Origin: Betaproteobacteria bacterium
Lineage (GTDB): Bacteria; Pseudomonadota; Gammaproteobacteria; Burkholderiales; Burkholderiaceae
NCBI GenBank assembly: GCA_947378095.1
Contig: CANCIL010000006.1
Location: 1 to 41,048 of the forward strand
DNA: 41,048 nt
Direction of reading: 5' to 3'
Below the pieces are notes generated by a model. The model made no database searches and was not told the origin of the DNA. It worked only from the letters and a program-made list of their open reading frames with translations. Positions 1 through 41,048 of this stretch are shown here, in pieces. The first letter of the stretch is position 1. Every line of letters begins with the position of its first letter. A program made the translations under genes and the position numbers.

Positions 1-2
1 TA

Positions 3-732
<730 letters not shown>

Positions 733-750
733 TTTATTTTGGGATCAATA

Positions 751-777
751 AAAAAGGACTGCACTGCAGTCCTTTTT
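751..777. terminator. bidirectional intrinsic terminator between adk and nrdR
   Basis: The arms AAAAAGGACTGCA (751-763) and TGCAGTCCTTTTT (765-777) are perfect complements around one central base. A GGACTGCA stem is flanked by A and T runs, so a U-tract follows the hairpin on either strand. It lies between convergent adk and nrdR and can end both transcripts. Confidence 0.9.
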
Positions 778-803
778 CTTTTTCATCAAAGAGGTTTGAT
801 TTG

Positions 804-1250
804 CTACTTCAACTCTTTGAGCGCACTCTCAAAAGACTCAATGTCCGCAAAGCTTCTATAGACCGAAGCAAAGCGGATATAAGCCACTTTATCTAAACGT
901 TTGAGCTCACGCATCACAAGCTCACCTACGCGTTCACTTGGGATTTCTTTTTCGCCAAGGCTGAGTAACTTTTCTTCAATACGTGCAATCGACTCATCAA
1001 CAGAATCTGATGAGACTGGACGCTTACGAAGAGCCAACTTAATTGAGCTAGCCAACTTATCGTGACTGTATTCAACACGGCTGCCATTCTTCTTCACGAT
1101 TGCTGGCAGTGCTAGCTCAACTCGCTCATAGGTGGTGAAACGTTTATCGCACTTAGCGCAACGGCGGCGGCGACGAATGGTATCGCCCTCGTCCGATACC
1201 CGGGTATCTAAAACCTGGGTATCGTCGTTATGGCAAAAAGGGCAGCGCAA
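804..1250 (-). CDS. nrdR: transcriptional repressor NrdR
   Basis: Nucleotide-sensing repressor of ribonucleotide reductase genes. An N-terminal zinc ribbon with C3, C6, C31 and C34 (CPFC ... CAKC) is followed by an ATP-cone domain from about residue 46 ([10 protein letters not shown]). The length of 148 is usual for the family. The start codon is TTG: the second residue of the conserved MRCPFC opening comes immediately after it and no in-frame ATG lies just upstream. It follows glyA by 20 bases, a pairing common in Betaproteobacteria, so the two are probably co-transcribed. I did not find a convincing NrdR box in the window. Confidence 0.95.
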
Positions 1251-1270
1251 TGAGTGCTTTCTTCTTTTGC

Positions 1271-2515
1271 TTAGCCGTAAACCGGGAAGCGCTTTGTTAA
1301 CTCAGAAACTTGAGCGCGAACCTTAGCAATATTGTCTGGATCATTTGGGTTGTCTAGAACATCAGCAATAAAGTGGCCTACCTGTCTTGCTTCAGCTTCT
1401 TTAAATCCACGAGTCGTCATCGCTGGGGAACCCAAACGGATGCCACTAGTCACCATTGGTTTTTCTGGATCATTTGGAATACCGTTTTTGTTACAAGTAA
1501 TGTGCGCATCACCCAATACTTTTTCAGCTTCCTTGCCAGTCATCTTCTTGGCACGCAAATCCACCAACATCACATGAGAATCTGTACCGCCAGAAACAAT
1601 ACGCAGACCACGCTCAATCAGCGTCTCTGCCAAAGCCCTAGCATTTGCAACAACTTGCTTTTGATAATCCTTAAAGCCCGGCTCTAGCGCCTCTTTAAAT
1701 GCAGTCGCTTTAGCAGCAATCACGTGCATCAATGGACCGCCTTGTAGGCCAGGGAACACCGCTGAGTTAATTGCCTTCTCGTGCTCAGCCTTCATCAAGA
1801 TGATGCCGCCACGTGGGCCGCGCAAGCTCTTATGGGTTGTTGAAGTCACGATATCTGCATGCGGCACAGGATTTGGATAAACGCCAGCAGCAACCAAACC
1901 TGCATAGTGCGCCATGTCCACCATGAAGATGGCGCCAATTTCTTTTGCTAATTTACCGATACGTTCAAAGTCAATTTTTCTGGAATACGCAGAAGCACCA
2001 GCAATGATTAGTTTAGGCTTGTGCTCACGTGCTAAACGTTCCATTTGTTCGTAATCAATTTCTTCATTCTTATCTAAACCGTAAGCAATCGGATTGAACC
2101 ACTTACCGCTCATGTTCAATGCCATACCGTGGGTCAAGTGACCACCTTCAGCCAAACTCATTCCCATAAAGGTATCGCCTGGTTTTAAGAAGGCTAAGAA
2201 AACCGCTTGGTTTGCAGATGCACCGCAATGGGGCTGCACGTTCGCTGCCTCAGCACCAAACAAAGCCTTGACACGATCAATCGCCAATTGCTCCGCTACG
2301 TCTACGAATTCGCATCCGCCGTAATAGCGCTTGCCTGGATAACCTTCTGCATACTTATTCGTCAGCTGAGAGCCTTGGGCCTGCATAACTGCTGGCGAGG
2401 TGTAATTCTCGGAAGCAATGAGCTCAATATGGTCTTCTTGACGACGATTCTCATTCTGAATAGCTGCCCACAATTCTGGGTCGGTTTTAGATAAAGTGTT
2501 TTGACGGTCAAACAT
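1271..2515 (-). CDS. glyA: serine hydroxymethyltransferase
   Basis: PLP enzyme converting serine and tetrahydrofolate to glycine and methylene-tetrahydrofolate, the main cytosolic one-carbon source. The PLP lysine is in [13 protein letters not shown] (K229 with the start used here, the same number as in E. coli). The track ORF begins 14 codons earlier, but family members open with MFDRQ-like residues, and the ATG at 2515 has an AGGA about nine bases upstream, so I use 2515, giving 414 residues. It is divergent from tolQ over 64 bases and upstream of nrdR. Confidence 0.97.
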
Positions 2516-2579
2516 AGCGATAATCCTGGAGTAGTTGAACTGCTTTAGTAAAATCAACCTACATCATACAAAATCCACC

Positions 2580-3236
2580 ATGCACACCACACAAGACCTT
2601 TCATTCCTCTCCCTAGTCCTCAATGCCAGCCTATTAGTACAGTTCGTAATGTTGTTATTACTGAGCATGTCGGTTGCCTCTTGGACCATCATTTTCAAGA
2701 AAACCGCCATTTTGAGAGGCGTCAGAAGGGATACAGAGCGTTTTGAGCGTGATTTCTGGTCAGGTGGCGACTTGGGCACCCTCCTCGAGTCAGCGCAACG
2801 CAATACCCGCAGTGATGCCGTTCTAGAGCATATCTTCGAAGCTGGGATGCAAGAGTTCTTAAAGGTGCGAGAAATTGATGCCGCCCGTCGCGCCATGAAA
2901 GCAACCTACCAACGGGAAATGGACCACTTAGAAGCTAATTTGCCATTTTTGGCATCTGTCGGCTCCGTCTCTCCATATATCGGCTTATTCGGCACCGTTT
3001 GGGGAATCATGAACTCCTTCCGTGGCCTATCGAATGTACAAAACGCAACCTTAGCCGCAGTGGCCCCTGGTATTGCAGAAGCCTTGATCGCTACAGCGAT
3101 TGGTTTATTCGCAGCGATTCCTGCAGTGGTTGCTTATAACCGCGCAGCAACGGATGTTGATCGCCTCTCGATTCGTTTTGAAACTTTTATTGAAGAGTTC
3201 ACCAATATTTTGCAACGTCAAACTGCTAGTCGTTAA
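2580..3236 (+). CDS. tolQ: Tol-Pal system inner membrane proton channel subunit TolQ
   Basis: MotA/TolQ/ExbB-family integral membrane protein that forms the proton-driven motor with TolR for TolA. Hydrophobic segments lie near residues 15-35, 130-150 and 165-190 and include the family signature VSPYIGLFGTVWGIMNSF. The longer track ORF starts 15 codons upstream with residues unlike TolQ; the ATG at 2580 gives 218 residues, typical for the family. No clear Shine-Dalgarno precedes it. It is first in tolQRAB-pal-cpoB. ExbB is the alternative for this family, but tolA and tolB downstream decide for TolQ. Confidence 0.95.
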   Translation: MHTTQDLSFLSLVLNASLLVQFVMLLLLSMSVASWTIIFKKTAILRGVRRDTERFERDFWSGGDLGTLLESAQRNTRSDAVLEHIFEAGMQEFLKVREIDAARRAMKATYQREMDHLEANLPFLASVGSVSPYIGLFGTVWGIMNSFRGLSNVQNATLAAVAPGIAEALIATAIGLFAAIPAVVAYNRAATDVDRLSIRFETFIEEFTNILQRQTASR

Positions 3237-3249
3237 GAAAAAATAAATC

Positions 3250-3669
3250 ATGGCCGGCTCCTCATTACGCAAATCAAAACGTCGGGCAATGTCCGACATT
3301 AATGTGGTTCCCTACATCGATGTGATGTTGGTACTCCTCGTCATCTTTATGGTGACAGCGCCCATGGTCAATCCTGGCGTAGTCAATCTACCTACAGTTG
3401 GTGGTGCCAAAGTGCAATCACTGCCTCCTGTCTTTCTGACGATTGATGCAAATGAAAAAGTAATCGTCCGTAAAGATGGTGAGCCTGTACAAACCTTAGA
3501 TAAATTTGAGCTTGGTGCCTTTGCTAGATCTCAAGCCGAAAAGTCCGCTGATCAGCCTGTTGTCTTGGCTGCAGACAAGTCCATTAAATATGAAGTGGTA
3601 ATGGATGTGATGTCTAAGCTCAAAGAGAATGGTGTTAAACGGGTTGGCTTAGCAGTAAAGAGCCAATAA
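3250..3669 (+). CDS. tolR: Tol-Pal system protein TolR
   Basis: ExbD/TolR-family protein with one N-terminal transmembrane helix (about residues 20-39) and a periplasmic domain. The helix carries the proton-relay aspartate D24 in PYIDVMLVLL. The upstream SDINVVPYID is the family signature. It starts 13 bases after the tolQ stop and has 139 residues, normal length. It works with TolQ to energise TolA during outer-membrane constriction at division. Confidence 0.96.
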   Translation: MAGSSLRKSKRRAMSDINVVPYIDVMLVLLVIFMVTAPMVNPGVVNLPTVGGAKVQSLPPVFLTIDANEKVIVRKDGEPVQTLDKFELGAFARSQAEKSADQPVVLAADKSIKYEVVMDVMSKLKENGVKRVGLAVKSQ

Positions 3670-3714
3670 GAAATTCATCTTGCGAAAACGGTACTTTCCG
3701 CATCCTCATCAGCA

Positions 3715-4548
3715 ATGACTAGCGCGCAACTCTCTCAGAACCCCTTTGGTCAACACGGTCGTGATGGCCGCGGACGATTCACCAAAGAAGAGAGCACCAA
3801 ACGCGCATTTACTTTTTCATTATTTGCACATTTAGGTTTACTGGCTTTTTTAGTAATCGGTATTAGCTGGAACAACAGCACACCTGCTGGCGTTGAAGTT
3901 GAGCTATGGGATTCCACGCAGCAAGTAGAAACTCCCCCAGCACCAGAACTGAAAACTGAATTTAAAGAAGAGGCGGCTGATATTGCCGTCAAGAAAAAGA
4001 AAGTAGAAAAAGAGCCTCCTAAAAAAGAGAAGGAAGCTGTTAAGGAACCTCCTAAGCCAGCAAAAGTAGTTCCACCAAAAGAAGAGCCTAAAAAAGCTGA
4101 GCCGCCGAAAAAGGTAGAGCCGCCAAAACCAGCTGCACTGACTCCAGCGCAAATCAAAGCCAATGCTGAAGCCGACAAACGCCGTGAAGCCAATATTGCG
4201 AGCCTACGTGGCATGGCTGCCAAGGATGGCGGAACTGGGGGTTCAGTGGGCAGCGGGGTTGGCGGTGGCGGCAATGCGCCTCCTGGCTGGAGCGATAAAG
4301 TGATTAAAAAAGTTCGGGCCAACATCACTTTCAATGCCGATTCTTTTAAAGGAAATAAGCAAACCATCGTTCAGGTGCGCTTAGCACCCGATGGCGCCAT
4401 CCTTTCTAGGACAATGACGAGCAGTAGCGGTGATAATGCATGGGATCAAGCCGTATTAAGTGCTATTGATGCAACACAGAGTTTGCCTCGTGATGACAAT
4501 GGACAATTTCCGACTTTAACGCCTGAATTGAAATTAAAACCAAAGTAA
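3715..4548 (+). CDS. tolA: Tol-Pal system protein TolA
   Basis: Periplasm-spanning link between the TolQR motor and TolB-Pal. A cytoplasmic tail (1-30) is followed by one transmembrane helix (about 31-51). A Lys/Glu/Pro/Ala-rich linker (about 70-160) contains PPKKEK- and PPKPAK-like repeats. A Gly-rich hinge (about 172-188) leads to a C-terminal TonB/TolA-like domain (about 190-277) with QVRLAPDGAI and WDQAVLSAI. At 277 residues it is much shorter than E. coli TolA (about 420), mainly in the linker. No good Shine-Dalgarno precedes the ATG. Confidence 0.93.
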   Translation: MTSAQLSQNPFGQHGRDGRGRFTKEESTKRAFTFSLFAHLGLLAFLVIGISWNNSTPAGVEVELWDSTQQVETPPAPELKTEFKEEAADIAVKKKKVEKEPPKKEKEAVKEPPKPAKVVPPKEEPKKAEPPKKVEPPKPAALTPAQIKANAEADKRREANIASLRGMAAKDGGTGGSVGSGVGGGGNAPPGWSDKVIKKVRANITFNADSFKGNKQTIVQVRLAPDGAILSRTMTSSSGDNAWDQAVLSAIDATQSLPRDDNGQFPTLTPELKLKPK

Positions 4549-4558
4549 ATATCAAACC

Positions 4559-5863
4559 ATGATGAATTTAATCGCACGTACTTTGCAAAAAACCATTCTG
4601 ATCATTAGCGCAACAGTGCTCAGCTTTTTGAGTCTTCCAAGCTTTGCGCAAATGAGTATTGAGATTACCGGTGTTGGGCAATCACTCTACCCAATCGCCG
4701 TCATGCGTTTTAAAGATGAAGGCAAATTGCCTACCAGTGTTACTGACATCATTCGCCAAGACCTTGCGCGCAGTGGCTATTTCAAAAATACTGAAAACGG
4801 CAATGCGAGTGAGAGCGATGAAGGCACCCCAAACTACAAATCTTGGGCCACTCGCGGTGCAGATGCTTTAGTGGTGGGATCGGTAGTGCAAAAAGGTGCC
4901 GATCAATTTGATATTCAATACAAGCTGTTTGATATTCGTAAATCCCAAAGTCTTGGTGGCCTCAATATCAATTCCAGCGCCGATAATTTGCGTGCAGCAG
5001 CTCACAAGATTGCCGATGACATCATCATGAAGCTCTTAGGCGAGCGTGGCATCTTCTCTACCCGTTTGTCTTATGTCATCAAGGATGGCAAACGTTTCCG
5101 CCTGGTGATCTCTGACGCGGATGGACAAAATATTCGCAATGCGATGTCCAGCGGCGATCCGATTATTTCTCCATCATGGTCTCCTGATGGCAAGAAGGTA
5201 GCTTACGTTTCTTTTGAAGACCGCAAGCCAGTGATCTACGTTCATGAATTGGCTACTGGTCGTCGTATTGCCCTATCCAACCAGAAGGGCAATAACAGTG
5301 CACCAGGATGGTCGCCCGATGGTAAAAAATTGGCCATCTCCTTATCTAAAGACGGTAATACCCAAATTTATGGCATCAATGCTGATGGGACCGGATTACA
5401 TCGTCTAACTCGCGGCAACACAATTGATACTGAGCCTCAATATTCTCCAGATGGTCGCTATATCTATTTCACGAGCGATCGTGGTGGCAATCCCCAGATC
5501 TATCGCATGAGCGCCGAGGGTGAGCAAGCCGAAGGTGCAAAACGTGTAAGCTTCAAACAAGGTTTTGTGACATCCCCCCGCATTTCTCCTGATGGAAAAT
5601 ACTTGGCATACATCGCCAATGTTGGTGGCGCCTTCCGTCTCTACATCATGAATATGGCGACCGGTGAAACTCAGGCATTAACCGATGGCACTTCGGATGA
5701 ATCTCCTTCATTTGCGGCCAATGGAAAATATGTTCTCTATTCAACCAAGGTTGGCGGTAAGCGCGTATTAGCTGCAGTCTCGGTTGATGGCAATTCCAAA
5801 CAAGTCTTAAGCATCCCAGGTTCTGACGTACGTCAGCCATCCTGGGGTCCCTTCATGGATTAG
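4559..5863 (+). CDS. tolB: Tol-Pal system beta-propeller protein TolB
   Basis: Periplasmic Pal-binding protein. A signal peptide (about 1-30, cleavage after SFA) is followed by an N-terminal alpha/beta domain (about 31-170) and a six-bladed propeller with repeated WSPDGKK-, YSPDGRY- and ISPDGKY-type blade motifs. The 434-residue length is typical. Two adjacent ATGs (4559 and 4562) are both possible starts. It begins ten bases after the tolA stop. A 131-base gap with an inverted repeat separates it from pal. Confidence 0.97.
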   Translation: MMNLIARTLQKTILIISATVLSFLSLPSFAQMSIEITGVGQSLYPIAVMRFKDEGKLPTSVTDIIRQDLARSGYFKNTENGNASESDEGTPNYKSWATRGADALVVGSVVQKGADQFDIQYKLFDIRKSQSLGGLNINSSADNLRAAAHKIADDIIMKLLGERGIFSTRLSYVIKDGKRFRLVISDADGQNIRNAMSSGDPIISPSWSPDGKKVAYVSFEDRKPVIYVHELATGRRIALSNQKGNNSAPGWSPDGKKLAISLSKDGNTQIYGINADGTGLHRLTRGNTIDTEPQYSPDGRYIYFTSDRGGNPQIYRMSAEGEQAEGAKRVSFKQGFVTSPRISPDGKYLAYIANVGGAFRLYIMNMATGETQALTDGTSDESPSFAANGKYVLYSTKVGGKRVLAAVSVDGNSKQVLSIPGSDVRQPSWGPFMD

Positions 5864-5918
5864 TAAGTCCTTATTAATCCAAGCAGGTCGCCCTAATTTT
5901 TATAGCAATTTAGTCATT

Positions 5919-5940
5919 TCTAATCCCCTAGGGGGTTAGA
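5919..5940. promoter_or_regulatory. 22-base inverted repeat between tolB and pal
   Basis: TCTAATCCCC / GGGGGTTAGA form two 10-base arms around TA with one mismatched pair (G-U in RNA). The C+G core is strong, but no T-run follows (ATATTGG comes next), so it is not a classic terminator. It could be a transcript-stabilising hairpin, an operator, or part of a pal promoter region. It is the only long gap in the tol operon. Confidence 0.5.
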
Positions 5941-5994
5941 ATATTGGCTATAGACGCATTAATTGGCTAATTTGTAGGAAAAAAGGAAACCCAA

Positions 5995-6483
5995 ATGAAA
6001 ATCTCAATCGCTCGTCGTGCCGCCACATTTGCACTTTTAGGAGCCACCGCTCTTTTAGTAGCTTGCTCATCTGGGGTGAAATTAGACGATGTTGACAGCG
6101 CTAATAGCAACTTTAGTTCACAGCCATGGAATGATCCTAAGAGCCCATTGTTTGAGAAAAGTGTTTACTTTGGTCTTGATGAATACACCGTCGAAACTAA
6201 GTACCAAAAAATGTTGTCAGCTCATGCTGGCTATCTCAAAGCGAATCCAAAGCAAAAAATTATTATTCAAGGTAACACCGATGATCGTGGTACAGCTGAG
6301 TACAACTTAGCATTAGGCCAACGCCGTTCTGATGCCGTTCGTAAGTCACTGAACTTGATGGGCGTCTCTAACGATCAAATGGAAGCAGTCAGCTTTGGTA
6401 AAGAAAAACCAAAAGCAGATGGCAATAATGAAGCAGCTTGGGCAGAAAATCGCCGTGCTGACATTGTTTACATTACGAACTAA
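5995..6483 (+). CDS. pal: peptidoglycan-associated lipoprotein Pal
   Basis: Outer-membrane lipoprotein anchoring the Tol system to peptidoglycan. A lipobox LVAC puts the lipidated cysteine at C24. An OmpA-like domain follows (about 55-160) with GNTDDRGTAEYNLALGQRRS, the diaminopimelate-binding region. The length of 162 is normal. The ATG is preceded by AAAAAGGAAA. The stop overlaps the cpoB start by one base (TAATG), indicating translational coupling. Confidence 0.97.
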   Translation: MKISIARRAATFALLGATALLVACSSGVKLDDVDSANSNFSSQPWNDPKSPLFEKSVYFGLDEYTVETKYQKMLSAHAGYLKANPKQKIIIQGNTDDRGTAEYNLALGQRRSDAVRKSLNLMGVSNDQMEAVSFGKEKPKADGNNEAAWAENRRADIVYITN

Positions 6484-7214
6484 TGGTGAAGTTTTCCACT
6501 CTCAATAAACAAACGCTCTCACGAGCGTTTTGTTTAAGTGCTTCTGCCTTTATCTTTTGTTTCTCCACTAGTGCTTGGGCGCTCTTTAATGATGATGATG
6601 CCCGCAAAGCCATCCTCGATCTGCGTAAAACACTGGCAAACACACAGCTTGAGCTCCAAGGTCAGATCGATAAGCTCAAATCAGAAAATGCAGAGTTGCG
6701 TGGCAAGGTTGAGAATCTAGAAAAACAGGGTGAGGATATTTCCTCTAGCCAAAAAACGTATTACCAAGATCTCGATAATCGTCTGGGCAATTTTGAGCCT
6801 CGCACCTTCACCATTGAAGGCGTGAGCGGTGTAGTTCAGCCTGCCGAGAAAAAAGCGTATGACGACGCCTTAAAAGCATTTCAGAATGGAAGCCTGAAGA
6901 AAGCAGATGCAGATTTTTCTAGCTTCATCTCTCGTTTCCCAAAGAGTCCCTACGTACCCCTTGCTTTGTTTTGGGGAGGCAATAGCAAATACGCCAATAA
7001 AGACTGCAAAGGTGCGACTACCCAATTGCAATCTTTGATATCCCGCTATCCAAGTCATCCAAGGGTGCCTGCTGCGATGGTGACTTTGGGTAATTGCCAA
7101 TTGGAGAGCGGTAATAAAGCGGCTGCAAAGAAAATCTTTAGCGAGATCGTTACGAAATATCCCGATAGCGATGCTGCGCAGCAAGCGCAATCTCTGATTC
7201 CCGCAACTAGATAA
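6483..7214 (+). CDS. cpoB: cell division coordinator CpoB (YbgF)
   Basis: Periplasmic protein that links Tol-Pal function to peptidoglycan synthesis at the septum. A signal peptide (about 1-33, cleavage after AWA) is followed by an N-terminal trimerising coiled coil (about 45-85, KLKSENAELRGKVENLEKQ) and C-terminal tetratricopeptide repeats (about 125-240). The start at 6483 is forced: no other in-frame start lies ahead of the signal peptide. A terminator-like hairpin sits inside the signal-peptide codons (see 6507-6535). Confidence 0.94.
   Translation: MVKFSTLNKQTLSRAFCLSASAFIFCFSTSAWALFNDDDARKAILDLRKTLANTQLELQGQIDKLKSENAELRGKVENLEKQGEDISSSQKTYYQDLDNRLGNFEPRTFTIEGVSGVVQPAEKKAYDDALKAFQNGSLKKADADFSSFISRFPKSPYVPLALFWGGNSKYANKDCKGATTQLQSLISRYPSHPRVPAAMVTLGNCQLESGNKAAAKKIFSEIVTKYPDSDAAQQAQSLIPATR
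6507..6535 (+). promoter_or_regulatory. terminator-like hairpin inside the 5' end of cpoB
   Basis: AAACAAACGCTC (6507-6518), loop TCAC, then GAGCGTTTTGTTT (6523-6535) pair with a single bulged T, and the 3' arm is T-rich. It has the shape of an intrinsic terminator but lies 24 bases inside cpoB, just after pal. It may attenuate read-through from pal into cpoB, or end part of the pal mRNA. Function is inferred from shape only. Confidence 0.55.
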
Positions 7215-7228
7215 GCTAGCTCTCCGCT

Positions 7229-7969
7229 ATGTCTTCGCTGTCTGCAGCCTTTACCTCTTTTGCTCCACGTAAACCGAATGCACCTGCAGTCATCCTCTTT
7301 TCAGGTGGCCTAGATTCCAGCACGATTCTGGCCTTAGCCAAAGATCTCGGTTACGCGCCCTATGCGCTTTCTGTAGGTTATGGCCAGCGTCACTCCTCTG
7401 AGTTGGCGGCTGCAAAACATATTGCAAAAAAGATGGGGGTCATTCGCCATGAAGTGGTGAATCTAGACCTCACTCGTTTTGGCGGATCAGCGCTAACAGA
7501 TTCTGCAATTGCAGTTCCAACAACTCCGGGTAAAGATCAAGAGATACCGGTGACCTATGTTCCAGCCCGCAATACGATCTTGTTATCGCTTGCACTAGGA
7601 TGGGCTGAATCCCTTGGTGGACTAGATGTCTTCTACGGCGCTAATGCAGTTGATTACTCTGGCTACCCAGACTGTCGCCCTGAATACGTTGCTTCGTTTG
7701 AGGAGATGGCTAACTTGGCTACTAAAGCGGGTGTAGAAGCCGTCAATCATGAAAATCGCTTCCGAGTGCATGCCCCCATCATCAGCATGAGTAAAGCCCA
7801 AATTATTGAACTAGGAAGTACCTTAGGCGTGGATTACTCACAAACCGTCTCTTGCTACCAAGCCAATGATTTAGGAGAAGCATGCGGTGAATGCGAGTCC
7901 TGTCGTTTGCGCCAAGCAGGCTTTAAGCAAGCCAACCTGAGTGACCCCACTCGCTATCAAAAAAAGTAA
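7229..7969 (+). CDS. queC: 7-cyano-7-deazaguanine synthase QueC
   Basis: ATP-dependent enzyme converting 7-carboxy-7-deazaguanine to preQ0 in queuosine biosynthesis. The PP-loop SGGLDSST begins at S25, and four zinc cysteines lie near the end (C209, C219, C222, C225 in CYQ ... CGECESC). The 246-residue length includes an N-terminal extension of about 18 residues before the core, so a later start cannot be excluded. It starts 14 bases after cpoB, in the tol-pal-queC order seen in several proteobacteria. It converges on ribE. Confidence 0.95.
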
Positions 7970-8011
7970 AGTAACTTCGAATGCGAATTGGATGAATCTA
8001 AGGTGCAGAAG

Positions 8012-8629
8012 TTATTGCGCTTGAGTCTCTAGCATTCGCGCAACATAACGCGCAATTAAATCAATTTCTAAATTGACTGCATCACCTTGCTTGAGCTTAC
8101 CCAGTGTTGTGTTCTCAAGTGTGTGCGGAATGATATTGATATCTACTAAACATGCATTCGCAGTATCTTCTGTTTTATTCACAGTCAATGAAACACCATT
8201 TACAACAATAGACCCCTTGTAAGCTAAGAATGCTGCTAAGGCTTTGGGTGCTTCGATACGCAAAAGCCATGAGCCATAAGCATCTGCTGCGACTTGCGCA
8301 AAATGGGCCACCTTGCCAACGCCATCAACATGTCCGCTCACCAAGTGACCGCCCAAGCGATCATTTAGACGTAATGCCTTCTCTAAATTAACGGGGCCTG
8401 TTTTATCAAGACCAACAGTCTTGTTTAAAGATTCACGTGAAATATCTAAAGCAAAGGTATTGGCTTGAAGTTGGGTTGCGGTCATACAGGCACCTTGAAT
8501 AGCGATGCTATCGCCTAGCGCCACATCATCTAGATATCCGTCTGGCACTTCAACAACCAAATGTAACCCATCGCCCTTGGCTTGAGCACTTTTGATTTGA
8601 CCTACGGCAGTGATGATTCCTGTGAACAT
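8012..8629 (-). CDS. ribE: riboflavin synthase, alpha subunit
   Basis: Dismutates two 6,7-dimethyl-8-ribityllumazine molecules to riboflavin. It opens with MFTGII, the family start, and has two tandem lumazine-binding barrels (about 1-95 and 96-195). Typical motifs are GDSIAIQGACMT in the first and GSIVVNGVSLTV in the second. The length is 205 residues. It starts nine bases after ribD, so the two form an operon. The symbol ribC is also used for this enzyme. Confidence 0.96.
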   Translation of the reverse strand: MFTGIITAVGQIKSAQAKGDGLHLVVEVPDGYLDDVALGDSIAIQGACMTATQLQANTFALDISRESLNKTVGLDKTGPVNLEKALRLNDRLGGHLVSGHVDGVGKVAHFAQVAADAYGSWLLRIEAPKALAAFLAYKGSIVVNGVSLTVNKTEDTANACLVDINIIPHTLENTTLGKLKQGDAVNLEIDLIARYVARMLETQAQ

Positions 8630-8638
8630 GGTGTGATT

Positions 8639-9754
8639 TTAATTCCGAATCAAACGTAAGCGTAAATCAGGGCCAAAGAGACTGTGGTCAATGATCTGCC
8701 AATCTTGACGCTGCTCTAATCCCTGCAAAGGCGTGACATTCGCCATCCCAATGCCATCCCCCATCAAGAAGGGCGCATAGTAGAGAAGCAATTCATCTAC
8801 GCAGTTTTCTCTCAACATAGAGCCATTTAACTTATAACCAGACTCAATATGGATTTCATTCATCTCTCGCTCTTGCGCAAGATAGGCAAATAATTTTGGC
8901 AGGTCTACTTTGCCTTGTGGATTAGCCATCTCAATAACTTCAATCCCACGTTCCTGAAATACTTTGGCTTTTTGCTGAAGATCAGGCGTATTTAAATGAG
9001 CACAGACAATCATCACGCCAGAGCCATCTAGGTGATTAAATATCTTGGCAGTAAGCGGTGTTTCCAACTTAGAATCCACAATGATTTTCCAAGGCTGGCG
9101 ATAGGTATCGACCTCTCTCACATTCAGGCTAGGATCATCCTCTTTAACAGTACCAACCCCAGTCACAATCGCACAGGCTTGTGCACGCCAGTGATGTCCA
9201 TCAGCACGGGCAAGTGGTCCAGTAATCCATTGACTCTGCCCATTTGGTAAAGCAGTCTTGCCATCTAAGCTGGCAGCAATCTTTAAACGCACCCAGGGCA
9301 AGCCACGGGTCATACGAGAAATAAATCCTCGGTTAAGAGCCTGTGCATCAGCTTCTAGCAATCCGCAGCGCACATCAATACCAGCAGCTTTTAATCGCTC
9401 TAAACCTTTACCTGCAACTAAGGGGTTTGGATCAGGCATTGCTACAACCAGCATTGCTGGCTTTGCTGCAATCAATGCATCAACGCAAGGCGCAGTTCGT
9501 CCAGTATGGTTGCAAGGCTCTAGGGTCACATAAACCGTTGACCCCTCAGCACTAAAACCATTTGCCTTGACATCCGCTAGCGCCTGAATTTCAGCATGAG
9601 GGCCACCCACCTTTTGGGTATGGCCACGACCAATCACTTGCCCCTCTTTCACGATCACGCATCCAACACGGGGATTGGGATTGGATAAATAGAGTGCTTT
9701 TTGAGCTTCAGCCAAAGCCTCGCTCATCAATTGGTGGTCAACTGCGCTGTACAT
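8639..9754 (-). CDS. ribD: bifunctional riboflavin deaminase/reductase RibD
   Basis: Two-domain enzyme for steps two and three of riboflavin synthesis. The N-terminal deaminase has the zinc site HAE (H53, E55) and PCNHTGRTAPC (C81, C90). The C-terminal reductase domain (about 150-371) has RLKIAASLDGKTA and the NADPH-binding VTGVGTVKEDDPSLNVR region. The length of 371 is usual. It is preceded on the same strand by the prepilin-like genes, with a 63-base gap, and followed by ribE. Confidence 0.96.
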   Translation of the reverse strand: MYSAVDHQLMSEALAEAQKALYLSNPNPRVGCVIVKEGQVIGRGHTQKVGGPHAEIQALADVKANGFSAEGSTVYVTLEPCNHTGRTAPCVDALIAAKPAMLVVAMPDPNPLVAGKGLERLKAAGIDVRCGLLEADAQALNRGFISRMTRGLPWVRLKIAASLDGKTALPNGQSQWITGPLARADGHHWRAQACAIVTGVGTVKEDDPSLNVREVDTYRQPWKIIVDSKLETPLTAKIFNHLDGSGVMIVCAHLNTPDLQQKAKVFQERGIEVIEMANPQGKVDLPKLFAYLAQEREMNEIHIESGYKLNGSMLRENCVDELLLYYAPFLMGDGIGMANVTPLQGLEQRQDWQIIDHSLFGPDLRLRLIRN

Positions 9755-9817
9755 GGGTCTATTAAAACCGATTGTCTAGCTCAGCGCCAAATTTGGGCCA
9801 ATTTCAGTGGGTGAGGC

Positions 9818-10375
9818 TTATTTACAGGCCTTCGAATCTGTACTGGGATCACAGATCCGCCAGCGCCCACCACTCCCCATAATCAACTGCCGCTCTAGAT
9901 GGGGCATTTTTAGATGGCCTAGAATCAAGCGATTTGCTACAAACCCACCTTGACCTGTTTTAGCAGCACCAGCGGCATTAAATAAAATGCCTTTTTGATT
10001 GGAATGTGGATCACTAAAGCCTTTGCCGCCACCCTTAAAGTAAATGGGATATATCCCTTCTTGTGAAAACCAGTTCTGACTATTGCAGGCAGTCTGTTTT
10101 GTCTTATCGACACAAGCGCTCTTCACGAGCCAACCACTCTCCCACTGATTTGCCTTACGGGGACTGATGAGTACAGGAGCACCCAGATGCAAAGCCTGAT
10201 TACGTGCAAAGTGAGCATGCGCAATAAATCTCCTGGCAATCGTTTCTATTTCTCGTTTAGCAATCTGCTCTTGAAGTAGTGGCATTGTCATCATGGCTAT
10301 GATGGCCACAATCAAGACGACAGTCATGAGCTCTAAAAGACTTCCTCCAAATTGTTGGTGGAATGACTTACTCAA
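9818..10375 (-). CDS. prepilin-like protein, FimT/GspH type
   Basis: Type IV pilus or pseudopilin minor subunit. A short leader precedes the cleavage site FG|GSLLELM with Glu at +5, followed by one hydrophobic helix (about 13-32). The C-terminal region is FimT/GspH-like, with an exposed segment and four cysteines (SACVDKTKQTAC, and ICDPS ... ACK near the end). The start is TTG, overlapping the end of the PilX-like ORF by eight bases; no ATG precedes the leader. It is the last of four pilin-like genes and the only one besides pilV with a proper cleavage site. Confidence 0.75.
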   Translation of the reverse strand: MSKSFHQQFGGSLLELMTVVLIVAIIAMMTMPLLQEQIAKREIETIARRFIAHAHFARNQALHLGAPVLISPRKANQWESGWLVKSACVDKTKQTACNSQNWFSQEGIYPIYFKGGGKGFSDPHSNQKGILFNAAGAAKTGQGGFVANRLILGHLKMPHLERQLIMGSGGRWRICDPSTDSKACK

Positions 10376-10697
10376 AAGATTGACGCCAATTTAAACGAGT
10401 CGCTATGCCTGTTTTTTCATCCAAGTAAACATGCACCTGAATACTCGGCTTTTGCTTGCTAGAAATCAGCCAAATATTTTTTCCAACCGATTGGATAAAA
10501 CAATTATTTTCAGTCAACACTGTAATTTGAGAAATATTCTGCTCGCACTCTATGACGGATTTTTCAGCTGCGACAAAATTACGGTGTGAAACTCTCATGG
10601 TACTTGTCTCAATTATGCTCAATGCCGTCATCCGCTCCAAATAGGCAATTAAAGAAGATACCAATATCAAGAGAGACAAGACCCAGGCTAAGATCAC
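10368..10697 (-). CDS. PilX-like minor pilin, leader not seen
   Basis: A 109-residue protein with an N-terminal hydrophobic helix (about 2-19) and two cysteines that could bond (IECEQ ... NNCF). Placement between a PilW-like and a FimT-like gene, the size, and the N-terminal helix fit PilX. It begins at GTG overlapping the PilW stop (GTGA). No prepilin cleavage glycine precedes the hydrophobic stretch, and in-frame upstream codons lack a start. Either the leader has been lost or the protein is a non-cleaved membrane protein. Confidence 0.5.
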   Translation of the reverse strand: MILAWVLSLLILVSSLIAYLERMTALSIIETSTMRVSHRNFVAAEKSVIECEQNISQITVLTENNCFIQSVGKNIWLISSKQKPSIQVHVYLDEKTGIATRLNWRQSFE

Positions 10698-11335
10698 AGT
10701 AGGTTCCGGGTTGAGAAAGTGCGCTCGAGATCTACATGCAACGAACGGCCATCGGTCATCTGCAGCTGAACCCGATAGCGCTTTTGCGCCGCGCCTCCTA
10801 CAGCATGAGATGACCCCATCTCCTCGATCCTGAAGACATTAACACCATTCATCAGCGTCGTATTTTGTATACGCCCTTGACGATCGAGTGACTGGCATAT
10901 CAAAGATCCTCCATTCACTTTTACGCCCTTAGGGACGCCTGCTTGACGCTCTACTAAAAAACCCTGGTAAGCCAGCTGATGTTTTGTACGATCAGAAGTA
11001 ATGGCATTGCCGATGCAATCTAAATCGGTTTGACCAGAAAGACCATGATGTGTTCTTAAAAAGTCTGAACCACGATAACCCGATTGTTTCTCAATGAGGA
11101 TGGACTGTTTAGCATTGGCTTTTTTACTACCAGCAGCAGACGAACTGATATTGCGATAACCCGCCATTCGAATGGCACGCCCAACAAGTTCGAGCGCCCT
11201 ATCGCCATCCGCTATGAGTGCCTGTGTTTTCTCATACTGAATTTGTATGGCCGCCAAATCTGCGCTTGTTTTTAAGAGGGGGTTGAGGAGCACTAGGCAC
11301 AGTGCGAGGCCGACCAAGCACTCGAGTAGATTCAT
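10694..11335 (-). CDS. PilW-like minor pilin, leader missing
   Basis: A 213-residue protein opening MNLLECLVGLALCLVLLN. This matches the mature N-terminus of a type IV pilin (Glu at position 5, hydrophobic helix) but without the usual leader and glycine. A TAA lies in frame two codons upstream of the ATG, so the leader cannot be in this frame. The middle and C-terminal parts (VGRAIRMAGYRN, the DCIGNAI cysteine, MNGVNVFRIEEM) resemble PilW. The ORF is overlapped by the PilV-like frame at its 5' end. A frameshift in this strain is possible. Confidence 0.6.
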   Translation of the reverse strand: MNLLECLVGLALCLVLLNPLLKTSADLAAIQIQYEKTQALIADGDRALELVGRAIRMAGYRNISSSAAGSKKANAKQSILIEKQSGYRGSDFLRTHHGLSGQTDLDCIGNAITSDRTKHQLAYQGFLVERQAGVPKGVKVNGGSLICQSLDRQGRIQNTTLMNGVNVFRIEEMGSSHAVGGAAQKRYRVQLQMTDGRSLHVDLERTFSTRNLL

Positions 11336-11561
11336 GTTTTACAGATCCATGATGATTGGATCTAGCATGCTCGCTAAGTTCAAAAACATCTGATTCCTTT
11401 CTCAGTTGTACTTTTTCGGCTTGCAGCTTGTTCTGGCGCAGGGCTAAACCTTGATAGATCTGGACCATTGCCATCCAAACCCCCACAATCAGGCTCATCG
11501 CAATCAGGGCCTCAAGCAAAATAAAGCCTTGTTGCATCTCTTTTTTATGGGCGACACCCAT
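11232..11561 (-). CDS. PilV-like minor pilin, odd C-terminus
   Basis: The cleavage site MQQG|FILLEALIAMSLIVG is a standard PilV-type prepilin start with Glu at +5. I chose the ATG at 11561 because it gives a 12-residue basic leader; the track start (11603) gives 26 and a third ATG at 11537 gives four. No start has a good Shine-Dalgarno. Only about 50 residues look pilin-like. The rest (from about KESDVFEL) is basic, low in hydrophobic residues and runs 104 bases into pilW. Shifting frame near 11395-11400 would instead end the protein at TAA 11339-11341, just before the pilW ATG. Confidence 0.55.
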   Translation of the reverse strand: MGVAHKKEMQQGFILLEALIAMSLIVGVWMAMVQIYQGLALRQNKLQAEKVQLRKESDVFELSEHARSNHHGSVKHESTRVLGRPRTVPSAPQPPLKNKRRFGGHTNSV

Positions 11562-11725
11562 GGGTGATTGTGATTTTGGAAAATAGCGGTCCAGCAAGGG
11601 CATGCCTCATTTTCTAGATACATTCAGCCTTCTAAAACACCCCTGAGAGGCTCTTCCTGTCAGAAAGTTGGGGTATTGCTGTAAGAGATCACCGTAATTG
11701 CCTCATCAGCTTAAAATAGAGGGCT

Positions 11726-12871
11726 ATGCCAAATAAACTTGCCCCTACCGAAGAAATCATTGCTGAGCTGCGTGCTGGGCGGATGGTAATTTTGGTTGAC
11801 GAGGAAGATCGTGAAAACGAAGGTGACTTAGTCCTAGCTGCTGATCACGTCACTGCTGAGGCCGTTAATTTCATGGCCAAATACGGTCGTGGATTGATTT
11901 GCCTCACTCTGACACGAGAGCGTTGCCAACAATTAAATCTCCCTCTCATGGTGCGCGACAACGGTACATCTATGGGTACGAATTTCACTGTCTCGATTGA
12001 AGCTGCGACCGGAGTAACTACCGGCATTTCTGCAGCAGATCGCGCGCTGACAATTCAAACTGCAGTAGCGCCTAATGCAAAACCAAGCGATCTCGTGCAA
12101 CCAGGCCACGTCTTTCCATTGATGGCACAACCCGGTGGCGTATTAATTCGTTCAGGCCACACTGAAGCAGGCTGTGATCTAGCAGCCATGGCTGGTTGCT
12201 CGCCTACTTCCGTAATTTGTGAAATCATGAAAGATGATGGCAGCATGGCCCGTCTTCCTGATTTGTTGGAATTTGCCCAAGAGCATCAACTGAAGATTGG
12301 CAGCATTGCCGACCTCATTCAATATCGCAGCCAACATGAAAGTATCGTGGTGCGCGAAGGTGAACGTGAATTTACAACGCCTTGGGGTAAATTCCAGGGT
12401 GTTATTTATCGCGACAAACCCAGCTCATGTATTCATATTGCGCTTGTCCATGGCAAGCCTACTGAAGATCAAGAAACCCTAGTGCGCGTTCATGAGCCCG
12501 TCACTGTCTTGGATTTCTTAGAAGCCAAAGTCAGCACGCATTCATGGCCACTGGCTCAAGCTCTGCAACAAATTGCCAGCTCTAAGGCAGGAGTTGCAGT
12601 ACTGTTGAATGCTTCTGGTATCGCTGCTCCGAGTGATGGCGACTGGTTAGCCCAGTTTCAAAAACTGAATGTCAACAAGACTGAAGACTCAACACCATTA
12701 GCACGCAAAACGGATTTCAGAAGTTATGGCATTGGCGCACAAATTCTCAAAGATATCGGTGTTGGCAAAATGCGTTTACTTGCTAACCCCAACCCCGTAC
12801 CAAGTCTTTCTGGCTACAAACTAGAAGTCACTGGTTATGCCCCCTATACCGCTCCTCATTTAGAAAAATAA
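11726..12871 (+). CDS. ribBA: 3,4-dihydroxy-2-butanone 4-phosphate synthase with degenerate GTP cyclohydrolase II domain
   Basis: RibB domain at about 1-200: converts ribulose 5-phosphate to the four-carbon precursor of riboflavin. Active-site motifs [11 protein letters not shown] (25-35), [10 protein letters not shown] and [10 protein letters not shown] (144-153) are intact. The C-terminal RibA-like domain (about 207-381) keeps the fold pattern ([17 protein letters not shown]). It lacks the zinc cysteines that normally follow VRVHSEC and RCDCG; here the segment reads [12 protein letters not shown]. It therefore probably has only RibB activity, with GTP cyclohydrolase II encoded elsewhere. 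It heads ribBA-ribH-nusB, with no FMN riboswitch seen upstream. Confidence 0.93.
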
Positions 12872-12876
12872 ACATC

Positions 12877-13389
12877 ATGACTAGCTCGAATAATGACTTT
12901 GTTGGCGTCTTAGCAGCCGATCTAAATGGACAAGATTTACGCATTGGCATTGTGCAAGCGCGTTTTAATGAGGATCACTGCGTAGCGCTCACCAACGCAT
13001 GCATTACTGAACTCTTGGCGCTAGGCGTTGCACAGGAAGACATCAAACTCGTGACCGTTCCTGGGGCATTAGAAATTCCTTTTGCATTACAGAAGTTGGT
13101 TGAGACTGGGGAATTTGATGGCCTCGTTGCACTTGGTGCAGTGATCCGCGGAGAAACCTATCACTTTGAATTGGTTTCTAATGAATCTGCCGCAGGCATT
13201 ACGCGCATCTGCCTAGAATCTGGCCTGCCCATTGCGAATGGCATACTGACTTGCGATACTGATGAGCAAGCACAAGTCCGCGTTGATGTTAAAGGTGCTG
13301 ATTGCGCTAAAGCAGTAGTAGAAATGGCTAACTTGGCTTTAGCATTGACTCCTGATCTCGATATTGAGATTAACTCTAGCGAAGAGTAA
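12877..13389 (+). CDS. ribH: 6,7-dimethyl-8-ribityllumazine synthase
   Basis: Condenses the RibB product with the RibD-derived pyrimidine to form lumazine, the RibE substrate. The motifs GIVQARFNE (substrate binding), [11 protein letters not shown], and [14 protein letters not shown] with the catalytic histidine are present. The length of 170 is usual with a short extra N-terminus. It starts five bases after ribBA and is followed by nusB, a very common riboflavin operon order. Confidence 0.97.
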
Positions 13390-13397
13390 TCACGAAC

Positions 13398-13910
13398 ATG
13401 TCTAAATCCGGCGCCACCCCTCCAAATAACCTAGTACTAAAAGACGGCAAGCCCAGCGCACCGAAGCGCTCCCTCACCCCACGTCGTCGTGCTCGTGAGT
13501 ACGCACTTCAAGGGGTGTATCAAAGCCTAGTAATGCGTCGTGCGGGTAGCCTTCCTAATAAGGCGGCTATTGCCAAGCAATTAGCAGAAGATCCTGCGTT
13601 CCGTCGATGCCAGCTTGAGCTCTTCCAAGGAATTTTTGAAGGCGTATTAGATCGCACAGATGAATTTGAGGCCATCATCACTCCGGCTCTCGATCGTCCG
13701 ATCAATGAACTTTCACCAGTGGAACACGCTGCCCTACTCATTGGCACCTATGAATTGGCTGCCGACTTGTCCGTACCTTATAAAGTGGCAATCAACGAAG
13801 CGGTAGAGTTAGCTAAAACCTTTGGCGGCACAGATGGTCATAAATACGTTAACGGCGTATTAGATCTCTTAGCTCAAAAACTACGCAGTATAGAAATTCA
13901 AGCTGGTTAA
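13398..13910 (+). CDS. nusB: transcription antitermination factor NusB
   Basis: All-helical RNA-binding protein of the rRNA antitermination complex. The N-terminal TPRRRAREYALQGVYQ is the family's arginine-rich RNA-binding start, and VPYKVAINEAVELAKTFGGTDGHKYVNGVLD is the conserved C-terminal part. It has 170 residues including a basic N-terminal tail of about 25. It starts eight bases after ribH. Its stop is only five bases from the convergent aconitase X small-subunit stop, with no terminator between. Confidence 0.96.
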   Translation: MSKSGATPPNNLVLKDGKPSAPKRSLTPRRRAREYALQGVYQSLVMRRAGSLPNKAAIAKQLAEDPAFRRCQLELFQGIFEGVLDRTDEFEAIITPALDRPINELSPVEHAALLIGTYELAADLSVPYKVAINEAVELAKTFGGTDGHKYVNGVLDLLAQKLRSIEIQAG

Positions 13911-13915
13911 GCCCT

Positions 13916-14323
13916 TTAGAGCACTTCTACCGTTTGATTTTTAGTATCAATTCGTAATTTAGCGCCACTGGTAATTGCCTGGGTAATATCGCAGTCAAAA
14001 CCACTTAACATTGGAATACCTGCATGTGCAGCACCTTGTGCCAGGATGGGATTAACAGCGTTGAAAATAATCGCTGCAGGGCAAAGATTTCGCGATTTCA
14101 TTTCATATAACATCCAGGCACTTGCTACCCCACCCTTTGCCGCATCTAAAACTAGAATCTTGTCTTGATAGGATTGGCCAAACAGTTTATGGGCTGGTCT
14201 AGAAAAAACACCCTTAAGACGATCCAAATCGTAGCGAGCTGAAAATCCATCAGCAGCACTTAAACATACGCCCTCGATGTTTTCACCTTGCGCATGTTTT
14301 GCTTTAAATATTTTTCCGCTCAA
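13916..14323 (-). CDS. aconitase X swivel-domain (small) subunit, DUF126
   Basis: Small subunit of a two-component aconitase X dehydratase. Family features are the N-terminal GKIFKAKHAQGENIEGVCL, the LDAAKGGVASAWMLYEM glycine-rich region and IPMLSGFD near the C-terminus. The length of 135 suits a stand-alone swivel domain. The start is TTG, overlapping the large-subunit stop (TTGA) and preceded by GGGGAGA about six bases away; no in-frame ATG occurs near the N-terminus. It closes the bug-acnX operon. The substrate is not known from sequence. Confidence 0.88.
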   Translation of the reverse strand: MSGKIFKAKHAQGENIEGVCLSAADGFSARYDLDRLKGVFSRPAHKLFGQSYQDKILVLDAAKGGVASAWMLYEMKSRNLCPAAIIFNAVNPILAQGAAHAGIPMLSGFDCDITQAITSGAKLRIDTKNQTVEVL

Positions 14324-15552
14324 TTTAATCTCCCCGTTACTGCTGCATTAACGCAATCTTCCATAGAGGCCAACATAGGCGTGTAGCCATAGCCACCCAA
14401 AATATTCACGATCTTTGCGCTATTAGTTGCTAATACTTTCCAACCATTGGCCTCGGCAATTTCTCTAGCGTAAGATTGATAAAAACACATCCCAGAAAAT
14501 ACTGTCCCGCCTGCATCCTCAATCTTTGCGGTATATCCCATTCGATCTGAGTCAGGCTTAACTTGCGGGCTTGTCATAGCCAATAAGGGCTTAATAAATT
14601 TTTTGCCATCACATAACTCTGCAATACTTTTCATTTCCATCAAACTGAGTTGAGGAGCAGAAAAAACAATGACATCGACTTCTTCAGCAATGCGATAGGA
14701 GTTTTGTAAACCCATTACTTCTTCTTTAGTTATTTGGATTTCAGGAAGATGTAAGTATTCCAAATCTCGGGCGTGCAGTGCCTCAGGCGTAATTCCTAAT
14801 ATATGAAATAACGCAGAAGAACCAAAGCTTGCCATTGCAGCGCCAAAGTGTTTCATAGCATCAGAGCCTGGATGGCCCTCAATTCCTTCTAGAACCGGAA
14901 CTGCCCAATAGTTACCAGATTTTTTTCCGATCAAACCACCTAAAGCACCCCATTCATTCAGAGTCTGGGGAGTCCAAGTGGTTCTGAAGCGATGTGTGGG
15001 CTTGCGATGTTCATCCAAGTGATACCCATATCTCGGCGTCCGACCAGTAAGGCCAGCTGCTAAAGCCGAGGGCCCGCCCTCAAAATTAGATCTTGCGCCA
15101 CAAATACTATTTGAGTAAATGACAACACCAGTATCGCCAAACGCTAAATGCTCGCCAAAGATAGGCGCCATAATGGTTTGGTAATTGATACAAGTATCGG
15201 TCATTGATACCCCCATCTTTACAAACGCATCTATGGCACGTCTTTCAAGCTCTAGCATTTTTTCAGTCTGACCAAGCTGATTGGCTTTTGTAAAGTCGGT
15301 ACCCCTTGGATCGGTAATGGTCGGTATGCGTACAAGGCGATCTTGCAATGCATTTTTAGCCAAGCCTTCGAGCCACTCAACCCCCGACTCACCTAAACTC
15401 TCAGTATCCGCCATGATATGGGCCTGAGACACTGGCACTAAATCATGGGCACCAAAAAATTCGCCGACTTTAATTTGATGCTCAATTGCATTTTTTCTGA
15501 CTGGACCAAACTCTCCAGCGAGCATTGCTTTTTCTTCTTCGTTTAGCTTCAT
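14320..15552 (-). CDS. aconitase X catalytic (large) subunit, DUF521
   Basis: Iron-sulfur dehydratase of the aconitase X family. Characterised members include cis-3-hydroxy-L-proline dehydratases in bacteria and phosphomevalonate dehydratase in archaea. Characteristic stretches are DTCINYQ (C121), SNSICGARSNFEGG (C151), GTVFSGMCFYQ (C356) and KVLATNSAKIVNILGG. The three cysteines are placed to act as cluster ligands (inference). It has 410 residues, the usual size for the separate large subunit. It overlaps the small subunit by four bases and follows a Bug binding protein. No hydroxyproline or proline-reductase genes lie nearby, so a different hydroxy acid may be the substrate. Confidence 0.9.
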   Translation of the reverse strand: MKLNEEEKAMLAGEFGPVRKNAIEHQIKVGEFFGAHDLVPVSQAHIMADTESLGESGVEWLEGLAKNALQDRLVRIPTITDPRGTDFTKANQLGQTEKMLELERRAIDAFVKMGVSMTDTCINYQTIMAPIFGEHLAFGDTGVVIYSNSICGARSNFEGGPSALAAGLTGRTPRYGYHLDEHRKPTHRFRTTWTPQTLNEWGALGGLIGKKSGNYWAVPVLEGIEGHPGSDAMKHFGAAMASFGSSALFHILGITPEALHARDLEYLHLPEIQITKEEVMGLQNSYRIAEEVDVIVFSAPQLSLMEMKSIAELCDGKKFIKPLLAMTSPQVKPDSDRMGYTAKIEDAGGTVFSGMCFYQSYAREIAEANGWKVLATNSAKIVNILGGYGYTPMLASMEDCVNAAVTGRLN

Positions 15553-15571
15553 ATTGTTCTCTTGTAATTCG

Positions 15572-16555
15572 TTAATCTATTGTTGCGCCGGAATCTCGAA
15601 CCACTCTTGCCCATTTAGCTATCTCGCTAGTCTGGAAATTAGCTAGGCTTTCTTTAAAATCCGTATTTGGTTGAACACCTAAGTTCCCAAGTCGCTCTTT
15701 AAAAGCTGCAGACTGGGCCACACCCTCCGTATTGGATCTCAACTTTTTAGTAATCGACTCAGGTAATTTGGCTGGAGCAAATACAGCCCACCAAGCAGTA
15801 GATTCAAATTGTGGATAACCTGATTCAGCAACTGTAGGTACGTTAGGCAGTAAAGGAGACCGTGTCTTACTGGTTACGGCCAAGGGGCGTAATTTGCCAG
15901 AAGTAATATGAGGCAAGACTGACTGAATTGGATCAAAAACGAGGGGTATTTGCCCACCGATTAAATCAGTCACAGCAGGAGCACTTCCTTTGTAAGGAAT
16001 GTGCTTGAATTTAACTTGGGCTACTGACTCAAATAAAGCTGCAGTTAAATGTCCTGGGGTACCGTTACCTGCAGTGCCATAAGCAATCGTATCCGGCTTA
16101 GCACGGGCATCTGCAATTAATTCAGAAAGTGTCTTAATACGGTCATTTGAATTCACTGCAATTACGACTGGAGCCGATGCGACGAGGGCAATGGGTGTGA
16201 AATCTCTAGTCATATCGTATGGCAGTTGCTTATATAAACTTCCATTAATGGCATTAGTACCCACCGTTCCCATCAACAAGGTATAACCATCTGGAGCCGC
16301 TTTGGCAACGAGATCAGCGCCAATCGATCCTCCTGCTCCGCCTTTATTTTCAATCACGATCTGTTCTTTAAGACGCTCCTCCAAAAGAACAGATAAAGGC
16401 CTAGCAACAATGTCTGTTGGACCACCAGGAGGAAATGGAACAATTAATCGGATGGGCTTATTGGGATAATTTTGAGAAGCGGCATTAGAAGATATGAGGA
16501 AGGCGCCCATCAACAATAGAAAGTATTTGCAGTGCTTAGCATTCAAAAGATTCAT
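15572..16555 (-). CDS. Bug-family (TctC-like) periplasmic substrate-binding protein
   Basis: Secreted solute-binding protein of the tripartite tricarboxylate transporter family. A signal peptide (about 1-27, cleavage near ASQ) is followed by YPNKPIRLIVPFPPGGPTDIVAR, the Bug ligand-binding start. Further on are GTAGNGTPGHL and HIPYKGSAPAVTDLIGGQI, typical of the family. It has 327 residues. An AGGTGA precedes the ATG. It is first in an operon with aconitase X and divergent from lysR, so it may bind the AcnX substrate. No TctA or TctB is in the window. Confidence 0.9.
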   Translation of the reverse strand: MNLLNAKHCKYFLLLMGAFLISSNAASQNYPNKPIRLIVPFPPGGPTDIVARPLSVLLEERLKEQIVIENKGGAGGSIGADLVAKAAPDGYTLLMGTVGTNAINGSLYKQLPYDMTRDFTPIALVASAPVVIAVNSNDRIKTLSELIADARAKPDTIAYGTAGNGTPGHLTAALFESVAQVKFKHIPYKGSAPAVTDLIGGQIPLVFDPIQSVLPHITSGKLRPLAVTSKTRSPLLPNVPTVAESGYPQFESTAWWAVFAPAKLPESITKKLRSNTEGVAQSAAFKERLGNLGVQPNTDFKESLANFQTSEIAKWARVVRDSGATID

Positions 16556-16651
16556 GTCACCTAACCTTTATTTCAAGTTCATAACTTACTCTAAATCATC
16601 AAACATATAATGTATATTTATATTAATTTAATTTATATATAAGCTTATGTT
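16556..16651. promoter_or_regulatory. A+T-rich divergent control region of lysR and the bug-acnX operon
   Basis: This 96-base interval separates the divergent starts. Positions 16601-16650 contain only five G or C bases in 50. The eight-base arms TTCATAAC (16578-16585) and GTTATGAA (16649-16656) are perfect inverted repeats flanking the A+T core, the second covering the lysR start codon. LysR regulators commonly bind such divergent intervals and repress their own gene. That role here is inferred; the exact operator is not defined. Confidence 0.5.
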
Positions 16652-17602
16652 ATGAATATCAAACAGATTGACTTGCGATTGCTACGCAGTTTTCTAACAG
16701 TTGCTCGTACCGGCAACTTTGTGAGGGCCTCCGAGGCCCTCAGCATTACCCAATCGGCCCTCTCGCAACAAATGAAAGAACTCGCCGGGCATCTTGATCT
16801 ACCCCTATTCGAGAAAAGGGGCCGCAGTCTCATTTTGACTAAATTTGGCAACGGGCTACTCTTAAAAATTGAACCCTTGCTGGGGCAAATTGAAGAGGCG
16901 CTAATGCAGAGTCTTGACGATAGCCGAAACATCATTGGAACCTTGCGTGTTGGCGCCACAAACACCTACTCGAAGACCATTGCGCTTCCGACCTGCATGG
17001 AACTACTCAAAGAGTATCCGAGCCTCAAAATAGAACTCCAAGAGTTACCAGCCCAGAAAGTCTTAACTGAACTCATGGAGGGAACCATTGATGTCGCCAT
17101 CATCCCCCAAGACTATCAATTTCCTGATCTCGAATGGAAAAGCCTCATTACAGAACAATTTTCAGTCATTGGAAATTCAAGGGTGATTGATAGATTACCG
17201 AACACCATCAGCCTCAAAAATCTTGCAAAATTCGAACTTGCAGCCCTCAACCGACAATTTTTAATGCGCCAAAAAATAGATGCTCAAGCACGCAAAGAGA
17301 ATATCTCTTTAGAGATTCGCATGGAAGTTTCTAGCATGGGAGATCTCTTGGAAATAGCAAAATCTGGGCAGCTATTAGCCCTTGGGAGTTCAATCGCCTT
17401 ATTAAAAGATAAGCAGCTAAGGTCTAAAGAGATTAAAGGTGAGTTGTTAATCAGAACTGCTGCTGTTTGCTGGAGAAAAACTAAATTTGTTAATAGCGCA
17501 ATGATGGCGTTTCAGGAAAAAGCGCAAGAAATATCGAGTTCACTGGAATCTGAGATGAAGAAAAGGAAACGTCATCCTAAGTCATTGGCTTCATTTCCTT
17601 AA
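16652..17602 (+). CDS. LysR-family transcriptional regulator
   Basis: DNA-binding regulator with an N-terminal winged helix-turn-helix (about 5-63: LRLLRSFLTVARTGNFVRASEALSITQSALSQQ in outline) and a C-terminal co-inducer-binding domain (about 90-295). The length of 316 is standard. It is divergent from bug-acnX and upstream of the same-strand rraA-like to gabD run, so it probably controls the island in response to the acid substrate or an intermediate. The inducer cannot be read from the sequence. Confidence 0.92.
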   Translation: MNIKQIDLRLLRSFLTVARTGNFVRASEALSITQSALSQQMKELAGHLDLPLFEKRGRSLILTKFGNGLLLKIEPLLGQIEEALMQSLDDSRNIIGTLRVGATNTYSKTIALPTCMELLKEYPSLKIELQELPAQKVLTELMEGTIDVAIIPQDYQFPDLEWKSLITEQFSVIGNSRVIDRLPNTISLKNLAKFELAALNRQFLMRQKIDAQARKENISLEIRMEVSSMGDLLEIAKSGQLLALGSSIALLKDKQLRSKEIKGELLIRTAAVCWRKTKFVNSAMMAFQEKAQEISSSLESEMKKRKRHPKSLASFP

Positions 17603-17656
17603 ACAATAAAGTTTTGTTGCGCCGCAAGACTATATTTTATGCATAAGCAATTCTTA

Positions 17657-17681
17657 TAATAATATTAAAGAAATATTATTA
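17657..17681. promoter_or_regulatory. 10-base inverted repeat between lysR and the rraA-like gene
   Basis: TAATAATATT (17657-17666) and AATATTATTA (17672-17681) are perfect complements around AAAGA. The repeat is entirely A+T, so it would be a weak terminator, and no T-run follows. It could be an operator for the downstream catabolic genes or the 3' end of the lysR transcript. Confidence 0.4.
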
Positions 17682-17693
17682 ATCATAAAGTCT

Positions 17694-17745
17694 CATTTTT
17701 GCTATAGTTAATTTTTAGCTAATAGCACTTCGCATTTTTGCTATA
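17694..17745 (+). repeat. two direct 13-base repeats upstream of the rraA-like gene
   Basis: CATTTTTGCTATA occurs at 17694-17706 and again at 17733-17745, start-to-start distance 39 bases. TAGCTAATAGC lies between them. Both copies are on the same face of the gap, within 80 bases of the rraA-like start, a layout that suits paired regulator sites or duplicated -10-like elements. Seen in sequence; role inferred. Confidence 0.5.
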
Positions 17746-17773
17746 AAAATTCTTTCTGAGAGACCGGGACACC

Positions 17774-18475
17774 ATGAATCATGACGATGCATTATTAGAT
17801 TATCTAGCTCAATTCGACACGCCTACAATCTGTAATGCATTGGAATTAATTGATCCCTCTTATAGAACAAATGGATTTACTACTGAACCATTGCAATGCA
17901 TCTATCCAGAACTACCTTCAATCGTAGGCTACGCAAAAACTGGTACTGTTAGCGCGATTGCACCATCTAAAAAAAGTGCTGCTGAACAATTAGAAAATCG
18001 CATCAATTGGTATAAGTATGTCGATCAAAATCCTAAACCGAGCATTGTTGTATTACAGGATATTGATGGGGAAAGGGCTGGTTTTGGAGCCTTCTGGGGT
18101 GAAGTGAACTCCCATGTGCACCGTGGTTTAGGGGCAAAAGGCGTTATCACCAATGGCTCCATTAGAGATATCCAAATGAATGCCGCTGGTTTTCAAATGC
18201 TTGCGGGCAGCGTAATGCCAAGTCATGCTCATGTGCACATAGTCGATATTGCTTGTAACGTCACTGTTGCTGGCCTCAGCATTCAATCAGGCGATTTAAT
18301 TCATGCAGATCGTCATGGAGCTGTCATGATTCCCCATGATGCGGCAATGAAAATTAAAGAAAAAATTGAGTTGATCGCCAGAAAAGAAGAGGTGATCATC
18401 GGCGCAGCTAAAAAACCAGGGTTTAATTGGGAAATACTTAGCGAGTCAATCAAAAAAACATTAGACATCCATTAA
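17774..18475 (+). CDS. RraA-family protein, probable aldolase/decarboxylase-type enzyme
   Basis: Belongs to the RraA / 4-hydroxy-4-methyl-2-oxoglutarate aldolase fold. Seen are GAKGVITNGSIRD at 120-132 with R131 and D132 matching the substrate and metal residues of characterised aldolases, and LIHADRHGAVMIP at 175-187. The usual Asp in the VxDGxxRD motif is Asn here (ITNGSIRD). It has 233 residues, longer than the roughly 160 of RNase E inhibitor RraA, which argues for a metabolic role. It is followed by a Bug protein, 22 bases away. It may cleave a 4-hydroxy-2-oxo acid or decarboxylate oxaloacetate-like products; substrate unknown. Confidence 0.82.
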   Translation: MNHDDALLDYLAQFDTPTICNALELIDPSYRTNGFTTEPLQCIYPELPSIVGYAKTGTVSAIAPSKKSAAEQLENRINWYKYVDQNPKPSIVVLQDIDGERAGFGAFWGEVNSHVHRGLGAKGVITNGSIRDIQMNAAGFQMLAGSVMPSHAHVHIVDIACNVTVAGLSIQSGDLIHADRHGAVMIPHDAAMKIKEKIELIARKEEVIIGAAKKPGFNWEILSESIKKTLDIH

Positions 18476-18497
18476 TTTCACTTAAGGACGAGTGCAA

Positions 18498-19466
18498 ATG
18501 AAAAAAATATTTTTTCTTCCATTCATTGTTTTATTTTCACTCTCCAATGTCTTCGCCCAAACTTCAGATTGGCCCAATAAAACCGTCAAAATAGTGGTGC
18601 CGTTTACTCCTGGTGGGGCGCTAGACCTTACAGCTAGAGAGCTTGCAAAGCGTTTATCAGTCAAATATAACCAAAGTTTTATAGTTGAAAATTTGCCTGG
18701 AGCGGGGGGCACGTTAGGCGTAAATTCTGTTGTTAAATCAAAACCTGACGGCTATACCTTACTGGTGGCATCAACTGGCCAACTCTCCTTACAGCCTGCA
18801 ATTTATAAAAATCTTCCCTATGACCCTGCAGTAGATTTAAAACCAATTAGTCAATTGACTTCGGCTTCTTTTATATTGGTGGTCAGCAGCGACTTTCCAG
18901 GAAAAACAGCAAAGGATTTAGCGACTGAGCTCAAAGCCAATCCAAAAAAATATAATTACAGCTCTACAGGAAACGGCACCTTAGTCCATCTGACGGGAGA
19001 AATGTTTAGTCAAGCCTCAGGAGCCAATGCAACCCACATTAGCTATAAAGGTGGCCCAGACTCTGTTTTGGCTGTTGCTTCAAAAGATGCTTTATATACG
19101 ATTACTAATATCTCAAATGCAATGCCATTATTAAGCAGTGGAAAACTAAAGGCATTAGCAACTTCTGGAAGCAAAAGACCAAGTGGCTTAGCTGATATTC
19201 CCACTATTGCGGAAAACGGATTTCCAAATTTTGACTCTACAGTTTGGGTTGGTTTGTTTGGCCCAAAAAATATTCCAAATAATATTGTGGCATCGCTTAA
19301 TGAAGCAACGCGCCAAGCATTAGCCGACCCAACATTTATTAGCAAAATGACTGCAAATGGTGATGATCCATCGCCAAAGAGCCCAGAGGAATTTTCTCAA
19401 TTCATCGCAAAAGAGACCACTAAGTGGGGCACAATCGCTCGTAGTGCCAATGTACAGATGGAGTAA
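18498..19466 (+). CDS. Bug-family (TctC-like) periplasmic substrate-binding protein
   Basis: Second of three Bug proteins. A signal peptide (about 1-20, cleavage after VFA) leads to WPNKTVKIVVPFTPGGALDLTAR, with family elements SSTGNGTLVHL and HISYKGGPDSVLAV later. The track starts at GTG 18492, but the ATG at 18498 lies nine bases after AAGGA and is preferred, giving 322 residues. It lies between the RraA-like gene and the aldolase. Its ligand is probably an acid consumed by the neighbouring enzymes (inference). Confidence 0.9.
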   Translation: MKKIFFLPFIVLFSLSNVFAQTSDWPNKTVKIVVPFTPGGALDLTARELAKRLSVKYNQSFIVENLPGAGGTLGVNSVVKSKPDGYTLLVASTGQLSLQPAIYKNLPYDPAVDLKPISQLTSASFILVVSSDFPGKTAKDLATELKANPKKYNYSSTGNGTLVHLTGEMFSQASGANATHISYKGGPDSVLAVASKDALYTITNISNAMPLLSSGKLKALATSGSKRPSGLADIPTIAENGFPNFDSTVWVGLFGPKNIPNNIVASLNEATRQALADPTFISKMTANGDDPSPKSPEEFSQFIAKETTKWGTIARSANVQME

Positions 19467-19548
19467 TCTTGGTAGTAAGCTTAGCGCTCTAAATCAAATA
19501 GCAGCATCAGTAATTCATCTTTTCTATTAATAACTTATCGGGGACGTC

Positions 19549-20316
19549 ATGCATTCAATTGCCACATCACTTAAATCGAAATTACAGCAAGGAAAAATGA
19601 TTGGTGGTGCCTGGATGATGACAGTGAATCCAGCCTATGCAGAACTTGCGTCAGCTATTGGATTAGATTTTGTGGTGATTGATATGGAGCATGGCGCAAT
19701 TGCCTTGGCTGATTTACCAGGAATACTACGTGGCTTTAGTCGCGAAACAAGCGCAATTGTTCGCGTACCGTCTGCTGATCCTAGCTTGATTGCGCGAGTA
19801 TTAGATCGTGGTGCACATGGTGTCATGGTACCCAGAGTAGAGAGCGTTGAAACCGCTTTAGAAGTTTCGCGCGCTGCCAAATTTCCTCCTCAAGGAGATC
19901 GCGGCTTAGCGCTTCCCGCCCTCAGAGCTTCCGGCTATGGCACTAACCCTGACTATCGACCTAATTCGAACGCAAATACTTTAATGATTATCCAATTGGA
20001 ATCAGCTAATGCAATGAATTTAGCGCTTGAAATTGGTGGCTTGCCAGAGGTGGATTTAGTGTTTGTGGGGCCAACAGACTTATCGGCCAATTTGGGTCTA
20101 GAAGGACCAGAAAACTTCGCTGCTTTAAATCAAATAATTGATGGCGTTTTAGCAAAATGTAAAACTGCCAAGATCCCATTGGGCATCATTCCATTTGCGG
20201 GGAGAGCAGTACCCGATCTGAAGCAACTCGGTTTTCAGATGGTTGTTGCGGGCAGTGATGTGGCCTTCTTAAGAGAATCTATTATTAATTTAAAGAAAAC
20301 TTTTGAATCAAACTAG
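19549..20316 (+). CDS. HpcH/HpaI-family class II aldolase
   Basis: Metal-dependent pyruvate aldolase that reversibly splits 4-hydroxy-2-oxo acids, for example 2-keto-3-deoxy sugar acids, to pyruvate and an aldehyde. Catalytic and binding residues are visible: E47-H48 in DMEHGA, R72 in VRVPSAD, metal ligand E151 in QLESANA and D177 in GPTDLSANLG. It has 255 residues, standard for the family. GGGGA precedes the ATG. Placed before a Bug protein and an IlvD/Edd dehydratase, it fits the step after sugar-acid dehydration. Substrate chain length cannot be decided. Confidence 0.9.
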   Translation: MHSIATSLKSKLQQGKMIGGAWMMTVNPAYAELASAIGLDFVVIDMEHGAIALADLPGILRGFSRETSAIVRVPSADPSLIARVLDRGAHGVMVPRVESVETALEVSRAAKFPPQGDRGLALPALRASGYGTNPDYRPNSNANTLMIIQLESANAMNLALEIGGLPEVDLVFVGPTDLSANLGLEGPENFAALNQIIDGVLAKCKTAKIPLGIIPFAGRAVPDLKQLGFQMVVAGSDVAFLRESIINLKKTFESN

Positions 20317-20386
20317 GCCTTAGTTGCCTAAGAAGACATCGGCGCTGCAAATGCGCACTAAGTGATTCCTAAAAACAGGAGGGGCA

Positions 20387-21364
20387 ATGTTCAAACAATG
20401 GAAATGCTTGTTCATATTAGCTACTGCTTTATTCACTCATGCAATACCTAGTTATGCGCAATCTGGCTACCCAAATAAACCTATTAAACTTTTTGTAGGC
20501 TTTCCTCCTGGTGGAGGCGTTGACTTTACTGCACGGCTTTTAGCCCCTCACCTTGCAGAAGCACTTGGTCAACAAGTCGTTATCGAAAACAAACCCGGCG
20601 CTGCGGGTGTGATCGCACTAAATGAGTTAACTCGCGCTGCACCCGACGGCTATACCTTAGCCGTAGCTAATATTGGCCCTATGGTTTTAGCTCCTAACAT
20701 GATGGCAAAAAAACCATATGACCCTTTGAGAGATTTCACACCTATTGGTCAAATTGTTTCTACTTATTTTCTGGCAGTGGTTCCACGAGATCTCCCAGTA
20801 GATTCGCTGAAGTCTTTTATTCAATGGGCTAAGAAGAATCCCGATAAAGCCAATTTTGCTTCTGGTGGTAATGGATCCATTACTCATTTAAATGGTGAGC
20901 TACTAAATACTATTAGCGGTACTAAGCTCACCCACATTCCTTATAAAGGCTCCGCACCAGCGATTGTTGATTTAGTTTCTGGGCAAACGCATATTCTGAT
21001 TGATATCACCAATATCTTAGTTCCCCAGGTTCAATCAGGTGCTTTAAAAGCGATTGCCATTACTAGCCCTAATAGGGATAAAGATTTGCCAAATGTGCCG
21101 ACTATGCGGGAATCTGGTTTCGCCGAATTGGAAACCTCGGGATGGCAAGGTTTAGTTGGCCCAGCTGGCATGCCTAAGGATGTGGTTCAAAAATTACAGA
21201 GTGCCCTCAAGAAAGTTCTAAGCAATCCAGATGTTCGCGAGCGCTTAGAAAAATCTGGGACTCCAATTACAGAACGATCTTCTGCAGAATTTACAAACTT
21301 TATTAAATCAGAAAATGATCGCTGGGCATCAGTTATCAAGGCATCTGGCGCCTCAATGGATTAA
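20387..21364 (+). CDS. Bug-family (TctC-like) periplasmic substrate-binding protein
   Basis: Third Bug protein. A signal peptide (about 1-24, cleavage after SYA) is followed by YPNKPIKLFVGFPPGGGVDFTAR and later FASGGNGSITHLNGE and HIPYKGSAPAIVDLVSGQ. It has 325 residues. The start has a strong AGGAGG seven bases upstream, better than most genes in the window. Between the aldolase and the dehydratase genes it likely binds a sugar acid; transporter membrane subunits must be elsewhere, if they exist. Confidence 0.9.
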   Translation: MFKQWKCLFILATALFTHAIPSYAQSGYPNKPIKLFVGFPPGGGVDFTARLLAPHLAEALGQQVVIENKPGAAGVIALNELTRAAPDGYTLAVANIGPMVLAPNMMAKKPYDPLRDFTPIGQIVSTYFLAVVPRDLPVDSLKSFIQWAKKNPDKANFASGGNGSITHLNGELLNTISGTKLTHIPYKGSAPAIVDLVSGQTHILIDITNILVPQVQSGALKAIAITSPNRDKDLPNVPTMRESGFAELETSGWQGLVGPAGMPKDVVQKLQSALKKVLSNPDVRERLEKSGTPITERSSAEFTNFIKSENDRWASVIKASGASMD

Positions 21365-21431
21365 ATTTTGAATCTCCTCTTTCATGTAGCACAATACCTT
21401 AAACAACTAACCAATTAACCATCAACATTCA

Positions 21432-23201
21432 ATGACAACTACCAAGCGCAAAAAACCTGAAGAACTTCGAAGTCATCGTTGGTATGGCGCAAAAGATATG
21501 CGCAGCTTTGGACATCGTTCCCGTACAGCTCAGATGGGCTATAACCGTAATGACTATGCAGGCAAACCGGTTATTGCCATCATCAATACTTGGAGCGACA
21601 TTAATCCCTGTCATAGTCATTTTCGTCAGCGCGCTGAAGAAGTAAAAAGAGGCATTTGGCAGGCGGGTGGATTTCCAGTGGAAATGCCAGCAATCAGCTT
21701 ATCCGAGCCTTTTCAAAAACCGACCACGATGTTGTATCGCAATCTACTAGCAATGGAGACCGAAGAATTATTGCGCTCCTACCCTGCTGATGCGTGCGTA
21801 TTAATGGGTGGCTGTGACAAGACTACACCGGCTCTATTGATGGGCGCCATCAGCATGAATTTACCCACCATCTTCTTACCTGCAGGCCCAATGTTACGTG
21901 GTGATTATCGGGGGCAGTTTTTAGGTAGCGGAAGCGACGTCTGGAAATATTGGGCTGAGTTACGTGCAGGCAATATCACTGAATCTGATTGGGCAGAGAT
22001 TGAAAATGGTATTGCGCGCTCCCCAGGTCACTGCATGACTATGGGCACAGCCTCAACGATGACGAGCACGGTAGAGGCTCTGGGCTTATCTTTATCTGGA
22101 TATGCTTCCATACCTGCGCCAGACTCTAGACATGCACAAATGGCTACTCAGACCGGGCGCCGCATTGTTGAAATGGCATGGGAGGATCTCAAACCCTCCG
22201 ATATTTTGACTCCCGCCTCCTTTGATAATGCCGTGATGACTACTCTGGCTTTATCTGGATCTACTAATGCTGCCGTGCATTTGATCGCTCTATCTAAACG
22301 CGCTGGCTTTAATCTCACATTAGAGCGCTTTGATGAATTGGCCCGCAAAATACCTGTCCTCGCCAACGTCAGACCATCTGGCAAGTACCTAATGGAAGAT
22401 TTTTTCTATGCAGGCGGTTTGCGCGCTCTATTGAAGCAACTGGGAAGCCTACTCAGCCTCAAAGAAAAAACTGTTGATGGAAAAACCATTGGTGAACTGA
22501 TTGCTAATGCCACAGTATTTAATGACGATGTGATTCGCTCAATAGACAATGCCATGGTGAAGAGTGATGGGTTGGCCATCCTCAAAGGCAATCTTGCTCC
22601 AGATGGCGCAGTCATTAAGCCACCAGCTGCTGAAAGTCATCTTCTCAAGCACACAGGCAAGGCAGTCGTCTTTAAAAACTATGATGACCTATCCGCTCGT
22701 ATCGACTCACCTACATTGGATATTGATGCGAATTCTGTCATCGTTCTTCAAAACGCCGGTCCCCAGGGCGCCCCTGGCATGCCCGAGTGGGGGCAATTAC
22801 CAATTCCTAAAAAGCTGTTAGAGCAAGGTGTACGCGATATGGTGCGAATTTCTGATGCCCGTATGAGCGGTACCAGTTATGGCGCATGTGTTTTACACGT
22901 CACACCAGAATCCTATATCGGCGGTCCATTGGCTTTTGTGAAGGATGGCGATCTGATTGAGCTTGATGTACCTGCTCGTAAATTAAATGTCTTAATTTCT
23001 GATGAGGAAATGGCTAAACGTAAGGCGGCCTGGGTTGCCCCAATACCAAAATTTGAGCGCGGCTTTGGTAAGCTTTATTTACAGCATATACAACAAGCTG
23101 ATAAAGGTTGTGACTTTGACTTTTTAGAAACACAAGTCAGCCCCACTCATTCGGACACTCAAAAAGACGGTAGTAGAGGCGGTGAACCAGAGATTCATTA
23201 A
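21432..23201 (+). CDS. IlvD/Edd-family sugar-acid dehydratase (L-arabinonate dehydratase-like)
   Basis: Iron-sulfur dehydratase that turns an aldonate into a 2-keto-3-deoxy acid. Cluster cysteines C60 ([13 protein letters not shown]), C128 ([10 protein letters not shown]) and C201 ([12 protein letters not shown]) align in spacing with the three ligands of characterised L-arabinonate dehydratase. At 589 residues it matches the pentonate/hexonate dehydratase branch rather than IlvD of valine synthesis, with which it shares the fold. Its product would be a substrate for the HpcH/HpaI aldolase two genes upstream. Substrate stereochemistry is not readable. The C-terminal tail ([13 protein letters not shown]) is hydrophilic and unlikely to be catalytic. 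Confidence 0.88.
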
Positions 23202-23274
23202 ATCTTCCAAAGAAGACCGCTGAGATATAAAATGATTATTGCTACCTCTAACCTATAACAACTTAAAGCTCACC

Positions 23275-24750
23275 ATGACAACTGATATTCGCAAGCTCTT
23301 GAAAGATCCTAGCCTATTTAAAGAAGAGGCTTTTATTAATGGTAAATGGGTGAAGTCTAGCTCGGGCAAAACCTTCCCAATCAATAACCCAGCCACAGAT
23401 GAAATCATCGCGCAGGTTACTAACTTAGATGCAGCAGATGCAGAAAAAGCAATTGCTGCTGCCAATGAAGCTTTTCCTAAATGGAAAGGTATTACCGGCA
23501 AAGAGCGCGCAGGCTTAATGCGTAAATGGTTTGATCTGATCCTACAAAACAAAGATGACTTAGCCATTTTGATGACCCTGGAGCAAGGCAAACCCCTTAC
23601 CGAATCCGCAGGTGAAGTAGTTTATGGTGCATCTTTTATTGAATGGTATGCAGAAGAAGCGAAACGGGTTTCTGGAACTATTCCAACAACCATCTGGGGT
23701 GATAAACGCTTCATGGTGCTCAAGCAACCAGTGGGCGTTTGCGTGGCGATTACACCCTGGAACTTCCCCAATGCGATGATTACCCGCAAGATTGCACCTG
23801 CAATGGCAGCAGGTTGCACCATCATCATTAAGCCCGCAGAACAAACACCTTTGTCCGCTTTGGCGCTGGCTGAACTGGCAATCCGCGCTGGCATTCCAGA
23901 AGGCGTGATGAATATCGTGACTGCTGATGCAGATCAATCCATCGCAATTGGAAAAACACTTTGTGCTTCACCTATAGTTCGCCACCTCTCCTTCACAGGA
24001 TCCACTGAAGTAGGTCGCATCTTGATGTCGCAGTGTGCACCCACCGTGAAGAAGCTAGGACTTGAGCTAGGTGGCCACGCTCCTTTCATTGTGTTTGAAG
24101 ATGCCGATATTGATTCGGCAGTAGCGGGAGCGATTGCTTCTAAATACCGTAACTCTGGACAAACTTGTGTTTGTGCCAATCGCATCTACGTTCACAAAAA
24201 AGTGCACGATGCCTTTGTGGAAAAATTCTCTCAGGCTGTACAAGCGATCAAAGTTGGTAACGGTATGGATGCTGGCGTCTCTCAAGGCCCATTGATTGAT
24301 CATGCTGCCCTAGAGAAAGTAGAAAGACATATTGCTGATGCTCTAAGTAAAGGCGCCAAGCTAGTGACAGGCGGCAAGCCTTCACCATTAGGCGGCACTT
24401 TCTATGAGCCAACTATTTTGGCAAATGTCACCAGCAATATGTTGATTACTTATGAAGAAACATTTGGCCCAGTGGCACCAATCATTCCTTTTGAAAGTGA
24501 TGATGAAGTGGTTGCGCTAGCCAATAACAGCCAGTATGGCCTTGCATCCTACTTCTACAGCCGAGATATCGGTCGTATTTGGAAAGTCGCAGAAGCCCTT
24601 GAGTACGGCATGGTTGGTGTCAATAGCGGGATCCTTGCTAATGAAGTTGTTCCATTTGGAGGAGTAAAGCAATCGGGCCTAGGAAGAGAAGGTAGCGTCT
24701 TTGGTATGGATGAGTACTTAGAGTTGAAGTACGTTTGTATTACGCTCTAA
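23275..24750 (+). CDS. gabD: NAD(P)-dependent aldehyde dehydrogenase, succinate-semialdehyde dehydrogenase type
   Basis: Closely resembles GabD in its motifs. Seen are PWNFPNAMITRK (N163), KPAEQTP (K186), FTGSTEVG, ELGGHAPFIVF (E264) and GQTCVCAN with catalytic C298 and the neighbouring C300 typical of succinate-semialdehyde dehydrogenases. The track ORF starts at TTG 23239; the ATG at 23275 matches family N-termini and gives 491 residues. As the last gene of the island it could oxidise the aldehyde from the aldolase (glycolaldehyde, lactaldehyde or a semialdehyde). It could also be an ordinary GabD. The gene name reflects sequence class, not proven substrate. Confidence 0.88.
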   Translation: MTTDIRKLLKDPSLFKEEAFINGKWVKSSSGKTFPINNPATDEIIAQVTNLDAADAEKAIAAANEAFPKWKGITGKERAGLMRKWFDLILQNKDDLAILMTLEQGKPLTESAGEVVYGASFIEWYAEEAKRVSGTIPTTIWGDKRFMVLKQPVGVCVAITPWNFPNAMITRKIAPAMAAGCTIIIKPAEQTPLSALALAELAIRAGIPEGVMNIVTADADQSIAIGKTLCASPIVRHLSFTGSTEVGRILMSQCAPTVKKLGLELGGHAPFIVFEDADIDSAVAGAIASKYRNSGQTCVCANRIYVHKKVHDAFVEKFSQAVQAIKVGNGMDAGVSQGPLIDHAALEKVERHIADALSKGAKLVTGGKPSPLGGTFYEPTILANVTSNMLITYEETFGPVAPIIPFESDDEVVALANNSQYGLASYFYSRDIGRIWKVAEALEYGMVGVNSGILANEVVPFGGVKQSGLGREGSVFGMDEYLELKYVCITL

Positions 24751-24772
24751 AACGATTTATTACTGATAGCCT

Positions 24773-25606
24773 TTAAACTTTTCTGTAGACTAAATCCCAA
24801 ACCCCGTGGCCTAGATTGATGCCACGGTTCTCAAACTTGGTGACCGGTCTATACGCCGGTCTTTCTACATAACCCGCATGCATTCCCTTGAGCTGCTCAA
24901 GAGTGGGTTTGAATTCATTTGATGACTCGCCCTCTTTTGTAGCATCCGCTTCGCCGAAAGTCTCAATCTTGATTTGCTGCGTAGAGGTGTTTTGCAAGCT
25001 AGGTTCTGCATTGAGAACAAGCAGCATTTGTTCCGCATAGTTGTGCCAGTCAGTAGCTAAATGAATATAGCCGTCTGGTTTTAGACGAGATAGCAACAAC
25101 TTCACGAAATCTGCCTGAATTAAACGGCGCTTATGGTGACGCTTCTTATGCCAAGGATCGGCAAAATAAATATGGATGCCATCCAAGACATTCTCTGCAA
25201 GCATTTTCTCTAACACCTCAACCGCATCGTGCTTAATGAGTCGAAGGTTAGTCAACTGAGTTTCGCCTATTAACTTGAGAAGTGCTCCCACGCCAGGCGT
25301 GTGAACTTCGATCGCTAAAAAATCATCATCAGGTCTAAGAGCGGCAATTTGGGCAGTGGTCTCGCCCATGCCAAAACCTATCTCGAGAATCTTTGGCTTG
25401 CTTGAACCTTGGAAAAGGTCCTTTAGATCAATTCGTTTATCTACAAAAGGAACTAAAAATTGAGGGCCCAACTCATCAAGAGCACGCTGCTGACCTGCGG
25501 TTGTTCTACCCGCCCTTAAGACAAACGAGCGAATGCGCTCAACTGGATGCGAAGGCAAATTAAGCCAAGACCTTCCTAAAGTAGGCGATTGTCTCTTTGA
25601 GACCAT
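24773..25606 (-). CDS. trmB: tRNA (guanine-N7-)-methyltransferase
   Basis: SAM-dependent methylation of G46 in tRNA. The SAM site [16 protein letters not shown] is near residue 75, followed by [17 protein letters not shown], the TrmB signature. The N-terminal [19 protein letters not shown] is also typical. The ATG at 25606 makes a 47-base overlap with the UDP-glucuronate decarboxylase gene. A TTG at 25558 directly after that gene's stop, with GGAAGG upstream, would give 261 residues and remove the overlap; both are possible. A linker rich in Ser, Glu and Lys (about 205-230) is longer than usual. Confidence 0.95.
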
Positions 25607-26495
25607 CCTCTAGATTTACTTTTGGCTCCCAACCTAGCTTGGCCTTAGCCAATTCAATATTAGGCTGACGCTGTTTTGGATCATCGGAAGGGAGCGGCTC
25701 AAATACCAATTTTGATTTACTACCAGAAAGATGCAAAATGGTTTCAGCCAACTGCAACATCGTAAATTCGCCTGGATTTCCGGTATTCACTGGTCCAGTA
25801 AAGCCCGCTTCAGAATTCATCATACGTACAAAGGCTTCAATCAAGTCATCCACATAGCAAAAGCTGCGTGTCTGTTGGCCATCACCATAAATCGTGATGT
25901 CTTCACCCTGCAAAGCCTGAACAATAAAGTTGCTCACCACACGACCATCATGCGGATTCATACGAGGACCATAGGTGTTAAAGATGCGCATGACTTTAAT
26001 ATCGAGACCATGCTGACGGTGATAATCAAAAAATAAAGTTTCTGCACAGCGCTTGCCTTCGTCGTAGCAAGAACGAATACCGATCGGATTCACCCTTCCC
26101 CAATACTCTTCAGGCTGAGGATGGACTTCGGGATCGCCATAGACTTCACTGGTGGAAGCTTGCAAAATACGTGCGCGCGTCCGCTTGGCTAAGCCCAGCA
26201 TGTTAATAGCACCGTGGACACTGGTCTTGGTTGTCTGTACGGGATCATATTGATAATGCACAGGAGATGCGGGACAAGCCAAGTTGTAAATCTGATTTGT
26301 TTCTACATAGAGTGGAAAAGTCACATCGTGACGCATCACTTCTAAATTGGTATTAGACAATAAGTGCGCTAAATTTTGCTTAGAGCCAGTAAAGAAGTTA
26401 TCAACAACCAAAACCTCATTCTTATCTTTAAGCAGTCTTTCCGTTAGGTGTGACCCCAGGAAGCCTGCGCCACCAGTAATGAGAATTTTGTTCAT
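25560..26495 (-). CDS. UDP-glucuronate decarboxylase (UDP-xylose synthase)
   Basis: Extended short-chain dehydrogenase that decarboxylates UDP-glucuronate to UDP-xylose. The NAD motif [10 protein letters not shown] (7-16), [15 protein letters not shown] and the catalytic [12 protein letters not shown] (Y144, K148) are the characteristic UXS signature and separate it from UDP-glucose epimerases. The length of 311 is normal. It precedes trmB and lies upstream of the polysaccharide genes, so xylose may enter the surface glycan. The UDP-glucose dehydrogenase supplying its substrate is not in the window. Confidence 0.93.
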
Positions 26496-26544
26496 ATTGT
26501 TTGTCTTTAATTAAAGTTCTACTAATTTTAACGGTTTGAATGGC

Positions 26545-27000
26545 CTAGCTGTGCGGAGAATCCCAGCCAGCAGAGCGATAAGCAAACACTACCTCAGCCA
26601 ATACAAAGCCTAAAGAGGTCATAAAGGACACCAATCCCAGTACAAAGGTCCAAATCACGTAAGCAGTCTGAAGTGATCTCACTGCTCCAGCCTGAAAGAA
26701 AAAGAGCTCAAGAACGGTCAAGGAAATAAAGAGGCCGCTCAAGACATCAAAAAAGATCGCGGCAGTGCACAAACGACCACGAATTTTGGCCTCATTCGCC
26801 TCAATCCGCATTTGTGTCCGAGTTGCATCCGATAAATTCGGATCCCCATGAATCAGTTTTTGAATCGATCGCATGCGATCTACCGATCTTGCCAATCGTG
26901 CAGAAATCGCATTGAGTAAAGTAGCAACCGCAGTTAATAAAAAAACGGGTGCTAAGGCTAGCTGAATATTATTTGTAATCGCGTCAATGGATACATCCAT
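26545..27000 (-). CDS. DUF2721-family membrane protein
   Basis: A 151-residue integral membrane protein with three predicted helices (about 13-32, 80-105, 112-140). The N-terminal LAPVFLLTAVATLLNAISARLARSVDR is the DUF2721 pattern, with a conserved arginine-rich cytoplasmic segment after it. Function of the family is not established. It lies 27 bases downstream of uppP and may be co-transcribed with it. Confidence 0.8.
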   Translation of the reverse strand: MDVSIDAITNNIQLALAPVFLLTAVATLLNAISARLARSVDRMRSIQKLIHGDPNLSDATRTQMRIEANEAKIRGRLCTAAIFFDVLSGLFISLTVLELFFFQAGAVRSLQTAYVIWTFVLGLVSFMTSLGFVLAEVVFAYRSAGWDSPHS

Positions 27001-27027
27001 ATTGATTCCTAAAAGACTAGCTATAAA

Positions 27028-27873
27028 TTAATGAGACCAAGCAATTAAGCCGGTATAGGCTGTAATCAACACCACCAAACCAAAGGCAATGCGGTACCAA
27101 GCAAATGGCACAAAATTATGATGGCCCACGTATCGGATCAGCCAACGTACGCATATGAAAGCAGAGATAAATGCAGATATAAAGCCAATCACAATCGCCA
27201 AGCTATAAGCCCCGGTAAAGCTCACAGGGGATTTCCAAAGCTTGAGTAACTCATATGCAGTTGCCCCACCAATCACGGGGATTGCTAAGAAAAAAGAAAA
27301 CTCCGTTGCAACGACTCTTGGAATACCAAATAGCATTCCACCAATAATGGTGGCGCCTGATCGAGACGTACCCGGAATTAGTGCAGCACACTGCGCTAGA
27401 CCAACCTTCAGCGCATCTAAAGGCGTTAAATCATCTACCGAATGAATGGCTCTTTCAGAAGGACTCAGATGAAGCTGTCGACGCTCTGCCCAGAAAATCA
27501 CCAGGGCACCAACTATAAAGGCCATAGCAACCGGTATAGGGGCAAATAAGACGGCCTTGATATGTTTGCCAAATAAGAAACCTAGACCCATCGCTGGAAT
27601 CGAGGCAATCAGAAGATTCAGTACAAAACGCCGAGCAAGCGAGCTCTTTTGAAAGGAGGAGGCTACGCTCAAGAGCTTATGGCGAAATTCCCAGCAAACT
27701 GCCAGGATGGCGCCAAACTGAATAATGACCTCAAATGCCTTGCCCTGGTCATCATTGAAATCCAGCAAATCCCCGACCAAAATGAGGTGTCCGGTGCTTG
27801 AGATCGGCAAAAACTCCGTTAAGCCCTCGACCACCCCCAGAATTACCGCTTTAGCCAACAAAATTAGATCCAT
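27028..27873 (-). CDS. uppP: undecaprenyl-diphosphatase UppP (BacA)
   Basis: Inner-membrane phosphatase that recycles undecaprenyl diphosphate for peptidoglycan and O-antigen synthesis. The two catalytic motifs are [19 protein letters not shown] (about 14-32) and [10 protein letters not shown] (167-176). Several hydrophobic helices span its 281 residues, normal for the family. It is divergent from the tolC-like gene over 121 bases. It supplies carrier lipid to the nearby polysaccharide pathway. Confidence 0.97.
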
Positions 27874-27994
27874 AGCCTAAATTTTATAGGTATCCGGTCA
27901 ATACTTAGACTATTTGGCAAAATAGCTCGGAAATGAGCAATTTCGATAAATTAGCCTTAAACTGCATGGCACATTAAAAAAGCATTTGAATTAC

Positions 27995-29617
27995 ATGATC
28001 CCAAGCCGCCCCCACCCTTCTCAGATAACAGCGTTCAGCTTAATCCTGAGTCAAGCGCTCGGCCTTGGATTGGGATCTAGCTACGCTTGGGGTCAAAGTG
28101 CCAATGGCGCACCTCCATCACTGCCGTCGACAGTAAGCGTTCAGTCATTAACTGGGCTTGATAAGCCGCCTCAGTTTCTGGCGACACCCAAATTAGCAAT
28201 CCCCAACCAAGCAACCCCCTCCAATGTGACTGGGAATAATGCTGCGACAGTCGATCAAAATCGCATGAGCGATTTAATTTCTCTGTATCAAGAGGCTGCC
28301 TTTAGTGATCCCGTTTTAAATGCTGCTCGTTTTAATTACCAGGCAAGCAAAGAACTCTATTGGCAAGGTTTATCTCTGCTGCTTCCACAAGCGAATGCAA
28401 CACCAGGTGGTACTCGTTACTACCAACATGGTGTTGGCACAACGGTTGTTGCTCCAGGAGTTGGTAACTCGCGGGTCTTTGATCAAAAGAACTACACCGT
28501 CACACTCACGCAGCCCATCTTTAACCTCACCGCGCTTGAAGCATTTAAGCAGGGTGATTTAAATACTAAGCTGGCTGACATGCGTTTTTATTTAGCGCAG
28601 CAAGATTTAATTCTTCGCGTATCACAAGCTTATTTCGATGCATTAACAAGCCAAGATAACGTTGCACTCTATCGCAACAAAAAGGGTTTGATTAAGCAGC
28701 AATTAGAAATTGCACAAGCAAAATTCGATGCTGGCCTTGCAACTATTGTGGATGTTAATACTGCACAAGCTGCCCTTGATTTAGCCAACTCACAAGAAAT
28801 TGCTGCACAAGCGGATTTGATAGTGAAACGTGGCGTACTAGAACAGTTGGTTGGCCGACCTGTTGGAGCTCTAAAGCCTTTGACTAAGGAAGCCAAAATT
28901 GATGGTGTTATCAAAGATCCACGCGCCAAAAATAAAGATGCTAAAGATATTCCGATTGCTGAAAGCGTGAACCCGCAACTGCCTCCAGGCCAAACCTTGG
29001 ACGACTGGATCAAGCAAGCAGAATCAGCCAACTTTAATGTCTTAGCCAGCCAGCTCTCAGTCAATCTAGCTGAGAGCACTTATCGTGGCTCACAAGCATT
29101 GAACTATCCGTCTATCAACTTGGTTGGCACGAGTGGCTTTAATACTTCTAACGGCACACCAAATAGCTATCAGCCTAACAATACCAACGTATATAACAAT
29201 ACGATTGCCTTGCAAATGAATATCCCATTGGTATCCGGTGGATATGCTAGTTCCGTGATTCGTCAGAATGCTGCTTTAGTTGATACTGCTAAAGCGAACT
29301 TTGATAACGCAAGAAGAACAGCCGCACAAAACACGCGCGCAGCTTTCACCGGCTTTTATGGCGGTCTTGCTAGCGTCAAAGCATTTGAAGCAGCAGAGCG
29401 TTCCTCAACTTCCGCTCTAGAGTCCAGCAAACTGGGCTTCCAAGTGGGGACCTTAATCAATATCGATGTATTGATTGCATTGGATACTTTAATCAACACC
29501 CGCTCACAACTGCAACAAGCACGCTATAACACCATCCTCAATGCGATTAAATTAAAAGCGAACGCTGCTGCGCTTTCCGATGAAGACCTCATTGCTATCA
29601 ATACCCTACTGCGTTAA
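27995..29617 (+). CDS. tolC: TolC-family outer membrane efflux/secretion channel
   Basis: Outer-membrane trimeric channel for tripartite efflux or type I secretion. A signal peptide ends near residue 33 (SYAWGQ), then a Pro/Thr/Asn-rich segment (about 35-88) absent from short family members, then two OEP repeats starting near LYQEAAFSDPVLNAARFNY and NVLASQLSVNLAEST. Family hallmarks are VSQAYFDALTSQDN, FDAGLATIVDVNTAQAAL and FQVGTLINIDVLIAL. The track uses TTG 27986; the ATG at 27995 gives 540 residues. A long linker (about 300-335) joins the repeats. No inner-membrane partner is adjacent. Confidence 0.92.
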   Translation: MIPSRPHPSQITAFSLILSQALGLGLGSSYAWGQSANGAPPSLPSTVSVQSLTGLDKPPQFLATPKLAIPNQATPSNVTGNNAATVDQNRMSDLISLYQEAAFSDPVLNAARFNYQASKELYWQGLSLLLPQANATPGGTRYYQHGVGTTVVAPGVGNSRVFDQKNYTVTLTQPIFNLTALEAFKQGDLNTKLADMRFYLAQQDLILRVSQAYFDALTSQDNVALYRNKKGLIKQQLEIAQAKFDAGLATIVDVNTAQAALDLANSQEIAAQADLIVKRGVLEQLVGRPVGALKPLTKEAKIDGVIKDPRAKNKDAKDIPIAESVNPQLPPGQTLDDWIKQAESANFNVLASQLSVNLAESTYRGSQALNYPSINLVGTSGFNTSNGTPNSYQPNNTNVYNNTIALQMNIPLVSGGYASSVIRQNAALVDTAKANFDNARRTAAQNTRAAFTGFYGGLASVKAFEAAERSSTSALESSKLGFQVGTLINIDVLIALDTLINTRSQLQQARYNTILNAIKLKANAAALSDEDLIAINTLLR

Positions 29618-29650
29618 CAGCAAGGCATTAGGTATCTAAAAATTCAGCAA

Positions 29651-30688
29651 TTAAGTAGGTCGAGTCAGCAACTCTAAAGATGCTTTAACCACTTCAGCAG
29701 CATCTGGTGGTGATTGCATATCACCCACATTGCGGATGTGATGAGCCCAATAACCTTCTGTCTTCCAGCGTGGCGAATCACAATAAATTTCTACCGTAGG
29801 TAGACCTAATACCGCTGCCAAATGGGTTAAGCCCGTATCCACCCCAACAGTCAGGGCAGCACCAGCAATTACCTTGAAGGCATCTTCAATTGAAAAGCCC
29901 GGGGGCACCAAAGCATTGGGAATCTGTTTAGCCAATGCAACACTGACAGCCTTTTCAGCGGCATTGCCCCATGGCAAAACCACTTGATACCCACGGCTCG
30001 CCAACTCTTTACCTAAAGAAATCCAAGCCTCATTAGACCAACGCTTTGCTTCTCTCGCAGTCGAATGAAAAAATAATACGTAGGGCGTTTTTAATTCTAG
30101 CAATACCGGCATAGCCATATTGACTGGTATTTGTGAACCATAAAACTGAGGGCTATCACTACGCTGAATCGTAGGCCAGCCTAATGCAGAACACATCACT
30201 AAACGGGAGCGATCGACGGCATGGGTCTGCACAGGAACTTGGACCAAGTGTCCGTAGAAAAATCTCGCAACTGGCTCATATCCCGAAAATTCAGTAGCAT
30301 TAGCCAAACCCGCCACTACAGCATTGGGTGACTTATTGGCTAGTGCGCAAACTAGGGCGGATTTCAATAAGCCTTGAGTCTCAATCACAGTGTCATAAGT
30401 CACTGCTTGCAACTGCCTCTTAAAAGCAAAAAATTGTTGCCAAGTAGAAAGCTTGAAAAGATGTTTTTTCCAGCGACGTAAACCAAAAGGAATAATTCGG
30501 TCGATTCCCTTAAAACCCTCTCTAGTGCGCAAGGGCTCAAGTAAATGAACGTAAGCCTCTTCTACCACCCAATCAATTTGCGCATTAGGTAGGCGAGCGC
30601 GCAAGTCCCAGACCAGCGGTAAATTGTGCAGCACATCTCCTAGGGAGGAGAGTTTGACTAAGAGTATTTTGGGTGAAGCAGTGCTCAT
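29651..30688 (-). CDS. waaC: lipopolysaccharide heptosyltransferase I
   Basis: GT9 enzyme adding the first heptose to Kdo in the lipopolysaccharide inner core. The N-terminal ILLVKLSSLGDVLHNLPLVWDLR is the WaaC signature, with VVEEAYVHLL and the C-terminal donor site GVDTGLTHLAAVLGLPTVEIYC. The length of 345 is slightly above the usual 320-335. It follows rfbC by 35 bases on the same strand and may be the last gene of the rhamnose operon. It converges on tolC with no clear terminator. Confidence 0.94.
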   Translation of the reverse strand: MSTASPKILLVKLSSLGDVLHNLPLVWDLRARLPNAQIDWVVEEAYVHLLEPLRTREGFKGIDRIIPFGLRRWKKHLFKLSTWQQFFAFKRQLQAVTYDTVIETQGLLKSALVCALANKSPNAVVAGLANATEFSGYEPVARFFYGHLVQVPVQTHAVDRSRLVMCSALGWPTIQRSDSPQFYGSQIPVNMAMPVLLELKTPYVLFFHSTAREAKRWSNEAWISLGKELASRGYQVVLPWGNAAEKAVSVALAKQIPNALVPPGFSIEDAFKVIAGAALTVGVDTGLTHLAAVLGLPTVEIYCDSPRWKTEGYWAHHIRNVGDMQSPPDAAEVVKASLELLTRPT

Positions 30689-30723
30689 AAGAGCATTATC
30701 TTATTTTTTACTGCAGGGAAGAT

Positions 30724-31287
30724 TTAAAACTTGGGGGCTAGGTCCCAAGCTAAGCCATTCTGGTCCTTGGCATTCATATTAGGAGCAATTCCTGCCGGCA
30801 AAGGCCACTGCACGCCAACGCTAGGATCATTCCAAACTAAACAGGCTTCACTTTGAGGGTGATAGTAATCGGTCGTTTTATATAAAAATTCTGCGGCCTC
30901 TGATAAGACTAAAAAGCCATGGGCTAAACCTGCAGGAATCCACATTTGCTTGTGATTCTGCGCACTGAGCTCGGCCCCCACCCATTTGCCATACGTAGGA
31001 GACGATTTCCGAATATCTACTGCGACATCAAAGACACTGCCAGCGACCACGCGCACCAGCTTGCCTTGGGCATGCTCTAACTGATAATGCAAGCCACGCA
31101 AAGTCCATTGCTTAGAAAAAGAATGGTTATCTTGCACAAACTCTACCGAGAGTCCAGTAGCCTGTGCAAAATCTTGCGCATTAAAAGACTCAGTGAACCA
31201 ACCGCGCTCGTCACCAAATACCTTAGGCTCGATGATCAACACATCATGTATTGCAGTTGGGGTAACTTGGAGCTTCGAGTTAGACAA
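30724..31287 (-). CDS. rfbC: dTDP-4-dehydrorhamnose 3,5-epimerase
   Basis: Third enzyme of dTDP-L-rhamnose synthesis. The cupin fold motifs GDERGWFTESFN, QDNHSFSKQWTLRGLHYQ with the catalytic histidine, and MWIPAGLAHGFLVLSE are all present. It has 187 residues. The start is TTG with AAGGAAA eight bases upstream; the next methionine would remove the conserved N-terminus. It lies 12 bases after rfbA in the rfbB-rfbD-rfbA-rfbC order. Confidence 0.96.
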   Translation of the reverse strand: MSNSKLQVTPTAIHDVLIIEPKVFGDERGWFTESFNAQDFAQATGLSVEFVQDNHSFSKQWTLRGLHYQLEHAQGKLVRVVAGSVFDVAVDIRKSSPTYGKWVGAELSAQNHKQMWIPAGLAHGFLVLSEAAEFLYKTTDYYHPQSEACLVWNDPSVGVQWPLPAGIAPNMNAKDQNGLAWDLAPKF

Positions 31288-31299
31288 GCGTTGTTTCCT

Positions 31300-32220
31300 T
31301 TATTTCTTTGGGGACAAAGAGATAGGCTGAGATGAGGTATTGAGCTCATGCAAAATTTTATTCAGGTACTGTCCGTAACTATTTTTGCTGAGCTGTGATG
31401 CTACTTTTTTCACTGCTTCAGCACTGATCCAGCCTTGGCGATAGGCTATCTCTTCAGGACATGCAACCATGAGACCCTGACGCTTTTGTAAGGTAGCAAT
31501 AAATCCGGCAGCATCTAATAAAGAGTCATGGGTGCCAGTATCAAGCCAGGCAAAACCACGCCCCATGATTTCGACATTAAGTTCATTTTTATCTAAGTAG
31601 AAGCGATTCACATCCGTAATCTCTAACTCACCACGAGCACTTGGCTTAATGGAGGCAGCGACATCGCACACTTGATTGTCGTAAAAATATAAACCGGTGA
31701 CAGCGTAATTGCTTCTAGGTTTAGTTGGCTTTTCTTCAATCGAGAGTGCTTTGTAATGCTGATCAAACTCAACCACTCCATAGCGCTCTGGATCAGTCAC
31801 ATGATATGCAAAGACAGTGGCACCACTCGTTCTTTGATTTGCACTATCTAACTGACCAACCAACTCATGACCATAAAATATGTTATCGCCAAGTACCAGA
31901 GCACTTGGATCATTGCCCACAAAGTTTTTGCCTAGCGTAAATGCTTGCGCCAAACCATCTGGGGAAGGCTGAACACAGTACTGAATATTGAGACCCCACT
32001 GCGATCCATCTCCTAAGAGTTCAGAAAATCGAGGGGTGTCATGTGGGGTAGAGATTAATAAAATATCTCTAATGCCTGCCAACATTAAAGTCGTCAGGGG
32101 GTAGTAGACCATCGGCTTGTCATACACAGGCATCAACTGCTTGGAAACAGCTTGAGTCACTGGATACAAACGCGTACCAGATCCACCCGCCAAAATGATG
32201 CCCTTACGATTGATTGCCAT
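31300..32220 (-). CDS. rfbA: glucose-1-phosphate thymidylyltransferase
   Basis: First enzyme of dTDP-L-rhamnose synthesis, making dTDP-glucose. The nucleotide-binding start [31 protein letters not shown] in outline (residues about 8-38), the metal-binding [11 protein letters not shown] and [20 protein letters not shown] are all standard. It has 306 residues, slightly longer than the usual 290 owing to a serine-rich C-terminal tail. It sits between rfbD and rfbC with gaps of about 12 bases. Confidence 0.97.
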
Positions 32221-32233
32221 TTTTTATCTACTC

Positions 32234-33187
32234 TTATATCTGGCCATCTTTAGCCAATTGCTGCACATAGGCCTGCACATCTTCAGACCAAGGTTTATTC
32301 CAACGCTGCAATTTTGACACATCCCCAGCGGCTGCAATCGCCAGCTTGAGCTTATCCGTCGCCATACGAGAATTCATGGGTCTAGGGGCTGGTAATGGGT
32401 ACTCCACGGCCATAATAGGCTTAATCGCGTCCTGGGACAGCTTTAATGAGGCTCCAGCAGCTTTTGCAGACTCAATTGCCAAACATGCCAAGGCATACCA
32501 ATTGGTCTCACCAGGCGGCACTGCATGATAGATGCCTGAGTCAAAAGCCTGAAGTTGGCCATTGGAATTAAGAACCAAATCAAGACTGACTGCAGCCAGC
32601 CAACTTGAAGAAGTAGGAACACCCAGTTGATCTTGAATTACTTTGAGCTCTTCACGATCTTTCGCTAAGCGCAAAATCGTTTTAATAAAATTACCGCCAG
32701 CACCATATACCCAGCTAGTACGCAAAATTGCATAGTGGCCACGAGCAGAATTAGAGAATGCCTGCTCAATCGCAAGCTCTCCGGCAGCCTTGCTTTTACC
32801 GTAGGCGCCCAATGGATTGCGTACATCATCCTCTTGGTAATACCCTGCCTTACCCCCATCAAAAACGTAGTCAGTGGAGTAATGCAAGAAAGTAGCGCCC
32901 TGTTCAGCGGCATATAAGGCCATCACTTCAGGCGCTTTTGCATTGATGGCAAAAGCGAGATCATTTTCGCTTTCAGCTTTATCAACTGCCGTATAAGCAG
33001 CAGCATTAATAATGAGATCTGGCTTTGCATCAATCAGACATTGCTTGACTGCATCTGCCTGTGACAGATCACAATCACTCCGCCCCACATACTGGACTTG
33101 CATATTGCTAAGCTGAGTTGCACTTTCGAATAAAGAGCGAAATGCTTTGCCTAACTGACCGTCTTTACCAAAGATGAGGATATTCAT
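32234..33187 (-). CDS. rfbD: dTDP-4-dehydrorhamnose reductase
   Basis: Last step of dTDP-L-rhamnose formation. The N-terminal ILIFGKDGQLGKAF NADPH site, LIINAAAYTAVDKAE, the STDYVFDG motif and the catalytic YGKSKAAGE tetrad are visible. The length of 317 is a little above the family average of about 295-300. It lies 25 bases after rfbB and 13 before rfbA, part of one operon. Confidence 0.96.
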   Translation of the reverse strand: MNILIFGKDGQLGKAFRSLFESATQLSNMQVQYVGRSDCDLSQADAVKQCLIDAKPDLIINAAAYTAVDKAESENDLAFAINAKAPEVMALYAAEQGATFLHYSTDYVFDGGKAGYYQEDDVRNPLGAYGKSKAAGELAIEQAFSNSARGHYAILRTSWVYGAGGNFIKTILRLAKDREELKVIQDQLGVPTSSSWLAAVSLDLVLNSNGQLQAFDSGIYHAVPPGETNWYALACLAIESAKAAGASLKLSQDAIKPIMAVEYPLPAPRPMNSRMATDKLKLAIAAAGDVSKLQRWNKPWSEDVQAYVQQLAKDGQI

Positions 33188-33212
33188 TCGTGAGGATTAC
33201 GGTTTTGGGATT

Positions 33213-34271
33213 TCAGTTGTACTGCTTTTGTAACCAGTCACGGTAAGAGCCGCTAACAACGCCCTCAATCCAGGCCGGATTATCCAAATACCACTGAATC
33301 GTCTTACGAATACCAGTATCGAAGGTTTCGGCAGGACGCCAAGCTAAATCACGCTCAACTTTGCTGGCGTCAATCGCATAACGGCGATCATGGCCAGGGC
33401 GATCCTTAACGAAGGTAATTTGTTCTGCATAAGACTTGCCATCAGATCGAGGTTTTAGTTCATCCAAAATTTGGCAGATCGTTTTGACTACATCAATATT
33501 GGCCTTCTCATTCCAGCCGCCAATGTTGTATGTCTCTCCTAATTTCCCTTTAGATAAAACTTCCCGAATCGCTGAACAATGATCGCCGACATAGAGCCAG
33601 TCCCGAATCTGCTGTCCATCACCATAGATAGGTAATGGCTTGCTATTGAGCGCATTGAGAATGACCAATGGAATGAGCTTCTCAGGGAAGTGGTAGGGGC
33701 CATAGTTGTTTGAGCAATTGGTTGTCACTACCGGAAAGCCGTAGGTATGAAACCAAGCGCGCACTAGATGATCTGACGCTGCCTTGGATGCAGAGTATGG
33801 GCTATTGGGTTCGTACGAATTAGTTTCAGTAAACGCAGGGTCAGTCATGGAGAGCGATCCATATACCTCGTCGGTTGAAACATGGTGAAAGCGAAACTGC
33901 TCTTTTGCGCTAGCATCAAGTCCATTCCAATACTCACGCGCACACTCTAACAAATTGAAGGTGCCCACGATATTGGTTTGGATAAATTCTGCAGGACCAT
34001 GAATCGAGCGATCGACATGACTCTCTGCTGCAAAGTTCACAATGGCACGCGGCTTATGCTCTTTTAATAATTTAGTGATGAGCTCTTTATCACCAATATC
34101 GCCATGAACAAATACATGACGAGCATCGTTTTTCAAAGCATCTAAGGTAGCCAGATTGCCGGCATACGTCAGCTTATCCACATTCACAATACCTTCCGCA
34201 CTTGGATTGGCAAGCCAATCCAGTACAAAATTACCCCCAATAAATCCTGCGCCGCCAGTAACTAAAATCAT
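33213..34271 (-). CDS. rfbB: dTDP-glucose 4,6-dehydratase
   Basis: Second enzyme of dTDP-L-rhamnose synthesis, producing dTDP-4-keto-6-deoxyglucose. Motifs are [27 protein letters not shown] with the catalytic Asp-Glu pair, [14 protein letters not shown] and [17 protein letters not shown]. The length of 352 is normal. The start overlaps the stop of the GT10 gene (ATGA), so the glycosyltransferase and rhamnose genes are translationally coupled. Confidence 0.97.
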
Positions 34272-35344
34272 GATTGAAGTGGTCCTAAAATGGCTTCAGC
34301 AAAAGCTTCTGAGCTATATGGTCTGAATGCCGGTGAAGCCAGAAACTGTCTACCTGCCTCTTGATAAGCAATGTAGTCCTGCTCACTCATTTTACTGAGA
34401 TATTGGTAAAGTTCTTGATAAGGATTAGAACTATTTGCAAACTGGCGAAAATCAATAAAGCAAGCAGTAGGAACTAAGCTCTCAATCTGCGGCTCCCCCC
34501 AATAAACAGGTACACAGCCGGCAAATAAGGAATCAAATAGTTTCTCAGTGAGATATCCAGGAATATCTTTGGCGTTCTCGTAACAAATACAAAAACGGGC
34601 CTTTGCCAATACCTCGAATTTACTTTTAGCTGAGCCCTGATAGCTTGGAAAGACTGCCTTACCCATCAGAAAAGGTAAAACCTTTTCTAAACGATAGCGC
34701 CACTTGCCTGACTTACCTTGACGTTTTTGCGGAACCAACCAACCGTTGCCAAACAAAGCAAAGTCTTTTAGCGCATTCTCCTCAAACCATCGAATGGCTT
34801 TCACTCTTTCAGAATAGAGCTCTCTCGTATCAGGTAAGTTTGCATGGCGGTTACTACCAATCAGAACGCAGAAGAGATTGCGCTTGGCAAAGCCTAGATT
34901 GACTATCTGATTAGTTTTAAATGCTGCAGGCAGAACATTCGGATAAGCGATCCGAAACTTGGGAGTAGAAGCTGTCTTTTGACTTAGAGCGCTTCCTGAA
35001 TCTGCGTTTAGCAAAACCTGATCCCAGGTAAAAACGCCATCGAATTGATTTAAGTACTCAGCATCACCATTAATGGGAACTGTTAATTCTGTTTCAAAAC
35101 GAATCAGATAATTCTTGCAATTTTCAATTGGAATGAGAGGTATGGATTCGAGATAGAGTGTGAACTGAGGCGTAATTCCAGCCTTCTGCAGAACATCTAA
35201 GGTATGGAGCTCAATACCCCGTTCCGCTGCTTTGACCCTTAGAGCCCTGAAGGGCTCCAAGCAATCATCGCGATTGCGAGGGCTTTGAGAATTAAATAGA
35301 TCATCTTGACCCTCCTCCCATCCGACAATCCCTCCAACTACCAT
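34268..35344 (-). CDS. GT10-family fucosyltransferase-like protein
   Basis: The segment at 251-283 ([19 protein letters not shown], then AGCVPVYWG) is the donor-binding motif of alpha-1,3/1,4-fucosyltransferases. The N-terminal half (about 1-150) is divergent and probably binds the acceptor; a basic stretch (about 207-222) follows. It has 358 residues and no membrane helix, so it likely acts in the cytoplasm on lipid-linked sugars. It is first in the rfbBDAC operon and divergent from a GT11 gene. GDP-fucose synthesis genes are not seen in the window. Whether fucose or another deoxysugar is transferred is inferred only from the family. Confidence 0.83.
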
Positions 35345-35440
35345 AGCAGGCCGCTCACTTAAGGTTCAGTTCTGATCAAGCACCAACAAGAATCCATGCT
35401 GATGTGATTTGCTTATTGTTAATGGTCTAATTATAGGGTT
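35345..35440. promoter_or_regulatory. divergent interval between the two fucosyltransferase-like genes
   Basis: This 96-base interval must hold promoters for both directions. On plus, TTGCTT (35409-35414) and TATAGG (35432-35437) are 17 bases apart, a reasonable sigma-70 pair. It would start transcription at or inside the GT11 ATG at 35441, and no ribosome binding site precedes that ATG at normal distance. A leaderless mRNA is therefore possible. The match is weak and not tested. Confidence 0.35.
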
Positions 35441-36331
35441 ATGGCCATATATTCCTACCTCCAGGGCGGCCTAGGTAATCAAATGTTTCAGTATGCGATT
35501 GCTAGAGCCCTATCCGAGCATTATCAAAGCACTTTTTTGCTTGATCGCTCCTGGTTTGATGTACCCCAATCAGAAACTACACCGCGACCTTATCAACTTG
35601 ATCTTCTGCAGATTCAGAATACGGCGAAGAGTAATCTGGATTTTCCTAAAAAACCCCATCGCTGGATAAGGGCCTTACAGAGGCTCTTATCCTCAGGTCC
35701 GATTGTGTATTACCAGCAAAATGCTTTTGAGTTTGATCCATTACTGTTTCAATTCAAGAGTATGGCCAAACGCGATCTCTTTCTCTTTGGTTACTGGCAG
35801 GCTTACCCCTACCTCGAAAATATTCGACCGATCTTGCAGTCTGAGTTCAAAACTAAAGCGCCAATACCCGATCACTATCAAATCTATCTTGAGCACATTC
35901 GCACTAATGAATCCGTGATGCTGCATATTCGCCGAGGGGACTATGTGAACTCGCCATCCGCAGCGAAGTTTCATGGTGTACTTCCGCTAAGCTATTACCA
36001 GCAGGCGATCCAAGCCTTGCTTCTCAATAAGCCAAATGCACATTTCTTTATTTTTTCTGATGACTTACCTTGGGCTAAAGAATCGCTTCCTAAAGATCTG
36101 AAGGTCACTTTTGTAGAAAATGCTTTGCAGGCAGATGCTGCAGCACAAGAATTACAACTCATGACGGCATGTAAGCATCACATCATTGCTAATAGTTCAT
36201 TGAGTTGGTGGGGTGCCTGGCTCAAACAAGATTGCAATGGTCTGGTCTTTGCACCCAATCGATGGATCAGCGATAGTAGCTTAGATCTTTCTCATCTTTT
36301 GCCGACTAGCTGGAACAGGATTCCTGCTTAA
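35441..36331 (+). CDS. GT11-family alpha-1,2-fucosyltransferase-like protein
   Basis: Characteristic motifs are GGLGNQMFQY at 9-18, MLHIRRGDYVNS (the GDP-fucose-binding HxRRxD motif) near residue 162, and NSSLSWWGAWL near residue 250. The length of 296 is typical of bacterial alpha-1,2-fucosyltransferases. The start cannot move downstream without losing the first motif. It stands alone on the plus strand, six bases from the convergent GT2 gene. It probably caps or branches the surface glycan with fucose; acceptor unknown. Confidence 0.9.
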   Translation: MAIYSYLQGGLGNQMFQYAIARALSEHYQSTFLLDRSWFDVPQSETTPRPYQLDLLQIQNTAKSNLDFPKKPHRWIRALQRLLSSGPIVYYQQNAFEFDPLLFQFKSMAKRDLFLFGYWQAYPYLENIRPILQSEFKTKAPIPDHYQIYLEHIRTNESVMLHIRRGDYVNSPSAAKFHGVLPLSYYQQAIQALLLNKPNAHFFIFSDDLPWAKESLPKDLKVTFVENALQADAAAQELQLMTACKHHIIANSSLSWWGAWLKQDCNGLVFAPNRWISDSSLDLSHLLPTSWNRIPA

Positions 36332-36337
36332 GTAGTC

Positions 36338-37327
36338 TTAATGAGCGGCCTTACCGAGGCACCCGAGGATGCTGCCATAGAGTGCAATACAGACGCGCTC
36401 TAAGCGAGTCAACGGAGTCCATAAACCATTACCCCGAAATTGGAAACGTGCATAGAGTTCCATATTCGCGCCCAGAGATATATGGGGAATACGTTCATTG
36501 ATCAACTTAATAAACTGAACGCCATACTTTAGTCGCTCATAAAACGGCAAAGGTCTTGGTAAACAAGACTCAGGAATGCCGAGCATTTTTAAGTAACTTG
36601 CTTGTGCATTTGAAAACACATTACGCGCTGCTTGAAGATGGTTCACACTCGTCTGAGTGGAATGCAGGCGGTAGGTAATGAGTTTCTTTTTAATATTCGC
36701 AAAACGGTAGCCAGCTAAAGCAATCTCAGTCCATAGGCAATAGTCTTCAGCATGCATATAAGACGCTTTGTAAGGGAATTGCTTAAAGATTTCTAGCTTA
36801 CCCATCATGGCAGGGTTACATACCGGACTACACACACTCAATAGCGCCTGAATATCGGAATTCGAATGGCGCTGCTTTGAACTTTTACGCTCACCAGTTA
36901 CTTGATTCAAAGTGAAATGGTCGGCGCCACATAAGTCAGCATGATTGTTTTCTAAAAACTCTACTTGGAGCGCCAGTCTCTCTGGAAATGCTCGGTCATC
37001 CGCATCCAGCAGTGCAAGGTATTTCCCTTTGGCCATACCGGCAATGAGATTGCGGGTAGTGATCAAACCACGATTCTGATCTGAATACACTTTAATAATG
37101 CGCTTATCCGTAAATTGATCAATGATCTCTCGCGTACGATCACTGGAACCGTCGTCAACAATGATCAACTCAAAGTTGGTATAGGTTTGCGCCAAAATAC
37201 TTTCAATGGCTTCAGCAATATATCTCTCAGAATTAAATACTGGCATCGATACACTAACCAAAGGCAATGCTTTTATTTCCTTGGAATCGGATGCTTGCAA
37301 GTGAGCAGTATTAGCAAGGTCATTCAT
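36338..37327 (-). CDS. family 2 glycosyltransferase
   Basis: GT-A fold enzyme. LVSVSMPVFNSERYIAEAI opens the domain near residue 23, VDDGSSDRT at 58-65 binds the nucleotide sugar, and LLDADDRAFPERLA near 106 carries the DxD metal motif. It has 329 residues with a C-terminal extension (about 240-329) that has no clear membrane segment. It lies five bases after the DUF6492-like gene, which follows galE, so the three form an operon. Sugar specificity is not readable. Confidence 0.9.
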   Translation of the reverse strand: MNDLANTAHLQASDSKEIKALPLVSVSMPVFNSERYIAEAIESILAQTYTNFELIIVDDGSSDRTREIIDQFTDKRIIKVYSDQNRGLITTRNLIAGMAKGKYLALLDADDRAFPERLALQVEFLENNHADLCGADHFTLNQVTGERKSSKQRHSNSDIQALLSVCSPVCNPAMMGKLEIFKQFPYKASYMHAEDYCLWTEIALAGYRFANIKKKLITYRLHSTQTSVNHLQAARNVFSNAQASYLKMLGIPESCLPRPLPFYERLKYGVQFIKLINERIPHISLGANMELYARFQFRGNGLWTPLTRLERVCIALYGSILGCLGKAAH

Positions 37328-37332
37328 AATGA

Positions 37333-38238
37333 TTAGAGATAACTTTGTAATAAACGTAAGAAGCGTTTACTTCTTTTTAATAATCTAGAAGGCAGGGATT
37401 TACTCGGAGCCCCATAATCCAACTCGGATTCCCAGGCAGACTGATAAATCACGCCGATAAAGTTTTGCGCCAACCTCTCTTGGGTCTCGCCTAAACGACG
37501 GGAGAGGTAATAGTGCCAGTCATAGTGATAAATCCGAAACAAAGGTTCAATCATGCGCACGGGAATCGCCTGATACTTTAATAAGGTTTCACCATATATC
37601 AAGGTTTCTGGGTGCTCGGGAGTAATGAGGTCCCAAAGTGTTATCCCTTTAGGCTGGAGATACTGTTGATCTAAAGATTCCCACACCTTAGCCGACCAAA
37701 TAAATGGGGCAGGTGCACAGTAGTAATTTGGTCCGACCCTGCCAAACAAGGCCTTCACTGTTTCGGCTTCTTTGCGTAGCTCTCTCTCGACCCGAAGATG
37801 CCCACGATTGGTCGCCATCTGAAAGAGCTCTTTATTTTGATGAAGCACGGTGTATGGAAAACCATCTGAAGCTAGAAAATCTGCTTTTCCAAAGTCGCGA
37901 ATAAAAATGCTATCGGAATCAATGCATAAATAATTATTCGCCAAACCTAATCGCCAAAATTCAGACTTAATCACCTGTTGAGCAATACCACCTGATCTAG
38001 TTTTCTGTATATCTTTTGGAGCACGAGGATTAGATTGAATAATTTCCTCATCAGCAATCCATTGATATCCCTGATTTTCTCCAACTAGCGCAAACAAGGC
38101 ATCTCGATCAGCTTGCGGAGTGGAGATATAAACGGGAATCGATTCAATATTGTGCTTGTGTATCGATTCAAGCAAGCGCTTTACACGCAATAAATCTCGA
38201 CGATAGGATTTGCAATATAGAACGAAATCGAATGGCAT
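37333..38238 (-). CDS. DUF6492-like putative glycosyltransferase
   Basis: A 301-residue protein with FVLYCKSYRRDLLRVKRLLESI at the start and YLCIDSDSIFIRDF around residue 103-116. The DSD resembles the DxD metal motif of GT-A enzymes, and the QQVIKSEFWRLGL element before it matches the family. The C-terminus is strongly basic (SRLLKRSKRFLRLLQ), suggesting membrane association. Its ATG directly follows the galE stop (TAA then ATG). A role in assembling the surface polysaccharide fits the context; family activity is not known to me. Confidence 0.65.
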   Translation of the reverse strand: MPFDFVLYCKSYRRDLLRVKRLLESIHKHNIESIPVYISTPQADRDALFALVGENQGYQWIADEEIIQSNPRAPKDIQKTRSGGIAQQVIKSEFWRLGLANNYLCIDSDSIFIRDFGKADFLASDGFPYTVLHQNKELFQMATNRGHLRVERELRKEAETVKALFGRVGPNYYCAPAPFIWSAKVWESLDQQYLQPKGITLWDLITPEHPETLIYGETLLKYQAIPVRMIEPLFRIYHYDWHYYLSRRLGETQERLAQNFIGVIYQSAWESELDYGAPSKSLPSRLLKRSKRFLRLLQSYL

Positions 38239-39249
38239 TTAGGATTCGTAACCCATCGGGTTTTGTGACTGCCAGCGCCAACTATCAGCGCACATCTGCC
38301 CTAAATTACGGCGCGCTTTCCAGCCTAATAATTTCTCAGCAAGAGAAGGATCGGCATAGCAAGTGGCAATATCACCAGGACGTCTATCTACCACCTGATA
38401 TGGAATGGGCTTACCAACGACATCGCCATAAGCCTTTAAAACATCCATCACGCTATAACCCTGGCCGGTACCTAAGTTGACTGTCAAAGAATCACGACCG
38501 GCCAATAAATACTCCACTGCCTTCACATGCGCCTGCGCTAAATCTACGACATGGATATAGTCTCTAACACCTGTTCCATCCGGAGTAGACCAATCATCGC
38601 CATACACCTTAAGTTCAGGCATTCTGCCTGCCGCCACTCGAGCGACTAAGGGAGTGAGGTTATTCGGAATGCCGCGAGGATCTTCGCCAATTAATCCAGA
38701 CTCATGAGCTCCCACTGGATTGAAATAACGCAAATACGCTACACGCCAACTTGGATCAGAAACCTCTAAGTCACGTAATACTTGCTCACTCATCAACTTG
38801 GTTTGACCGTAAGGATTGGTAGGTTGCACAGGTGACTGCTCATTAATCGGTACAACGCTTGGATCACCATAAACTGTTGCAGAAGAACTAAAGACGAAGT
38901 TCTTACAGTTATTGACTTGCATCACTTCAAGCAAGGTCAGCAAACCTGCTAGATTATTTTGGTAATAACGCAGTGGCTGAGCAACGGATTCACCAACAGC
39001 CTTTAGCGCAGCAAAATGAATCACGCCCTTAATGGGGTATTTTTTAAAGACTGTCTCTAGGAAGTCTTTATTACAAACGTCGCCTTCAATAAATTCTAGT
39101 TTTTGCCCAGCCAGAGACTCAATGCGAGCCAAAGCCAATGGACTGGAATTAATGAAATTGTCTAAGCCGATAACGCGATTTCCAGCGAGTAGCAATTCAA
39201 GCCATGTGTGTGAGCCAATATAGCCAGTGGCACCCGTTAAAAGAATCAT
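38239..39249 (-). CDS. galE: UDP-glucose 4-epimerase
   Basis: Interconverts UDP-glucose and UDP-galactose (or the N-acetyl forms). The NAD motif LLTGATGYIGSHTWLELL is at the start, and FSSSATVYGDP plus NPYGQTKLMSEQ give the catalytic Ser and YxxxK. C-terminal KLLGWKARRNLGQMCADSWRWQSQNPMGY is typical of GalE. The length of 336 is standard. It heads the minus-strand galE / DUF6492-like / GT2 set and is divergent from the ligase gene. Confidence 0.96.
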   Translation of the reverse strand: MILLTGATGYIGSHTWLELLLAGNRVIGLDNFINSSPLALARIESLAGQKLEFIEGDVCNKDFLETVFKKYPIKGVIHFAALKAVGESVAQPLRYYQNNLAGLLTLLEVMQVNNCKNFVFSSSATVYGDPSVVPINEQSPVQPTNPYGQTKLMSEQVLRDLEVSDPSWRVAYLRYFNPVGAHESGLIGEDPRGIPNNLTPLVARVAAGRMPELKVYGDDWSTPDGTGVRDYIHVVDLAQAHVKAVEYLLAGRDSLTVNLGTGQGYSVMDVLKAYGDVVGKPIPYQVVDRRPGDIATCYADPSLAEKLLGWKARRNLGQMCADSWRWQSQNPMGYES

Positions 39250-39306
39250 TGCAATTTATCCGCCAATGTAAACACTTGATTAACCCGGAAACTCAAGAAA
39301 CATCAT

Positions 39307-39338
39307 CCTTTATCTAACCCCGAGCAGATTGATAAAGG
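39307..39338. promoter_or_regulatory. inverted repeat in the galE / O-antigen ligase divergent gap
   Basis: CCTTTATC (39307-39314) and GATAAAGG (39331-39338) are perfect 8-base arms 16 bases apart. ACCCC (39317-39321) and GGGGT (39337-39341) offer an alternative pairing. The gap is 134 bases and separates divergent starts, so an operator or leader hairpin is possible. No promoter is certain. Confidence 0.35.
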
Positions 39339-39383
39339 GGTGGGAGGCCGACTTTCCCAATTTAGCCGTTATTATTTGATTAT

Positions 39384-40781
39384 ATGAAACCTATTGGCTC
39401 AAACCGCTCTTTCTCTATTTTGAGCGCCTTGATCATCTTCATCAGCACTGCTTTGCTGGCCGTTTGGTCCCTTAAAAATACGATCGCCCTGCGTAATGCG
39501 CTTTTGGCCATCGGAACCTTGCTGGCCATCTTTTTGTTCTGGCAGCTCTCACGAGTTAAACACTCAAAAAACACCCCCACTCCCAGAACCACCTCCTGGG
39601 CCCAGTACATACCTCTTGGGCTTTCCTTGGTGATGCTCATTTGGGTGGTGATTCACTACCTCTTATTTAGTAGCGAACCTGGCCAACAATTTCAAGAGCT
39701 CAGTAGCACCTGGCTCAGAGTTCTTGAATCTATCCTTATCGGATTGGCTACAGGCCTCGTATTACGCGAGCATCCTCGCCGTGCACAATTTTTGTGGCTT
39801 GGTATCTATGGCAGCTTTGTCTATCTACTCATTCACTACCTTGGAATGTATTTCCAAACTAGCCAGGCATTTATGCCGAACTATTATTTTTCCAGCCCCT
39901 TTGGCAACAAAATTAATACCGTATTGATGGGCGGCTTATTTATCAGCGCTATCTGTGGATCAGCCGCTGCTGCTCTCATTCACAATCGCCCCAATTATCC
40001 ATGGCCTATCTATTGTTATTGGCTCTTAGGTGTACTAACAATCCTCTTTGCCTTTACCACCATCATTGATACCCGCAATGGTGTCGGTGTTGGAATTATC
40101 CTAATTACATGCTGGGCTTTATATGTTGGCCTTTCCAAATTAAGGCAGCAGCTCAAGCAAAGCAAGTTGGACTGGAAATTTGGCTTAGTCACCATGATTC
40201 CCGTTATTCTCATAGCCATCTTTATTCAGCAGCACTTAAGCATTAATCGCGGCTGGAATCACTTTGTTGATGACCTCGCTGTTGCTGTCAAAATTGATGA
40301 AGTGCCCAATTGGCAAGACGTCAAAAAATATGGCTATCCCAATACTGCCTCTGGCGAGCAGGTCTACCCCAATAACTATGAGCGAGCCGCTTGGGCTGCA
40401 GCCGGTATTCACTCGATTACCCAAAACCCTCTGGGCTACGGAATGCTTGAGCACTCCTTAGGCAAGGTCATCCGCAAATCCTATCCCGAGGCTATGATTC
40501 GGTCCTCGCACAGCGCCTGGATTGATCTAGGTCTGGCATTCGGTATTCCAGGACTCTTACTAACATTGAGCGCATTACTCTCTACCATTGTCTTAGCGCT
40601 TAGAAGTCATTCACCCAACCGCTTAGTCGTGATATGGATTGCTGCAGATTTGTTGCTGACCTTCACCATTGCAGAAGTCAGCAGTAAGCACACGATTGAA
40701 ATTCTATTTTTCTGTATCGCCCTACTCAACGCAATGCTGATAGGCCAGAAAAGTGCAGAGAGTAACTCAGCACTGAATTAA
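39384..40781 (+). CDS. O-antigen ligase / Wzy-like polymerase family membrane protein
   Basis: A 465-residue polytopic inner-membrane protein with about ten to twelve hydrophobic segments. The Wzy_C / WaaL region covers about 215-395: TIIDTRNGVGVGIILITCW, then a large periplasmic loop (about 280-370) and NPLGYGMLEHSLGKVI plus SSHSAWIDLGLAFGIPGL, the family's conserved histidine segment. It would join polymerised O-antigen from undecaprenyl diphosphate to the lipid A core; polymerase function is the alternative. No Shine-Dalgarno is seen before the ATG. Confidence 0.83.
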   Translation: MKPIGSNRSFSILSALIIFISTALLAVWSLKNTIALRNALLAIGTLLAIFLFWQLSRVKHSKNTPTPRTTSWAQYIPLGLSLVMLIWVVIHYLLFSSEPGQQFQELSSTWLRVLESILIGLATGLVLREHPRRAQFLWLGIYGSFVYLLIHYLGMYFQTSQAFMPNYYFSSPFGNKINTVLMGGLFISAICGSAAAALIHNRPNYPWPIYCYWLLGVLTILFAFTTIIDTRNGVGVGIILITCWALYVGLSKLRQQLKQSKLDWKFGLVTMIPVILIAIFIQQHLSINRGWNHFVDDLAVAVKIDEVPNWQDVKKYGYPNTASGEQVYPNNYERAAWAAAGIHSITQNPLGYGMLEHSLGKVIRKSYPEAMIRSSHSAWIDLGLAFGIPGLLLTLSALLSTIVLALRSHSPNRLVVIWIAADLLLTFTIAEVSSKHTIEILFFCIALLNAMLIGQKSAESNSALN

Positions 40782-40812
40782 TATTTCTGAATTGAAATTT
40801 CTTGGTTGATGC

Positions 40813-41048
40813 TTAGTACGCGTTTTTATTTACAAAGCCGCGGAAGATCGTAAAGAAAATAATTTTCAGGTCCAACCATAGGGACCAATTTTCGATGTAA
40901 TACAAATCATGCTCAATTCGAGCATTGAGATCAGTATCACCACGCCAGCCATGAATCTGCGCCCAGCCCGTAATACCGGCTTTGACTAAATGCTTCTTCA
41001 TATAGTCTGGAATTTCTTTTTTGAACTGCTCTACAAAAACAGGACGCT
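40813..41048 (-). CDS. undecaprenyl-phosphate sugar phosphotransferase, C-terminal part (runs off the window)
   Basis: Reading past the track's ATG (41001) to the window edge extends the frame with [15 protein letters not shown], so the true start lies beyond 41048. With [19 protein letters not shown] and [24 protein letters not shown] it is the C-terminal end of the bacterial sugar transferase domain found in WcaJ/WbaP enzymes. These load the first sugar-1-phosphate onto undecaprenyl phosphate and start O-antigen or exopolysaccharide synthesis. Ending in NKNAY is typical of the WcaJ branch. It converges on the ligase gene with a 31-base gap. Confidence 0.92.

Follow-up and report, generated by a model that had tools for sequence, protein, structure and literature searches.

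The DNA analysed here (the window, 41,048 nucleotides) carries at 13916-15552 two genes that a sequence-only reading had assigned to a two-subunit aconitase X (AcnX). Only two reactions are known in the AcnX family: the dehydration of cis-3-hydroxyproline, by types I and IIa, and that of phosphomevalonate, by the archaeal type IIb (PMC8184944, PMC10040528). The bacterial types IIc–IIf, listed as unsolved since 2021, have no known function. The question for the locus is whether its AcnX pair catalyses one of the known reactions or acts on another substrate.

The AcnX gene pair and its relatives

The genes in and around the pair are arranged as follows.

13916..14323, minus strand: AcnX small subunit (swivel domain), 135 aa, TTG start; Pfam PF01989 and residue tables
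14320..15552, minus strand: AcnX large subunit, 410 aa; Pfam PF04412, fold match, 86-ortholog alignment
15572..16555, minus strand: Bug/TctC periplasmic carboxylate receptor, upstream gene in the same operon as AcnX; Pfam TctC, 226.8 bits
16652..17602, plus strand: LysR regulator, divergent from the Bug-AcnX operon; Pfam
17774..18475, plus strand: RraA-like aldolase/decarboxylase; Pfam RraA-like, 58.3 bits
18492..24750, plus strand: neighbouring catabolic genes (Bug, HpcH, Bug, IlvD, SSADH-type), including the next three
19549-20316, plus strand: HpcH aldolase
21432-23201, plus strand: L-arabinonate dehydratase-type IlvD; NF009559, 985 bits (cut-off 882)
23239-24750, plus strand: SSADH-type aldehyde dehydrogenase; TIGR01780, 711 (cut-off 646)

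The subunit ORFs lie in tandem on the minus strand and overlap by 4 nt; the small subunit starts with TTG in the window, as compared with ATG in the L003 ortholog. In Pfam, the small subunit matched AcnX_swivel_put (86.6 bits, cut-off 27) and the large subunit matched AcnX (382 bits, cut-off 31.5), both over their full length. AcnX homologs are common in bacteria, and chance cannot account for the family match. Among solved proteins, TkAcnX (E 5e-57) and AtAcnX (E 1e-32) are the closest. The large subunit, modelled with AlphaFold (pLDDT 90, 31 sequences), matched two AcnX crystal structures: 7CNR with a TM score of 0.88 at 32% identity, and 7CNP with a TM score of 0.90. ORFs, family matches and fold all agree with the assignment to aconitase X, and the separate subunit genes in tandem, an arrangement kept in relatives, place the pair in type II.

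The source of the pair is a freshwater Polynucleobacter, and its closest named relatives (91-92%) are Polynucleobacter strains. In a maximum likelihood tree of 45 rows, the window's AcnX and its orthologs formed a 100/100 clade, joined at 100/100 by a 44% relative, while type I AcnX formed a separate 100/100 clade; deeper branching was weak, with long branches. The window protein therefore falls outside the cis-3-hydroxyproline clade. Of 350 Burkholderiaceae genomes, 21 carried an ortholog, and a wide gap in score set these orthologs apart from other AcnX; orthologs also occur in Alphaproteobacteria, and within Polynucleobacter the distribution is patchy. The open-access literature on DUF521/DUF126 and AcnX yielded no characterised member of the clade.

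No part of the window matched Rfam. Elsewhere in it, the stretch at 30724-39249 carries dTDP-rhamnose-type (rmlABCD-like) genes together with glycosyltransferase genes and appears to be a locus for a surface polysaccharide.

Active-site residues of the clade

Residue positions were mapped through the numbering of the TkAcnX large subunit, and every expected residue was recovered. The AtAcnX chain numbering is offset, and equivalences to it rest on the Tk column and on those stated in PMC8184944. Cys121, Asp140, Thr141, Gly142, Cys356 and Lys380 are invariant in 86/86 ortholog large subunits, as are Asp49 and Asp81 in the same alignment; Arg30, Tyr31, Asp32 and Gly65 are invariant in 85/85 ortholog small subunits. 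Cys121, Cys356 and Lys380 correspond to Tk Cys110, Cys342 and Lys361, while Asp140 and Thr141 stand in place of Tk Glu129 and Ser130, a Glu and following Ser kept in all 34 other AcnX large-subunit rows.

The sequence-only reading had proposed that three cysteines (C121, C151 and C356) hold an iron–sulfur cluster. Its numbering was correct and C121 and C356 proved to be invariant, but C151 varies and is not a cluster ligand: its position is C in 62 of the 86 orthologs, G in 11, N in nine and S in four, and Phe or Leu in six sister-clade loci (40-44% identity) whose other site residues are unchanged. In the AlphaFold model, C151 comes after helix 141-149, whose start adjoins Asp140. At the sites that provide the third ligand in the characterised enzymes, the window has Ala299 (Tk Cys283; Ala or Gly across the 86 orthologs) and Tyr358 (At Cys510).

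The substrate side of the site is also altered. The catalytic (general-base) serine, found in 38/38 other AcnX small-subunit rows, is replaced by Gly65 (in a KGG motif) in the clade and its sister. The SFWGG of other AcnX gives way in both to FS(A/P)RYDLDR (FSARYDLDR in the window), in which Arg30 stands where AtAcnX has Trp35 and TkAcnX has Leu27. Relative to AtAcnX, Ser70 has become Gly65, Thr72 Ala67, Asp203 Met47 and Tyr534 Ile384. Published structures show At Trp35 and Tk Leu27 in contact with the distal end of the substrate, while the C2 proton is abstracted by Ser70, a residue essential in AtAcnX; At Asp203 binds the substrate amine, and Tk Val49 lies in the phosphate loop (PMC8184944). 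The remodelled pattern was repeated in the six further sister-clade loci.

The uniformity of these residues across deep divergence reflects selection on function. We conclude that the window's AcnX is a genuine and conserved variant, as yet uncharacterised, whose catalytic site is altered; its clade is now defined by two cysteines, the replacement of Glu by Asp, an Arg at the specificity position and the lack of a serine base. Gly65, Arg30, Met47 and Asp49 suggest a substrate without a ring amine or phosphate, and a residue other than serine as base. To judge from the residues, the substrate may also carry a second anion facing Arg30. Because a serine that is essential in AtAcnX is absent, the chemistry may differ from dehydration, and a serine-free active site would bear on the evolution of aconitase-type chemistry.

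Partner genes and candidate substrates

Gene calling and clustering around 88 AcnX loci revealed a minimal cassette of a LysR or GntR regulator, Bug, AcnXL and AcnXS, recurring in this order in many genera; a Bug homolog lies directly upstream of AcnX in most ortholog loci. Other Polynucleobacter retain the LysR gene alongside the cassette (L017, 91%; L029, 74%; L022, 66%). The sugar-acid neighbours in the window had been thought to bear on the substrate, but they are for the most part local to it. Homologs of IlvD and HpcH were beside AcnX in 0/85 related loci, so the adjacent sugar-acid operon (17774-24750) was rejected as the AcnX pathway and is probably a separate one. The RraA-like gene, in contrast, recurs: it is found with AcnX in three arrangements, and orthologs (65-67%) flank AcnX in the sister-clade genome G747 and in L036, where the gene comes right behind that of the small subunit. 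The RraA-like protein is thus a possible AcnX partner.

Further neighbours were noted at a few loci. Sulfatase-like genes lie beside AcnX in Advenella (L068:5273-9704) and in the sister-clade genome G964 (L169:10329-11804). In Paroceanicella (L127:1987-6688), an IlvD-type dehydratase and an FAD oxidoreductase appear to share an operon with a different AcnX subclass.

A two-subunit ThDP decarboxylase, absent from the window, was found within about 10 kb of AcnX at nine loci in about eight genera. It is usually accompanied by a GMC oxidoreductase, an MFS carrier and an IclR regulator, and forms one operon with Bug-AcnX in L060. Its beta subunit was detected at full score in 6/350 genomes, all six with an AcnX ortholog (Fisher 2e-8, uncorrected for kinship), and plasmid records likewise show the enzyme together with AcnX. 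The nearest solved chain is the beta subunit of phosphonopyruvate decarboxylase; the enzyme is a distant relative of the sulfopyruvate/phosphonopyruvate decarboxylases (ComDE type), far under the curated cut-offs of both families.

Starting from the observed fold, subunit pairing, residue pattern, conservation and partner genes, the pair is probably an active heterodimeric hydro-lyase with the AcnX fold, of a type II subclass, acting on a hydroxy-acid that lacks nitrogen and bears a second charged group. The Bug receptor would capture such an acid, non-phosphorylated and with its second anionic or polar group at the far end, for import by a tripartite permease encoded elsewhere; two TctA permease genes are present elsewhere in the window's genome. 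AcnX would then remove water, or another leaving group, from C3, with an Fe–S cluster on Cys121 and Cys356 as Lewis acid (Asp140 perhaps serving as third ligand). Lys380 and the main chain would bind the carboxylate, and in place of the missing serine another base, for which Asp49 is a candidate, would accept the C2 proton. Whether unsaturated or 2-oxo, the product could enter central metabolism directly or via the RraA-type aldolase/decarboxylase, the ThDP decarboxylase, the GMC oxidoreductase or glycolate oxidase. A counterpoint to the hydro-lyase reading is that the cluster site has two invariant cysteines.

That the pair is instead a catalytically dead or non-enzymatic relic is highly unlikely. 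Loss of the general-base serine would fit decay, as would broken copies in G687 and in Polaromonas P1-6, where the small subunit is split over two frames (L011:13068-13632), but these copies are exceptions: the remodelled site is uniform in the 86 orthologs and the sister clade, and both subunits are always present. Such conservation agrees with the earlier view that the enzyme is probably active. Still less credible is a cis-3-hydroxyproline dehydratase. The fold is the same and the NCBIfam equivalog model for that enzyme does match the window protein, but at 179.3 bits against a cut-off of 700; the protein lies outside the type I clade, and Arg30, Gly65, Ala67, Met47 and Ile384 replace the substrate residues. 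The absence of proline-pathway partners, noted from the sequence alone, was borne out: there were no hydroxyproline genes near AcnX, and neither proline racemase (PF05544) nor the OCD/mu-crystallin-type reductase (PF02423) was found in the window's 77% complete genome. Of three Ldh_2 genes elsewhere in that genome, the one examined lies within a sulfolactate-type cluster. Membership of the cis-3-hydroxyproline clade with identical substrate residues and a reductase would have spoken for the known enzyme; clade and residues both differ, and with the partners missing as well, a new substrate, as first suggested, is likely.

Two candidate substrate classes remain, a hydroxy-acid yielding glyoxylate or pyruvate and an organosulfonate. 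It is possible, but we hold it tentatively, that a tartrate-, aldarate- or aldonate-like acid loses water on AcnX to form a 2-oxo-3-deoxy acid, from which RraA/HpcH aldolases, or the ThDP decarboxylase with the GMC oxidoreductase, would give pyruvate, glycolate and glyoxylate. GlcDEF genes flank AcnX in Alpha- and Betaproteobacteria (L013, L075, L083, L084, L090) and in the sister-clade locus L169, with malate synthase at three loci; together with the recurring RraA orthologs, the strict association of the ThDP decarboxylase with AcnX, and Arg30 and Asp49/81, which suit a polar or dianionic substrate, this is consistent with such a route. However, the window's arabinonate-type IlvD and HpcH are not kept with AcnX, and a complete route was not seen in one locus. 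Somewhat more doubtful is a substrate bearing a sulfonate, for example a sulfonated hydroxy-acid, with AcnX feeding sulfoacetaldehyde or sulfolactate routes. In Polynucleobacter the association is close: Xsc was present in 6/6 sampled genomes with intact AcnX as compared with two of at least 44 without. In many strains Bug-AcnX comes after Xsc, and SauS (741 bits, cut-off 600), Pta and a molybdo-oxidoreductase lie close to them; in several (L020, G002), Xsc-Bug-AcnXL-AcnXS is contiguous on the same strand. On contig C16 of the window's own genome, SauS and Xsc score above their cut-offs and are accompanied by Pta-, sulfite-dehydrogenase- and SuyAB/SlcC/ComC-like genes. In G687, AcnX, Xsc and SauS are fragmented together, TauE-ComC-SlcC-SuyB-like genes lie beside Bug-AcnX in a Lautropia MAG (L049), and SulP or TauE genes are near AcnX in several genera. 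Against this, Xsc occurred in only 13/25 non-Polynucleobacter AcnX genomes, near background, and neither Polynucleobacter 31A-FELB nor P. piptadeniae, both of which carry the decarboxylase cluster, has it; within Polynucleobacter a single inherited insertion may account for the linkage. A universal AcnX-Xsc link was rejected as not general among 34 AcnX genomes. For these reasons we treat the sulfonate link as a lead rather than a conclusion.

The C16 genes form an apparent sulfonate island (G000, L145:154-18570) of SauS, Bug, IclR, Pta, a molybdo-oxidoreductase with an Fe–S protein, and Xsc, continuing with GntR and SuyB-, SuyA-, ComC- and SlcC-like genes; the SuyAB/SlcC/ComC set has been described for sulfolactate (PMC12421959). 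At L154 (G687:C1:1492000-1511999), Xsc, Bug, both AcnX subunits and SauS/Pta are broken, as if the locus had decayed as a unit.

A third functional AcnX class, with no catalytic serine and a two-cysteine cluster site, acting on an organosulfonate or other dianionic hydroxy-acid, is conceivable, though we think it improbable as things stand; if real, it would open a carbon and sulfur source to freshwater and soil bacteria. The partner genes and candidate substrate classes make the function of the clade directly testable.

Relation to characterised AcnX enzymes

TkAcnX, a type IIb phosphomevalonate dehydratase (7CNR/7CNS; also ApPMDh), resembles the window's pair in its two subunits, its fold, its Cys110 and Cys342 ligands and Lys361. 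It differs at the third cluster cysteine and the active-site acid (Cys283 and Glu129; Ala299 and Asp140 in the window), at the residues that bind MVA5P (Asn79, Ser62 of the small subunit and Val49 of the phosphate loop; Asp81, Gly65 and Asp49) and at Tyr365 (Ile384). Phosphomevalonate dehydratase identity was rejected on the cluster cysteine and the MVA5P-binding residues. AtAcnX has the fold and the equivalents of Cys273, Cys508 and Lys530 in common with the window, but is a single fused chain, and the equivalents of its Cys510, Ser70, Trp35, Asp203 and Tyr534 are all altered. Types IIc–IIf, in contrast, are like the window's clade bacterial, two-subunit and without the landmark residues of both known enzymes (Watanabe 2021, PMC8184944), and the clade is most likely one of them.
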